In this document: piece after piece, positions 1 through 59,088 of the stretch
How positions within the stretch are numbered: the first letter of the stretch is position 1
Layout of the letters: every line of letters begins with the position of its first letter
DNA from: a virus
IMG/VR virus record: IMGVR_UViG_3300025869_002638
Coordinates: 1-59,088 of that record
Length of the DNA: 59,088 bases
Strand: one strand, 5' to 3'
Notes under the pieces: generated by a model
What the model was told of the DNA's origin: nothing
Seen by the model: the letters and a program-made list of their open reading frames with translations, nothing else
The model's database searches: none
Position numbers and translations under genes: made by a program

Positions 1-644
1 GCATCAAAGACGCCCTCAACCAGAGTGACCTCTCGTTCCCAGTCAATCAACAGTTCGTTGAAGATGATGTCTTTGTTGCCAGGTCCGTTCATATACGGAG
101 GCCAGATGTTGGGGTCGTATGTGCGGGACGTAAAAAAGTTACAGTAACCTTCTTCGTCAAATGAGGGGAGAATAATTCTATTTTTGTATTCCCCGGAAGC
201 GCAGTAGCCAATCTTCCAAAAGAGGATGTCTTTCTGTTCAACGGCACGTTTGCGTAAATAGTTTAGGGGCACTCTTGCAGATGGCGGATGAGAACGACCC
301 GTAAGCGTTTGAAACTCACTTGGAAGGTCCAATCGTTGGCTAGTTTCTTCTCCCTTAGCAAACAGGTTGTCTAGGTCGCCTAACTCAATATCGGCGTCAA
401 AGTCCTTCCATCTATGGATGTGACTTATATCACCCCAACGCCTGACTAAGCGTCGTAAATTTTTGGTACGCCAATCACATGTCCAACACTTGGCAACATT
501 CTTGTCAAAGTTGACTGACAGTTTCTTTTTGTGATGACTGCAACATCGGGAAGTGTAAAGATATTCCTTGCCCTGGCGCTGAGGTCTGCCAAGGATTTCA
601 TCAAGGATTCTTTTTTTCTTCGCCGAGTTGGGGTCGTTTAACAA
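1..644 (-). CDS. DNA primase (DnaG-type), C-terminally cut by window edge
   Basis: I read this open frame by hand; it runs off the left edge. The product would make RNA primers for phage DNA replication. Near the N terminus there is a zinc-finger pattern, CCSHH followed about 20 residues later by CWTCDW, as in phage primases. The last readable residues, TLVEGVFDA, match the start of a TOPRIM domain with its metal-binding Glu. There is no in-frame ATG or GTG before the zinc finger. The likely start is TTG at 644, directly after and in frame with the TAA of the upstream nucleotidase-like gene, so translation probably depends on that gene. I see no clear ribosome site for it. Primase is the best reading; a primase-helicase cannot be excluded because the C terminus is missing. 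Confidence 0.72.
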   Translation of the reverse strand, partial: MLNDPNSAKKKRILDEILGRPQRQGKEYLYTSRCCSHHKKKLSVNFDKNVAKCWTCDWRTKNLRRLVRRWGDISHIHRWKDFDADIELGDLDNLFAKGEETSQRLDLPSEFQTLTGRSHPPSARVPLNYLRKRAVEQKDILFWKIGYCASGEYKNRIILPSFDEEGYCNFFTSRTYDPNIWPPYMNGPGNKDIIFNELLIDWEREVTLVEGVFD

Positions 645-1253
645 TTAGTAACCGAGTTCTTGAAGTTGCTTAATAGTATTATCCACATCATCTGGGTTAT
701 GTTTAATCGCAATACCGCCGCCAGCACGAAACTGATTAATATATTTGTCACGGTCGTCAATCAAAAGTCCCTGTTTTCCATTATGAGTTCCGAAAGGCTC
801 TTTGGTGTCTGAAAGGTTTACCAATTCCTCGTCCAGCCCGAGTTCCCTCTTTACCCATAGGATCTTACCTTTGCGGGATCCCTCTGCCATCGGAGCCGAC
901 AGAACCTGGATACCTGGGATGTTTTTTGCATAGTCCCACAACTTCTTACCGTTGCGCTCCCATTCAAGATTTTCCCACAACTCGACATCATCTTCTACGA
1001 GACGATACATAAAATCACGAGTTCGATAATTACGTGGGAAACTATCCTCAGAACTATCAGGTCTAGCAATGTGCCAGCGGGTGATCTCTACATCCCAGCC
1101 ACCTACCTCTTTGGCAGTAGATTTTGCTAACTTGTAAAATTGGTGCTCAGGGTTTCGATTTGCTTCCTGCATAATCTGATTCATATACTTGAGTACACCA
1201 GACTCAAAGTCCACAAGTACCCCATCCATATCCATAAAGACTTGATGCTTCAT
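645..1253 (-). CDS. HAD-family 5'(3')-deoxyribonucleotidase-like phosphatase
   Basis: 202 aa. The N terminus carries the HAD motif I DMDGVLVDF (nucleophile D8, acid D10), in the form typical of the NT5C deoxyribonucleotidases. LLIDDRD (D166, D167) is the metal-binding motif IV, and a central Lys-rich segment could supply motif III. The family removes the phosphate from deoxynucleoside monophosphates; in phages it would act in nucleotide pool turnover in the host cytoplasm. The frame is open further upstream to 1295, but I chose the ATG at 1253 because GGAGGAG lies at the right distance before it and the longer version would start inside the promoter. It is the first gene behind a sigma70-like promoter and lies directly before the primase, consistent with an early/replication role. 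The exact substrate is inferred. Confidence 0.75.
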   Translation of the reverse strand: MKHQVFMDMDGVLVDFESGVLKYMNQIMQEANRNPEHQFYKLAKSTAKEVGGWDVEITRWHIARPDSSEDSFPRNYRTRDFMYRLVEDDVELWENLEWERNGKKLWDYAKNIPGIQVLSAPMAEGSRKGKILWVKRELGLDEELVNLSDTKEPFGTHNGKQGLLIDDRDKYINQFRAGGGIAIKHNPDDVDNTIKQLQELGY

Positions 1254-1275
1254 AACAATACTCCTCCGTAGGAAT

Positions 1276-1303
1276 ATTATCACATATATTTTCAATAAGT
1301 CAA
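1276..1303 (-). promoter_or_regulatory. sigma70-like promoter before nucleotidase/primase genes
   Basis: On the minus strand there is TTGACT (1303-1298), a 16-base spacer, and GATAAT (1281-1276), followed by a strong GGAGGAG ribosome site and the ATG at 1253. The -35 box sits directly after the TAA of the upstream small gene. It would start a separate transcript for the nucleotidase and primase genes, apart from the tail operon. The match is good but short, and no transcription data are visible. Confidence 0.5.
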
Positions 1304-1307
1304 GAGA

Positions 1308-1946
1308 TTATTTTTTGCTGCGCTTGCGCTTGTCTCTGTTAACCTGTGCGCCGGCTATAGCCATTTTTTCATCTTTGGGCATATCAGGGTTTTTCTTAGC
1401 AAGTTTTTGTGCTAGGTCTTCTTGCCTATCATGGTCAGCATCGGACCATTTCTTTTCTTTACGGTTGGCTGGGTGTCCGTCGATGACTTTATCATACTCA
1501 AGATAATGTTTTACAACGCCAACATAGTCGGCTATCTTGGTAAGTTTGCTCTGGATCCATGCCGGTAATTCTTCATCATCATGCAACATATCAAAAATGA
1601 TGGCAGCATATTCAGCAGTCTTAAACATTTGACGCTTGGCCATGCTTCCTTCATGATCTTCGTCATGATGTGTTGGGTCTGGCATCTGCGGTTGGTCGCC
1701 GCAACCCATTTCCTGAATATCTCGGCGGTTCGCTGCACCCGCCTGGGCTTGTTGTTTTTGTTTGCGCTTGAGATTAATCGCATCGTTTACGGCTGATTTA
1801 ATAGATCCCTCATTGGCACCTTGTTCTAAAAGATCATCCACAAAGGTGGCTGCCCTGCCCGCAAGCTCTTTTGAGTCCATTGCCTCTGTGAGTGTTCCTA
1901 GTTCTTCTTGGATCAAGGAACGGATTGCGTCTTTTGTCAATTTCAT
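1308..1946 (-). CDS. hypothetical protein, possible head/prohead-associated
   Basis: 212 aa, family not firmly recognised. The N terminus is a predicted helix with the pattern LTKDAIRSLIQEEL. The middle is Gln/Ala-rich and then His/Asp-rich. Residues of about 100-150 form a compact helical unit including LHDDEELPAWIQSKLTK and a conserved-looking DYVGVVKHYL, a pattern I associate with internal or scaffold-type proteins of marine myoviruses. The C terminus is strongly basic (DKRKRSKK), which could bind nucleic acid. A GAGG lies 12 bases before the ATG. It is the last gene before the promoter at 1276-1303. The function is inference only. Confidence 0.6.
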   Translation of the reverse strand: MKLTKDAIRSLIQEELGTLTEAMDSKELAGRAATFVDDLLEQGANEGSIKSAVNDAINLKRKQKQQAQAGAANRRDIQEMGCGDQPQMPDPTHHDEDHEGSMAKRQMFKTAEYAAIIFDMLHDDEELPAWIQSKLTKIADYVGVVKHYLEYDKVIDGHPANRKEKKWSDADHDRQEDLAQKLAKKNPDMPKDEKMAIAGAQVNRDKRKRSKK

Positions 1947-1960
1947 ACTTTAAATAGTCC

Positions 1961-2539
1961 TCATTCAACTAAAACTATCTTTTCCGTCAAGAAACCTTTG
2001 TTATCTTTGTTCCTTAAAATGTATTCTCCGGCTCTTGCAATGACAACAGCATCAGCCCGGTCGTCAGTACCCTTCTTGTAATTCTTTCCGCCACGTGCCA
2101 TCTCATAAGTAAAAGAAGTTTTTTCTTTCTCTATTACGGCTTCGATAACCATCTTCTTTCTTTGTGGTCCCTTTGTCCCTCGTGGAAAAGATAGTCCGTA
2201 AAGAGTACGTGCCGTATTAACATTAATATAAGTTGGCTCTTTCCCATAGCATTCAAAAGATAGCCACGAGATAACCCCATTGAATTTGGCCAACTTGATA
2301 ATAGTGTCTGCACGAGACCTTCCTGGCATAAACCTCTTAAGAGCAGTCTCTATAAAGACTTCCTGAATATTGTAAGCCGATCGCAAGGAATATAGTTCTG
2401 CGCCGATGGCTTCGGCTTTTTCAAAAAGATTATTACACTTGGAAATATCCCAACCCTCTACGTGAACAAGAGAGCGAGTTTCAGGGTCGATAATAGCGGC
2501 ACCCACCATGGTAGTAGAAATATCTAAACCTAAGATCAT
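1961..2539 (-). CDS. RuvC-like Holliday junction resolvase
   Basis: 192 aa with the RNase H-fold nuclease pattern of RuvC/poxvirus-type resolvases: GLDIST with D6 at the end of the first strand, E64 in the FIETALK strand, and a C-terminal DDRADAVVIA helix offering D159, D160 and D163. These are the four expected acidic metal ligands, so the enzyme looks active. It would resolve branched DNA before packaging. There is no good ribosome site, so it is probably translated by coupling to the structural gene ending at 2551. Its place at the end of the tail module, not in a replication block, is slightly unusual. Confidence 0.8.
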   Translation of the reverse strand: MILGLDISTTMVGAAIIDPETRSLVHVEGWDISKCNNLFEKAEAIGAELYSLRSAYNIQEVFIETALKRFMPGRSRADTIIKLAKFNGVISWLSFECYGKEPTYINVNTARTLYGLSFPRGTKGPQRKKMVIEAVIEKEKTSFTYEMARGGKNYKKGTDDRADAVVIARAGEYILRNKDNKGFLTEKIVLVE

Positions 2540-2550
2540 ATGTCAGTATA

Positions 2551-3747
2551 TCAGATATCTAATTTTAGTTTAAATGTCATATCATCAGTATCTTTTTTCA
2601 ATACTGGGTTTGCCAATTTGGCGATTGCAATAAGGTTCTTACTCTCATCAAAAATACCTATTTCACTGATGAATACTTGTTTTTCGAATTCATCGTCGAA
2701 TTCACAGTATTGACTCTCCACTGTGTTCTTGATGGTAACCTGTCTTGGCTCCACATAACCCTGAGGACTTACTGAGGAAGAAGGGTGCCAGTCTCCATTG
2801 CTGGCACTCAACCAAGTAGGATTCAAGGAATTATTAACATGTCCCCTCTGTGCTGTAGCGAATGCGGTCATAACAGGAATTTTCTGAGTCCCGTCCAGAT
2901 CCAACCTGTATAAACTAGCACTTGCAAAAGTGCCTGTACTACCAGAGATACTTGCCTGAGAGTATGCTCCAAAATAATTCCACTGTGGCTGGACAAGAGT
3001 GCCAGTTCCTAAGTAGTTGTCTAAATTAGTAGAAAGATTTACTGAAGAGGTTAATATTACAAAACCCTCATTGTATAATACTAAACCGACTATAGAGCCA
3101 CTTGTAGCCCCGTAAGTTCCCACTAACTCTCCATTTTGTCGAGTGTCTTGTGCTCTTGCCATCAAGGAACCTGTATAATAAAATTTAAGGTCTACTGTAC
3201 CTTTTTTAATTGAATTATCATAAAAAATAGATGGAATATCCAGAAGGTTAACAGCGCCCGTCATAAAACTACCAGTAAAATGATGAGAATTGCTAAGTCC
3301 TCGATAATACTCTAATGTGTTACGTAAGGAGATTATTTCCTTTCGAGTATCCACATATAAATCTTTTTCAACGTTAGTCCCATTTGGGAACGGATATCCA
3401 GTAGTCCAAGCAGGAAAATATTCCCGAGTTACAGAACTAGTCAATGGATAACTACCAGTTATTTTTCCGCCATAATCTAATGTCTCATATTCTGTAGTGG
3501 TTACGTTAGGAAAACTTAACCACTGCCCAGCCTTGATAATGTAGGGGTAAATGAGTTGTTGGGTAGTACCATCTCGATCTACGTTGTATTCATATAAACT
3601 AATAGAACCAGAGGGTATATTGACCCCCATGTCTCTATCATTATTAATATATGCTGATCCGCTATAGAATGTAAACTGATATTGCGGGTATGCAACCATA
3701 CGGTTTACAAAAACGTCATCTTCACCGAACTCGTGGAGGTAAGGCAT
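2551..3747 (-). CDS. virion structural protein, tail/baseplate (paralogue of next upstream gene)
   Basis: 398 aa, rich in Ser, Thr, Gly and Tyr, with no signal peptide or membrane segment. Two features tie it to the gene at 3763-4845: an internal LYNEGFVILTSS segment and a C-terminal stretch FISEIGIFDESKNLIAIAKL followed by a Lys/Asp segment ending KLKLDI. The segment Y-x-x-G-x-x-x-LTSS recurs in marine myovirus tail proteins. GGAGGA lies five bases before the chosen ATG; a second ATG four bases upstream is out of frame. It probably forms part of the baseplate periphery or a fibre attachment. The precise role is unknown. Confidence 0.72.
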   Translation of the reverse strand: MPYLHEFGEDDVFVNRMVAYPQYQFTFYSGSAYINNDRDMGVNIPSGSISLYEYNVDRDGTTQQLIYPYIIKAGQWLSFPNVTTTEYETLDYGGKITGSYPLTSSVTREYFPAWTTGYPFPNGTNVEKDLYVDTRKEIISLRNTLEYYRGLSNSHHFTGSFMTGAVNLLDIPSIFYDNSIKKGTVDLKFYYTGSLMARAQDTRQNGELVGTYGATSGSIVGLVLYNEGFVILTSSVNLSTNLDNYLGTGTLVQPQWNYFGAYSQASISGSTGTFASASLYRLDLDGTQKIPVMTAFATAQRGHVNNSLNPTWLSASNGDWHPSSSVSPQGYVEPRQVTIKNTVESQYCEFDDEFEKQVFISEIGIFDESKNLIAIAKLANPVLKKDTDDMTFKLKLDI

Positions 3748-3762
3748 TCATTCCTCCAGATC

Positions 3763-4845
3763 TTAGTAATCCAGTCTCATCCTGATTGTGAATTCATCTG
3801 CGGGGGTTTTCTTAAGAGGTTCGCTTAATTTACCTACAGCCAGCAATTCATTTCGAGGACCATACAACCCAACAGTGGTCATATAAGAGACTGGCTGTTG
3901 AGTGGCGTCACTCTTGACAATTACCTGGCTGCTAGTCCCGCTTAAATAAGTGGGGTTACTGCTATAGTTAAATTCGTTCATAGATGCACGACACATATAG
4001 ATTGTCGAATTTAGGTCTGTAGTGTTATTAAATTCGATATTTTGGATGCGTCCCCGAAGAGCATTAGATGCTACGTCAATAGAAGACGAAACTACGAGAT
4101 TTTCTACTGTCGTACCAGCAGGATCCATTTGACATGCTGTGCCGCCAAGAACAGCCGAAAATATGGAAGAGGTCAGCACTGCCACTCCTGCTTGGTAAAA
4201 TAGAAGACCACAAGCAAGATCATGGGGGGCACTCACGGCTGCACCTGAGAAAAACAATTGATTAAATTCACCGGCAGGTGAATTAGTACGACGATTGGTG
4301 GCAGCCTTATCATAAATGGTTGCAGTAGTTGTAAAAGCATCAGCAAAGGCTGCGGTTGTTCCAACCGTCATCCGAAACCCGCCACCGGTCTCCAACTGAA
4401 TCTCGTCTTTTGTCAGTAGTCGGGCAAGATTGACGATAAAGACATCACGCATCTTTAAAGATTCGGTAGAACTGCCAAAGTTGCCACTAACTTCTAATTC
4501 CTGAATGGAACCGCTGACATTGTATCCTGCCAAAACCTGACAGATTTCATTATACATATCGTTCTTGTTATTTAGTCCAGTGGCTCCGCCAGCTTGTGCA
4601 GCACTCTTAGTGGTAGAAAGTCCCACACTGAGGTCCATAATATGGTTAGCGGAAGAACTCAAATAAGGATAATCATAAACACTCTGGAACATGCCGTGAG
4701 AATAGTTTTTGATGTTCAGTTCTGTTCCGGGAACTAACTGGTAAGTTCCGGATAAAATAGATCCAGTGATCGGTATTGCTTCATGAAGTTTTGTGCGAGT
4801 ATCCTGCACATCATTAGGTAAAAATGTTTTAAAGCTAGTTGCCAT
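3763..4845 (-). CDS. virion structural protein, tail/baseplate (paralogue of 2551-3747)
   Basis: 360 aa, Ser/Thr/Ala-rich and without membrane segments. It shares with the downstream gene an internal FYQAGVAVLTSS segment and the C-terminal pattern VGLYGPRNELLAVGKLSEPL ending RMRLDY, so the two look like diverged tandem duplicates. An AGGA site precedes the ATG by about 8 bases. Location between two other structural genes and absence of enzyme motifs support a virion component. I do not recognise a named T4 counterpart. Confidence 0.72.
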   Translation of the reverse strand: MATSFKTFLPNDVQDTRTKLHEAIPITGSILSGTYQLVPGTELNIKNYSHGMFQSVYDYPYLSSSANHIMDLSVGLSTTKSAAQAGGATGLNNKNDMYNEICQVLAGYNVSGSIQELEVSGNFGSSTESLKMRDVFIVNLARLLTKDEIQLETGGGFRMTVGTTAAFADAFTTTATIYDKAATNRRTNSPAGEFNQLFFSGAAVSAPHDLACGLLFYQAGVAVLTSSIFSAVLGGTACQMDPAGTTVENLVVSSSIDVASNALRGRIQNIEFNNTTDLNSTIYMCRASMNEFNYSSNPTYLSGTSSQVIVKSDATQQPVSYMTTVGLYGPRNELLAVGKLSEPLKKTPADEFTIRMRLDY

Positions 4846-4855
4846 GGTTTAAATC

Positions 4856-5881
4856 CTATTGTTTCTTCAGAAGTTTAATGGGTACATCAATGCGATACCC
4901 AGTATTGAATCCCGTTACTCGAATAACAGTATCAATATAGTAATAATTTATTGCATTGATTGTAGCAGTACTACCCAATGTTGTAAAGATTGTACTAGAT
5001 GCTTCTGTCTGCTGGGAAGATCTCAGTGAAAATACTAATCGTGTTCCGATTCGACCAGTCGTTGAGGTAGGTCCAATCTTTTTAGTAGTAGATTGAAGTT
5101 GTCCACCGTTGTTTCCGGGGCTCAAATCATATGTAAAATTGTTTCCATTTGCATGAGCCAAAACTCCGCCGTCTGCATTTTGTTGTGCAAAATATCCAGG
5201 ATCGGATTGCATAGAGAAATAATAACTTGCCACGTTATCATCATCCACAAAACTTGGAGTAGCCAAAGTGTTATTAGTTCCCACAGTAGGAGTTGCTAAT
5301 CGCAAGAGTCGATTGTCTACTTCGACAATATATCTTGTCTCACCCAACTCAGGTTGCGATGCGCCGAGGTATCCAGCATTCAATAAAGAAGATTCAAGTC
5401 CCTGATCAAATATAAGACTACTAACACTGGTGACTTGGTTAGCACTTGCAAAACGAGTTCCGCCACCGGTTATAACGCTCAAAGACCGAGTACTGTCATC
5501 ATCAACGCTAACTAAGTATCCTCCGACGGGAACATCGGCGTTGACTCCAGAATCACCACCAACACGATACCCAGCATCATAAATGTTGTTAATTCGAATT
5601 AGTGGAAGATAAAACAACTCATCATCAGCATAGGATAATAACTTGTGTTTAAGGGTTGAAGTATTATTAGTAAATGCCTCAAAGACAGGCAATTTAAGAA
5701 TTCGTAAATCTTGGTATCCCGAAGATGTTACAGGAGTATAAAGAGAGTAATCAATCTCATCATCACCCAGGGCAAATTTGGTGATTGTAAATGATCCATC
5801 ACCAAGCGCAAGTCGTCGGCGACCCTCATCTGTCAAAACCGCATCAAGCAGAATGTCACCACTGTTATCTAAAAATCCCAT
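4856..5881 (-). CDS. virion structural protein with 'LT-G-DDxIDY' N-terminal module
   Basis: 341 aa. The N terminus (MGFLDNSGDILLDAVLTDEG, then GDGSFTITKFALGDDEIDY) is a module I recognise from structural proteins of marine T4-related phages. A similar pattern opens the protein at 12608-13516. The rest is beta-rich with many Ser, Thr and Asn; the C terminus (GYRIDVPIKLLKK) is basic. GAGG lies 8 bases before the ATG. A 60-base AT-rich gap separates it from the 969-aa gene upstream, the largest gap inside the tail module. Role in tail/baseplate assembly is inferred from context. Confidence 0.72.
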   Translation of the reverse strand: MGFLDNSGDILLDAVLTDEGRRRLALGDGSFTITKFALGDDEIDYSLYTPVTSSGYQDLRILKLPVFEAFTNNTSTLKHKLLSYADDELFYLPLIRINNIYDAGYRVGGDSGVNADVPVGGYLVSVDDDSTRSLSVITGGGTRFASANQVTSVSSLIFDQGLESSLLNAGYLGASQPELGETRYIVEVDNRLLRLATPTVGTNNTLATPSFVDDDNVASYYFSMQSDPGYFAQQNADGGVLAHANGNNFTYDLSPGNNGGQLQSTTKKIGPTSTTGRIGTRLVFSLRSSQQTEASSTIFTTLGSTATINAINYYYIDTVIRVTGFNTGYRIDVPIKLLKKQ

Positions 5882-5941
5882 AACTTTTCCTCTTTCGTAC
5901 CATGCTGGTAGTTATTATTAAATAGTATCGATTTATCAAAA

Positions 5942-8851
5942 TTATTCATTTATATCTCTTTGGCTAAAACTCAACTTAATATCGATTTTTCTCCCAGTGT
6001 CCCGAGACGTTAGTCTCACTAGGAAATTTTCGCCGTTTATTGTGTTCCCCAAGTTAGTTGCCAAGTTCCGTGTTCCGACTAAGACACCCTCTTCGTTTTC
6101 CTCGTTGAAAGGGAAGGTTTGAATGTCAGATGCTTCGATATGTAAGAACCTAGCAAACTTCCTTGTTGGGATATGTGTCTTCACGGGAGTAAATTGATAT
6201 AAGTCCACTTCTGGAATATATAGTCCCTTATCATACAATAGCCTCACCCGATATATGGGACTAGGATTTGAAGGATTACCGTGAACATCTTCTACGGTTG
6301 CTGTGTAAAAGTACTCACGATTAGGCTCTAGATTCTCCATCAAATCAAAAGATTCAACTTGGGTAACTTCGTCATCCTCCGTAGGTCCTATAGAGTAATG
6401 CCGGACCTTTACATCCTCGTTATTTTCGGGATTAAAAGACGAATAAAGATCGGCATAAGTAGAAGCACCATTGGTCATCGACTCTGTTCGATACAGTGTT
6501 GCACGGCGAACTTCATTAGTACTTTCGTTGCGATAGCCAAGAAATCCTCGCTGTAGTCCGTAGTATTCAAAATGTTTTTGGTATCGGTATAGACTGGCTA
6601 TCCTAGAGTTCTGATCCCCAATAGAAACCACAGGCAATGAACTTCTGCCGGTGTAATCTCCAGTGCTCCGCTTAATGCCAATCTGTATTTGTCTATAATT
6701 GTCCATATAAGGGATCACCAATAGTTCTGGTGGCGGGGGTGGAAAATCTAAAACTTTCGACGTCGGAAAGTAAAGTCCATTGTTTCTAGCCCTATTTCGT
6801 GGATTACTGACGAAATTACTATATGCTTCTCTGCTATAAATAGGGACTTTAATAATCTTTATTGATGGAGTTGCTGCCACCATAATGTCAAAAACGACTG
6901 GCTCCGGGTCAGTGTTGATGGGAGGGGTGGCTTCACTACCATTAAGCATCCAATATGGCACAGTTGGGAGACAGAAAAAATGATAGTTAGTACTATAAAC
7001 ACAGCGATACTCTGAAAGTTCATACTCATACATTGTGTCGTACTTGATTTGAGTATCAATATAAGACAGTTGACGTCCGCCGTTAGGAGAATTAGAAGCG
7101 CCGTTCCCTATAAAAACATCTTTTACAACATTTCCGTCATGCTTTTTTGTTAATCTATAGCACAATGCCTCAGAGGTAGTTCTTTCTTCGGCATTTAGAA
7201 TTTGAGAGTATCGAGAAAATGTAGCATGAGCAATTTCGACCCAGCCTCGACGGGTACTCACGGATAGGTCGTCCTGAAGGTTCAAATCAACACTTCGACC
7301 AGTTACATACGGGGTACCTTCATGACTTAAAATTAATGACGTAATGTCCTGGTCCGGACCTTTACCAAAATCCAACAGATTAGTAACCGAAGTCATTGAC
7401 AGCGGCACCCTTTTAGACGTAAAATTAACTCTAGGTTCGCCGGCGGAGGGAAGGTTCACATACGTTGAAACAACCTCGTGTTCTCTGGCGAAATAGTCAC
7501 TATCCTTCAGCGCCTGCATGATAGGGATACTAACCTGATTACGCTGTATTAAAGAACCAGCAGGTCCCACGTCGTCTGCTTCAAAATCAACAGCAATAGA
7601 AAAAGGAAATGACTGGCGAGTGTCCTGGAATAAATACATTTCCCTAGAGGGAACTATTATATTCATATTTGTTTGGGAGAGCCTTTGTTTATCCTCTTCT
7701 GTCAAAGTAGGAACTGCATCCGAGAATATACTTAAATAATCTATAAGACGGGTATTTTCAACGTGGCTGTTATCAATGTTGCCATTCAAGTTTAAAATCG
7801 TTCGATAGCGTGAGTACAGTGAAATTCCTGCTGAGATCTCTCCGTTTTGCCAAGTAGTTGGAACGGAAATACCCTGTTGTTGGGCAGCCTCATTAGGAGT
7901 AGCCGAAGCCGAAGAATAAAGACGGAACACATAATTATCCGGCTGAACCCCCACAGGTATATCGGGCAAAGATGTTGCTTCCTCATATTTTGCATCATAC
8001 CGAGCATAATCAGGATTAACTTGGGCGAATCCCTGAGGCATGTTATCGTTCTCTAGTAGAGGATTGGTTTCCATAGAGGTCACAAATGGCATCTGTTCAG
8101 ATACAAAATAGTAATTATATTTTGGGTTTTCTTGGAACTCCGGTAGAGTGACGGCCAATATAGTCTGTATGACATCGGGTGGAAGTGCTACACGAATAGC
8201 ACGGGACATAAGGAGCAGATTACGAGGATTATCTAGGTAGTTTCGGTCACGAGTGAAACTAGGCATCCGGTCAAAAAGATCTTTTAGGGTTCGTAAGCCT
8301 AAACCAGGATCAGTCAAAGTAGGGTAATCAAATTGCTGTAGAGCCGGCGTCGGTATCCGAGTCAAAACCCCGATAAATGCCGCTGCGGTGCGACCATCTC
8401 TTAATAGCTCAACTTCATTTAGATATACCGATACAAGACCATTAGATATCAATGTCCGTGCAGTACTGAGAGCGGCAGCCATCATGTCCCGAGAAAAACT
8501 TTCCACTGGGCGTCCAGCCTCTTGGCGGTTCACATAGGCATAACTGCCCGCAGGTCGATCTTCTCGGAAATCACCAGGACCGTAATGATTGTAAAAAGAA
8601 TTAAGCCAAAAGTCATATGTATTTTGGTTTGCTACCTGAGGTTCAGTACCATTAAAGCCGCCCAAAGACCACTGCATTTCAGTAATTATTTTACCAAAAC
8701 GACTTTCCTCGGGGGCTGTTAGTCTTAGGCTACTATCTCCCGACTCAGGACTTAGGGGATTTCCTGTAAAATAAGTATTCGAGTTATTTCTATAATATTT
8801 TAAAAGAGGCCCCTTGACAGTCTCGTGAAATGATAAGAATCTTCTAGTCAT
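5942..8851 (-). CDS. large virion structural protein with fibronectin III-like region
   Basis: 969 aa, no signal peptide and no membrane segment. At about residues 830-900 there is a fibronectin type III-like pattern (LEPNREYFYTATVEDVHGNPS), a fold used in many phage tail proteins for surface contacts. A Pro-rich PPPPPE run lies near residue 710. The start overlaps the end of the 1254-aa gene upstream by 8 bases, so the two are translationally coupled. It probably belongs to the baseplate or a fibre/tailspike connector. I recognise no enzymatic motif and no T4 counterpart. Confidence 0.7.
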   Translation of the reverse strand: MTRRFLSFHETVKGPLLKYYRNNSNTYFTGNPLSPESGDSSLRLTAPEESRFGKIITEMQWSLGGFNGTEPQVANQNTYDFWLNSFYNHYGPGDFREDRPAGSYAYVNRQEAGRPVESFSRDMMAAALSTARTLISNGLVSVYLNEVELLRDGRTAAAFIGVLTRIPTPALQQFDYPTLTDPGLGLRTLKDLFDRMPSFTRDRNYLDNPRNLLLMSRAIRVALPPDVIQTILAVTLPEFQENPKYNYYFVSEQMPFVTSMETNPLLENDNMPQGFAQVNPDYARYDAKYEEATSLPDIPVGVQPDNYVFRLYSSASATPNEAAQQQGISVPTTWQNGEISAGISLYSRYRTILNLNGNIDNSHVENTRLIDYLSIFSDAVPTLTEEDKQRLSQTNMNIIVPSREMYLFQDTRQSFPFSIAVDFEADDVGPAGSLIQRNQVSIPIMQALKDSDYFAREHEVVSTYVNLPSAGEPRVNFTSKRVPLSMTSVTNLLDFGKGPDQDITSLILSHEGTPYVTGRSVDLNLQDDLSVSTRRGWVEIAHATFSRYSQILNAEERTTSEALCYRLTKKHDGNVVKDVFIGNGASNSPNGGRQLSYIDTQIKYDTMYEYELSEYRCVYSTNYHFFCLPTVPYWMLNGSEATPPINTDPEPVVFDIMVAATPSIKIIKVPIYSREAYSNFVSNPRNRARNNGLYFPTSKVLDFPPPPPELLVIPYMDNYRQIQIGIKRSTGDYTGRSSLPVVSIGDQNSRIASLYRYQKHFEYYGLQRGFLGYRNESTNEVRRATLYRTESMTNGASTYADLYSSFNPENNEDVKVRHYSIGPTEDDEVTQVESFDLMENLEPNREYFYTATVEDVHGNPSNPSPIYRVRLLYDKGLYIPEVDLYQFTPVKTHIPTRKFARFLHIEASDIQTFPFNEENEEGVLVGTRNLATNLGNTINGENFLVRLTSRDTGRKIDIKLSFSQRDINE

Positions 8852-11800
8852 TATTTAAAACCTCTCCGCCAATAAGCCCGTATAATGAACCGGCATTAGG
8901 GTCTTCTACTCTAGGAGGGTTAATATCTTCAGCCGGGGGATTAAGATTGACTATAGTTCTAGGAACCTCTGGTAAGTCTCGATCGATAGGTCTAAGTTGT
9001 GCCTCTCCCTTTATAAAGTAAAAATACTTATTATACATAGGTAAGTTAAGTATATCTATAGACTTAAAAGCATCATTTAGATTTTCCGCTACATTGTCTT
9101 TTAATACCTCTTGGGATAAAAATTGATAGTCTGAAGCGTCTAGCGTTCGGACCCTGCACAGCAATTGTTGTCCTTGTTCTATATTATTCAATACTTCCGG
9201 AGTGACCTCAAGCCACTGTTCAAGTTTCATTTTCTGTGTGAACGCACCATCTAGATTTTGATTCTCATCTGGTTCTATGAGGTTAGATCCAAAATCACCA
9301 CTCAACGAAAAAGGACCAGGCTTTAAGTTTCCAAACCCATTAAGATACTCAACTACTGCAATTTGCTTGTAGTTCATCCAGAAAGCCAAAAACTTAGCAT
9401 ATATCTTCATCGGATCCTTGGTTTGAGAATAGGGAGGAAAATTGATTCCACGCCGATAATAACTAATCAATTCCTGAGGGTCGTTAGCCGCATCCGAGTC
9501 TTCTAGGATAGGGCGGCAAGCATCATAAGACAAGTCTCCCTCGTTTTCACCCACGGCAATTTGGTTATTAGTCGTCGAGACAATAGCCATGCTCTTTTGC
9601 TGGTTGGGCAAATTGAGCAAAGTACTATCCAGTGCTGATTGTATATTATTTTCTGTTAGGTCAAACATTTCTTGAATAATATTAAAAGAATTAAAAAGAT
9701 CTCTTTCGTAGGATACCACAAAATCTAGTTCTTTGTCAATAGACAATTCACCAAAAATTGCAAAAGGCAACTTAATAGGCAACTTTCTAGTCTTACGTTT
9801 CCCAAGTCTTATCTGTAAATCTTGTGAGTCATTAGGAGAAGGCTTGCCATCCAGCGACTGTGTAGAGGTCTCAAAGTATGTTATAAGAGTGGGATCTAAA
9901 TTATTAGCCCCACCAATAATACCCGGTAGTGCTAATGGTCCATTTTGAATAAATCTCATTCCCCCAATTGGCGTATACCGAGTTTGGTCCACGGTGGGGT
10001 CATATGGTCCTTCTGAGATTTTAGGTGATTTATATTGAGGAGTGGTAGTAGCCTCTATGCGAACCCCATAACGCTCGTCTAAGATACTTAATACTGAGTC
10101 GTATAATTGTTCATTCTTTGATTCTAAGTTTATATTTTCATACCCTGCCTCATACTGCGGGGAGGGAGTAGCAAAAAATAAATCCTTACGATCGTAGTGC
10201 ATGTGCATTATGTCAGAAAACAAACTAGCATATGAATCAAGATCATAATTTACTAAAGTTCTTCCGGGCTGAGATGCCCGTGTCTGTTTAAATACCTGAC
10301 GTTTTGGTACATTAACCATAAGAGGCGTAAAGTGCTTCGCTGCTGAATTAGCAAAGATCCCAGTAGGTATATTTTCGGTTTGTGGTTGCAGGCGTTGAAA
10401 ATATTTCTCAAACTCTGAATTTATTCGTCCTTCATATTCTTCAAAAGAAATCCTGGAAAGTCCACTAGTTTGGATGTTTGGGTTAAGATTTTCGAAAATG
10501 TAATCGGCACCATATCCAAAATCGGTATTTAAATCAAGAGTCTCGTCAAACGTGTACACCTCTTGGTAAATTGGATAATCTCGTTGGCACACTCCACGGC
10601 TTTCAAAGTCAGTTACCACATGGTCTAAATTATTAATTGCAAGTGGATTATTGGGGAAAATAGTACGCAGTTGTTTAATGAAAAAGAATATTCCTATTTC
10701 AATTATTTTCTTTATATCCTCCAGAACCTCGGGGTTTACATTATCTGCGGTCAAAAGTGGGCGATAATAATCATATAGAAGAGTGCCCTGTTCCAAAGGT
10801 ATTATATCATCAATTATTTTTTGGTAATCATCAAGGACATGTTTAATCATATCTAAATAGGAAACTTCTTGTCCCCGAAACTGTCCTATAATATTGTTAA
10901 GAGGCGTAGTAGTGCGCCGCAAGGAGGCGTTGTAAATATTTCGTCCATTTGTTATAATTTCCCCTTCTTCAAAACGCACAGTGTCTGGAATGGAATTCAC
11001 AATATTATCGAAGATCTGTCCTAAATCATACTTAAGTCCGTAAAGCCTCCGCACTACCTCTCGCAAGAAGAGTGGCGCATTGTCTTCTACGACATACTTT
11101 ACGCTATACCCTAGGCGATCCGTTGCTCCTTGGCGGCGCATGTCTGGGATGTCTTTATCTTGTCCTTCAAAGAATTTTATCTTTGGATCAGTTGCAGCAG
11201 TTACGTTCAAAACAGGCTGGGCAGCCATAATAAACTCTTTAGGATAAGACAAGTTGGGACCTAAAGTTCGTAAATTTCCAACTGTCCCAAGGTTGTTGAT
11301 TCCCCCATAAGACAATGGATTGACATAGTGCCGATACAGAGACATATCTTTCACTTGAGAGAATGTAAAATCATAACTGTCATCGCCACCTAAAAGAATA
11401 TTTGCCGTTGTAGGGTTACGATAAAAATATGAAAAAGCACTATTAGAAATCAAGAATGACTGTACATCAAAGGCAAAAGTAAGCCGGGGCACCTCATCAT
11501 GATCTCTCGTGACCCAAAGGTCTGTGAAAAAGTTTTTATCTTGAATGATCTTTTTAATTTCAGGATTTTGATCGAGCAACGTTCCTGCATAGGATTTATA
11601 CAATTTGTCGTATAAGAATTTATACTTATCTTCTTCGAAAGATAATGGATCTGTAGTTATAATCTGAGCCTGTGAACGTTGTGGACTTTCAATAACTCGA
11701 CTATCCCTGAACTGCCCATTACTGTAGGGTCCGATCCCTACATATGGGTTAACCCGAGAAATAGAATTCCAAATATTCTTAGAACCTAGCACGTTGGCGC

Positions 11801-12608
11801 TCACAATAGGAGTTGTTCCAGCCCCAAGGGTCAAGCCAGAACCTTCTTGTTCGGGAGCCTCATAAATAAACATATAGAGAGTTAGTTGTGATAATTTACT
11901 AGGGGTTACATTGGACATGTCAAAGGTGACAGGCAGCATTGAAACTCGTTGTAGGTTCTGTAAGGCGTCTCTAAGTGCTAGTCCCTCGATTTGTTCTACA
12001 ATGTTACCCTCTTCGTCCATTACGACTGCGCCTGGATCTAGATTGTCGGGATCTCCTACTCCAGGACGAGTTGATTCCACGCTGCGGCGAATAATGTTCC
12101 CATCCTCATCACGAGGAAGAACCTCAAGTAACCCAGCGTCATAAAGGACTATGCCCTGAGGCAGGGTAGTGCCGTTATCAGTATAAGAAATGTTATCATC
12201 TCTTTGAAATATTAATTCCTGACTCACTTGGTCACTAGCATAAAGTGAGTAAGGGGATCCGCTAGACATATACTGCTGAAATTGAGGCTGTAGGCTGCGG
12301 TATAAAAAGTCCGTATACCCATTTTCACTTACTACCTCGGAAAAGTTATTATCTTGAACCTCAAGGAAAAGGTACTCATTAAAACGTTGAGTTGCAAAAT
12401 CAGTCACCTGAGCCGATCCACTTTCGTAAGCCAGCCCAATTCTTACCCGAAGATTTCTTAATTCCCTATCACTCTCTGAGAGATTACCAGTCTGCTGGAT
12501 GAAGGAACTGTGGATGTTAACAGTCGTACTAAAGACGCCAGACTCCGCATCGTTCTCCTCAAGAACGAGTGAATCAAGACGGAGTTGTTGAATTCTTCTT
12601 AAAATCAT
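8844..12608 (-). CDS. large virion structural protein, unknown family
   Basis: 1254 aa. No motif of known function is visible. The sequence is acidic to neutral with many Asn, Tyr and Phe, and has no membrane segments, as expected for a virion component. The ATG overlaps the TAA of the 302-aa gene upstream (TAATG), with a GAGAGATGG-type ribosome site, and its own end overlaps the 969-aa gene. The tight coupling of the genes between 2.5 and 35 kb suggests assembly into one substructure, most likely the baseplate and its fibres. Confidence 0.68.
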   Translation of the reverse strand: MILRRIQQLRLDSLVLEENDAESGVFSTTVNIHSSFIQQTGNLSESDRELRNLRVRIGLAYESGSAQVTDFATQRFNEYLFLEVQDNNFSEVVSENGYTDFLYRSLQPQFQQYMSSGSPYSLYASDQVSQELIFQRDDNISYTDNGTTLPQGIVLYDAGLLEVLPRDEDGNIIRRSVESTRPGVGDPDNLDPGAVVMDEEGNIVEQIEGLALRDALQNLQRVSMLPVTFDMSNVTPSKLSQLTLYMFIYEAPEQEGSGLTLGAGTTPIVSANVLGSKNIWNSISRVNPYVGIGPYSNGQFRDSRVIESPQRSQAQIITTDPLSFEEDKYKFLYDKLYKSYAGTLLDQNPEIKKIIQDKNFFTDLWVTRDHDEVPRLTFAFDVQSFLISNSAFSYFYRNPTTANILLGGDDSYDFTFSQVKDMSLYRHYVNPLSYGGINNLGTVGNLRTLGPNLSYPKEFIMAAQPVLNVTAATDPKIKFFEGQDKDIPDMRRQGATDRLGYSVKYVVEDNAPLFLREVVRRLYGLKYDLGQIFDNIVNSIPDTVRFEEGEIITNGRNIYNASLRRTTTPLNNIIGQFRGQEVSYLDMIKHVLDDYQKIIDDIIPLEQGTLLYDYYRPLLTADNVNPEVLEDIKKIIEIGIFFFIKQLRTIFPNNPLAINNLDHVVTDFESRGVCQRDYPIYQEVYTFDETLDLNTDFGYGADYIFENLNPNIQTSGLSRISFEEYEGRINSEFEKYFQRLQPQTENIPTGIFANSAAKHFTPLMVNVPKRQVFKQTRASQPGRTLVNYDLDSYASLFSDIMHMHYDRKDLFFATPSPQYEAGYENINLESKNEQLYDSVLSILDERYGVRIEATTTPQYKSPKISEGPYDPTVDQTRYTPIGGMRFIQNGPLALPGIIGGANNLDPTLITYFETSTQSLDGKPSPNDSQDLQIRLGKRKTRKLPIKLPFAIFGELSIDKELDFVVSYERDLFNSFNIIQEMFDLTENNIQSALDSTLLNLPNQQKSMAIVSTTNNQIAVGENEGDLSYDACRPILEDSDAANDPQELISYYRRGINFPPYSQTKDPMKIYAKFLAFWMNYKQIAVVEYLNGFGNLKPGPFSLSGDFGSNLIEPDENQNLDGAFTQKMKLEQWLEVTPEVLNNIEQGQQLLCRVRTLDASDYQFLSQEVLKDNVAENLNDAFKSIDILNLPMYNKYFYFIKGEAQLRPIDRDLPEVPRTIVNLNPPAEDINPPRVEDPNAGSLYGLIGGEVLNND

Positions 12609-13516
12609 TATCCATCTCTCCCACTTAGAGTATCAACGGCTTCGCACAAATCCCCTACCGTTGCGTCAACATTTCGCTTGTACAATGTTGAATTAGACGG
12701 CATCTCCACTCCTTGCACTTCCTTATCCAGAAAAACATTAAAATAATACTCTACATATGTGTTATCTAGTTCCGGAAAGGCTTGAATAATATCTTGTTCT
12801 GTTCCCTCTATCGTATCAACCAGTACATAAGGGCTAGTCTGGTTCTGGAGACCTTGAGCATGTTGTGATTCCCGATTAATAAAACCTAATGCCGTCAGGT
12901 TGTTTTGGGTATCCATTTTAAATATTTCAATATCAAAATTTCCATTTAGTTTAAAAAGAGTATTAAGTTCCTGTACATCCAGGACTATTTTTTCATTTTC
13001 CGTTAAGTAGTAAACAAAACCAGCCTCTGGGTCTTCTGCTGGCTCAGATTGGTAATGGACTTCTAGCGATGCGCTCAATAATGGAACAGTATTAGAAGAT
13101 TGATATTGAGCGGTCTCACCCAAGATGACGTCTGAGGGTGGTGCTAAAGTAATATCCCAAGATGGCATAAAATCTGACCAAGGGCTATTAGACCCCAGAA
13201 ATCGGAAGAATCTCGAATTAGCATCTGTAACTTGGTTAAACTGATTCATGTCAGTTGTAGAATTTATGGAAACAACAGGACTTGTTGAGCCCGTGAATTT
13301 AGCCCAAGTCTTTAATCTAGCAGTGTTATCTTTTATTCGAGGAACAATCTGGTTTTGCGTCTCAGTGACACCCCCGTGTTTACCATCGTACAAAATATCA
13401 CTATCATAGAAAGCATAATATTTAGGATAGAATGTGCCTTGTGAAAGTTTGTCCTTACCGTAAGGAGTTAACTCCACTTGCAATACTTCTTCCTTTTGAT
13501 TAAAAAACTTTACCAT
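12608..13516 (-). CDS. virion structural protein with 'LT-G-D-DILY' N-terminal module
   Basis: 302 aa. The N terminus (MVKFFNQKEEVLQVELTPYG, then GTFYPKYYAFYDSDILYD) matches a module common in marine myovirus structural proteins. It has the same spacing as the start of the gene at 4856-5881: LTxxG, a basic residue, L, GxF, then an aromatic-Ala step and D-x-[DE]-I-x-Y. The middle holds an acidic segment with EIFKMDTQNN. It lies 10 bases after the end of the 3311-aa gene. Function beyond virion structure is not known to me. Confidence 0.7.
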   Translation of the reverse strand: MVKFFNQKEEVLQVELTPYGKDKLSQGTFYPKYYAFYDSDILYDGKHGGVTETQNQIVPRIKDNTARLKTWAKFTGSTSPVVSINSTTDMNQFNQVTDANSRFFRFLGSNSPWSDFMPSWDITLAPPSDVILGETAQYQSSNTVPLLSASLEVHYQSEPAEDPEAGFVYYLTENEKIVLDVQELNTLFKLNGNFDIEIFKMDTQNNLTALGFINRESQHAQGLQNQTSPYVLVDTIEGTEQDIIQAFPELDNTYVEYYFNVFLDKEVQGVEMPSNSTLYKRNVDATVGDLCEAVDTLSGRDG

Positions 13517-13526
13517 ATCTTAAGTA

Positions 13527-16500
13527 TCACTCATCATTGTTTTGCGCACCCAGATTTAAACCTAGTCCTGCGCCTAGTGGTGGAATCTCAAGACCGCCCT
13601 CTGGTATTTGTCCTTCACCAGGGAGGGGATTATTTCGAGATTCTTCAGTATATTCTCTCTCCAGCTCTGGTCGAAAAACGAACTTTGTATCCAATTTGTT
13701 GAGTTCGACCAGAGAGAAATGGTCGTATGGCCAATTGTAGGAACCTTCCGTGAGTGAATGCTTGTAACTGTATACTGTTTTTGCCCAATTGTCCATAGTG
13801 CCCATGAACCTTGCAGCAGACTCAGGAGTTAACCCTTGGGCACTCAGGAACCCGTTTACTTTTTCGTAAGACAAGGCATCCACTCCATCCACCTCTTCCA
13901 TGACCATTTGATCATATCCTACAAGTCCTCTTTCTTTTACCTTAAATACTAACCAACGTATCTCAGGATAAACACCTCGAAGATCTGGTAGTCCCGAAAT
14001 ATCTAGAAGATCGTATCGTGGGTGACCATCTCGTTCATTACGAGGAATATCTAAAATAATCTGCTCCTTAAGGACTTCTGGGAACTTAGTGGCAGTTTCT
14101 TCTACATTATCTCCCGGAAGGTAGTGGTCAACTGCTGTATAACTCATGTTGAATCTCTGAGAAATATCAGGCATTACTCCCTGCCACATGTCTGCTAAAT
14201 CCTGTTTGGTTAGAGAAATTTTATGTTCTAATAAATAAACCACAGGAGTGTGAAGCATTTTGGTCCCGTCCAACACTTGATCGTAGTCATCCGGACCAAA
14301 AGGATTAATGAGGTCAGGGATGTTGGGGTATCCCTGAGGTACAAGTCCCAATAAACCATTTGCTAAAGCAGGAGGCAATGAAAACTTTGTGAATCTCTTT
14401 CGGAATTCTTTAATTTTTGGACCTAATTTGTCGGCGGGAGCCCGAAGAGGAATTATGCGAGGCTTCTGGTCTTTATCAAAATAGACAGGTAATGCCAAGA
14501 CTGCCTCGGAAAGTGATTTTTCATTATCTTCCCCGAGTTCGCCCAGGCGCTTCGCTTTGCTGAAATCTATACCATTACGAATAATCTCTTCTGAGTCAAA
14601 GCCAACCAGATCTCCCAAAGACTTGACTGTTCTCTCGGCATCACTAACAAATTTAGGAACTTTTTTCACATACTTGTTGGTACGCTTAGCAGTAGCACCA
14701 TCAAGATATGTGATAGCCACAAAATCGTATTCTTCGCTATTGCCAGTGGGGATATCCTTGATGTACATATACACCCCTTCATCATTATCTGGCTGAACAC
14801 CATACTGGTGCCACATCCCCTTGGATCCAGAATAATAGGTTCCAGTACCTACAGATGCGGAGAATTGATATGACGGAACACCTTCTGCGGTTTGAGAGCT
14901 TGGAAAATCTAGAACTGGACATTCCCACTTGGGCATGATGGTCCATTTGTTAGGATCCGTACTCCGATAAGATGTTCCCGTAGAAGTCGGGAAAGTATTA
15001 AATATGTTAACCGAGGCATCAATATCCATCCTGTTTTGCCATGCTCGGTTCCAACCATAAGATGGGGTAGCAACAGAGGTTACCACGTTATTATCTCGGT
15101 CTATGAATGAACCAGAAGTCATATCATAATAACTCCCACTTTCATTCAAGTATTGAACAAAAAGCTCGCCTCGATCATTATTAAGAATTTCGTCCAAAGT
15201 ATAATCATTTTTATCGCCCCGTGGCATAAACAACATTCTTACTAAAGATGGTCCATAATAATATGGTGGCGTAAACGGCGCAAACTCACCACGGTGTTTT
15301 GGCCAGTTCTGTTCCCTGCCCTTTGGAAGTTCGTCAGATGTAAGTCCGTGCCAGTCTACTGAGCCCGTACTGGTAGGAATCCCAAAAGCATATGGATTAC
15401 TGTACTGGTTGAAATTCTCCGTTTTAAGTAGACCAATCTCCATCATATAGGCGGCATCTTTTTCAACCTCTACAGTTCTTTCGGGAGCGGTATTTTGTTG
15501 TCCATCTTTGGGAGGTGCCCCGAACTGAGAAACGAATTTAGTCAAGTACCCCTCAGGTCCATATTTATTAGTCTTCTTTTTCAAGAAAAACTTAGGTACG
15601 TTAGCCAAGAAGTTAGACATGGCTTTTTTGTACAAGGTATCGTTCAAAGACTTGGCGGATATTGATCCCGTAGCATCAAGATACAAATACTCGTTAAGGT
15701 CCGACAAGACAGTCCCTAGAGACTCTCCTGTTTTTAAGGCTGGAACAGGATCAACTAGTGTTTCAAAAGGTAGGCGATCAGCCCAGAAAAAAGAATTAAT
15801 ATCTGCATTTTGCCAATTTGCAGTTGATAAGTTACGTCTCCTGTTGCCTGGGATGGTCCCTGGGGCATTACTAACCGACAGAGTTCCGCTCAGGCACCCA
15901 TGTAATGGCAAAGTTGCGCTAGAAGATAAGTACTGTGTTAAGTTTCGAGTGGTCCGGCGAATAGGATAATCAACAGCGATTCCAGACTTAATGGAGTTGT
16001 AAAGGATTCCCGGTGCCAAGAAAGGTCGGAGCAATGATCTCCATGCAGAAGTTGCAGATCCACTTGTGCCAGTCAGTACAGCATTGCCAATGTATGCATC
16101 CCTAAACAGAGCAGCGATCTCAAGGCTTCTATTTGCTGGATAAAAACCATCGTAAGGGAGCATTTTTACAATTGCTTCTGAGCCCAGTTCAAAGTGTCGT
16201 GGGTAATTGTTGAAAATAAAATCTCTCTGCAAAATATCATCAGGCATAAAGTCCCCAAGGAACTCTAACTTATCTGTTTCAGCAAAACGTTGATAGAAAG
16301 AACTATTGACTCCGTTAAACATTGTATGATTGGCACCAGTAAGCTCCAAGGAGGCAGAAACAATTGATAGAAGACTACCATTCTGCTGGTACTGTTTGAT
16401 GTGTTCACTAATCCGAAACTCAGGCATGATAGTTTTTTCTTTGCCTGCTAGTCTTATATTTTCCACATATTTTTCATAGGTGTCGTAGAATGGCCGGCTC

Positions 16501-19500
16501 TGGGCGGCGGACTGGCGCTTATTTGGTCCATCAACATATATTCTTGAAACTCCTGCTGTCCAGGCTGGTCTGGTGTATACCGATCCAGGGGAGCGAGGCT
16601 CGGGAAGATCGACACACACAGTGGATGCTGCTGCTCCAGCAGCAAATGCCACAGTCGTAACACCGCCATCAGTTTCGGCTGTGCCTGCGACGGGTTTGCC
16701 ATTCATTGCTGTGCCTGCGACATCCGCAGTTAAAGGAACAGTTGATCCCGCCACTGTCCCTGGTGTAATATTGATAGCACCTGCTGCTTGGGACAGAGAT
16801 ATTGTTTGAGCGATGGCTGCAATAACATCAGATGTGGCGGTTGCCCCAAAAGTACCTATGATTGTATCCGTAGACGCACCGGGTGCTGTAGCAGCATCAA
16901 AAATGTATGATACCACACCGTGAGCGACATCTTCAAGGTCCAGAGTTTTACTATTGTAGGTATAATCTGTGGCTCCAGCCCAACTGGTTACAGCCACACC
17001 AAGAACACCAGTATCATTAGAAGTTATATTTCTACTATTCCAGGCAGTACCTGCTGTACCTGCGGTTAAGTCAATAGTATCCGTACCTGATTTTGCAGGC
17101 AGAGCAATATTCAACGGTGAGGCATCAACACGGGCAGATTCGATGGCACTGAATAGTTGATTCCGGCACTCTTCTTTTGTAAAATATACCCCCACAAAAG
17201 GCGGATTCTCTACACCCATTTCATAGGTATTGGTGCCTGCATCGAAAGTGTTAGAATTGGAGTTATTTACAAACTTAAAAGTCTTAGTCGATGTTAGATC
17301 CTGAATTTCCAACGTCACTGCGCCGAAGAGGGATGAGCCGTCTGCACTACTTCCGAGCACGAACTGTCCAGTAGCAGTCGTAAGACCCTCTCCCTCTCCC
17401 CTGCTTGCCGTGATAGCGGCTACTGCTGCGACCGCAGACGTGGTTGTGCAATCAACCTTGGTAACAGGAACATTGTAGACATATTGTGCCGAATTAATAC
17501 TAGAAGTTATATAAACAGCCGTGCCATTGTTTAAAGACCCACCTGGGTCAGTAATTCTATCGTTTATAGTTCCATAGTGAGTCATCATTAGCTCACCAGC
17601 CGCCATCGTACCAGCATCCGCAAGAACAACTGGAGTAGAGGCAGTCAACACAGTGACCAAAGACGTATCGAAATCAGAATATAGGTACGAGTCAAGAGGC
17701 CATATTGAGCCAGATCCAGGTCCCGCTGGCAGTGAAGAGGGATCTTCATACGGAACCTGGTCTAAGTTTTGAACCGGATAACCCTGAGATGTGACAAAGT
17801 CGCCCTTCAGGCGAGTAGACTGTCGGTTAAAGCCATCGATATTTACCCGAGATATAAGTTTAGAATAATCTGTTAGCGATGTCACTGCTGCGCTACCAGT
17901 GACTATAGCATCATCTCTCCAGTGGCTATAAACAAAAGCCTGGCGAGCACGGGACTGTGACAAATATGTGTAAACTTCTTTCGGATAAATTGTTTCCCTA
18001 TAAGTAAAGTCTTTAATTAATTCCGCACCGTTCACACTGCGCTGGACATTTTCTACGAATTGATCTCTTAAAACCTCGTAGGGGCGCTTTATCTTTCCAT
18101 GTGCAAATTTTACATCGCCCTGGATTTGTTCGTTCAACTCACGGTTAGCAAACCCCATCAACATATTTCCATAAGTATATTCCATGGCAATAGAAGTATG
18201 ACGCTCTGATGTCTTTGAGGGTGTTCCGATCGGAGTCCTCATCTGATGGAGTAACGCTTTATAGCGTGAAGTAATGGGCGCTTCTCTAAATCTCTGGGAA
18301 TAGTAATGAGGCTCCGCTTGTCCGTTTCGACTGTATATTGTACGAGTTTTAGTGGCTATTGAGCCATTACTACCATCATCAAATTTTACTTCGTCATTTA
18401 GCGTCACTACTTCTTGGGGTAACAACTCATAAAGATTATTTTGCCAAAAGTATTGAGCCTTTTGAGAATTTCCGGCTTGCATTTGTTTCCAAGAGACATA
18501 ATCTCGATTGTTTGCCCATACAAATTCGGACTTTCCGCCAGCATTAGTAATTAAAGAATTAGAGAAAGTTGAAGGGTAGGCTGTAGCACTTTGAGTTACA
18601 AAAGTAATATTGGCTGGGTAGCGACTGCCCAAGGCAACATACTGGTCATATATTGAAGCATTCTCAGAGCCAGATAAATAGGATGTCCACTGAGCCCTAT
18701 CAGCATTAGGGACTGGGCGGGTTACAAACCCATCATCGTAAACGCTAGCAGTGCCTACCGTTGTTGGGGTGGCGGCTCCTGAAAAGCCCATCTCTAAACG
18801 TAAAACTGTATTTCTTTGTATTTTAGTTGCGGAAGGGGTCGTACTAGGAGCACCAGTCGCTGGATCGTATTGATACCCTCCGAAGGTGGAATGGGTTCCT
18901 AAACGCTTGAGATAAGGGTTTATTACAGCCAAATTTCGGAAAGGCAGCGCACTATTGGGCGAAAACTGATCAGAGTTGACATCTCTAAACTGCTGCTTTG
19001 AATCTTCCTTAGAGCCAGGCGAAGCAAACATATCAACTAGAATTACTTCCGTCTTCCTTCGGTTAGGCACTTGTCTTGGAGCCGGATAATCTGCGGACCC
19101 AGTCAAGCCACTAGTTCGTCGGGCAGGTGGCGTAATAAAAGCCGATGGCATAGAGTATTGATAACGAGAATTATTAAAGATAAAATCTATATTTGTTTCA
19201 AAGCGACTGTTACCTTGGACAACTTCATAGTTTCTCTCAAAGTTTCCGACTTTTCTTACACCGTCACCAGGAGTACTGCCAGTAATAATAGTTTTGATAT
19301 TTGCAAGGTTAACAGGAGATTTTGAGGATAGTCCTCTTAGGTATTGACCTTTGGGGATTATTCCTGTCGTTATAGTCGTAACCGAGCCAGTACCCGAAGT
19401 AATTGTTAAATTGTATTCTTCACGGCGGTCTATGGTTCTAAATGGTGCAACATGACGTGCTTGGATACCACCGACCCAACGCTTAGTAAAGGGTCCCTGC

Positions 19501-22500
19501 AATGGCACACTATGACGATAAGGAGAGATAGAGTCCTCATGAAGATTATTAAGAGAGATCCCTGTAAGACCAAGACTGTTCAATTGAGCATTATAGCCTG
19601 TTGTCAAACTAGAACTAATAGCGGTGAATGGAGTCAGTTGAGCACCTTTGTAATTTACACCATCTTTTGTTGCTCGAAAAGGAACAAGTTTCTTTTGCAT
19701 GGGATCAAGAACATCATCACAATCCTCCAGACTCTTGAATTGATCAAAAGTGTAATCTCGAATGCGCCTCTTTTTGTTCAGGTATTGATTAATTCCGCCA
19801 TAAATCGGAGCCACTATTTGTCCATCAACACAAAGGAAGTTAGTTCCATCTACTTGTTTCTGTACAGCGTTTAAAACAGCGTTACGAGTGGTTAAATTTC
19901 CTCCCGAAGCGATAAGGGGGGGAACATCTCTTTCTGCTCGGGTGCGCCACCAGTTACAGTTTCTACTCTGAAGAGCAGGAATAGGTGCGTGTTTGAATTT
20001 CCAACCTGGGCTGGTACGACAAACTGACCCAAAGCCAGCGCCCAGGCTGCCGGTGATTCCTGCTACTGGATGCTTATCTCTTAGAATAGTAAGTTTGTGT
20101 TGAATCTTTGGCCGCTCAAGGACATGACTCTCAACGACTTTTCTAACTTCTGGGGCGTATTTGGCAGAAACAGGGAATAATTCCTGGATCATCTCCCCCA
20201 TCGCAGTGTCAATCCACTTATAGTAGCGGAGATACTTATCAAAGTCAGGAATATCATTTTTGACTCTACGGAAAAATATTTCTCTTAACTTTTCCATTCG
20301 CTTATAATTTAGACGGTATTTGTTGACAGGCTCGCCTATGATATTATTAAATTCTTCGATAGAAGCAAACATCTCCAACATTCGATTAGAGATACTACGA
20401 TACATGCTTCTCTCTACTGCGAAGAAGAAGTCAATAGGTCTTAAATAAATACCGAAAGTCTCATCATCGCTAGTAGGAACATTGACCATATTGTCTCCGC
20501 CAACATATTCGGGGATCTGAAGATGGTCGGTGTAAACGTACTGTTTTCTTACCGGCGTGAAACTAGACTTAAAGAAGTCGCCACGACCAGTATGTTCTCG
20601 TAGATTAATATTACTAAAGACAGGACCCTGGTACTCGTTAGGGTAAACTTGCACGTTTGAGCCCGAGGAATAATCAGTAACCATAAACCGACCGCTTGAA
20701 TCACTCCCACTGATATCAGCGAAATCCCAGTTGAGTGCCAATGTTTGAATCTTGGGGATATAAACATTAGGAGCAGCACTCTGAAATTCGTAAGCGTTTC
20801 TATAGGGATTGAGGCGTCCGTAGGTATCAACCTCTTTGGCGTGGTGATCAACAGTAGAATTTGGAAGATAGTCTGTCCAGTATCTTACGCTTGATCCCCT
20901 GATATCAGTATTAACCAGCGTGCTTCCTGTAAAGTTAAACCTAGATGCTCCTAGATATACTTTTTTAGCACTTTCTATGATATTAGATCCCGAAGTTGCC
21001 GAAAGATCTGTCGCCGAAGAAAAACTATACTTCTTTATGCCGTTTTGGTAGTTAACGCCATAGAGTTCCAGAGTATAGCCAGTTTGAGCCACTGCTGATC
21101 CGATAACACCGTCAGAGAATTGATATCTCTCAGGGCGTAAGGACAAGGCCAGGTTCCACTTAGTGTTGTCATACACATTATTAAAGATACTACTAGTAAG
21201 GAGCGTCTTACCTTCTCGGTCTTTAACCAGAAAGTAGGCATCTTTTACTTTGTGTGCGGGTTCGAAAATTTCTGGGTATTCACCCGGACTCTTGATTACC
21301 TGTACCTGAAGACCGTAATCGCTTGATGCTGCTGCCCAAGTTGTATCGGTGATTGTAGGAGAGGAGTCGGCGGGAGTATGGAAACCCATGACTGATGCTG
21401 TCACGACTTGAGGAATATTATATCCTAAATTTCTATAATCCTGTTTGACGGCAAGATCAAGTTCGCTCTGAAGAGTAAAGGCAAATTCCCCCAAAGACGT
21501 AGATCCAGAAATGGTACCTACTGAATTAGGGTTTGTTGAATCATAATACTGATAGACAATTGCTTCGTCATCCGCCTGGTCCAGATGGGCTGTGAAGTCA
21601 GCGAACTTCTTAGTACTGACGCCTGCCTTATAATTAGAGACCAATTCGAAGTCAGCGTTATTAGGGTAAGTATTAAGCGCAATAATTTCATCATCTACAC
21701 CTAAGCACCTAATGAAGTTCCGAATCGCCTTTTCATTGCCCTTGGACTTGAGAATGAAATTTAAGTTATTATAAATGTTCTTATAGATCGAATTTTTAAT
21801 ATCTTCCAGTTGGTCGTCAAAATTGATCTGCTCATCACGCTGCAAGAATTGCTGAAGAGTTCCGGCGTTGGCAAATAACTCTGGTGCCTCGATACCTAGA
21901 TTCTCAACTAACCTGTCATTATAGGGAAAATGTGTATAAGAAGAGGAAAGGCTTCCGCTTACATAATCCATGTAACGAAGGTTTTTGATATAAGTTATTT
22001 GATTATAAATTGTGTCGAAGTAGTTAGCCATAATCTGTGTTAGGCTAACAATCTCGTTAGAGCCCTGTTCTTCTTCTTCGATTATCCAGTTAGGCAAATG
22101 GTTCAATAAGCGGGCGTTATTTTGATAATCATAATTACTTCCTGTCAGAATGTAATCTGCCAACAAGGTTGTATAGTTGGGATTAGAAGACCGAACAATG
22201 GGATCACCAAACTCATGAATTGATTCTATTTTTAACTGATTAATCGCCGAGGCTGTATTACGAGTATTTGTAGAGTTGTAACCTACGTACAACCCATTAG
22301 ACAAACGACCAGAGTAATCCATGATAACCTGGTCAACAGCCGCATTGGTCGTAATTCCCTCATTAAATTTAAAATAGACACCGAGAGAAACATTAACATC
22401 ATATTTGTTACTTCCTCCGCCTACGTTGGCGAACCAGTATCTTCCAATTTCCTCGTCATTTCGGGCAGTTTTCCAGAAACGAAACTCGTCCAGCGATGCA

Positions 22501-23462
22501 GAAAGTTTACCATAGCCCTGGTCTACTCCGGAAAAGCCTGCACCAGCAGGTGTGGTTCGGAGGGCACCTATATTGGCTATCATAGATCCAGTGACTGTCC
22601 CTATTGCGCCAGCAACAGTTGGAGCGATTCCAGTCTGTATACAAGTTCCATTAGCAAAAAAGTCCAGAGTAGGGGAACTAGATGTGGTATTAAATACGAA
22701 TGAAAAGTTTCTCCAAGTATCATCATTGATCGGAGTAGTCGCCGTGGGTACAACAACATTATCAAATCCAGTAGATCCCGATCGGAAAGTAACTTCAAAA
22801 TGATCACTCGATCCAGTTACCACTTCAATGCGAAGTCGTCCGTATTCATCAGATGTAGTACTGGCACCATTCCATAGATCAAAAACTACCTGGCGAGGAG
22901 ATTCTACCGTATGATCAATAGCGGCGGCTTTTTTATAGAAAAACTCAACTGTTGTCCCGTCAGGTCCGCCAAACTCAAGATTAGAAGTACGATCCTGCTC
23001 TACATTGTAAAAAGTATTTTTGTGGGGACCACCCTTAACTTGGACATATTGAGCCGAGGAAGAGGCATACCCTGATGGATGAGGGGTAATAGCGCCATAA
23101 GTCACGCCATTCTGTATAAAGCCAGTAGATGTAGGATAGATTTCCTCAAAGAAATATTTTTCAACAGGATTAAGTTTATTATAAAAATCTACCTTTTCAA
23201 ATTCAGAACCATCGTAAGGATAATAACTTAAAATATACTCAAATGCATTTTTATAATACTGTTCAGCCGAGCCAAACTTGACAAACTCTTCAGGGTTTGA
23301 ATAATTGATAGGAGGCAGAACATAATCTTGTTTCTGAAGAGAAGCCTTGAGATGAGCCTCGGATTCAATTCCGTCACCTAAAGTGTCAGGAGCACTTAGT
23401 CGTAGGTATTTTCCTACAGTTACTGCCTGCTTATTTTTGTCAAATAACTTTTTTACGCTCAT
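13527..23462 (-). CDS. giant modular tail/baseplate protein (3311 aa)
   Basis: The longest gene of the window. Residues of about 135-340 look like a LamG/pentraxin-type jelly-roll domain, with TVEFFYKK, WRNFSFVF and LDEFRFWKTARNDEEIGRYW; such domains often bind glycans. Residues of about 1050-1160 hold a charged helical stretch with FFRRVKNDIPDFDKYLRYYKW. Residues of about 2045-2165 and 2170-2280 are two copies of an Ala/Thr/Gly-rich module ending LTAxxAGTAxN. There is no signal peptide, membrane segment or tape-measure-like continuous coiled coil. The ATG overlaps the upstream stop (ATGA). Most likely it is a peripheral baseplate or receptor-contact protein; a role in adhesion is inferred from the lectin-like domain. 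Confidence 0.72.
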   Translation of the reverse strand: MSVKKLFDKNKQAVTVGKYLRLSAPDTLGDGIESEAHLKASLQKQDYVLPPINYSNPEEFVKFGSAEQYYKNAFEYILSYYPYDGSEFEKVDFYNKLNPVEKYFFEEIYPTSTGFIQNGVTYGAITPHPSGYASSSAQYVQVKGGPHKNTFYNVEQDRTSNLEFGGPDGTTVEFFYKKAAAIDHTVESPRQVVFDLWNGASTTSDEYGRLRIEVVTGSSDHFEVTFRSGSTGFDNVVVPTATTPINDDTWRNFSFVFNTTSSSPTLDFFANGTCIQTGIAPTVAGAIGTVTGSMIANIGALRTTPAGAGFSGVDQGYGKLSASLDEFRFWKTARNDEEIGRYWFANVGGGSNKYDVNVSLGVYFKFNEGITTNAAVDQVIMDYSGRLSNGLYVGYNSTNTRNTASAINQLKIESIHEFGDPIVRSSNPNYTTLLADYILTGSNYDYQNNARLLNHLPNWIIEEEEQGSNEIVSLTQIMANYFDTIYNQITYIKNLRYMDYVSGSLSSSYTHFPYNDRLVENLGIEAPELFANAGTLQQFLQRDEQINFDDQLEDIKNSIYKNIYNNLNFILKSKGNEKAIRNFIRCLGVDDEIIALNTYPNNADFELVSNYKAGVSTKKFADFTAHLDQADDEAIVYQYYDSTNPNSVGTISGSTSLGEFAFTLQSELDLAVKQDYRNLGYNIPQVVTASVMGFHTPADSSPTITDTTWAAASSDYGLQVQVIKSPGEYPEIFEPAHKVKDAYFLVKDREGKTLLTSSIFNNVYDNTKWNLALSLRPERYQFSDGVIGSAVAQTGYTLELYGVNYQNGIKKYSFSSATDLSATSGSNIIESAKKVYLGASRFNFTGSTLVNTDIRGSSVRYWTDYLPNSTVDHHAKEVDTYGRLNPYRNAYEFQSAAPNVYIPKIQTLALNWDFADISGSDSSGRFMVTDYSSGSNVQVYPNEYQGPVFSNINLREHTGRGDFFKSSFTPVRKQYVYTDHLQIPEYVGGDNMVNVPTSDDETFGIYLRPIDFFFAVERSMYRSISNRMLEMFASIEEFNNIIGEPVNKYRLNYKRMEKLREIFFRRVKNDIPDFDKYLRYYKWIDTAMGEMIQELFPVSAKYAPEVRKVVESHVLERPKIQHKLTILRDKHPVAGITGSLGAGFGSVCRTSPGWKFKHAPIPALQSRNCNWWRTRAERDVPPLIASGGNLTTRNAVLNAVQKQVDGTNFLCVDGQIVAPIYGGINQYLNKKRRIRDYTFDQFKSLEDCDDVLDPMQKKLVPFRATKDGVNYKGAQLTPFTAISSSLTTGYNAQLNSLGLTGISLNNLHEDSISPYRHSVPLQGPFTKRWVGGIQARHVAPFRTIDRREEYNLTITSGTGSVTTITTGIIPKGQYLRGLSSKSPVNLANIKTIITGSTPGDGVRKVGNFERNYEVVQGNSRFETNIDFIFNNSRYQYSMPSAFITPPARRTSGLTGSADYPAPRQVPNRRKTEVILVDMFASPGSKEDSKQQFRDVNSDQFSPNSALPFRNLAVINPYLKRLGTHSTFGGYQYDPATGAPSTTPSATKIQRNTVLRLEMGFSGAATPTTVGTASVYDDGFVTRPVPNADRAQWTSYLSGSENASIYDQYVALGSRYPANITFVTQSATAYPSTFSNSLITNAGGKSEFVWANNRDYVSWKQMQAGNSQKAQYFWQNNLYELLPQEVVTLNDEVKFDDGSNGSIATKTRTIYSRNGQAEPHYYSQRFREAPITSRYKALLHQMRTPIGTPSKTSERHTSIAMEYTYGNMLMGFANRELNEQIQGDVKFAHGKIKRPYEVLRDQFVENVQRSVNGAELIKDFTYRETIYPKEVYTYLSQSRARQAFVYSHWRDDAIVTGSAAVTSLTDYSKLISRVNIDGFNRQSTRLKGDFVTSQGYPVQNLDQVPYEDPSSLPAGPGSGSIWPLDSYLYSDFDTSLVTVLTASTPVVLADAGTMAAGELMMTHYGTINDRITDPGGSLNNGTAVYITSSINSAQYVYNVPVTKVDCTTTSAVAAVAAITASRGEGEGLTTATGQFVLGSSADGSSLFGAVTLEIQDLTSTKTFKFVNNSNSNTFDAGTNTYEMGVENPPFVGVYFTKEECRNQLFSAIESARVDASPLNIALPAKSGTDTIDLTAGTAGTAWNSRNITSNDTGVLGVAVTSWAGATDYTYNSKTLDLEDVAHGVVSYIFDAATAPGASTDTIIGTFGATATSDVIAAIAQTISLSQAAGAINITPGTVAGSTVPLTADVAGTAMNGKPVAGTAETDGGVTTVAFAAGAAASTVCVDLPEPRSPGSVYTRPAWTAGVSRIYVDGPNKRQSAAQSRPFYDTYEKYVENIRLAGKEKTIMPEFRISEHIKQYQQNGSLLSIVSASLELTGANHTMFNGVNSSFYQRFAETDKLEFLGDFMPDDILQRDFIFNNYPRHFELGSEAIVKMLPYDGFYPANRSLEIAALFRDAYIGNAVLTGTSGSATSAWRSLLRPFLAPGILYNSIKSGIAVDYPIRRTTRNLTQYLSSSATLPLHGCLSGTLSVSNAPGTIPGNRRRNLSTANWQNADINSFFWADRLPFETLVDPVPALKTGESLGTVLSDLNEYLYLDATGSISAKSLNDTLYKKAMSNFLANVPKFFLKKKTNKYGPEGYLTKFVSQFGAPPKDGQQNTAPERTVEVEKDAAYMMEIGLLKTENFNQYSNPYAFGIPTSTGSVDWHGLTSDELPKGREQNWPKHRGEFAPFTPPYYYGPSLVRMLFMPRGDKNDYTLDEILNNDRGELFVQYLNESGSYYDMTSGSFIDRDNNVVTSVATPSYGWNRAWQNRMDIDASVNIFNTFPTSTGTSYRSTDPNKWTIMPKWECPVLDFPSSQTAEGVPSYQFSASVGTGTYYSGSKGMWHQYGVQPDNDEGVYMYIKDIPTGNSEEYDFVAITYLDGATAKRTNKYVKKVPKFVSDAERTVKSLGDLVGFDSEEIIRNGIDFSKAKRLGELGEDNEKSLSEAVLALPVYFDKDQKPRIIPLRAPADKLGPKIKEFRKRFTKFSLPPALANGLLGLVPQGYPNIPDLINPFGPDDYDQVLDGTKMLHTPVVYLLEHKISLTKQDLADMWQGVMPDISQRFNMSYTAVDHYLPGDNVEETATKFPEVLKEQIILDIPRNERDGHPRYDLLDISGLPDLRGVYPEIRWLVFKVKERGLVGYDQMVMEEVDGVDALSYEKVNGFLSAQGLTPESAARFMGTMDNWAKTVYSYKHSLTEGSYNWPYDHFSLVELNKLDTKFVFRPELEREYTEESRNNPLPGEGQIPEGGLEIPPLGAGLGLNLGAQNNDE

Positions 23463-24964
23463 GTGTTCTCTTCTTCAATACGGAATTTAAATACTTCGGG
23501 CTGCTCTTGATAAGTTCCCTGAAGGTAGTAAGAGAACTTAATTCCATAGGCATACCCAGGATCAAGATAACTGGTATCAAGTTTGAAATAGTTACCGCTT
23601 ATATCATATGATAATCGACTATAATAATTATCAGTACTACCAGTCCCATACGGAATAACATCTAAATCATCGATTACTCGGTAGACTTTATAATATGCGT
23701 TGTCTATCACTTCGGGCTCGATATGTCTGGTTGAGACTGTATAAATGTTGGGGCTCCAGTCTTTTTTACGAGTAAAAGCACGCAAAGTAGGATTATCACC
23801 TTGAGAATATGCACTTTGTAAATTAGTGATGGTCGTAATATACTTTACATCATATTGAAGATCCGCCGTGTTTAATGATTTTGGTATATAAGATCCAGTG
23901 AAAAACTCTACTCTTTGTGCTCCAGATCCCGTAGACCAAACATCAAATATTTGTTCGAAAGAACTAGTTGATGCGAAAGAGGCAGTATAGACTCCTGTAG
24001 TCTTTACTCCATTTTCAAATAAAACGCCGCCCGTCACCATGGTTGAGGTCGTACTATTAGAACGAACTATATCCAGGGCGCTACCAGTAGGCACAACCGG
24101 AACAGTCGCTGCTTGACTTCCTGAAAATATCTCTACACTTAAAGTATCTTTTATAAGCCCAGGGATATTCTGCAATTGACCCCTGACCACATTATAAAGA
24201 AAAAGAGTATTAAGATTATCTGCGGCAGGTGCCATACTACTACTAATAGCAAAATTACCCCGATTATCTCGACGAGTAGAATCCCACCAAACATCTAGCG
24301 TTGGGCGATAATGAAAATACTCAGAAGATCGAGCAAAGAACTTCTTGGTATACATCGTGGTCGAGCCCGATACAATAGCATCAGGAAATTTAATTAAGAA
24401 TCCATAATTTGGTGTAGCATCTAACCACTTATTTACTATACTAGAGACATCTAGACGAATATTTTCAAGTCCACTCTCAAACGGAGCAGTGGCAGAAGTC
24501 CCAGCACCATAGAGATAAGAAGAGCCGGTAGCGTTCCATGCAGTGCTTCCCGAAGCATAAATCCAGTTAGATACTCCCAGGTCACTATAATTATCCATGT
24601 CCAATCCACGACCCTCTTGCCATGCTTGACTGAGCATTCGAACATCTAAAGAATAATCTACCGGGACAGTGCTTCCGTGGGGAGCATTATAAAGATTAAG
24701 ATAGAATTTTAAACTAGAAGTATCGTTAGGAATAACACCAGCCAACATATCTGAAGCAATAGTAGATACTGGAAACTGAATTAGTATCCTACTCTGCTCC
24801 GCATTGCCGGCATTAATAGATGCAGAAGTCTGTCCATGGATCACAAATGTCTCTAAAATATCTGCAATACCCATGTTTGACCCAGTGCCCCGAGTCAGAA
24901 GATCAATTTTAAATGCGTCAGTTATGGTATTGTCTTTAGTAGCGTAATATTTCTTAATAGCCAT
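23459..24964 (-). CDS. virion structural protein, possible DNRLRE-like stalk protein
   Basis: 501 aa. The first half (ILIQFPVSTI, then SLKFYLNLYNA and LDVRMLSQAWQEG) recalls the DNRLRE-type beta domain that forms stalks on surface proteins: a strand with FP at the start, a long hydrophobic strand, and a region with a conserved W. The C terminus contains SYDISGNYFKLDTSYLDPG and a YGIKFSYYLQG strand. It sits between the gp6-like wedge protein and the giant 3311-aa protein, overlapping the latter by four bases, so it may connect the two. The domain call is tentative; virion role is firm from context. Confidence 0.62.
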   Translation of the reverse strand: MAIKKYYATKDNTITDAFKIDLLTRGTGSNMGIADILETFVIHGQTSASINAGNAEQSRILIQFPVSTIASDMLAGVIPNDTSSLKFYLNLYNAPHGSTVPVDYSLDVRMLSQAWQEGRGLDMDNYSDLGVSNWIYASGSTAWNATGSSYLYGAGTSATAPFESGLENIRLDVSSIVNKWLDATPNYGFLIKFPDAIVSGSTTMYTKKFFARSSEYFHYRPTLDVWWDSTRRDNRGNFAISSSMAPAADNLNTLFLYNVVRGQLQNIPGLIKDTLSVEIFSGSQAATVPVVPTGSALDIVRSNSTTSTMVTGGVLFENGVKTTGVYTASFASTSSFEQIFDVWSTGSGAQRVEFFTGSYIPKSLNTADLQYDVKYITTITNLQSAYSQGDNPTLRAFTRKKDWSPNIYTVSTRHIEPEVIDNAYYKVYRVIDDLDVIPYGTGSTDNYYSRLSYDISGNYFKLDTSYLDPGYAYGIKFSYYLQGTYQEQPEVFKFRIEEENT

Positions 24965-24965
24965 C

Positions 24966-26774
24966 TTATGTTACCACCCCAGAGATATCAGTACCAGGAA
25001 CAAGAACTTCGGCTACAGCGTCTTCTGGTATTAACAAAAAACGACCATCGTCCGAGAGGTTACTGTCTATATCATAGACTACGTCGCTATAAACACCACC
25101 ACTCTGATTAATTAGTTCCACATTTGTAGTATCTACAACGCCTGGGACATCATTTAGGAGTTTATAAATCTCTGATATATAAATCGCCTCCCCTACATTA
25201 AACTTAATATTGATATAGTCCTGTTGGAGTTTCTGAATACAGTCCTGAAGAAGTTGATATCGATTGACATCCAGGGCAGGCAAAATACGGAAATTTATTC
25301 CAATATTGATCACTCGTCCCTCCAGTACATCTATAGTATCGTTGATCATTCGATATCTGTTTAGCCATGTTTTAACATTTTCTTTTAAAGTACTGTTGGG
25401 GACTATGAGATCTCCTGCGCTATTTTGAGACATTAGGTACACGTTTAGGTTGCGTTTTAGCGAATTAGTATCTCGGATAACATTACAGCGGAACACTTTA
25501 CCAAACTTGGATGGCATCCTGTAAAGTAGATTAATATAATCAGTTCGTGTAACTGCACGATTCTGTGCAGCATAAGTTCCAAAGGCTCGTTCTCTGACCT
25601 CATCAGGCAAGAGAGGCTCTGTGTCCCCTAGAATAGGTTCTTCGTTCTCTACTTCTAAAGATGTCTGGACGTCTGTTACCAGCGTCGCATTCAGCGTTCC
25701 TTGATTCTTAAAAGAAAAGTTTGCTCCAACAACAGAATTAAGTGTCCCCACGGCAGCATTGACATTGGAAGTTGTGTTCGCCACATATTCTATTGTCAAA
25801 GTAGTGTTAGAGGGAACTACACCGAATTTGTCTGTCTGAATAAGTTTTCCAGGATCAAATGTAGTATCTGTAATATAATTTCTGCCCGTTACATCCAGAA
25901 CCACATCTGCCGGATCTGCTACAACATCCCCTGTAAGGTTTTCCTCCGACCCATACCCAAATTGAATAAAAGTATTTCCCTCATAAGTATTTGTAGAAAC
26001 AAACCTCCGAGGAACTGGGACAAGCCTCATCACATATGGGACAGCAGTCCGATCACTATTAATGTTTTTTACTTGTTGAATCACTACATCTTGAGTCAAA
26101 TAATCGACTTCATAATATTCGTTTCCTTGGCTATCTGTTACCGATAATATCTCAGATATATTTCCCCTGTTAAGTTTCACTTGGCGGAATCGGGAATAAT
26201 CTCCTACAGTAATAATGTCTCGGAAGTTCTGTCCTGAAACGACCGTACCGTAGGCTTTAATGGCAAAGTGTGTAGGATTACCAGTTGTGATATCTACGTT
26301 TGCCACAGTTACTTGGTTATTAGGATCAGTAAAATCCACATCATCTATCAGGCTATAGATAGCACCCTGAGATCCGACGCCGCCACCAGCCCCGATAAGA
26401 GACCCAGCCCTAAGAATTGGGAAATAATCTAGATCAGGTCCTCGTGACAGTGAATTTGCAGGTACTGTTACATATAAGGCAACTTGTCCAGTCGATTGTG
26501 CAGCGCCGGCGGTTTTGTATCCAAGCATGTTTGAGAGGCGGATAACATTATCAAATCTGATGGCGCTATCCAAAAATGTCTCATTAGTTTGAAAATCTGC
26601 ATAAAAAGACAACTGATCGCCAACATAGGCAACCATGTCCACCATCATCGCTCCGAACGAGGCCTCGCTAAAGTCCTTAAAAGTAGTTGGATAATAACGC
26701 TTCGCATAGTTAACCAAGTCATTTCGAATCGAAGTATAATCTTTGCTAGTATAATTAATTGGTGGTTTTGCCAT
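24966..26774 (-). CDS. baseplate wedge protein, T4 gp6/J-like
   Basis: 602 aa, close to the length of T4 gp6 (660 aa). The N terminus has the family signature: YTSKDYTSIRNDLVNYAKRY, FKDFSEASFGAMMVDMVAYVGDQLSFY split by short turns, then NETFLDSA. The middle holds PDEVRERAFGTYAAQNRAVT, also typical of gp6/J proteins, followed by the YxxLLYRMPSKFG segment. It forms the inner ring of the baseplate and connects wedges to the hub. An AAGGGA site precedes the ATG. It lies directly after the gp25-like gene, the usual order in contractile-tail phages. Confidence 0.93.
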   Translation of the reverse strand: MAKPPINYTSKDYTSIRNDLVNYAKRYYPTTFKDFSEASFGAMMVDMVAYVGDQLSFYADFQTNETFLDSAIRFDNVIRLSNMLGYKTAGAAQSTGQVALYVTVPANSLSRGPDLDYFPILRAGSLIGAGGGVGSQGAIYSLIDDVDFTDPNNQVTVANVDITTGNPTHFAIKAYGTVVSGQNFRDIITVGDYSRFRQVKLNRGNISEILSVTDSQGNEYYEVDYLTQDVVIQQVKNINSDRTAVPYVMRLVPVPRRFVSTNTYEGNTFIQFGYGSEENLTGDVVADPADVVLDVTGRNYITDTTFDPGKLIQTDKFGVVPSNTTLTIEYVANTTSNVNAAVGTLNSVVGANFSFKNQGTLNATLVTDVQTSLEVENEEPILGDTEPLLPDEVRERAFGTYAAQNRAVTRTDYINLLYRMPSKFGKVFRCNVIRDTNSLKRNLNVYLMSQNSAGDLIVPNSTLKENVKTWLNRYRMINDTIDVLEGRVINIGINFRILPALDVNRYQLLQDCIQKLQQDYINIKFNVGEAIYISEIYKLLNDVPGVVDTTNVELINQSGGVYSDVVYDIDSNLSDDGRFLLIPEDAVAEVLVPGTDISGVVT

Positions 26775-26800
26775 GGATTAATGTTCCCTTATAAACTTAA

Positions 26801-27205
26801 TTAGTTAGCCATAGTAGAAGTGATGCGTAATTCATCCTTCGCATTATATGGAAGAATGTTGTATTGAATTACTACCTGTACTTGGTTATAAGCAAGGTTG
26901 CTGTTTTCATCTGATGTGACAAAATCTATAACCTCGATGTTTACGCTGGGCATATAGACATCTTTTTGTTCTGTAATCTTTTCGACTAATCGATCCATCG
27001 TCTCGCCGGAAAGAGGTTCAAATAAAAAGTTATAAAGACCAACTCCAAAGTTTGGCTCCATAATACGCTCACCGGGGGAAGTAAGAATAAGATTTTTAAA
27101 ATTTTGACGAATTGTCTGCGTCAAAGTCTTATTAAGCCGATAGGGTCCATCGGTTTCACTATATGATAAAGGTAGTTGGGGAGATATCCCTTGTAATTTA
27201 CTCAT
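26801..27205 (-). CDS. baseplate wedge protein, T4 gp25-like (GPW/gp25 family)
   Basis: 134 aa, the usual size of gp25. It contains the family core: an N-terminal LTQTIRQNFKNLILTSPGER segment, then MEPNFGVGLYNFLFEPL with the conserved Pro-x-Phe-Gly and Leu-Phe-Glu, and a C-terminal strand with VIQYNILPYN. gp25 is part of the baseplate core bundle at the start of the sheath and has a fold related to lysozyme-like sheath initiators of type VI secretion systems. The start overlaps the end of the 1935-aa gene by 8 bases. Confidence 0.93.
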   Translation of the reverse strand: MSKLQGISPQLPLSYSETDGPYRLNKTLTQTIRQNFKNLILTSPGERIMEPNFGVGLYNFLFEPLSGETMDRLVEKITEQKDVYMPSVNIEVIDFVTSDENSNLAYNQVQVVIQYNILPYNAKDELRITSTMAN

Positions 27206-30200
27206 TTGGTTTAATTAGTGTTTCTAGTGTATTTTTTTCAATTCTAACGCTTTGTAAAGAAGGTCCAGTATTTAAGCAGACGTATTCCTGGGCATCACCT
27301 AGTGTAGATAGTACTACACCATAAACCATACGCTTCACTATTGGTGTCTCGCTAAGCACATCACCAAACGACCTTTCGCCAAATAATCCATTTACATATG
27401 AATCCAACCTAGTACTACTATAAGTACATAATTCATCGACTGATACCAAATTTGGGGCACCTTGCGCCGAGGCGGCGTTGCCATAAGGACCAACATCCCT
27501 GCTTCCAAGGGCTGCAAAGTAATTACGTGCCGAGGCTTTCCATGCACTTTGTAGGTTGGCTAATCGGGCTACGGGCTCGCCGCCGGCGGGTTTATAATTC
27601 TGTGACACGATCGTTCTGATTTCCTGTTCGCTCCTCACCAGATACTCTTCATACATTTCCTCAATTTGTTCCTCAGTGAATGGAGGCATATATTCAGGTT
27701 GTTTCCACCAAGCGTCGAGATTGCCGAGAGGATTATTGCCTCCAAGCCAATCTTTAGCGGAAGAAAATACCGTCCCCATTGCGTCATAATATTCTGGAGG
27801 TGCATCATAAGGGCTCATATACCGGTAACCGTTATCAAGGACAGTCAAAGCTGCCTCTGAAGTCCGCTGGCTAACTCCTCTTGTTCGGTCCTCAATATCA
27901 ATTCTCTCAAGAAGCGAGGTTTCAATGAGGTTAGGATCAGTTAGAAGCCGATCTAAATAAGCAACCCTCTCTTCAACCTGAGGTGTGGAATAATATGTAA
28001 TATCATAAGATTCATTATATTCTAGAACTGAGACAGGGAACCCTACATATTTATTAGCAAACTTGGAGTATGTTTGCCCTCTGACTGCGCCCAGGAAAGC
28101 GTCGTCACTCCCTGCAATCTCTACCTGAGATCTATAGTAGATGTCACTATAACGTTCCCCATATTTTACTGAGTTGTCATAATATATTAAGTAAGTTGCA
28201 TACAGAGGTCCAATGGGGAAATAATATGACCCCACCTGTTCTCCGAAAGCCGTCACAGTTTGAGTATTCGGGTCCCTCATTTCTCGCAATAGCCTAGACG
28301 CAGCAGTGACCTGGTTGTCTCTAATCCCCAGGTTTGCGTAATTACCTTGTTTGATTTGAGAGGCCATCTCTTGGTAGAACAAAAACAACGAGGACAGATA
28401 TTTAGTATATGAAGGGTTATCCCTTCCCAGTACTTCAAAATTGTCATAAACTGATCGGTTGATCAGAGAATATTCTGATGTTCTGGCAATGTTATCTAAC
28501 ATTCTTACAAATATTTTCTGAATTGTTTCTTTGAGGTTTTCGTCTGGTGTTTTACTGTCACTTATCACTAACTGAGGGTTTTCAACAGGGAAGTCCGCAT
28601 AAACTTTCTCAATCATATCAAAATTCTGTAACAGAGGAGTTAATATATTTCTGCTCTTAAGTTCTTTTCGTATTTTTCGATATAAATAATCAGTAATCAA
28701 ATTTACAGTTCCCGTGTTATTCCAACAAGGATATACTCGTGCTAACGGCAAAGTATTAACAAAGAACTGTTGTATCCTAGACTGTATCACGCTGACCCAG
28801 GCTTCTGCGTCCGCTTTTTGGTCAGCAGTGACGCAAATATCATCATTGGCAACAAATACTTCTAAGTTAGTACCGTAGATGTAACGAGGCAAGCGGCGCT
28901 TTCCAACATCGGATGTAATAACACGATCAATTTGTGTTTCAACAAACTCAGAGGGGTTACTTATAACATTCAGACTTTCATCTGTTGTGTCAATACTAAA
29001 AGGATTGTCATCATCTACTAATTTTAAAGACGTCATGAAAAAACTATTAATCATTTGTTGTACAGCACTTGAGGGGCGCTGTAGTCCAGCCCCTGTTCCC
29101 GAAGAAAGACTCGGAAGGGCAGTGCCGCCAGTATTCAAATTTTGTGTACCAGGTTCTATTAAATTATTTAAAAGCATTCCATAAGATACAGGAGAATTAG
29201 GCTCAGTAGCAAAATCCTGAGGGTTCCAAGATGCCAACAACGACTCATTATTATAGGGGTTAGTTTGCCCAAATCCCCTAGAAGAACTCTGTGGGCTATC
29301 AACATAAATACGAATACCTGGCTCTATTGGATCATTGCTATTACGGACAGATAAAGCCACAGTGGGAAAGAATCCGATATAAGGCTCCCTGTATTGGATC
29401 TGTTTCAAATATGGCTTAATATATTCCGTGGCTCTTTCTGAATAGACTCCTTCGTATTGTCCTAATGCTACGTCCGGACGAGCAGGGATGGCTGAGTTTC
29501 CAATTTTTTCTCGTAAATGTTGAGGTGCTGTGGAGGCAGCGTATGAGCCGATGCGAGCATCTGATGTACTGTCGTCTGTTATACCATAGTGTGCATAAGG
29601 TAAGATAAGTTGGGTTCCTAACTCCTTGTAGGCGGTTGAAGGTATCTCTACACGATCCGTAGAATAGTTAACAATAGGTACTCTATAAACAAAACGATTT
29701 GTACTTGTTTTTTGCAATCGAGGCACGACCATGGAACTATGGAGCATATAATAACTCTGATAAAATAATTGAATTCCAATCTCTGTAGAATATAAATTAT
29801 AGCGTGGATCACTAACATTTTGAGGCTGTTTGCCAAAAGCATTTTTCCACCATGCCGATAACATGCTAGTAAGATAGGGCAAGATTCGAGCCAACAATCT
29901 CAAGATACTATTATACCACTCCATCATCGGCAGGCTAGCTAACAATTGGTCCAACTGAAATTGGAGGCTTTGCAAACTGCGAAGATAATCACAATAAGAA
30001 TTGATCCGAGCAATTTTACTAGAAAATACCTGATCAAATTGTCCAATCATCTGAGCCTCACTCAACCTCAACTTAAGAGTAGTTAAGTCAGGATCTCGAT
30101 TTTCGCAAAATTCATCTAGCGCAGATGGAGAATCTTCTGACTCTAGTTCCCCTAAGCCGGCACCAATGGCTGCAAAAAATTCCTTTATCTTTTCCTTAGT

Positions 30201-33005
30201 AAAAATAAAGTCATCATAAGGGGAGGGATTTATTGTTTCGTATATAAATTCATAGTCTTCACCCGTAAATTCATCTTTGATCGCCTGAATAAATTCTTCA
30301 CCGACGTTTTGGTCTCCCGGATCTTTGTGACGGACTCCGATTGGCCAAGATATTGATCCATCTTTCACGGTTTCTAAAATAGAGCGATACAATAGGTCAT
30401 CAGCATCACCTCCGAGTAGGCTGGTCATCTCGGTGGGGGTAACCATCTTAGATACATCAGCAATGAATTTTTGAAGTTGTTCAGCACTAGGATCTGTTTT
30501 GACTGTTATTGTCTCATCATCGATGATCTCTTGGTTAACATTTACCAGATCTACATCTTTAGCAATTTGTACGATGTCGAGGTTGATGAGTAAATTATTA
30601 AGCTCTACTCCGCCGTAATCGTACTGCCTAAAGGCATTTTGGAGTAGGTCTAGTTCACTCTGACCAGCAGCAGGACCACATCCTGCCACAGCCTTTACTA
30701 GATCCTTGGCAACGCCTGCCAAAAGAGATTTCAAAAAATTAGTAATAATTCTATTAATGACGGCACGATAAGCCGATTTGGCTCTATTTTGCTTATTCAT
30801 CATTGGTAATTTTTTAAATTCTAAAACCAGTGGTTGTTTTAAATCTTTGGAGACCCGAGACAACTGGTTAGTAGCGGGCTGTGAATCAGTTGCTTGTAAA
30901 ACTGCGGCTCCAACTGCCCCTCCTAATACATCCAAAGAGCAGAAAATCTGATTCTCTACAAGGCGTTGCACTTCCCTTGATATATTTTGAGGATCAGCAG
31001 TAGCGCCGGCGGTAAGTAAGCGCCGGGTGGTCTCATCTTGAATCACTTCCCTTTTCAGAACTTGAATAATTCTCCTCAAATATGTACGTACTGAAATCTT
31101 TCCTTCTAATACCGCTATAGCGGTGAGAGTCTCTCGAAGGGCTTGGGCGGCGAGGGTGTCGCAGCCCGAAGCAAATAAGGCGTCACTCAGGAATACATAC
31201 CTTTCTTTTTTGTTCCAAAGCCGATTTGCTTCGCTTTGAGGAATACGAGAATACTGAGCAAGTTTTGTAAAAATATTCTTTTGCTGGGATAAAGTGTTTG
31301 AAAGATCAAAGGTCCCTTGATTCCTTTTTACTTGATCAATCTTTTCGGGTGAAAAATCAGGCTGTGGAAAGGTATACATCGACAAAAATGTTGCCCATGG
31401 CTGGCGAGTCTGTGGGGTAGTCAACAAAGACTCATTCGATATTTCCAAAGCATTATAGATATAAGAGAATGTAGTTGCAGTTAAGTAGGCAAAAGCGTCC
31501 AAAACTACAGTGGGAGTGCCCTCTACAGGCTCAGGCTGAAAATTAGGATTACCCGTTGCCCGTGTATAGGCCACCCCATTTATGCAGATATACAATAAGC
31601 GAAATGAGTCGTCAAAGAAAAATTGTACAAGATCATCATCTTGCAGGGACAGTCGATTATAAGCATAAAAACTCCCGAATAAATCATAAAATGACTCGAT
31701 CTTTTGCGATTCAATATCTAGGTCTATATTGTTCAAGAGGATAGGTCCAAGCCCTTCTTCTCTTAGGGTCTGGCCATATTCTTCGAGCATGTCTGAGACA
31801 TCAACCAATTTCTGTGCAAGGTTTAGGTTCTCAAAAAATCGAGGCTCTCGACTGCTTACATTTGTTTTTTCTGTGTCGGTTATTACCAAAGAAAGTTGAT
31901 AGGGAGTAAGTGCCTCATCCTGATAGGAAATTGCGTCAGTGACTGGCAGGCTATTAATAATTTCCTGGTCAATGGTGATGGCACAAACCCAGCGGGATCC
32001 CGGACGGGGATCCTTGGAAGTAAACATATTGTACTTGCGAAAACGAGGAGTATCCTCTTCCTCTAAGTTATATTGTTGAAATTCTGGTGCCTCAATTCCC
32101 CCAAACGTCTCTTGTAGTGCCAGATAATTCCCTCTAGATAATCTACCTGAGAATTTTAGTATCTCTTTAATTCCTCGGTCGGCAATATCTTGATATTTTT
32201 GAAGTACTCCTTGGCTTTTCAGTTCTGGCAGAATCCAGGCTATATCCAGAGAATTAAAATCTGTTAAATCTGTTCGAACAACATAATAGAATTTATCGTC
32301 AACTACATTGAAATACACTTTCTCTTTGTCTGTTTCTGGTTCTGCATTTTTTGTCCACTCGTAAAGATCCACATTAGACTCTGACCCTACGAAAGTATTA
32401 ACCTGGGGAGATATTAAAGTGTTTTCAAGTGGTGCAGTATTTGGATTTATAATATCCCTTGTACGCAGACCTAATGCTGACCTTAATCGAGCCAAATATG
32501 GGAATGAGTGAGTAGGATTAATTGCCATAAGGTTAGCGATATCCTGATCGGGCTGTGAAGCGCCGGCGCTGGCTTGAGATAATTCTGTAGTGAATGTTGT
32601 ATAATTTTGAATTACAGAATTTTCACGTAGACGAGCAACTAAAGTTCCTAGTTCTCTCTGTGCCTCATCTCCACCCCAAGGCTCCATAACCTGTGTTCCA
32701 GTTATGGAATCCCGAGTTAGTCTACCGTTCTGGGGATAGATTGAAAAGTAGGCACGGGCATCGGTGGATGTTATAATTCTTTGCCCATCAGGGAGCGCAA
32801 CATCCGGGGACATCTCAGTTCCAATATTAGGAAAGTTTTGAAAATTAATATAACTATCGTGGATAGCCTCAATCACAAATTTGTTGCGAATGCCATGATA
32901 ATCATAAGGATCAACTCCCAACTGACCACCTAAGCGGTCCTGATATGTCTGATCAGCATATGGGTTGACGATATTCTTTTGTCGGGTTGTTAAAATAACA
33001 CTCAT
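27198..33005 (-). CDS. very large baseplate-associated structural protein (1935 aa)
   Basis: No known domain is recognised. The sequence is mostly soluble, with Gln/Asn/Tyr-rich parts, several charged helical regions (for example near residues 600-760 with YVFLSDALFASGCDTLAAQAL, and the VCxxRDPDLTTLKLRLSEAQ-like stretch around 960-1000) and a C-terminal region with short strands. It lies between the gp25-like gene and the gp5-like spike gene, a place where contractile-tail phages carry hub or wedge genes, so a baseplate role is likely. A TAAGG lies 12-14 bases before the ATG. Unusual for its size; it may have arisen by fusion of several baseplate genes. Confidence 0.68.
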   Translation of the reverse strand: MSVILTTRQKNIVNPYADQTYQDRLGGQLGVDPYDYHGIRNKFVIEAIHDSYINFQNFPNIGTEMSPDVALPDGQRIITSTDARAYFSIYPQNGRLTRDSITGTQVMEPWGGDEAQRELGTLVARLRENSVIQNYTTFTTELSQASAGASQPDQDIANLMAINPTHSFPYLARLRSALGLRTRDIINPNTAPLENTLISPQVNTFVGSESNVDLYEWTKNAEPETDKEKVYFNVVDDKFYYVVRTDLTDFNSLDIAWILPELKSQGVLQKYQDIADRGIKEILKFSGRLSRGNYLALQETFGGIEAPEFQQYNLEEEDTPRFRKYNMFTSKDPRPGSRWVCAITIDQEIINSLPVTDAISYQDEALTPYQLSLVITDTEKTNVSSREPRFFENLNLAQKLVDVSDMLEEYGQTLREEGLGPILLNNIDLDIESQKIESFYDLFGSFYAYNRLSLQDDDLVQFFFDDSFRLLYICINGVAYTRATGNPNFQPEPVEGTPTVVLDAFAYLTATTFSYIYNALEISNESLLTTPQTRQPWATFLSMYTFPQPDFSPEKIDQVKRNQGTFDLSNTLSQQKNIFTKLAQYSRIPQSEANRLWNKKERYVFLSDALFASGCDTLAAQALRETLTAIAVLEGKISVRTYLRRIIQVLKREVIQDETTRRLLTAGATADPQNISREVQRLVENQIFCSLDVLGGAVGAAVLQATDSQPATNQLSRVSKDLKQPLVLEFKKLPMMNKQNRAKSAYRAVINRIITNFLKSLLAGVAKDLVKAVAGCGPAAGQSELDLLQNAFRQYDYGGVELNNLLINLDIVQIAKDVDLVNVNQEIIDDETITVKTDPSAEQLQKFIADVSKMVTPTEMTSLLGGDADDLLYRSILETVKDGSISWPIGVRHKDPGDQNVGEEFIQAIKDEFTGEDYEFIYETINPSPYDDFIFTKEKIKEFFAAIGAGLGELESEDSPSALDEFCENRDPDLTTLKLRLSEAQMIGQFDQVFSSKIARINSYCDYLRSLQSLQFQLDQLLASLPMMEWYNSILRLLARILPYLTSMLSAWWKNAFGKQPQNVSDPRYNLYSTEIGIQLFYQSYYMLHSSMVVPRLQKTSTNRFVYRVPIVNYSTDRVEIPSTAYKELGTQLILPYAHYGITDDSTSDARIGSYAASTAPQHLREKIGNSAIPARPDVALGQYEGVYSERATEYIKPYLKQIQYREPYIGFFPTVALSVRNSNDPIEPGIRIYVDSPQSSSRGFGQTNPYNNESLLASWNPQDFATEPNSPVSYGMLLNNLIEPGTQNLNTGGTALPSLSSGTGAGLQRPSSAVQQMINSFFMTSLKLVDDDNPFSIDTTDESLNVISNPSEFVETQIDRVITSDVGKRRLPRYIYGTNLEVFVANDDICVTADQKADAEAWVSVIQSRIQQFFVNTLPLARVYPCWNNTGTVNLITDYLYRKIRKELKSRNILTPLLQNFDMIEKVYADFPVENPQLVISDSKTPDENLKETIQKIFVRMLDNIARTSEYSLINRSVYDNFEVLGRDNPSYTKYLSSLFLFYQEMASQIKQGNYANLGIRDNQVTAASRLLREMRDPNTQTVTAFGEQVGSYYFPIGPLYATYLIYYDNSVKYGERYSDIYYRSQVEIAGSDDAFLGAVRGQTYSKFANKYVGFPVSVLEYNESYDITYYSTPQVEERVAYLDRLLTDPNLIETSLLERIDIEDRTRGVSQRTSEAALTVLDNGYRYMSPYDAPPEYYDAMGTVFSSAKDWLGGNNPLGNLDAWWKQPEYMPPFTEEQIEEMYEEYLVRSEQEIRTIVSQNYKPAGGEPVARLANLQSAWKASARNYFAALGSRDVGPYGNAASAQGAPNLVSVDELCTYSSTRLDSYVNGLFGERSFGDVLSETPIVKRMVYGVVLSTLGDAQEYVCLNTGPSLQSVRIEKNTLETLIKPNE

Positions 33006-33018
33006 GGTTTATTTAGCC

Positions 33019-34038
33019 TTAATTAACGGAACAGAATTTGCTTCTGAAATTGTGTACCGGCAACGGGTTATAGATTTTCTTCAGGTCTTCACTGAATTTG
33101 CCGCCATAGTTTGCCTTGTGAAATTCATAGTTCAAATCTTGAGTATACAAATCTATGTAGGCAGGAACTATTTTTGATGTCAGTTCTTTAAGTTTTGATT
33201 GGGAGACTCCAGTAGGGTCGGCAAAAGAAGCCATCAAAAACGTAATCAACTCAAGATTAAAATACACACTCGACTGTAGATCGTCAATTAAATCAGTAGT
33301 CTTGTCAAGAACCGTAACTAACTGATCGCCCTTAACCATAGGCTCTAAAGTAGAGGCGTCGTTGCCGGCAATCAGGGCAATTGTCCCTGGTGTTCCCTCT
33401 ACATTCATTCCTCTGGACCCCTGATAGACATCTGTGCCGGTTACGATTTTAATACCTTCTCGTGCAACCACTCGCACAAGATCGGACTTTATGACGATTG
33501 CACCTCGTCCGGTCATACTGCCTTCCCCTGGTGCTTTTGCAATATTAAAATACTCCTGGGAGTCGATATCGTGAGCCATTTGCGTCATATAGATACGAGA
33601 ACAATCTAATTCTGTATGTTTATTGGTCAGAACAGGCTCCCCAGAAGCATCCACTTCTCTTTTTAGAACTCCCGATAATCCTGCGATCAAGTCAATGCAC
33701 GCTGCGTGACTTACAGGTGCTCCTTTAGGGAGTCCGGCTTGTGCAGTTCTTTGAGACAGTGGTGTGTCCACTCCCTGGGTGGCTGCCCTAGGGAGCCCAG
33801 AACCCATGCCCGATTTAATACTTCCTGGGCGGTCTCGTCCTTGAATGATAATACTGCCACATTTACCTTGCGATACTGTTTCTGCATCAGCAACCAAATA
33901 ATTCGGATTAGGCTCAGTAAATAACGGAGTTTGGTCTATCCCATTGCCCTGTTCCCCTACTGAGCCCGGATCCTCGTCAACAACTCTCTTTGTCTGTGCA
34001 GTCATAAATGCTGGCAGTATAGATGGAAATTTAGACAT
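33019..34038 (-). CDS. baseplate spike/hub protein, gp5-like
   Basis: 339 aa. Residues of about 165-230 carry a segment typical of marine myovirus gp5-like spike proteins: GRGAIVIKSDLVRVVAREGI, then IVTGTDVYQGSRG and a hydrophobic IALIAGNDAS. The N terminus is Gly/Pro-rich and the C terminus is helical. No lysozyme domain is present; the cell-wall cutting activity seems to be moved to the M23 peptidase encoded directly upstream (TAATG overlap). It would form or hold the central puncturing device below the tail tube. The family call rests on pattern memory, not on a search. Confidence 0.68.
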   Translation of the reverse strand: MSKFPSILPAFMTAQTKRVVDEDPGSVGEQGNGIDQTPLFTEPNPNYLVADAETVSQGKCGSIIIQGRDRPGSIKSGMGSGLPRAATQGVDTPLSQRTAQAGLPKGAPVSHAACIDLIAGLSGVLKREVDASGEPVLTNKHTELDCSRIYMTQMAHDIDSQEYFNIAKAPGEGSMTGRGAIVIKSDLVRVVAREGIKIVTGTDVYQGSRGMNVEGTPGTIALIAGNDASTLEPMVKGDQLVTVLDKTTDLIDDLQSSVYFNLELITFLMASFADPTGVSQSKLKELTSKIVPAYIDLYTQDLNYEFHKANYGGKFSEDLKKIYNPLPVHNFRSKFCSVN

Positions 34039-35330
34039 TATGCTCCCGATCCCCCATAAGCCCCACCGGGGTTGTTTCCGGTAGTTCCTTTGATCGCAAA
34101 CCCTGGTCCAAATAAGAACTGACTTATGGGCTCTAGAGAATCAATAACTTCCCCCTTCACGCCAATTTTGGAATTACCTCGGGGGTCATAAAGAACCTCA
34201 AAGTGAAGATGCGGACCCGTGCTACGCCCTGTGTTTTGTGAGGTTCCAATTTTTTGCTTTTGAGAAACCGGATCGCCTACTCGTACTAGAGGCGGTCCCA
34301 TGTGTGCATAAAGGGTGTAAAAAGGACCCCCGTAAGGAGTAACAAAATCTGTATGTTCAATAACAACATACCACCCATAACCTACCTTGGTGCTGGGGGC
34401 TCCTTGTAGCCTACGTCTTACCACCTTACCCGGCAGGGATGCATAAATATTTGCCCCCATTGGCGCAACGAAATCAACTCCTGCATGGTTTGTACTAGCG
34501 CCGGCGAGTCCTGTCCGCCGGGGACCAATTCCTGATGTTGCAAACTTCGTGAAGAAACTATCTGAAGTATATCCTGATTGAATAGATGGTGTTGGTGCCT
34601 GATCTGCATCATTAACCGATACAGGGTTTGTAGGATAAACAATTTGGGCTGTTGCTGCTGGTGGTGGTAGAGAAATGAAATTTCGGCTCTTGGGTCCTTG
34701 ACGAGGGCTCGGGGTACCAGGGGCATTACAGGATCCAGAAACAGTATTGGAGCCGTTTGAGCCAGGGGCTCGGGGATTACAATTTCCATTCTTACCATTA
34801 AGATCCTGGGATTTCAATTGATTAACACTAATAATAGTGCCAGCGGATATATTTGGATTAGTACTAAACCCCATGCGAGGGTTACGAAGTACAATATCAA
34901 CCTCAGACCCGTGCCCTATCTCAAGTCCACTAGGATTAGAGACTGTTCTGTAAAAATTACCTGAAGCGTCAGAATTCGAAGATGGAGGACGAACCTGCAA
35001 AAATGCGTCTCTGTTATCGCTTACAACTTGGACTTTTACAACAGGATGTTTACCTATTGTGGGCTCTGTAGAGGTGGCCCATGGCCAAACTAAACCAAAC
35101 CAGGATTCAGATTCAGGAGAATTTATCGAAGGGACATGAACAACTCGGGCTTTTAAAACTTGGTCGCCGCCGGTGGTATTTACTCCAACAGATGTCCTGA
35201 GGACTTTCTTTACAAGATGGGAAGCCGGGTCCTGTCCGTAAACTAACTGTTCATTATGATAAGCGTCTGTATTAGCAGAGATACTTATAGAAGGATCAAG
35301 CCAATCTGCTTTTGCATCTGATTTAGCCAT
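34038..35330 (-). CDS. tail-associated M23 metallopeptidase (lysostaphin-type)
   Basis: 430 aa. The C-terminal domain (about residues 270-400) has a complete M23 zinc site: HAGVD (H282, D286), an HM after the LYA strand, and HLHFE (H374, H376). M23 enzymes cut peptide cross-links of peptidoglycan. The N-terminal 160 residues form a beta-rich domain (VLKARVVHVPSINSPES, WPWAT) resembling OB-type baseplate hub domains, and residues of about 175-260 form a Ser/Pro/Asn/Gly-rich linker with several Cys. No signal peptide is seen, so it is most likely virion-borne and acts during injection, next to the spike protein. It overlaps the genes on both sides. Confidence 0.88.
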   Translation of the reverse strand: MAKSDAKADWLDPSISISANTDAYHNEQLVYGQDPASHLVKKVLRTSVGVNTTGGDQVLKARVVHVPSINSPESESWFGLVWPWATSTEPTIGKHPVVKVQVVSDNRDAFLQVRPPSSNSDASGNFYRTVSNPSGLEIGHGSEVDIVLRNPRMGFSTNPNISAGTIISVNQLKSQDLNGKNGNCNPRAPGSNGSNTVSGSCNAPGTPSPRQGPKSRNFISLPPPAATAQIVYPTNPVSVNDADQAPTPSIQSGYTSDSFFTKFATSGIGPRRTGLAGASTNHAGVDFVAPMGANIYASLPGKVVRRRLQGAPSTKVGYGWYVVIEHTDFVTPYGGPFYTLYAHMGPPLVRVGDPVSQKQKIGTSQNTGRSTGPHLHFEVLYDPRGNSKIGVKGEVIDSLEPISQFLFGPGFAIKGTTGNNPGGAYGGSGA

Positions 35331-35625
35331 CTTTAGGTTTGTCCTTTATTATATCAAATAAAGAATTTTTATCCTCTTCGGATAACCCTCGTTCATTATT
35401 GGTTGTTTCCTTACGATAAACCAGGGTAGCGAGTTTGACTAGTTGCTCATTACTTCGCTGTAGAGTTTCTACAAATTTAGCGGCAGTAGAGCCAGCATCC
35501 GAATATCTTTCTGAGGAAACTGACATGTATTCCTTAAGATTGCTGAGCAGTTGCTCAGTCTCTTGACGGTCTTGATTAATGTTTTCCAGTGCTTGCTCTA
35601 TAAGAGACTCTAAATTCTTTTTCAT
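35323..35625 (-). CDS. small coiled-coil hypothetical protein
   Basis: 100 aa, charged and helical throughout, with heptad-like spacing between residues 4 and 60 (LESLIEQALENINQ, ETEQLLSNLKEYM). No Cys, no membrane segment. The last 8 bases overlap the M23 peptidase gene, so the two are co-translated. It could be a chaperone or an assembly factor of the tail lysin or spike, but that is only inference from position. Confidence 0.65.
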   Translation of the reverse strand: MKKNLESLIEQALENINQDRQETEQLLSNLKEYMSVSSERYSDAGSTAAKFVETLQRSNEQLVKLATLVYRKETTNNERGLSEEDKNSLFDIIKDKPKDG

Positions 35626-35640
35626 ACATTAACTAGTTTG

Positions 35641-36330
35641 TTAGTTAATTTCTCCTTCGTCCCACTTTTTCTTAAAAGTGCGGTAGCGAACTCTCATTTT
35701 ATTCAAGCAACTAACAATTTGCTTGGTGTTCAAGCCAGTGATTTCTCTCATGTATAAATAAATTGCCTTTTTATTAAAGATTTCAATCTGATCAATATTT
35801 TTCATCAGGGTTTCTATAGCGTTAAGAACCTTTTCCTCGTTGGGTTTTAAACTTAAAGTGCGCCAGGTCTCGATCTCAGATAACAAGAAGGCCCAGTATT
35901 GGTGTTCTTCAGCAGCATCATAGAAATCACTATGCCCAGATGCAGAGACGGCTTCGACTTCTCGGATCATTGAGTCATAATTAACTTCACGGCGATTCTT
36001 TTTGGTTTGCTTTTTCGCTTTGTGTGTAAACCAGTTTTTTGTTACGACTGAAAAGTAAGAAAATGCTTTCGTCCCTTGGTTGGGGTTAAACTTACCTAGG
36101 ATTGTGGTAAGCCAAACCTTGCAATCATCTTTCAGGTGATCAATATTTTCAAGAGAAGTAAACTTATAAGTATAGACAATCTTGTCCACCAACTCATTGA
36201 ATGCTGGCTGGATTTCTTCTACATAAAGTTTCGATCGAATACCAATATCCTCTGTCGCACAATAGGCGACGATGGCGTCTTCCGTTACTTTTGTAAAATA
36301 ATGATTTTTACTCTTCTTCTTCTTTTTCAT
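35641..36330 (-). CDS. late transcription sigma factor, T4 gp55-like
   Basis: 229 aa. A basic N terminus (MKKKKKSKNHYF) is followed by a region-2-like block: LTTILGKFNPNQGTKAFSYF and VVTKNWF, which I recognise from gp55-type sigma factors of marine T4-related phages; the aromatic and basic residues of this block contact the -10 box. The C-terminal part (about 165-225) is a helical region with a helix-turn-helix look. It would direct host RNA polymerase to phage late promoters that drive the virion genes. The start lies inside the end of the membrane-protein gene upstream (23-base overlap), with a weak ribosome site. Confidence 0.85.
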   Translation of the reverse strand: MKKKKKSKNHYFTKVTEDAIVAYCATEDIGIRSKLYVEEIQPAFNELVDKIVYTYKFTSLENIDHLKDDCKVWLTTILGKFNPNQGTKAFSYFSVVTKNWFTHKAKKQTKKNRREVNYDSMIREVEAVSASGHSDFYDAAEEHQYWAFLLSEIETWRTLSLKPNEEKVLNAIETLMKNIDQIEIFNKKAIYLYMREITGLNTKQIVSCLNKMRVRYRTFKKKWDEGEIN

Positions 36331-36616
36331 TGTTATCCGAATCTAAAAAAATGTTTTGCTGCTTAATAAAGATGTCTAACTCTTCCATCAAGTCTTTTAT
36401 ATGTGCCACAAGCCCTTCAAGGGTCGAATCACCATAGAATCTCTCGGCATTATAAACCTTATCTAGGTGCTCATTAAAACTCTTAATCAGAGAAGAGGCA
36501 ATGAAAACATCTTCGTTTACGTTTTTAGTATATTCGAGTAAGCCTCGGATATACCACACGAGCATACCCACGGCTGCACCCAGAATTAAGACCAAAAACG
36601 CTAAAATATATGTCAT
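36308..36616 (-). CDS. small membrane-anchored hypothetical protein
   Basis: 102 aa. One membrane segment at residues 4-24 (ILAFLVLILGAAVGMLVWYI), then a charged helical domain with the pattern LEYTKNVNEDVFIASSLIK and a strongly acidic C terminus (NNEKEEEE). The arrangement suggests an N-out or N-in anchor with a cytoplasmic coil. Such small proteins next to the late sigma gene are common in marine T4-related phages, but no function is known to me. The 3' end overlaps the sigma factor gene by 23 bases; the 5' end overlaps the zinc ribbon gene (ATGA). Confidence 0.7.
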   Translation of the reverse strand: MTYILAFLVLILGAAVGMLVWYIRGLLEYTKNVNEDVFIASSLIKSFNEHLDKVYNAERFYGDSTLEGLVAHIKDLMEELDIFIKQQNIFLDSDNNEKEEEE

Positions 36617-36879
36617 TTCTTCTCAAATACTCTATTTTTAATTTTCTTCTTCATCTCTTGCAATTCATGACCATTGTTCTTGATTGCTTCTTTTACTTCG
36701 TCACCAACAGAATTCTCGGGATTATTGTTTTTTACCCTGGCATCGTTGAATGGGGTAGACAAATTCTTAACGATCTTGTCAGATCCACATGCGGTACAAG
36801 TTATGTCCACTGATCGATAACTATGCCTAATATGCATCTGGCTCTCACAAGCAAGACAGTCATAGACATATTGCGGCAT
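36613..36879 (-). CDS. FmdB-like zinc ribbon protein
   Basis: 88 aa. Residues 1-40 hold two CxxC knuckles, YDCLACES and ITCTACGS, with the MPQYVYDC start typical of FmdB/regulatory zinc ribbons. The C-terminal half is helical and basic (MKKKIKNRVFEKK). FmdB-type proteins are thought to be regulators or RNA-polymerase/ribosome-associated factors; in a phage operon with a late sigma factor, a role in transcription is plausible but unproven. The ATG overlaps the stop of the 59-aa gene upstream (TAATG). Confidence 0.78.
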   Translation of the reverse strand: MPQYVYDCLACESQMHIRHSYRSVDITCTACGSDKIVKNLSTPFNDARVKNNNPENSVGDEVKEAIKNNGHELQEMKKKIKNRVFEKK

Positions 36880-37058
36880 TATTCTACCACATCCGTAGTA
36901 ACGGCGCTACGAACTGGGGGCGGATTAGTGACAAAAACCTCATCGTTCTTGACTTCCAGATTCCAGTCTGATAGTAATTCTGTAATATCGACCTCCTCAG
37001 CAATACACTTTTGAAGTGTCATGAGAAGGGCACCTACTGCTTGGTTTGATAATTTCAT
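36879..37058 (-). CDS. small conserved phage protein (59 aa)
   Basis: This gene is too short for the usual 60-aa cut-off but is well supported. It starts ATG at 37058 after a GGAG site, overlaps the epimerase stop (ATGA), and ends TAA at 36879, overlapping the zinc ribbon start. The sequence begins MKLSNQAVGALLMTLQKCI, has an acidic helical middle and ends with a Pro-rich VTNPPPV segment. I recognise very similar short proteins in the same position in marine T4-related phages, where they have no assigned function. Confidence 0.8.
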   Translation of the reverse strand: MKLSNQAVGALLMTLQKCIAEEVDITELLSDWNLEVKNDEVFVTNPPPVRSAVTTDVVE

Positions 37059-37954
37059 TTGGTTAACTCCTTTTTTAAGTTTTTGAAACAGCGATCAACG
37101 CCTTTTTTAATATCAATTTTAGTTTTCCATCCTAATTTTTTCAGACCGGATGGATCAGCCTTAGTTTCTTTCACGTCGCCTTTGCGGTCTTTTACGTAAT
37201 CAAAGTTTATATCCGGCAAGTGAGAAAGAACTATTTCTTTCATCTCGTTGAGAGATATATTTTCTCCCGTTCCAACGTCAAATACCGCACCCTTGAAATT
37301 TTGTTCATAATCCATTGCAAAAATATTGGCTGCGATGGCGTCATCTACGTGAAGCATGTCCCGTCTTTGTTCCCCATCACCAGTAATGAACGGCTCTTCC
37401 TCGTCTCTAATATGTTTCATCCAGTTCGCAACCGCAGTGGCATAAGCGCCCTCTGCTGGTTGATCTTCAGAATAGACATTAAAATAGCGCAAAGATACTG
37501 TATCAAGACCGAATAAGTCAGAATAAATTCCGGCTTCCAACTCAGTAGTATACTTCTGCAAAGCATAAGGACTCATGGGTCCACTACCATTCCCTTCTAT
37601 GCTAGACGAACTTGAATATATGAATCGCTTGACCTTGCACTCTTTTGCAAAATTTAACATGATGGCTCCAGCCATTACATTATTAAGCATAGTCTGGACT
37701 GGATTATCGATACTCTCTCCAACCCTGGGGATGGCCGCTAGATGAAAGATGTAATCCGGAGACCATTCTTCCAGTTTTTCTCTCATCTTTTGGTGTGAAG
37801 GAGAGCCGCTAAACAATTGGAGAATATTATTACCCAACAGATCATCTGAGTCGATACCCAAAACCTCACAATCTGTTCTTTTCAACAAGGCACGATAAAG
37901 ACGGGATCCAATATAACCCTTATGTCCCGTAACTAAACATTTTTTCTTAGTCAT
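37055..37954 (-). CDS. NAD-dependent nucleotide-sugar epimerase/dehydratase (extended SDR)
   Basis: 299 aa, slightly shorter than typical GalE-type enzymes. The N terminus has the dinucleotide-binding loop VTGHKGYIGSRL. The active site is complete: the Ser run at 114-118 and Y130/K134 in YALQK. Later motifs include SLRYFNVYS and DMLHVDDA, as in UDP-glucose epimerases and uronate decarboxylases. It acts on nucleotide sugars in the cytoplasm. It follows and overlaps (8 bases) a UDP-sugar dehydrogenase gene, so it probably uses the product, for example by 4-epimerising or decarboxylating a UDP-hexuronic acid. The precise substrate is not visible. Confidence 0.85.
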   Translation of the reverse strand: MTKKKCLVTGHKGYIGSRLYRALLKRTDCEVLGIDSDDLLGNNILQLFSGSPSHQKMREKLEEWSPDYIFHLAAIPRVGESIDNPVQTMLNNVMAGAIMLNFAKECKVKRFIYSSSSSIEGNGSGPMSPYALQKYTTELEAGIYSDLFGLDTVSLRYFNVYSEDQPAEGAYATAVANWMKHIRDEEEPFITGDGEQRRDMLHVDDAIAANIFAMDYEQNFKGAVFDVGTGENISLNEMKEIVLSHLPDINFDYVKDRKGDVKETKADPSGLKKLGWKTKIDIKKGVDRCFKNLKKELTK

Positions 37955-38798
37955 CTGTTACTGCTCTCCCTCTTAATTGTTCCCAGTCTTTTCCTGGTCT
38001 AACTTCTAAATTTTTTTGCCACACCGCCGACAGAAGGGATGGATTAACATTTTTTGCTTTCATGCTGTGTATGAGAGCATTTATGTCTTTAGGAAAACAA
38101 GATCCTCCAAACCCCAATTGACCATCTGGACCAGGAACTGATAAATGACTCTTCCCGACTCGGTCATCATAAACTGAGGATTCTACTACCCTGTCGTAAT
38201 CAGCACCAAGGGCATCACAATACTGTTTCATTTCATTTGCAAAAGATACCTTAGTTGCTAGGAAGCAATTACAGAAATATTTAGTAAGTTCGGCTTCCAG
38301 AGAACCGCATAGAACATAAGGAACACTAGGAAACTGCTTCATATACATGCTCTTAACTTTTGTCAAGGCTTCCTTACAGTTATCTCCCCCTAAAATAATA
38401 CGTTTTTGATTTTTAAAATCTTCAATATGATTGGCTTCGGTTAAAAACTCTGGGTTAAAAATAATACTACAACAATCACGAGTGATTAATTGAAGGCGCT
38501 TAGTGGTACCTGGAGGAACTGTAGATTTAATCACAACGACTTTATCATCTCCCTCGCAATAGTTATCAATAAGGCGAACTGTGTTTTCCACGAGAGTGGT
38601 GTCACACTCTCCTGTTCGTCGCATAGGAGTGGGAAGACACACAAAGAGAATATCACTTTCTGTTACTAGATCACTTAATGAATCGACCGTCGATAAGTCT
38701 GTATTGAATTTATCATACACATTAACAGTTACAGAATCTCGAAGACCTTCCCTTAAGGAACTGCCGACAAATCCGCACCCAACAATACCAACATTCAT
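37947..38798 (-). CDS. UDP-glucose/GDP-mannose dehydrogenase-like protein, short form
   Basis: 283 aa. The N-terminal Rossmann motif GCGFVGSSL, the STVPPGTT strand, E118 in FNPEFLTEA, K173 and the catalytic C234 in GGSCFPKD are all present. These enzymes oxidise the C6 of a UDP-sugar to a uronic acid with two NAD+. The usual enzyme is 390-450 aa; here the C-terminal UDP-binding Rossmann domain is missing, the protein ending about 45 residues after the catalytic Cys. The strong AGGAGGAAG site fixes the ATG. Either the activity is changed or another protein supplies the domain. Starts after the only real gap (57 bp) in the sugar island. Confidence 0.85.
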   Translation of the reverse strand: MNVGIVGCGFVGSSLREGLRDSVTVNVYDKFNTDLSTVDSLSDLVTESDILFVCLPTPMRRTGECDTTLVENTVRLIDNYCEGDDKVVVIKSTVPPGTTKRLQLITRDCCSIIFNPEFLTEANHIEDFKNQKRIILGGDNCKEALTKVKSMYMKQFPSVPYVLCGSLEAELTKYFCNCFLATKVSFANEMKQYCDALGADYDRVVESSVYDDRVGKSHLSVPGPDGQLGFGGSCFPKDINALIHSMKAKNVNPSLLSAVWQKNLEVRPGKDWEQLRGRAVTDD

Positions 38799-38856
38799 AG
38801 TGATCTCTTCCTCCTGTGTTTATTTTAGTTGACTTTTCAAAAAGTTTATAGTATTT

Positions 38857-39231
38857 TTATATTTTACATTGATTTAAGCCAAAAAGTTTGCTTATCCAAT
38901 GTCGGTATCGGGCGAATATCTTGTAACTCCAATAACAAATGGGTGAAATTACAGGCGCTTTCATAATTTTTGACACAAGGGTATAAAAGCCGCCCATCCT
39001 ACTTAATATCTCAGCGATTGCCTCATGGTGGGTGTAAACAACTCCTTCTTCATCTTGGACTATTATTGTCTTCTCTTTGAGGGAATTATAATGAGTGAGA
39101 GATAAGGTTAGAGGTACTTTTTCTTCAAAATTATTCGGTATAAAAAATATATTTTGGGTATCGACTCGATATAAAGCCGTATCTATAAATTTTGAACAAA
39201 TTCCGCAATCTGCGTCATACCATACAATCAT
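38857..39231 (-). CDS. DCC-family thiol-disulfide oxidoreductase (DUF393)
   Basis: About 124 aa. The N terminus has the DCC signature DADCGICSKF (DxxCGxC), with the thioredoxin-like CxxC. Later segments (HHEAIAEILSRMGG, then a W-rich YRHWISKLFG) are typical of the family. Homologues pair with HTTM membrane proteins, as here: the start overlaps the stop of the HTTM-like gene. ATG at 39231 is preferred over the in-frame GTG at 39234; GGAG lies upstream of both. A redox partner of the membrane protein is the likely role. It ends 58 bases before the dehydrogenase gene. Confidence 0.82.
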   Translation of the reverse strand: MIVWYDADCGICSKFIDTALYRVDTQNIFFIPNNFEEKVPLTLSLTHYNSLKEKTIIVQDEEGVVYTHHEAIAEILSRMGGFYTLVSKIMKAPVISPICYWSYKIFARYRHWISKLFGLNQCKI

Positions 39232-40856
39232 CACCCAATCTCCGAATTCCCTATATTAATCTCATATTGACTTTCATGTATGATAAAACTTTTATTATGA
39301 TAATTGCTATAAAAGAATACTTGTCTCTTTATTTCTAATATAGATGAACTCTCGGACAATATATCTTGAAGTACCGACTTGTCATCCTTTTTTTTAAGAT
39401 TCCATATATGAACGTTAGGAATAAAGAGTCGCTTAGTGGACCTTTTCTCAAGGCAGCCTAGAATACCGGTTATGCCCCTAATTAACTGATCATTTTTATG
39501 CTTTTTCATCCAATCGGGTAACTCTTGATCCTTGAGAAAGTTATCGTACATTTTCACCTGATTGTATAATTCAAGAAAAGCGGGTCTAACCTGTTCTTCC
39601 TCTAGTTTCTTAGTAGACAACACATTTAACCTATTAGCGTAGTGAGCGAGAAATTCTCCTATATCTTCCGGACTAGAAGGAGGTTTTAACGCTCCTAAAC
39701 AACCCATCATATTAAAAAGATCAGAAGGATAACATACACCTAGACGTCCCTGAGATAAAGACATATCATATGGACGAACATCATAAGGGTTTATTTCATA
39801 GGTACTCTCTGTAGTTGGAGACTTGATAATCCATGTGATTTTATGACTCAGTGGTGAATCAATCCAAACTAAACTAGGAATAGATGGAAGTAAATATGAG
39901 AAAGCGATGGCAATGATATACGAAATCACCAAAGGAATATTCGAGGTTATCTCGGAAACCTGAAGTTGTAGTCCATAGATCATAAAGATAACCGGAACCA
40001 ATACAGCCATCCACTTCCAGAAAAATATTCCTGTTGAAATAAATATTCCCAAGTGCATCAAGAACAGAAAACCAAAACAAAACAAGCCCAGTCGATAATC
40101 GATAACACTAAACACAGCAGCCATCTCAACATAAACTACTGCGGTCTGCAATGGGACATTGAGTTTTTGCATGAGCGGGAACCATGAACGATCGGCTATT
40201 AATCCCCAATTATTTTGATTTTTTGCGGCATGGGCTATATTTCCTAAAAGATTAACCCTCTCCCATTGTATCTTATATTTTCCCAGACCCGAGGAGAAAT
40301 AGTGTACTCCGCAGACCGCCGATAATGTAATTATCAATATTTCGGGAGGAACCTCAACAAAAGCACTCAAAATATAATATGAAATCAAATAACAAGCAAC
40401 TTTATGAGGCATATAAATTTCTGTAGCAGAAATAGAATTAAACCTAGAAAAGTACCATAAAGACCCTATAGTGAAAAATGGTATAAAATAAACAGGATAA
40501 ACCAACGAGAAAACCCAGATAAATAAGTATACAATATCCTGGTAGATAGATGGTCCGAGTATTACTGTTCCACTTACGGGCTCTAATGTTTTATCAAGTT
40601 TGTCGAAGAGAGTGCTCCACAGAAAAGCGCCTCCGATAAAGAAATTTAGAATCCTCTCATTTAACAGAGAAGAGTTATTAGCATTATAAGTAATCACTGT
40701 TGCTATGATTAACGATACTATAACGACCAGCCACCGTGTTTTAGGTTCGGGCATATGCCTCTCCCTAAGCCAGGCGTCCTGTTCATCTAGGGGTAAGAAA
40801 TTTCGGCAAACAAAAAGAGTTCCCACCATTAGTGCGAAGGTTGTAGCAATGAGCAT
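39231..40856 (-). CDS. HTTM-like (gamma-carboxylase-related) membrane protein with soluble C terminus
   Basis: 541 aa. About nine or ten hydrophobic segments lie between residues 1 and 330, followed by a soluble domain of about 200 residues. The segment VHYFSSGLGKYKIQWE and the HLGIFISTGIFFWKW helix match what I expect from HTTM proteins, the horizontally transferred family related to vitamin K-dependent gamma-glutamyl carboxylase. The pairing with a DCC thiol oxidoreductase directly downstream supports this. The bacterial family has no settled biochemical function. An unusual gene in a phage; it lies three bases after the asparagine-synthase-like gene and is clearly part of the sugar island. 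Confidence 0.7.
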   Translation of the reverse strand: MLIATTFALMVGTLFVCRNFLPLDEQDAWLRERHMPEPKTRWLVVIVSLIIATVITYNANNSSLLNERILNFFIGGAFLWSTLFDKLDKTLEPVSGTVILGPSIYQDIVYLFIWVFSLVYPVYFIPFFTIGSLWYFSRFNSISATEIYMPHKVACYLISYYILSAFVEVPPEILIITLSAVCGVHYFSSGLGKYKIQWERVNLLGNIAHAAKNQNNWGLIADRSWFPLMQKLNVPLQTAVVYVEMAAVFSVIDYRLGLFCFGFLFLMHLGIFISTGIFFWKWMAVLVPVIFMIYGLQLQVSEITSNIPLVISYIIAIAFSYLLPSIPSLVWIDSPLSHKITWIIKSPTTESTYEINPYDVRPYDMSLSQGRLGVCYPSDLFNMMGCLGALKPPSSPEDIGEFLAHYANRLNVLSTKKLEEEQVRPAFLELYNQVKMYDNFLKDQELPDWMKKHKNDQLIRGITGILGCLEKRSTKRLFIPNVHIWNLKKKDDKSVLQDILSESSSILEIKRQVFFYSNYHNKSFIIHESQYEINIGNSEIG

Positions 40857-40859
40857 AGT

Positions 40860-42203
40860 TTATGTCCTAAAACCGCTGTTAGCCCTAAATCCAACTTTAC
40901 TAAACAGTCCGTTGGGAGCCATGGGATAGCCTCGCTTTGTCAGGACGTGATGAATAGGGGATTTATAATGAGAATTTTTTAATTCATTTTTGAGCCATAA
41001 AAACTCCTGTACCACCGCAAAATCTAAAAATGGGTACCTACACTCTAGCCCGTAAGTTCCCCCTACATTCTCATCCTTTGCTAAGAATTCTTCTTGGGTT
41101 CCTCCATAGAAATTCTCCCATGGATAAACCTTAGCCAAATCGTCGGGGAAATAGCCTCCAATAGTAGAGTGAAGAAACCCTGGAGCCACACGCCCAGCGT
41201 GTCCATAGTCACTTAAGATCTCATCAGATCCTTGACCAGACATATAGACCTTGCATCCAGCGGTTTTTGCTTTTTCGCATACAATCCCGGTTCCTACCGC
41301 TCCTTTGTCCTTCAAGACGCTGTACCCATTTGCTCTAGTTTGGCGTGGGGGAGTAGTAAAGGGTTCACAATTATTTTCAAGAAATGCTTTTTGCCCTTCG
41401 TATTGTGCCTGAGTAAGGTGAATAAACTCATTATGGGGTGCCAACAAGCCTCTGGCTTTTAAAACTTCGTAGTTCTCAGCCGCTAAGATGGAGTATGACT
41501 TATAATCTACTTCAAATTCATTTAGAAAGCAAGATATGAGCCCACTATCGTATCCGCTACTCAATCCTATAAAGTAAGACACCTGAGAGTTATTTGTGCG
41601 TTTTTCGATAGCAGAACTAAATGCCTGCTCCCAATCATCAAAATGATTTTTATGTTGGCTTAAATTAAAAACACGATAGGGGTCCTGAGTTACCTGCTTA
41701 GTTTTCATGTTTAGAACTGTGATTTGATTCAAAGGTACCGTCGTGATGTTCGAGAACCCTAGATGTTTCAATTGAGAGGTATAACTGCTTACTGCTATAC
41801 CTCTTTCATCCCATGCCATAAACATAGGCTTGGTTCCGAAAGTATCTCGAAACATTACCAGTTCTGTATTGGTTCGAATAATTCCTGAAAATTCACCATC
41901 AAGTTGTTGGAGCCCCTCAATACCCTCAGCGTCATATGCCTCTAAAATAGCATACCCATCAGATTTGAAAGTTCCGAACTTGTTGTAGTTATAAACTTCA
42001 CCATTGTAAACTAAATAACTCTCACCTAATTCCAATGGCTGCGGAGTTCTTTCTCCAGTAATATGTAATAAATAATGAGCAAAAGTCTCACCATCAATCT
42101 TTGCATGATTCGTGTAATCAGGTCCTCGTTTTTGGACCATTGATTCCGAATTTTTTAGTAATTCTTCCTCTATATCAAAAGAGGCATATAAAAAGCCACA
42201 CAT
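40860..42203 (-). CDS. asparagine synthase-like glutamine amidotransferase
   Basis: 447 aa; E. coli AsnB has 554. Residues 1-190 are a class II glutaminase domain: Cys2 directly after the start Met, the NGEVYN motif (N67, E69), R52 in GERTPQP, and LDGEFSG. Residues of about 205-430 are the ATP pyrophosphatase synthase domain with SSGYDSG (215-221), GQGSDEIL and a CRYPFLDF segment. Glutamine-derived ammonia would be joined to an activated carboxylate. In O-antigen loci such enzymes amidate uronic acids, and here a UDP-sugar dehydrogenase gene lies nearby, so a sugar or uronate substrate is plausible; free aspartate remains possible. No gap to the methyltransferase gene upstream. Confidence 0.85.
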   Translation of the reverse strand: MCGFLYASFDIEEELLKNSESMVQKRGPDYTNHAKIDGETFAHYLLHITGERTPQPLELGESYLVYNGEVYNYNKFGTFKSDGYAILEAYDAEGIEGLQQLDGEFSGIIRTNTELVMFRDTFGTKPMFMAWDERGIAVSSYTSQLKHLGFSNITTVPLNQITVLNMKTKQVTQDPYRVFNLSQHKNHFDDWEQAFSSAIEKRTNNSQVSYFIGLSSGYDSGLISCFLNEFEVDYKSYSILAAENYEVLKARGLLAPHNEFIHLTQAQYEGQKAFLENNCEPFTTPPRQTRANGYSVLKDKGAVGTGIVCEKAKTAGCKVYMSGQGSDEILSDYGHAGRVAPGFLHSTIGGYFPDDLAKVYPWENFYGGTQEEFLAKDENVGGTYGLECRYPFLDFAVVQEFLWLKNELKNSHYKSPIHHVLTKRGYPMAPNGLFSKVGFRANSGFRT

Positions 42204-42809
42204 TTAGTACCCCAAAGCATTCCACGTTGCGTCAATTATGATGTCAGGATTTTGCTCCCTTATCTGATCAACTAGTTGTGATTGATGAACCCCGGTATCA
42301 TTCCATTCGGGATGCCATTCAAGATAAATTTTATTTATTTTAGAAAAAGTGTTGTTTTGAAGCATTTTGGGAATTACTCGATATTCCTCACCTTCAATAT
42401 CCAGTTTTAAAATAACAAAAGTTTCTTTATTATCTCCCACTTGAACATTGATAAACTCGCTGAGGTCTATACACTCAACTGTCTTCTTTACGACTTTACC
42501 CTTTACGTTGGACCCACAATCGCCAACCCTTTTCTTATCTTCGGCTTTAGAAACCCATGTTGTAGATGCTCCAGAATAAGATTCATGATCATAGAAGGTG
42601 ATCGTAGAGTTCACATCTGAGACGGCTTTTTTGTGAAAGTTGACATTGGGATACTTGTTCAACGAAGCGCCAACTTCTTCTGCATTGCCGACGGCACCTG
42701 GTTCAAAGCAATGAACCTCATAATCATCAAAATCAGGCAGAGTTTCTGTGGCGAACTTTCTTATTGAACATCCGTTATTCGCACCACAATCAAATAATAA
42801 CTTTTTCAC
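42204..42809 (-). CDS. FkbM-family SAM-dependent methyltransferase
   Basis: 201 aa. The N terminus FDCGANNGCSI is the SAM-binding loop of the FkbM family (xDxGANxG). HCFEPG holds the acidic ribose-binding Glu, and LKLDIEGEE is the family's hallmark strand with the IEG step. FkbM enzymes O-methylate sugars and polyketides. The stop/start overlap (ATGA) with the glycosyltransferase gene upstream and its place in a sugar island suggest methylation of a glycan built by the neighbouring glycosyltransferases. Confidence 0.85.
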   Translation of the reverse strand: MKKLLFDCGANNGCSIRKFATETLPDFDDYEVHCFEPGAVGNAEEVGASLNKYPNVNFHKKAVSDVNSTITFYDHESYSGASTTWVSKAEDKKRVGDCGSNVKGKVVKKTVECIDLSEFINVQVGDNKETFVILKLDIEGEEYRVIPKMLQNNTFSKINKIYLEWHPEWNDTGVHQSQLVDQIREQNPDIIIDATWNALGY

Positions 42810-43702
42810 TTATTTTCTCTTTCCTTAAGAAGGAAGCGACCGTGCTCTCTATAATGATTAAGGGCTCGAATCGATTGGTTAACTTGGGCTCTTTTTAAAC
42901 GGGTATAGGTTTCCACCCGTTCTTCTAACTTTTCCACTACTCTTCCATGCCATTTAAAATGATGGACAAGGTAAGGAATTTCTTTCTTTAATTCATTCAT
43001 AGATGAGGTCCAGTCTTCAGGCTCCTGATCACGGTTGGCATAATCTGGATCTCCCACCCACTTAATGAACTGTGGAGTCTCGTGATATGAGATAGATTTT
43101 CCATGCGGATATACCGTTGCAGGTTTTACTTGTTCATGTACTTGTCCTGATCCATTGTTGGCTCGCAGAAATCCTCGATAAGCCATCAATTTAGCACCTG
43201 TAAGTTTAAGCAGGGAATTAAGATCAGCACAAACGGGGAATTCTTTAAACACATCCTGTGTTTCTACGTCCGGAGGAACAGTCCCGGACTCAGTCAATCG
43301 ATCAATCAACATACCCTGAACGGCATTGATGCCCTGCTTGTCGAATTGATCAAAAAGTTCTGCATAAGTAGGGGTCGGAATTTCATGAAATTCATCTGTA
43401 TCGGGATGAACTACCCAATCTTCAGGTGTAACATGTTTGTTGAGCAAAGTATGAACTCTACTCCACTTTTCCTGGCTCTCATAACGAGTGCACCAGATAT
43501 CTTTGGGTTCAATACCATGATTGTCGAGTATCTTAAGTCCTGACTTAATATTAGTCGAGACGTTTCCCTCTTCTGATGTGTTTAGTACTAGCAGGAAGTT
43601 TTTTGAGGGGATTCCCAAAGATTTATAATGTTTGCAAAATTGGTCTAATAAGACTATATCGTGATCGAGACCAACACAAGCCGTTAAGTAAATTTTTCTC
43701 AT
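42806..43702 (-). CDS. glycosyltransferase (GT-A type, DTDEF motif)
   Basis: 298 aa. The motif VVHPDTDEFHE (D101, D103) is the metal- and nucleotide-sugar-binding DxD of GT-A glycosyltransferases in the family 2/92-like group. The first strand YLTACVGLDHDI and the later CxxRGF segment fit this group. No membrane anchor. It would transfer a sugar in the cytoplasm to a surface or virion glycan. It overlaps the FkbM methyltransferase gene by four bases. The donor and acceptor are unknown. Confidence 0.75.
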   Translation of the reverse strand: MRKIYLTACVGLDHDIVLLDQFCKHYKSLGIPSKNFLLVLNTSEEGNVSTNIKSGLKILDNHGIEPKDIWCTRYESQEKWSRVHTLLNKHVTPEDWVVHPDTDEFHEIPTPTYAELFDQFDKQGINAVQGMLIDRLTESGTVPPDVETQDVFKEFPVCADLNSLLKLTGAKLMAYRGFLRANNGSGQVHEQVKPATVYPHGKSISYHETPQFIKWVGDPDYANRDQEPEDWTSSMNELKKEIPYLVHHFKWHGRVVEKLEERVETYTRLKRAQVNQSIRALNHYREHGRFLLKERENK

Positions 43703-43715
43703 TATAGATTGTTAC

Positions 43716-44984
43716 CTATTCTTCACGGAGTTGGATATTAAACTGGCCCTTAACAATTGCCTGGTGGCTTGGTGCACCAGATCCTGTCTCGCCAACATGG
43801 TAAACTTTAAAGGGGAGTCCAGCACTCACAAGTTGATAAATATCATTGAAGCACCCAAAACGAGTGTCAAAATCATCAAAAACCCAAATGGGATTTTCTG
43901 ACTGTTGGTTGTTTAAATTTGCAACATCTGTAATAACTGCGCCCTGATCATGAGAACCATCGATATAAAACAGCCCAACATCTTCTATTTTTTCACTCAT
44001 TTCAGAACTAGTGCCTGTCACAAAAGAAATATTGTCTTGGTCTTGATATTTCTTTTTATACGTCTCATTTCGCACATCACGAATATCACATGTTGTTACG
44101 GTCCCACCTACGGTATTTACATATTCTGCAAAAGAATAAAACTGCCATCCTTGTGCAGTTCCAACTTCTGCGATATTTTTAACACCATACTGCTCTGCAA
44201 ATCGGGTAAGGTAATATCCTCGTCGAGATAAAGTTGTTAATATGTTGTTTCGGCGGCTCTCATCCATAATGTTAGAAGAGTCTAATTTTTGTTTTTGAGT
44301 TGGTAGGTTAACAGTATCCCAGATTTGTTGATACTCAGTCGGTACCTCAACAGTATGAAGATTTCCGTATGTTTCATATATATTCGTAAGATCAGCGTCT
44401 TTCATGAACACTAGTTCAAAATTTGTGTCTGCAAAATTGACTCCTGCCGGAAGAGGGCGCATCAAGACGCAGTAACTCTTTTCAAATAATGGCAGAACAT
44501 CGTAAATTGGATTATGAACTACAAACTCTGTAAAATCATCCTTCTCCAGTCCAAGAGGTATCTGAAGATAAAAAAGCCCTCCTGGACTAAGGACTCTCTC
44601 TACTTCACTAATTAATTTTTCCGGCATAATGGAATGGTCCAATGAGTTTGTATAGACAAAATCAAAAGAATCATTTTCATATTCTAGATTATGCATATCA
44701 CCCTTTAGGACCAAAGGCTCGTGAGGAATTAAGTCCAAGCCAACGACAGACTCAATCCCCAGCTCTCTCAAGGCGATAACTTTCTCTCCGGCGGCGGCGC
44801 CCAGCACTAAACACTTTTTTTCTGGGGTTAGATAGTTACTTAACTTACTGAATTCATTTTTAAACCCGTCGAGCCTTAGTTGCCATTCGGGTCCTGACTG
44901 CTTTGTATAGCGATCTGTCTGTGAGTCTTTAGAAGATTGATGTTTGATGTAATCTTCATAATTTTCATAATTTCTGGTCTTCAT
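43716..44984 (-). CDS. two-domain SAM-dependent methyltransferase (tandem Rossmann domains)
   Basis: 422 aa with two separate class I methyltransferase domains. Domain one: CLVLGAAAGEKV (58-69), then VGLDLIP and FDFVYTNSLDHSIMP. Domain two: NIAEVGTAQGWQFYSFAEY (270-288), then TTCDIRD and LFYIDGSHD (338-346), as in the methyltransferase-24 type. Both SAM loops look intact. The fusion could add two methyl groups to one glycan or couple two substrates. An AGGAT site precedes the ATG. It lies within the sugar island, so a glycan is the likely substrate. Confidence 0.8.
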   Translation of the reverse strand: MKTRNYENYEDYIKHQSSKDSQTDRYTKQSGPEWQLRLDGFKNEFSKLSNYLTPEKKCLVLGAAAGEKVIALRELGIESVVGLDLIPHEPLVLKGDMHNLEYENDSFDFVYTNSLDHSIMPEKLISEVERVLSPGGLFYLQIPLGLEKDDFTEFVVHNPIYDVLPLFEKSYCVLMRPLPAGVNFADTNFELVFMKDADLTNIYETYGNLHTVEVPTEYQQIWDTVNLPTQKQKLDSSNIMDESRRNNILTTLSRRGYYLTRFAEQYGVKNIAEVGTAQGWQFYSFAEYVNTVGGTVTTCDIRDVRNETYKKKYQDQDNISFVTGTSSEMSEKIEDVGLFYIDGSHDQGAVITDVANLNNQQSENPIWVFDDFDTRFGCFNDIYQLVSAGLPFKVYHVGETGSGAPSHQAIVKGQFNIQLREE

Positions 44985-45001
44985 AGTAATCTATCCTGGA
45001 G

Positions 45002-45892
45002 TTATTTAGAATGAGTTTCTAAAAATTTTAAATATTTATGTGCTACTCTATTAATATCAAGGTTTATGTCTTTTGTTAATGTCTGAACCTTGGAAAAGTC
45101 TAAAGGTGGCGGGTCGTAGAGTCGGAATGGCTGTAGATCCCACTCCATATCTTCAATGACTATGGCATCAGTTCCAGCGATTTCAGGAGTTCCTCCGCTT
45201 GAGGCGCAAATTATTTGACAGCCGCTGGCTCGGGCATCTACCACTACGTTAGGACAATGATCCATAAGTGCAAGATGAATAAAATACTTAGACTTCTTGT
45301 ATAGTGAGATTAAAGTAACCCAGTCTAAATTTCCAACATAATATACCCTAGGGTGATTCGCTTGGTAGTCTGGATTTTGTCCGGCCACGACCAAACACTC
45401 ATCTTCCGAACTGTGTTCCAAGAAATATCTAATGTTTTCAGACAACCTTTTGTGCGGTCGCCATGATGAGGCGCAGCACCACACATTCTCATAATTATCA
45501 AAAATCGGATGTTCTAGGGTAGAGATTTTCTCGATAAGAGAAACATCTGTTCCATTATGGATGACTGTTGTACTTTCTTTTGTCCCAAAGTATCTTTCTG
45601 TTAATGTCCTGTTGAAACTAGATTGGAAAATTACGCCAGCGGCTTCTTGGTAGGCTTTTTGGATTGGTGCATTTAAAGCATTCCAGTCTTGCTCTGAGTT
45701 AAAATAAATTCCATCTAGGCGAAGAACCATAGGGGCTACCCGAATATTGGACTGGATGAAGGACAATTGAACATCCGGATCCACATGAGAGATCTCATGT
45801 CCATTATCTACAAAAGACTCTGCTAACTTTTTTCCAAATGAGTTAGGTCCTGAATTTGACTGAAAGTTTACATTATCAAAATAGATTTTCAC
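45002..45892 (-). CDS. GT4-like glycosyltransferase
   Basis: 296 aa from the chosen GTG at 45892, which has AGAGGA 6-7 bases upstream; the frame is open to 45943 but that longer start lacks a ribosome site. The N-terminal part has NVNFQSNSGPNSFGKKLAE with the glycine-rich loop of GT-B enzymes; the C-terminal half has YKKSKYFIHLALMDHCPNVV and GTPEIAG, which match the nucleotide-sugar site of GT4 enzymes. It is somewhat short for the family. It overlaps the two-domain glycosyltransferase gene upstream by 17 bases. Confidence 0.82.
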   Translation of the reverse strand: MKIYFDNVNFQSNSGPNSFGKKLAESFVDNGHEISHVDPDVQLSFIQSNIRVAPMVLRLDGIYFNSEQDWNALNAPIQKAYQEAAGVIFQSSFNRTLTERYFGTKESTTVIHNGTDVSLIEKISTLEHPIFDNYENVWCCASSWRPHKRLSENIRYFLEHSSEDECLVVAGQNPDYQANHPRVYYVGNLDWVTLISLYKKSKYFIHLALMDHCPNVVVDARASGCQIICASSGGTPEIAGTDAIVIEDMEWDLQPFRLYDPPPLDFSKVQTLTKDINLDINRVAHKYLKFLETHSK

Positions 45893-47507
45893 TATTAATC
45901 CTCTGGTATGGTTTTTTCCCTCTGATCTCTTGCATGGTATCATACTGCTTTTGGACCTTTAACTTATTGACCGCATTAGGATTCCCAATGTTATAAACAC
46001 ACAATATTTCTGGGATGTATTTTATTCTATCTTGAGACATCTCTAGAAGAGGTAACATAATTGCCTGATCATAACAACTTTCATAAAAGTTGCCGGCTTC
46101 GTCTTGAAGGTCTTTTTTATCTAACTGGTCCCAAAGAAACATTCGATAAGTTTTCAAGTGAGATGCACGCCAATCGTCTTGGCGGAAAGATGCGCTGGAA
46201 ACAACCTCAGGCGAATATTCACTAGACTCAAGACCCAGGTGTCCGTCTGGGAAACGGACAAAACTACCAAAAGTCATAAAACAGTTATCTGACTGGTAAT
46301 ATTTATTCAAAGTACTGAGAGTATGTTCATTAGAGAACCAGTCGTCGCCATCTAACAATACAACTACATCTTGAGGATCTGACTGTATCTTCTCTAGGGC
46401 GTCGTGGATATTACGTAACGCATACTTCTTAACATTATTTTTGATGGTAATAAATTTTTTCCCTAATTTTTGATCCTGGATCTTGTTCCATGTTCCATCA
46501 GTAGATATATCGTCGATAATAACACATTCATAGTTCTTATACTCTTGATCTCTTATGCTTCGAATGGTTCTGTCGATCCACTCTTCACAATTGTAAGATG
46601 GGACAATAATCTTAAAATGTGTAGACTCTGCCTTCCCAGTGGGTCCAGGAATATTATATGGCATATGTTCGTGGTTACGATTCCAAAAATACTTTACTCG
46701 TCCTGACAGGTAAGAGTGACTGTCCTCGACGGTGCCAGAAAACCATTCTTCATCTTTGTGCTGAACATTGTCATTTAAGACCAATTCGCACCCAAGCATC
46801 TTAGCCTCGATCACTGTGCGAGGGCAAGTATCCCCACCACGTGGAAGAAATATAAAACCTTTAGACGTAGAGAATTTGGCTAACATTTCTTCGTAGGAAA
46901 TTCCTTTGAAGGTTTCGTAGGGCAAGCCATTATCTTTGGCATACTTGATCGCATCTTCGGTTCCCTTAACCCAAGAATCAGAATCCTGTATAAGCCACTT
47001 ATTACTTTTCTTACTAGACTTAAGCCGGGAAAAAGTATCCAATGCGCTTGGATCGAAGATAGAACTTAAAACTTCAGTAGTGTCTTTTTGCAGAAAAGGA
47101 AAGTGCTCTAAATAAATATTCATCTGAGCGGCGGACATAAACCATAAACTCTGCGCATGGTGATAAAATAGGGATATTAGTTTTCCCTGCATCTCTTGGT
47201 GACAATTGCAGACACCCTCAGCAGCAACATGTTTTTCAGGTAGGCGAAATTTACAAAATTTATAATCATACTCAATAATTGAGTACGTTAATTTCTGTGT
47301 GCACTCTAGGATAAGATTAGGGCTTAAGCCTGAGAAGTTTCCGAATACCCAGTAACGATCTTTGAGCGCCTCGATTACCTGGGGATTAACTTGCTGAGAT
47401 CTGACCCTGATCAAAGGCAGGTCTGTCCCTGTTATGATACCCTCAGTAGTAAGTTCTGCTCCTCCAACATAATCTTCTGCAAAAATATCAGATACGAAGA
47501 CTATCAT
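45876..47507 (-). CDS. bifunctional glycosyltransferase: GT-B (GT4-like) N terminus, GT2 C terminus
   Basis: 543 aa. Residues of about 1-290 look like a GT-B enzyme ending with FLPRGGDTCPRTVIEAKMLG, the donor-binding region of GT4. Residues of about 297-520 are a GT2 domain: IIVPSYNCEEWI, then the DDISTDGT step and VVLLDGDDWFS with the catalytic DxD near residue 386. Two transferases in one chain usually build a defined disaccharide or alternating polymer. The first 10 residues (MIVFVSDIFA) begin a Rossmann strand. Overlaps its neighbours on both sides. Confidence 0.85.
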   Translation of the reverse strand: MIVFVSDIFAEDYVGGAELTTEGIITGTDLPLIRVRSQQVNPQVIEALKDRYWVFGNFSGLSPNLILECTQKLTYSIIEYDYKFCKFRLPEKHVAAEGVCNCHQEMQGKLISLFYHHAQSLWFMSAAQMNIYLEHFPFLQKDTTEVLSSIFDPSALDTFSRLKSSKKSNKWLIQDSDSWVKGTEDAIKYAKDNGLPYETFKGISYEEMLAKFSTSKGFIFLPRGGDTCPRTVIEAKMLGCELVLNDNVQHKDEEWFSGTVEDSHSYLSGRVKYFWNRNHEHMPYNIPGPTGKAESTHFKIIVPSYNCEEWIDRTIRSIRDQEYKNYECVIIDDISTDGTWNKIQDQKLGKKFITIKNNVKKYALRNIHDALEKIQSDPQDVVVLLDGDDWFSNEHTLSTLNKYYQSDNCFMTFGSFVRFPDGHLGLESSEYSPEVVSSASFRQDDWRASHLKTYRMFLWDQLDKKDLQDEAGNFYESCYDQAIMLPLLEMSQDRIKYIPEILCVYNIGNPNAVNKLKVQKQYDTMQEIRGKKPYQRINSENLF

Positions 47508-48802
47508 TTGTTTCCAGAAATAGCATCAAACATATTATTAACTTCAATTTCAAAAGTCTTAGTAGGTGCGGCGCTCACTGGTACATCGTTCAAAGAGTTG
47601 ACACACTTTTCAAATACATTATCTTTAGAAAAGGTAGTGCGAATGTGCTCTCCTAATACTTCAGCATTCTTCTGATGAAGTGGTTGTGACTTTAATAGAG
47701 ATTGTAAATTCTTTTTGAAGGAATCCTCCTCCACATAACACCATTCGCACTCCTTGGTGATCAAGCCAGGCATTAAATGTTTTTCCTTGACTGGCTCAAT
47801 GTTGAACTTCGCCTTAAGAAATAAATTCTTTACCTTAGATTTTCCGCTCGTCTCGTTGGTATAAGGAGCACTTAGAAAGTCTAAATGTCCTGACCAAGCC
47901 GGCGCTAGAACTGGGATATCCGCACAAACAGCGTTAAACAAAGGAACACCAAAGCCTTCTCCATGCGTTGTGGTGATATAACCTTTGATGAAATCTTTTT
48001 GATATAAAGATCTCATTTCTTTTTCGCTTAAGTTTCCATGGAGTAAATGAATTTTACACTTCTTATCGGATAGTCCTGTTTCCATTAGAATCTGTTGGAC
48101 TCTGTTTCGAACGTAATGGCGATCTAAGGTGCTATTGTTCATGTGATGCATTTTGACGATCAGTCCAACATCTTCATTGTCTTTAAATTCTTCGCAAAAC
48201 CATTTGACTAGATTATAAAAATTCTTACGAGGTGCCAATTGGGAAACAGTCAAAAAATTCAGAGAAGTATCAATCTCATTATAGGCAGAGAAGTGATCTT
48301 CTGGTTCGGTAATCGTATTGTAAAAAGGGATTACATCGATAGGTGTAGTAATAGTCTGACCTGTTTGAGGATCTTTAGCGTTTTCCAGATTCTTTTTAGA
48401 ATGAGAAGAGACTACAAGTAGTTTACTCATCATATTGCACTTATCAATCCACTCAGTAGGAGCCTTGGTAGTCTCCAAGGCAGCAGTGACCCCTATGTCA
48501 TAATTTGTAATCTTTTCAAATTCATTAGGTGGTCTTACTTGTAAACTACAGTCAAAAACAGTGTTTATCGGGGTTTGCGCTTGATTCAACTCATTCATAT
48601 ACTGATGAGTTTTACGGAGAATTGATTCATATCGAGCGCCGAAACGGGAGTCAGAACTGGATCGAGCCCATTGAGTGCAGAGCATATAAACTTCGAATTT
48701 ATCTTCTTGCGCTAAAAGAGCATCTGCCATTAGCCGTGCATGATCACTATACCCGCTGATGTTGACGAATGGTCCGATTAATAATACTTTTTTCTTACTC
48801 AT
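47504..48802 (-). CDS. GT4-like glycosyltransferase
   Basis: 432 aa from the ATG at 48802; the frame extends upstream to 48892, but GGAG lies 8 bases before the chosen ATG and this ATG overlaps the TAA of the previous gene (TAATG). The first strand KKVLLIGPFVNISGYSDHAR has the Gly-rich turn of GT-B enzymes. The C-terminal region THGEGFGVPLFNAVCADIPV with the E and GFG is the donor-binding site of the GT4 family. Acts on a cytoplasmic nucleotide-sugar donor. Confidence 0.87.
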   Translation of the reverse strand: MSKKKVLLIGPFVNISGYSDHARLMADALLAQEDKFEVYMLCTQWARSSSDSRFGARYESILRKTHQYMNELNQAQTPINTVFDCSLQVRPPNEFEKITNYDIGVTAALETTKAPTEWIDKCNMMSKLLVVSSHSKKNLENAKDPQTGQTITTPIDVIPFYNTITEPEDHFSAYNEIDTSLNFLTVSQLAPRKNFYNLVKWFCEEFKDNEDVGLIVKMHHMNNSTLDRHYVRNRVQQILMETGLSDKKCKIHLLHGNLSEKEMRSLYQKDFIKGYITTTHGEGFGVPLFNAVCADIPVLAPAWSGHLDFLSAPYTNETSGKSKVKNLFLKAKFNIEPVKEKHLMPGLITKECEWCYVEEDSFKKNLQSLLKSQPLHQKNAEVLGEHIRTTFSKDNVFEKCVNSLNDVPVSAAPTKTFEIEVNNMFDAISGNK

Positions 48803-50061
48803 TAAAGTGTCTCCATTTTCCATGCAGTGTAGCCTTTGCGGTTGTCCCATGATCCCATATCTCTGTGGACTCTCTCCATGATTGATACCCATTGCTCATT
48901 AAATTTAGTGAAATTATAATTCTTCTCTACGTGTTGTCTGCCTTTTTTGCCTAAATCCTCACGTTCTTCCTTAGACATTGCATACATCTTATTGAGGGCG
49001 GCTAGGAAGTCTTCTCTAGACACACGGTCCTCGTGAATATAAGGTACCTGCTGTGATCCAATGACCACCTTAGAGGCAGGCTCTAACCCTACACCAAACC
49101 AGTTTTCACCATCTGTAACTTGTTCTTGTAATCCACCAGTCATCGTTACGATAATCGGAGTTTCACAAGAAAGAGATTCAAGCGTAGCAAGACCAAAACC
49201 TTCTGCATCAGCAATATTAATAGTACAGTCTGCTAAGTTGTATAGGGCGGCCAATTGCGGGGGGGCTACCTTCTCGGTAGAGAATACAATTTGCTTATCA
49301 TGGTCATCATTTAATTTAAGAATTTCAGCCAGGTGATGAAGCGGTTGCCCGTGGGGGTCCTGTAGACTTGTGTGCATGACCAATGATGCCGTAGATTCAT
49401 CAATATGCTCTTGATCTAGGAAGTCCTTCCACCAATGAACAAGTGTTCCAGATTGTTTTCGGCGAGCATTTCGATTATTCCAAAAACAAACAAATTCTTT
49501 ACCAGGGACGATATTGTTGCGATTTTGCAAAACAATGTCTTCAGGGAGTGATTGAAAAACCGAAGAGTCAACGGCGTGAGGGACATACTCCTCCTCAACA
49601 TCTGGAGAGACTGTTTGCACAATATCGCTTGTTACCTTCGAGATTGTAGCAATGAAATCGTTAGAGTCATAGGACGCCTTATTGTACTGAGGATAGGGGT
49701 AATTATCCCACACGTGATAATAGATCATAGGAACATTAGGGCGAATACTATCTTCAATCATCCACAACCACTCATAGAAGCGAGGGTCGGTCATAAAATA
49801 CAAAATATCAGGCTGAAACTGATTAATATGCTGTATTACGTCTTGTTGTGTACCATAACCATCTACAGGAAAAATAACCCAATCTTCACGAGGCTTAATA
49901 GGGTCAAACACCTCATGTTTGACGGCACCCCCCAATGACACTACTTGAAACTTTCCAGAATCTACCAAAGCATCAATCACATATTTTGTTTGAGTGCCCA
50001 CTCCTGATGGTAACAAAGGGTGGTCACTAATAGTTAATACTTTAATTTTCTTATCTGCCAA
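48802..50061 (-). CDS. GT4-like glycosyltransferase (TTG start)
   Basis: 419 aa. Starts at TTG 50061, with a strong AGGAGGA about 10 bases upstream and no nearby in-frame ATG. The first strand IKVLTISDHPLLPSGVGTQT and the C-terminal IADAEGFGLATLESLSCETP are the typical GT4 features; IVFSTEKVAPPQLAALYN leads into the donor site. It is the first glycosyltransferase of the sugar island, directly after the nuclease gene. Sugar and acceptor are not visible from sequence. Confidence 0.88.
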   Translation of the reverse strand: MADKKIKVLTISDHPLLPSGVGTQTKYVIDALVDSGKFQVVSLGGAVKHEVFDPIKPREDWVIFPVDGYGTQQDVIQHINQFQPDILYFMTDPRFYEWLWMIEDSIRPNVPMIYYHVWDNYPYPQYNKASYDSNDFIATISKVTSDIVQTVSPDVEEEYVPHAVDSSVFQSLPEDIVLQNRNNIVPGKEFVCFWNNRNARRKQSGTLVHWWKDFLDQEHIDESTASLVMHTSLQDPHGQPLHHLAEILKLNDDHDKQIVFSTEKVAPPQLAALYNLADCTINIADAEGFGLATLESLSCETPIIVTMTGGLQEQVTDGENWFGVGLEPASKVVIGSQQVPYIHEDRVSREDFLAALNKMYAMSKEEREDLGKKGRQHVEKNYNFTKFNEQWVSIMERVHRDMGSWDNRKGYTAWKMETL

Positions 50062-50073
50062 CAGTATGTCCTC

Positions 50074-50913
50074 CTACGAACAGTGTTCCGTCTGATAAAA
50101 CTCACAAGTGCCGAAGCGATCTTTACAGTTTGTACATGCAGTACGGTTTTTGATATAATTTTCTTTGTTGATATTATGCAGTGCTTTAGTCAAAGCGTTA
50201 AGAGCATCTGTCGTTCTTTTTTTCGCTGCCGTCACTCTGACAAACTCTGCCTTCTTGCCAGCCTTAGCAGTACGCTTCAAGAGAACGAAGTGGCAGTCAA
50301 CATCTTTTGGGTCAACCTCATATTTACGGGCATAAAAATGTTTATAGAAAACCAGTTGGTAAGCCAGGATAGTATCGCTCTTCTTTTCACGCTTCCATCC
50401 CCACGAACAGGTCTTCCAATCAATCAGATGAATCTTTTCATCCTTTTTGGAGTAAACTACAAGGTCAATAAAGCCTTTGAACTTTTTTTCTGCTTCCGTG
50501 AATTCGGTGATGGGCACATAGAGTTGCTCTTCTGCTTTGAGAACTTCCCAGTCCTCGCCTAACTTGCCGAACTTCTCAGTTAGGCAGCGGTAAAGGTCAG
50601 GGACGATTTCCAAACCACTTACAAGCCACTCTTTGAGTTTAAAATTGGCTTTAGCATCTTGTTGGGCATCACTAGGCAGAGCCTTAAGTTCTTTCAAGAA
50701 CTGCTCTTTAACTAGCGCATCAATAGCGCCTGTTTCCCTGTACTTTTCTGGGGAAGTCAAAGTATATTCACAAACCGTGTGGATTGCTTTCCCAAAGGCA
50801 GTATAAATGTTACCTTCGAACTGAGTTACTTTATCAATATAGGTGAGTTTGTGGTAGTGTGGGCAAATGTGCCAGTTCTTCCACTCCGAGTAGGAAATAT
50901 GTTTTCCAGCCAA
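50074..50913 (-). CDS. PD-(D/E)XK nuclease with Cas4/AddB-type Fe-S cysteines
   Basis: 279 aa. The nuclease core is visible: H45 in GKAIH, D150 in FKGFID, and DWK (D165, K167) with Q186 in AYQLVFY. One N-terminal Cys (C17) plus C260, C263 and C270 (CTNC...C, and C278) form the pattern of an iron-sulfur cluster that ties the ends of the domain, as in RecB-family, AddB and Cas4 exonucleases. The phage enzyme is probably a DNA exonuclease for recombination or end processing. Start codon is TTG at 50913 after AAGTGA. It is the last gene before the sugar island. Confidence 0.87.
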   Translation of the reverse strand: MAGKHISYSEWKNWHICPHYHKLTYIDKVTQFEGNIYTAFGKAIHTVCEYTLTSPEKYRETGAIDALVKEQFLKELKALPSDAQQDAKANFKLKEWLVSGLEIVPDLYRCLTEKFGKLGEDWEVLKAEEQLYVPITEFTEAEKKFKGFIDLVVYSKKDEKIHLIDWKTCSWGWKREKKSDTILAYQLVFYKHFYARKYEVDPKDVDCHFVLLKRTAKAGKKAEFVRVTAAKKRTTDALNALTKALHNINKENYIKNRTACTNCKDRFGTCEFYQTEHCS

Positions 50914-50924
50914 TGTGTCACTTT

Positions 50925-51596
50925 CTATTCTAGTAGATGGTGAATTTCATCTATAGTATCATACAACACAGGACTGATTTTGTCAAGTTTGTTCTTTTTG
51001 CCCATGTAATAGGCTTCAAAACCAGTTGCAAAATATTCTCGGAGGGAAATAGCAGCGTAAGGTCGAATAAAAATTCCAGTAGTTGCCATCCTTAACATGT
51101 TTCTCCCGACTCGCTTGTAAAGAAAGGTGTCAAAATCTGAGTCATACTCGATATTGTCAAAGTCGTAGTCCTTTGTCCAGTAGCCTTCCGACTCTAGTTC
51201 AAACTTTAACTGGAATCTTTTTTTCTTGAATTCCCTAGCAACTACACCCGACCCATAAATTTCATCAGTTAGTAGAGTTTCAACATGATGTGCAAATTCG
51301 TGGATAATATCGTCAATTAAGTCTTTGACATTTTTTTGCTGATTGGTGATATAGATAGAGTTGTCCTTATACACAGCGGTAATGTGACGCTCGTTAAATT
51401 CTTCCAGATGCTTGATTGCAATCTTGTCTAATCCTCTAAAGAAATGTTCTGGTAAAACATCTTTTATCTGGTTCATTAACTGAGGTAATTCAATTGTAGG
51501 GGGAAGCGGATCTACCTCAACCACATCTATCCCATGGATTCGGAAATGATTAGTATTACTGTCTTTAGACTCTAGGATATAATCTCTTATGCTCAT
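50925..51596 (-). CDS. zincin-like HEXXH metalloprotease, hypothetical
   Basis: 223 aa. The motif DDIIHEFAHHVE holds HEXXH (H99, E100, H103), the zinc site of gluzincin/metzincin peptidases. Upstream is a beta hairpin (HITAVYKDNSIYITNQ), as expected before the active helix. A possible third ligand lies in the region with FELESEGY. No signal peptide, so it acts in the cytoplasm or virion. Prediction: a phage protease or an anti-defence or maturation factor; no named family is recognised. The start overlaps the PhoH stop (ATGA). Confidence 0.75.
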   Translation of the reverse strand: MSIRDYILESKDSNTNHFRIHGIDVVEVDPLPPTIELPQLMNQIKDVLPEHFFRGLDKIAIKHLEEFNERHITAVYKDNSIYITNQQKNVKDLIDDIIHEFAHHVETLLTDEIYGSGVVAREFKKKRFQLKFELESEGYWTKDYDFDNIEYDSDFDTFLYKRVGRNMLRMATTGIFIRPYAAISLREYFATGFEAYYMGKKNKLDKISPVLYDTIDEIHHLLE

Positions 51597-52900
51597 AATA
51601 TCTCTGCTGCTAAGGTTGCTAATTTTGAACGTTCCCCTTTGTAAAGGGTTACATGTCCTGAAATATCATATTGTTTGAATTTTTCAACAGCATGAGTAAG
51701 TCCATTGGATACTGAGTCAACATAAGAATTATCAATCTGCTGAACATCGCCGGTTAACACTAGTTTCGTTCCATGTCCCACTCGTGTTATTATAGTCTTT
51801 AGTTCGTGAGTTGTTAAATTCTGAGCCTCGTCCACAATCATAAAAGCATTTGAGATAGAACGTCCTCGGATATAGGTCATAGCCTCTATTTCAATGACTC
51901 CTTGCTCCATGTGCATATCTAAAGCGGTTTTATCACCATATAGAAATTCTAGATTATCCCGCAAAGGGGCAATCCAGGGCATCATCTTCTCTTCCAAAGT
52001 ACCAGGGAGGAAGCCGATATCTCTTCCCATGGGTTGTACCGGTCGTGTAATAATTAATTTATCATAACCACCCTGAGATTTCGTAGAGTGCAACACTTGT
52101 TCCAGCCCACAAGCGGCAGCGATTAGAGTCTTGCCTGTACCGGCCGGTCCTGTCAGAGACATAATGTGAATATTGTTATCAAACAAGAGATCCATAGCGT
52201 ATTTCTGTTCTTTGTTTTTTGCACTTAATCCCCATATGTCATTATAAGTATACACCCGGCGTAAAGGCTCGCCTTCCTTTAAAAATCGAGAGATCGCAGT
52301 TTTCTTTGGATCTGATTCAGACTTTAGAAGGATATACTGATTCGGGTAGAGCATTTTTTTCTGCTCGGGTAAAATAATTTCTTTGTTTTCGTAAAATAAG
52401 TCAATCTGACTATCGGGAACTAAAATTTCACAAGATCCGTCAAATATATTATCTACTGACTTGACTATTTGCTGAGGTTGGTAATCATGACAAGATATTC
52501 CAAAAGAGTCGCACTTTACCCTCATATTTAGATCACGAGATATGACTGCTACATCTCGACCCTCGTAAGACAAACGCAAGGCTATAGCAATTATTTTATT
52601 GTCGGAATCTGTTACCTCCATCCCTGGTGGCATATATCTTGGATCATAGTGTGCAGCGAAGACTCTTCCCTTGCCAGAACCTAAAGGAACGCCCTTGGAG
52701 AGACTGCCCTTGTGCCTTAACTTGTCTAAAACACGATTCATGGTTCGTGCATTTAAGCCGGCTGTATCTTGTCTGTGTTTATGTTTATCTATCTCGTCTA
52801 GGACAACCGTAGGTATAGCGATGTCAGATTTGCCGAAAGAAAATAGAGACTGAGCCTCAGTTAAATAAACGTTTGTATCTAATATTAAAGTTTTTGTCAA
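51593..52900 (-). CDS. phoH: PIN-PhoH fusion protein (PhoH2-type ATPase/RNase)
   Basis: 435 aa. Residues of about 4-150 form a PIN nuclease domain, beginning LILDTNVYL (D8) with VVLDEIDKH and the acid pair in VTDSDNKIIAIA. From about residue 230 follows the PhoH ATPase: Walker A GPAGTGKT near residue 250, RPVQPMGRDIGFLPG, and Walker B IVDEAQN near 357. PhoH2 proteins couple RNA unwinding to cleavage. The frame is open to 53026, but that would translate the tmRNA 3' end and its terminator; I chose TTG at 52900, preceded by AAAAGG. A 6-codon open frame (52923-52903) ends two bases before this start and could couple translation. Confidence 0.9.
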   Translation of the reverse strand: MTKTLILDTNVYLTEAQSLFSFGKSDIAIPTVVLDEIDKHKHRQDTAGLNARTMNRVLDKLRHKGSLSKGVPLGSGKGRVFAAHYDPRYMPPGMEVTDSDNKIIAIALRLSYEGRDVAVISRDLNMRVKCDSFGISCHDYQPQQIVKSVDNIFDGSCEILVPDSQIDLFYENKEIILPEQKKMLYPNQYILLKSESDPKKTAISRFLKEGEPLRRVYTYNDIWGLSAKNKEQKYAMDLLFDNNIHIMSLTGPAGTGKTLIAAACGLEQVLHSTKSQGGYDKLIITRPVQPMGRDIGFLPGTLEEKMMPWIAPLRDNLEFLYGDKTALDMHMEQGVIEIEAMTYIRGRSISNAFMIVDEAQNLTTHELKTIITRVGHGTKLVLTGDVQQIDNSYVDSVSNGLTHAVEKFKQYDISGHVTLYKGERSKLATLAAEIL

Positions 52901-52939
52901 TTTTACAACCTTTTTTGTATCATAGTAAATAGATTCCCG

Positions 52940-52966
52940 AAAAACAAAAAGCCGCCCGAAGGCGGC
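52940..52966 (-). terminator. intrinsic terminator of the tmRNA
   Basis: Directly after the CCA end of the tmRNA, the minus strand reads GCCGCC-TTCG-GGCGGC followed by TTTTTGTTTTTC. A six-base-pair GC-only stem with a stable UUCG tetraloop and a U-rich tail is a textbook Rho-independent terminator. It separates the tmRNA from phoH, whose TTG lies about 40 bases further on; read-through could still feed phoH. Confidence 0.93.
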
Positions 52967-53291
52967 TGGTGGAGGTAGGGAGAATCGAACTCCCGTCTTG
53001 TCTAGTTCCACAGAAAGGTCATTCACAAGGTTGTGTCTGTATTTATCGTCGGACAGACAACTTGACTAGATCGTTTTATTGCGGCTAAAACAATCAAAAG
53101 CACTTGGGACTACCTAATACGGCTTTCTGTTTATTGGCTGCCGTCGCCTCAAGAGTGGTCAGGTTATTAAGCCGCCATCTCCATGTTAAAATCGTCATTT
53201 GCGATTAAAAGTTTAAGCGTTTTTAGTGAGCCACGCTTCCCTCACCCTTGCACCTTTTCTACTTCCCCATCAGTCGATACCGGTTACCCCC
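52967..53291 (-). ncRNA. ssrA: tmRNA, one-piece (ssrA)
   Basis: 325 bases. The 5' GGGGGTA and 3' TACCTCC before ACCA pair as a seven-base acceptor stem with a G3-U70 wobble, the alanine identity signal. The 3' part GGGAGTTCGATTCTCCC is a T arm. GTATCGACTG matches the conserved 5' region. A first pseudoknot is visible: GTGAG (53245-53241) with CTCAC (53230-53226), and AAGCGT (53238-53233) with ACGCTT (53220-53215). The tag frame starts GCA at 53202 and reads ANDDFNMEMAA, stop TAA at 53169-53167, followed by TAACCTG as in enterobacterial ssrA. It rescues stalled ribosomes by trans-translation and tags the peptide for proteolysis. It lies between structural genes and phoH with its own promoter and terminator. 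Confidence 0.95.
53167..53202 (-). other. tmRNA tag-peptide open frame (ANDDFNMEMAA)
   Basis: Eleven codons from the resume codon GCA (53202-53200) to GCT, then TAA (53169-53167). The tmRNA-carried Ala adds one more residue in front. The start AND is the conserved beginning, and the end MAA is close to the LAA that ClpXP recognises. Upstream TAATC before GCA corresponds to the resume-site context of enterobacterial tmRNA. The MEM stretch is unusual in place of YAL. Confidence 0.9.
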
Positions 53292-53303
53292 ATTAACATA
53301 AAT

Positions 53304-53332
53304 ACTATACAATAATACGCAATAGTTGTCAA
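53304..53332 (-). promoter_or_regulatory. sigma70 promoter of the tmRNA
   Basis: On the minus strand a perfect TTGACA (53332-53327), a 17-base spacer and TATAGT (53309-53304) lie just before the tmRNA. Transcription would begin near 53297, six or so bases upstream of the mature 5' end at 53291, leaving a short leader for RNase P to remove. The near-consensus sequence predicts strong expression by the host polymerase, independent of the phage late sigma factor. Confidence 0.88.
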
Positions 53333-53428
53333 GTTATTTAAATGCTAGCATTGGCTGTCAAAGCAAGCAAAGTTTTAAAAGCTGACAATAGCAGTATAAT
53401 AGTAATAAAAAAAGTGTTAAGTTTTATT

Positions 53429-54244
53429 TTATAGTTCTAAATCTAGATCAAGCTCTTCTTCGCTCTCATCCTCTAGATCTAGGCTATCTTCTGAACTTTT
53501 TTCTTTTTCGTACTGTGCAGTGGAAACAGAGGGCAACTCATTCTGGAGTTCTGCTTCGAACTTGTCGAAATAGAGTAGAAGATTTGTGATTAGATAATCA
53601 TAGAACAAGTCTCGATCCTGGTCATCTGCTAGCATATCGTAAGCATCAACTATTTGTTTTTCTACCCGTTTAAAAGAATCAGCAGCGAAGTTTCTTCCAG
53701 TTTCATTTTGATCATCAAGTTCAATGAAGGCCTCTTCCGCTGGTGTTTCTTCTTTTTCAATATCAATAAATTCAGTTTCTGCCTTAGAGTTATCTTCATC
53801 GTTTTCTAAATCGATAACCATCTTTTCTCGGAGAGAATCTAAGTCAATGTCATATTCCAGATTTTCAACCTCTACGTTGGCAGAGGTTCCTGTACCCAGT
53901 TTTTCAGCGTCTTGGCTGATTTCAATAGGTACTAGCGTATTCTTAACTGCATGAACAATGTGATTACGGAAAGATTGTCTTTGCTCTTCAGATGTAGTGA
54001 GCATCTTATAATCATCACTCAGTGTAGGAATAATATTTTTCAAAAGATCAGCAAGAACATTAATCCCAGTGTAAGTACTAGGTTCTTCTGTCCCGGTCTC
54101 AGCCTCAAGAATTAATCGACGTACCACAGTTCTAACTTTGGATTCCAATAATTCTTGTTGGTTTATTTTTTCCAAGAGCCGTTTACGTACATGGTCCCGT
54201 ATGATCTGCTCAGCGATTAAGTCTTCTCGATTTATAGTAGTCAT
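53429..54244 (-). CDS. acidic hypothetical protein, possibly virion/prohead-related
   Basis: 271 aa. The N terminus is helical and charged with QQELLESKVRTVVRRLILEA, resembling the short helical opening of other proteins of this phage (LTKDAIRSLIQEEL in 1308-1946). The middle is acidic; the last 30 residues are almost all Asp, Glu, Ser and Leu (EESEEELDLDLEL type). Residues of about 190-235 contain a helical segment with YDMLADDQDRDLFYDYLI. AGGA lies six bases before the ATG. It is the last protein gene before the tmRNA. No function is recognised; an internal or scaffold-type role is a guess. Confidence 0.62.
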   Translation of the reverse strand: MTTINREDLIAEQIIRDHVRKRLLEKINQQELLESKVRTVVRRLILEAETGTEEPSTYTGINVLADLLKNIIPTLSDDYKMLTTSEEQRQSFRNHIVHAVKNTLVPIEISQDAEKLGTGTSANVEVENLEYDIDLDSLREKMVIDLENDEDNSKAETEFIDIEKEETPAEEAFIELDDQNETGRNFAADSFKRVEKQIVDAYDMLADDQDRDLFYDYLITNLLLYFDKFEAELQNELPSVSTAQYEKEKSSEDSLDLEDESEEELDLDLEL

Positions 54245-54254
54245 AGTATCCTAA

Positions 54255-57200
54255 TTATCTTCTTCTTTGTCTTTTTGCCCTTTTAACTTTAGGACGCTTG
54301 GTTGTATTACGTTTTTGATAAGGGTTATAAGTGTTAGGAGGACCAAAGCCTCCAGCAAATCCACTTACGGCACCCCCACCCATTGTAGATATTTCATCAA
54401 CTACATCATCAATTTCCCTATCTAAGTCACTAGTAGGCTTTACAATGGACCAAATCTGATCAGCATCCACACTGGATGGAAGGTAAGATGTAAACTCTTC
54501 TTTTTTATCACTAGAGATCAGTTTACGAATATCCTCAGCACTATAGGCAATACCTGCGGGGTCTACAATTGGATCCTCAACGATCTCTTCAACAGAAATG
54601 CCTGGGTTTTTTCTCTCTGCCCAGGATTTAGCGCCTTTAAAACGAGAATCCCCTGATTCTTCATCTTTACTGCTTTTCACTAAGAGTACAGTGTCCCCTG
54701 GTTGAGTCTCGGTAGGATCTGAGAGGAATTCATAAGTAGCAGTCACAGGACTTACATAATCAGCAATCTCAACCCCTATGTTGTTGGGAGCACTTTCAAG
54801 ATATTTGTTCCAGATAGCCAAAGACTGTTTGGCAGAGACCTCAGGGTAATCTCGGGGAGAAATTAAAATTCTTACCTCATCTACATCACTACGGTCTGCA
54901 ATGTTGGTAATAGCCTCTAGATGACCTCTGTGTGGTGGCTTGAACTTGCCAGGAAACAGCGCAATTCGACGAGATTTTTGCTCTTTTATGAGAGACTCCT
55001 TAACATTGGCTGGATCTTTATCCTCCAGTTGTCCCGCCATCTCTTCTGAAACAGTATTAGCATTATTAATTGCCTCGTTTCCTGAAGAAATTGCGTCACT
55101 ACGATCCTGGTATGTAAAGTACTCATTAATATTTTCGGATAGATTCGCCGTTGCTTGGAATATTGTCCCTAGTTCATCGTGCAAGAGGTCGATATACCCT
55201 TCAGCCACATCAATGACAGCCTCTGTGGAAATTGGCAATTGCCCCAATTTGTCATAGTCTACCATTGTTTTAATGGATTTTAATTGTGCAGGACTGATCG
55301 CCCATTGTGTTTGAGAAGATTCTAAAAGGAGTTCTTCTTTCAGCAATTGACGATTTGCATCGACCGTTAGGATAATATTTTCAGTACGCCTGCCTTTTTT
55401 CATCGACGCTCTTTTACTGCGAAGTGCTGCAAGTTTATCTTCAAACCCCGGTTTTTCTTTAGTTACTGGAGGATTTTCTTTAGTTGCTGGAGGATTTTCT
55501 TTAGTTGCTGGAGGATTTTCCTCTGATTCCACATCAGGTCCATCGGGCATCTCGTCTGAAACTGTTACTTTGTCGTCAGGTGCATCAGCAGCCTTCTTTC
55601 GATTACGATATCCAGCAGTTTGCTTAAGGAGTTCATATTTTTGATCCCAATTGCTATCACCTTGGATCGAGTTAAGCATGTTCAGGCTTTTTTCAACTGT
55701 ATTGTACCCAGGGAGCATAAAGAGGTTCTGTTCCTTAGATCGACCCCCTTTAGCCGTCAAACTTATCGCATCGACAAAATTATCTCTAGTAAATGAAAAC
55801 TTCTCTAAAACAATATGTTTTTTGTCATCGCTTTTGCGAGCGACAATATAAACCATGTGTCCAAATTCATCCAAAGCATCAATCAGATTAGTATAACTAC
55901 CTTCGATATTGGTGGTTTGGTTAAGGAGTTTCAAACTAATAGGGACTGAATATTCACCTTCTTCTCCTAACTCTGAAAAGGCAATCAAGTCTTGGATAGG
56001 TAAGTTACCCTTCTCACTTACTTCGGCTTCCTGGGCTCCACGAAATAAAGCAGCCAAAAATCCTTCAAACACAAACCCTGCGGAGGCAGCATTAAAACTA
56101 CGAATAACTGCGCACAATGACTCCATCAAGATAAGCGTACTGATGATACGAGTCGTGGAGGTAATTCCTCCTTTCGGATTAGTAATAGAATCATTGAGGA
56201 AATTTAGTTTTTCCTCAATAGTTGCACCACCACCGACAGTATCAAAGATTTTTTGAATTTGCTTTCTTTCCATCGATTCAGGATCGCCCCAAGCCTCTGA
56301 GGGCGTAAATTTGGGCAACGATAAGACAAACTTCTCAGCCTTTTCTCGTTTAAGATTTGGTGCAGAATCTCTTTCCAGTAAATTATTATTTTCTTTACTC
56401 TCTTTTTTTAGTTTGGGAGACCGTCCATACTTGAACATCCCAAGGATCTGATTCAAAGGAGCAAAGTTGCCAGTAAACTTATATGTGTGACCATCATAAT
56501 CAAACACCACACCCTCGACTGGTGTATTGATATTCGTCATATCGCCTATTTTGTTTAGGTGTTGCTGCATGATCTCCATAGTTTCGGGATCTTCAGCACC
56601 CTTCTCTGTAATAGCCCTAACTGCTGTGGCCAACTCTGTTTGTAAGCGAGTAATCTCTGACCCACTATCTACAATAAAACGACTTTGGATTCCCTTGAGA
56701 ACCTCTACCGTAAAATCATGAATGGCTTTTTCTATCGGGTATACGGCTTGTTGTAAGATAGACTTCTTATTATTAATAATACCGACTAAATCAGCAAGGT
56801 TTTCTTTACTTAGTCCTTTTTTGATTACCCGAAGGTTTAGTTTACCAGGCAGGTTAAGAAGATATTTTGTGATCTCTTCCTTTAACTCAACTGGAAGATC
56901 AGTATCAATACCATTTAGAACTCTTTGATAGAGATACTCCCCCATTGTAGCGTCATCATTTAGATTTTCCGCATGAATTGCAGAGTTAATCTGAGAAACT
57001 GCACGCTGAAGGGGAACTTCATTGTCTAGTTTCTCCAGTGTCGTGACTGCTCTTCGAACAAAATCAAAATCTTCCTCTGAAGTAGAATCCTGAAGTTGTT
57101 CAATTTTCGAGTCTAGGATTTGTAGATTTTTTCCTACATTTTCTCTGTGCTTCTTTCCTGTTTCCCTATCAAATTCAAAATGACCTGCATCATGAATTTT

Positions 57201-57620
57201 TAAAACCTGGGAGTCATAGTTGATAACATTAGGACTACGGGGATCCATGATCTCGGCGTTATACCAGATATTTGCATCCGGTCCAAAAATTGCTAATTTT
57301 TCTTGGTCGGATAATGAGTTTACGGCTTTCTCAAATACCGAAAAACCTTCATTAAAGGCATCAGCAAGAACACCTCTGCCGGCAAACTTATGCGCTAACT
57401 CAGTCGCATTCATTCCGCCCTCTTTTAGGTTTCCTTTATTGCGAGCAGATCTGGCTTCGTTGTCTTTTAGAGAATAAGATAAGAACAGGTTTTGCCCGTC
57501 TACCTTTTCTTCTGCATCTAGGTCACCCTCGGAGGCAGCCTCTAAAATTTCTTTCATTTTTTGGAAAGTAAGATCCCTATTATCATAGAGATGAGACATA
57601 TGTCCAGCAACACCACCCAT
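54255..57620 (-). CDS. multidomain protein: ligase-like (KxDG) N terminus, NMN adenylyltransferase-like C terminus
   Basis: 1121 aa. The first 150 residues resemble the nucleotidyltransferase domain of ATP-dependent ligases: AEEKVDGQN (K39, D41, G42, motif I), RNKGN, and NAEIMDP (a motif III-like strand). Residues of about 400-680 hold an unrecognised helical region. Residues of about 702-722 are three repeats of TKENPPA. From about residue 885 the sequence is a HIGH-type adenylyl/cytidylyltransferase: ALFPGKFKPPHRGH (H897, H900), LLVKSSKDE and YSAEDIRKLI, as in NMN adenylyltransferases. Roles in NAD+ supply or end ligation are plausible but unproven. It starts with GAGG at good distance and ends with a basic tail KRPKVKRAKRQRRR. 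Confidence 0.7.
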   Translation of the reverse strand: MGGVAGHMSHLYDNRDLTFQKMKEILEAASEGDLDAEEKVDGQNLFLSYSLKDNEARSARNKGNLKEGGMNATELAHKFAGRGVLADAFNEGFSVFEKAVNSLSDQEKLAIFGPDANIWYNAEIMDPRSPNVINYDSQVLKIHDAGHFEFDRETGKKHRENVGKNLQILDSKIEQLQDSTSEEDFDFVRRAVTTLEKLDNEVPLQRAVSQINSAIHAENLNDDATMGEYLYQRVLNGIDTDLPVELKEEITKYLLNLPGKLNLRVIKKGLSKENLADLVGIINNKKSILQQAVYPIEKAIHDFTVEVLKGIQSRFIVDSGSEITRLQTELATAVRAITEKGAEDPETMEIMQQHLNKIGDMTNINTPVEGVVFDYDGHTYKFTGNFAPLNQILGMFKYGRSPKLKKESKENNNLLERDSAPNLKREKAEKFVLSLPKFTPSEAWGDPESMERKQIQKIFDTVGGGATIEEKLNFLNDSITNPKGGITSTTRIISTLILMESLCAVIRSFNAASAGFVFEGFLAALFRGAQEAEVSEKGNLPIQDLIAFSELGEEGEYSVPISLKLLNQTTNIEGSYTNLIDALDEFGHMVYIVARKSDDKKHIVLEKFSFTRDNFVDAISLTAKGGRSKEQNLFMLPGYNTVEKSLNMLNSIQGDSNWDQKYELLKQTAGYRNRKKAADAPDDKVTVSDEMPDGPDVESEENPPATKENPPATKENPPVTKEKPGFEDKLAALRSKRASMKKGRRTENIILTVDANRQLLKEELLLESSQTQWAISPAQLKSIKTMVDYDKLGQLPISTEAVIDVAEGYIDLLHDELGTIFQATANLSENINEYFTYQDRSDAISSGNEAINNANTVSEEMAGQLEDKDPANVKESLIKEQKSRRIALFPGKFKPPHRGHLEAITNIADRSDVDEVRILISPRDYPEVSAKQSLAIWNKYLESAPNNIGVEIADYVSPVTATYEFLSDPTETQPGDTVLLVKSSKDEESGDSRFKGAKSWAERKNPGISVEEIVEDPIVDPAGIAYSAEDIRKLISSDKKEEFTSYLPSSVDADQIWSIVKPTSDLDREIDDVVDEISTMGGGAVSGFAGGFGPPNTYNPYQKRNTTKRPKVKRAKRQRRR
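55453..55515 (-). repeat. three 21-bp tandem repeats in the 1121-aa gene
   Basis: Three exact-length 21-base units (55453-55473, 55474-55494, 55495-55515); units two and three are identical and unit one differs at one base. They stay in frame and encode a seven-residue linker unit TKENPPA/V. Being in phase, the copy number could change without breaking the gene. Confidence 0.9.
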
Positions 57621-57860
57621 TTATTTGTCCTCGTTCAATACTCTTAATTGTTCTTCTAGGGAATTGACTTGCTCATTTAAAGATTTCATATGTCTTCTTA
57701 TACCACGAATATGCTCTTTTGCAAGGTTTAAACGATTGTTATCCCTTTTATTTGTTACCCTGATCGAGGAGACAATATCCGATAATGCTTGAATCGAAGC
57801 AGAGGGGTCAATCCTGAATTGTTCATTGAGTAAAAATTGTTTTGCTATTTTTCTGAGCAT
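57621..57860 (-). CDS. small coiled-coil hypothetical protein
   Basis: 79 aa from the ATG at 57860; an upstream in-frame ATG exists at 57878, but AGAGGA lies 7-8 bases before the chosen one. The N terminus is short and basic (MLRKIAKQFLL) and residues of about 45-78 form a coiled coil (RRHMKSLNEQVNSLEEQL). It is followed without a gap by the 1121-aa gene. No function is recognised; assembly or anchoring of a larger complex is a guess from its shape. Confidence 0.65.
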   Translation of the reverse strand: MLRKIAKQFLLNEQFRIDPSASIQALSDIVSSIRVTNKRDNNRLNLAKEHIRGIRRHMKSLNEQVNSLEEQLRVLNEDK

Positions 57861-57861
57861 A

Positions 57862-58203
57862 TTATGTTTCCTCTGCAACTTGGAATAGGCTACCGCTTAT
57901 CGCCACCTTGAATCGCACTGCTTGTCCGGTTTCATTGTAGCCATGTAAATATAAATAGTTGTTAGAGCCGGTAATGTACAAATCACTACTAGCACTAATG
58001 GCGTTTGTTGTGGAATTATGAGTAAACGTCGGAATACCCTCGATACGATTAGACTCGCCTGTAGCCTTTAGAATGTATCCATCTACATTATTGGTGATAG
58101 TGAGTGACGACCCTCCGCCACCTGAGCCGCCGCTTCCTGAAACAAAGCCACCCATAGAGTTATTAATAGCCCCTAGGAGCCGCCTAGCACTATATTCTCT
58201 CAT
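57862..58203 (-). CDS. small probable virion protein with Gly-rich linker
   Basis: 113 aa. A basic helical start (MREYSARRLLGAINNSM) is followed by a GSGGSGGGGSS flexible linker at about residues 22-33, then a beta-rich domain (SLTITNNVDGYILKATGE, YITGSNNYLYLHGYN). Such helix-linker-beta shape occurs in phage decoration and fibre-tip proteins. The ATG overlaps the stop of the next upstream gene (ATGA). Role is inferred from shape and context. Confidence 0.65.
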   Translation of the reverse strand: MREYSARRLLGAINNSMGGFVSGSGGSGGGGSSLTITNNVDGYILKATGESNRIEGIPTFTHNSTTNAISASSDLYITGSNNYLYLHGYNETGQAVRFKVAISGSLFQVAEET

Positions 58204-58688
58204 TCGGGAGAGTAGCCCAAACTTGGCTGTGTATTTTCTTTGGGATAGTACCTTAATACGTATCCAAATACATTCATAGAACTGTTGGTCCCAGTCGTGA
58301 CATACAGTTTAAGTGGATTATCTATATCTGTGCTTTTATGGGGCACACCGGGATAACAGAAGATAGGTCCGTTCTGGGCTGTGACGGCTGTTATAATTTT
58401 ATTTCCACCCACAGAAGTCAGGTCAAATGCACCTGCTGAACTTGTGGCGAAAGACATTGATAAATTCAAGTTAGATTGGGAATAATTTGAAACATATAAA
58501 TAAACTTCCTCAATAGCATTTGTATTAACTGGGAAAGTGTGAACAAGAGTCGCATTACCGACGCTCCCGGAAGGAACATAAATCGGAGCACCCGATGGAC
58601 TTTCCGACAAGGTAAACCTCGCTGATCCAATAGCGGTTTGATTCCAGTCTAGAGCCCGTGGGGCATCAAAAAAGTTTAATTCAGACAT
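58200..58688 (-). CDS. probable virion structural protein, beta-rich
   Basis: 162 aa. The N terminus contains RALDWNQTAIGSARFTLSES and the rest is Ser/Thr/Asn-rich with alternating strands (EEVYLYVSNYSQSNLNLSMS). No Cys cluster, membrane segment or enzyme motif. GAGAGAG lies before the ATG. Together with the gene at 57862-58203 it looks like a pair of small surface or neck proteins. Family not recognised. Confidence 0.62.
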   Translation of the reverse strand: MSELNFFDAPRALDWNQTAIGSARFTLSESPSGAPIYVPSGSVGNATLVHTFPVNTNAIEEVYLYVSNYSQSNLNLSMSFATSSAGAFDLTSVGGNKIITAVTAQNGPIFCYPGVPHKSTDIDNPLKLYVTTGTNSSMNVFGYVLRYYPKENTQPSLGYSPE

Positions 58689-58701
58689 TTTTTATCTCTC
58701 T

Positions 58702-59088
58702 CTATTTTCCAAAAACTTTATTAAGTTTAGATTTCATTTGTTCTATCCACACTTTGTCTATTTGGGTATTGGGAGATGGAATATTATTTTTTTCCCACAA
58801 TGTCATCTCGCCCATGGCAATAGATTTTTTCAAGAATACTTTTATAGCCACCAGTGGAGAAGAAAGTCCCACATTTTCAATCATTCGGTAGCCTGCGAAA
58901 ATAACTCCTATGAGTTTGTTATCGGAGTTTAGAATTGGTGAACCACTGGATCCTGGCTTAGTCGGTATAGTATAAATAGAATAACCCTTGGTGTGATACC
59001 CTGAGAATATCCCTTTAAATATCAAGACTGTGCCTGCCCAATACAGTCCATGTGGAGCCGCAAGATTAGTGACCAGCGACCCTCGGGG
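58702..59088 (-). CDS. trypsin-like serine protease, N terminus beyond window edge
   Basis: The frame is open to the right edge, so the start is not in the window; 128 residues are readable. The KPGSSGSPIL motif holds the catalytic Ser in the GxSGSP form of the chymotrypsin/DegP fold, followed by LIGVIFAG. TIPTKPG matches the loop before the active Ser. The His and Asp should lie in the missing part. The C terminus (about 40 residues) is charged and helical. Probably a phage protease for virion maturation or host attack, next to small structural genes. Confidence 0.75.
   Translation of the reverse strand, partial: PRGSLVTNLAAPHGLYWAGTVLIFKGIFSGYHTKGYSIYTIPTKPGSSGSPILNSDNKLIGVIFAGYRMIENVGLSSPLVAIKVFLKKSIAMGEMTLWEKNNIPSPNTQIDKVWIEQMKSKLNKVFGK

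Follow-up and report, generated by a model that had tools for sequence, protein, structure and literature searches.

A one-piece tmRNA gene with a conserved promoter and terminator in a lineage of uncultured T4-like marine phages

Phage-encoded tmRNAs are established, having been reported in 402 of 18,146 phage genomes (2.3%, PMC9004378), a frequency that agrees with the view taken in the original prediction for this locus that most phages rely on the tmRNA of their host. Mycobacteriophages carry a tmRNA (Hatfull 2006, as cited in PMC12656738), tmRNA-bearing isolates include Bradyrhizobium elkanii phages (PMC12656738) and the Stenotrophomonas phage Marzo (PMC8928761), and huge phages have been described with tmRNA and, in some cases, with SmpB (PMC7162821). 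The methylophage Melnitz, a marine T4-like myophage, encodes a tmRNA in two pieces, located downstream of an early promoter, as well as a glutamine riboswitch, and its authors proposed early use of the tmRNA, for ribosome rescue or for tagging (PMC9004378). Phage tmRNAs have usually been treated as curiosities of single genomes.

We analyzed the linear IMG/VR virus record IMGVR_UViG_3300025869_002638 over its whole length of 59,088 bases (the window), which is a fragment from an uncultured T4-like marine phage. Like Melnitz, this is a marine T4-like phage with a tmRNA; whereas the Melnitz tmRNA is permuted, in two pieces and accompanied by a glutamine riboswitch, the present tmRNA is one-piece, and our Rfam search returned no riboswitch match. 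Phage tmRNAs being already known, the present case adds to a known kind a one-piece tmRNA that has its own promoter and terminator. We consider it probable (roughly 0.8) that this is a genuine, working tmRNA gene that forms its own unit, transcribed by a host sigma-70-type RNA polymerase.

The tmRNA gene, its transcription signals and its neighbors

The original prediction had placed a complete tmRNA cassette at 52940-53332 and proposed a covariance model search and a comparison of copies in related phages as checks. Rfam model RF00023 aligns from end to end (model positions 1-374) with the minus strand, scoring 76.7 bits with an E value of 4.5e-28, well over the gathering score of 47 bits, and this is the sole Rfam match within the window. 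The predicted coordinates are correct, and the G3-U70 pair, T arm, first pseudoknot (PK1), tag frame and encoded CCA were all found in the sequence (Table 1). A two-piece (permuted) tmRNA is ruled out by the full-length, one-piece match in model order. In the 39 distinct tmRNA sequences collected from the related loci described below (including those of the window and of contig L073), column pair 4/348, which corresponds to the alanine identity determinant G3-U70, is G-U without exception, and compensatory changes occur in 23 of 62 predicted pairs; the helices downstream of PK1 show such changes, with PK2 to PK4 being putative as pseudoknots. ARAGORN called no tmRNA in the window and called the orthologue in most relatives, and phage surveys based on ARAGORN therefore undercount this tmRNA family.

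Table 1. Features of the tmRNA locus and of related genes (window coordinates unless a contig is named)
Feature	Coordinates	Strand	Basis or remark
One-piece tmRNA (ssrA), 325 nt including encoded CCA	52967..53291	-	RF00023; orthologs in the same place in about 46 contigs
Acceptor stem, 5' strand GGGGGUA, G3 at 53289	53285..53291	-	Pairs with 52971-52977
Acceptor stem, 3' strand UACCUCC (U70 at 52973), discriminator A, CCA	52967..52977	-	RF00023, alignment of relatives
T arm GGGAG-UUCGAUU-CUCCC	52978..52994	-	Covarying pairs in relatives: GC/AU, GC/CG, AU/GC
Pseudoknot PK1 (GUGAG/CUCAC + AAGCG/CGCUU)	53215..53245	-	Almost invariant across the clade
Tag frame ANDDFNMEMAA, resume codon GCA at 53202	53170..53202	-	Reading of the sequence
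Tandem stop codons UAA UAA	53164..53169	-	Reading of the sequence
-35 element TTGACA	53327..53332	-	17-nt spacer; kept in most of 39 distinct relatives
-10 element TATAGT, 12 nt upstream of mature 5' end	53304..53309	-	Alignment of relatives
Intrinsic terminator, 7-bp GC stem, UUCG loop, T run	52938..52967	-	Conserved in nearly all relatives
CTATTTA element between terminator and PhoH	52926..52932	-	CTAnnTA in 46 of 46 relatives
PIN-PhoH protein (PhoH2-like), invariably the next gene	51593..52900	-	PF13638 + PF02562; phrog_2765, E 1.7e-107
Upstream gene, 271 aa	53429..54244	-	Without PHROG or Pfam match
Tail/lysis-type peptidase	34038-35330		Nearest virion-type gene set
Baseplate wedge	24966-26774		Nearest virion-type gene set
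ClpP-like peptidase	L147 7254-7856 (and homologs in nine relatives); L055 2419-3018; L149 7220-7831		

On the minus strand, the cassette reads TTGACA, 17 nt, TATAGT, 12 nt, the tmRNA from GGGGGUAACCGG to CUACCUCCACCA, and then AGCCGCC UUCG GGCGGCU UUUU, with the terminator (AGCCGCC-TTCG-GGCGGCT-TTTTG at 52967-52950, plus tail) starting at the final base of the CCA. In a scan of a 15-kb stretch this promoter, with 11 of 12 consensus bases, was joint best and this terminator the strongest; the total number of promoters was near chance (44 found versus 38 +/- 7), and we do not take the scan by itself as proof. We regard both signals as real because promoter, spacer and terminator are conserved in the 39 distinct relatives: 30 of 39 distinct upstream regions match the promoter consensus at 11 or all 12 of its positions, compared with 0.3% of shuffled sequences, and the spacer is exactly 17 nt in 38 of the 39 best sites. 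This analysis upholds the claim that the tmRNA has its own promoter and terminator, namely a sigma-70-type promoter with fixed spacing and a UUCG terminator conserved across the clade. Three distinct relatives (L002, L034 and L035) have lost this promoter or have another sequence in its place, and tmRNA expression can therefore differ between phages. In L034 and L035, a sequence with a different inverted repeat (ACCGATAGTA...ACTATAGTAAACGGT), 60 nt upstream of the tmRNA, replaces the sigma-70 promoter, and this sequence is perhaps another type of promoter.

All long reading frames of the window form one minus-strand array, in which the tmRNA is followed by genes for the PIN-PhoH protein, a zincin-type metallopeptidase-like protein, an exonuclease and glycosyltransferases (PHROG/Pfam), and is preceded by genes for proteins of 271 and 1121 aa to which no role is assigned. 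The nearest recognisable virion-type genes are at least 17 kb from the tmRNA, so that the predicted location in the middle of a virion operon is not borne out: the flanking genes, though all on the minus strand, are not recognisable virion genes. The presence of a baseplate wedge and other phage genes in an IMG/VR virus record shows that the DNA is of phage origin and not contaminating host DNA, as do the occurrence of the same locus in about 46 viral contigs and the gp23 and prohead protease genes of the relatives. The window also contains two very large reading frames (13527-23462 and 27198-33005; 3311 and 1935 aa). The zincin-type metallopeptidase gene (window 50925-51596; L055 7581-8258; L098 5848-6534) is near or directly after PhoH, in the outgroup too, and its product gives weak matches to Peptidase_M90 and ATLF.

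PhoH2 is a PIN-PhoH RNase-helicase (Andrews and Arcus, as cited in PMC7824862), and the adjacent phage gene has the same order of PIN and PhoH domains. What sets the phage clade apart from described PhoH2 is the constant adjacency to a tmRNA, which would be consistent with a functional link; by analogy, the PIN-PhoH protein could cleave RNA and thereby create substrates for the tmRNA. PhoH appears to have transcription signals of its own. A conserved ACTATTTATAA-type motif, seen as CTATTTA in the window, precedes PhoH and other genes, and is possibly a phage-type (late) promoter. The density of CTANTTA is approximately 8 times higher in intergenic sequence than within genes, with a 10:1 bias to the gene strand. 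The window as a whole has 22 copies on the minus strand and 4 on the plus strand. The conserved CTAnnTA element behind the terminator suggests that PhoH is under control differing from that of the tmRNA, and the presence of this different element ahead of PhoH fits separate transcription of the tmRNA by the host RNA polymerase.

Conservation, tag peptides and descent

A search of IMG/VR with PhoH identified 57 loci. Within the group with 68-83% PhoH identity, every contig that extends far enough upstream contains the tmRNA, and in 46 loci the tmRNA is located upstream of PhoH with a gap of 58-82 bp. This comparison demonstrated that the tmRNA cassette is kept as a unit in the phage clade. The PK1 signature was present in 48 viral contigs, all of them already in the PhoH-derived set except L098, in which a PhoH gene also follows the tmRNA. 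The PhoH gene of L098 (3091-5787) carries an intein-like insert (QPLDAKILTPFGW...VTHN before TLEEK), seemingly with glutamine first. The related phages encode a T4-type gp23, with Flavobacterium phage immuto, Microcystis phage Mel-JY01 and RM378 as nearest matches at approximately 45% identity; these matches are too distant, and we therefore name no host. The phage collection contained no near match at the DNA level, and DNA searches with the tmRNA returned T-arm matches only, with none in plasmids.

The tag codons are GCA AAT GAC GAT TTT AAC ATG GAG ATG GCG GCT TAA TAA. Across the relatives, codons 1, 2, 10 and 11 show synonymous changes only, leaving the peptide AN....AA invariant, and comparing the 18 distinct tag sequences gives 253 synonymous and 128 non-synonymous single-base differences between codons, these being pairwise counts and not independent events. 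Since the ends of the tag vary only synonymously, we infer that the tag is translated and selected as a peptide. Three tag classes are present in the clade (xMEMAA, QLA(Q/L)AA and NNNAELALAA), and their distribution requires about 10 class changes on the PhoH tree and 3 on the tmRNA tree, exact counts being soft as both trees are quick builds and the tmRNA tree includes the tag columns. The larger number of changes on the PhoH tree makes it probable that tmRNA cassettes with their tags have been swapped between phages through recombination. None of the three classes was found in a bacterial tmRNA in a single genome scan, whose restrictive pattern (an ATCGC context and Phe at position 5) leaves room for similar bacterial tags and gave one chance match, without a tmRNA. 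The idea that the phage employs a tag of its own choice is plausible, and gains some support from the three classes, the bacterial pattern search, the apparent selection on the peptide and the class changes beyond those of the PhoH tree. In L045 (IMGVR_UViG_3300009129_001478, 5607-5933), the tag frame is shortened to GCA GCT TAA, i.e., two codons, with the rest conserved; the tmRNA of this one contig may be either decaying or rescue-only.

In a more distant outgroup (G011/L055) with 54% PhoH identity, PhoH is preceded at a distance of 4-6 kb by a homologous tmRNA whose tag is ANEDVEFESYALAA or VNDDVEFESYALAA; the tmRNA is therefore probably an old possession of the lineage. The tmRNAs of the clade and the outgroup share the AAACAGAAAG element in the PK2 region, and this supports their common descent. 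In L055, the tmRNA is flanked by two promoter-like sites, TTGACA-17-TATTCT/CATACT (1310-1365 and 1655-1700), both with the -35 box within an inverted repeat (CCACGGGA...TCCCGTGG and GCCACAGAC...GTCTGTGGC); these repeats are possibly operators.

Proposed function and alternative explanations

In our reading as a working phage tmRNA, the host sigma-70-type RNA polymerase would make the transcript, host RNases would trim it, host alanyl-tRNA synthetase would charge it, and host SmpB and EF-Tu would deliver it to ribosomes stalled on broken mRNA, where the ribosome would append A-ANDDFNMEMAA and terminate at UAA UAA, and the tagged peptide would pass to a ClpXP-type protease. SmpB was found in none of 11 relatives, nor in nine other phages or contigs, and host SmpB is presumably used, since the relatives have none of their own. 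The gain would be that ribosomes stay free for phage translation during the destruction of host mRNA, possibly brought about in part by the adjoining PIN-PhoH RNase. Early expression of the tmRNA in infection is plausible. The hosts surely possess a tmRNA too, and the contribution of the phage gene may be no more than extra dose. During T4 infection of E. coli, ssrA is one of a small number of host transcripts that stay stable (PMC9697503), showing that the capacity for rescue persists in such infections.

An alternative that we consider unlikely, though with several observations in its favor, is that the main gain lies in proteolysis, with the phage tag and a phage ClpP-like peptidase acting with a host ClpX or ClpA unfoldase to recycle selected or unfinished proteins. 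A ClpP-like gene is present in 9 of 9 searched relatives of at least 109 kb, and its product resembles solved ClpP (E 4e-18); inspection of the sequence locates Ser and His in the motifs where they are expected. The PHROG models label this family "head maturation protease", which speaks for a different role, but the four longest relatives and the outgroup additionally encode a T4-type prohead protease, S77, and the ClpP-like protein is therefore probably not the head protease. The outgroup gene order is tmRNA, a 95-aa gene and ClpP, with ClpP approximately 0.7 kb downstream of the tmRNA in contigs L150-L152 and no more than 3 kb from it in L154, a more distant contig, whereas in the main clade the two are approximately 40 kb apart, and the window, as a fragment, lacks ClpP altogether, its ClpP and tRNA genes being attributed from relatives. 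The nearest ClpP outside the clade (50% identity) is in LR756511, which also has a tmRNA; among 12 reference phages a full-length tmRNA over the cut-off occurs only in LR756511 and LR756508, two huge phages that give the two best ClpP matches, but in five other phages with ClpP no tmRNA exceeds this cut-off. The co-occurrence is suggestive of a link between ClpP and tmRNA; against this, co-occurrence in one lineage is a single event, and no ClpX-type unfoldase was found in 10 relatives. A wider proposal, that the phage encodes a partly self-made pathway in which the PIN-PhoH RNase would break mRNA, a tmRNA with a phage-specific tag (of the MEMAA, QLAQAA or ELALAA type, swapped between phages) would act on it, and a tag-matched ClpP-like peptidase would follow, the host providing only SmpB and an unfoldase, is doubtful and in our estimate somewhat less probable than tagging for proteolysis.

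We judge equally doubtful a role in counter-defence, in which an additional tmRNA would restore translation after mRNA cutting by toxin-type RNases or other defence nucleases. It would be in keeping with the ability of tmRNA to free ribosomes stalled by RelE-type cleavage (as cited in PMC9697503) and with the conserved host-type promoter and terminator; however, there is no link to any specific defence, the neighbors are not known counter-defence genes, and host tmRNA is already abundant. It is very improbable that the gene is a passenger, i.e., a host ssrA acquired through an imprecise excision event, or retained for its use as an attachment site, and functionless for the phage: ssrA is a frequent prophage attachment site (PMC9004378, PMC12656738), but the whole cassette, including a tag apparently selected as a peptide, is conserved in about 46 contigs, no integrase was found among the window proteins scanned, the phages are T4-like with gp23, and the outgroup holds an older homologue. 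A prophage attachment-site remnant is ruled out for the clade, where the tmRNA is intact and conserved, with no integrase seen among the scanned proteins of the window. A chance tRNA-like fold or annotation artefact, for which only the silence of ARAGORN on the window could be cited, is ruled out by the E value of the Rfam match over the full model, by conservation and by the acceptance of most orthologs by ARAGORN.

Comparison with known tmRNAs

A tmRNA at a fixed place throughout a lineage, with promoter, terminator and an apparently selected tag, argues that the tmRNA pays for itself. The approximately 40 natural variants in three tag classes represent a test set for what a phage gains from trans-translation, and the co-occurrence with a ClpP-like gene and the constant PIN-PhoH neighbor provide a concrete, testable hypothesis. 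Compared with E. coli ssrA and bacterial one-piece tmRNAs, the phage tmRNA has in common the acceptor stem with G3-U70, the T arm, PK1, the resume codon GCA (after UAAUC here and UAGUC in E. coli), the tandem UAA and the encoded CCA; a multiple alignment gives 53% identity with E. coli ssrA. It is shorter (325 versus 363 nt), with a tag of 11 codons, ANDDFNMEMAA, versus ANDENYALAA in E. coli, the tags of the clade ending in MAA, QAA or LAA. In contrast to the huge phages for which SmpB was reported (PMC7162821), no SmpB was found in this clade. As in known phage-borne tmRNAs, a complete tmRNA is present in a phage genome and host machinery is presumed; it differs from them in belonging to an uncultured T4-like marine clade with no DNA-level match in the phage collection, in its location outside a tRNA cluster, and in having a dedicated promoter and terminator, shown through conservation.
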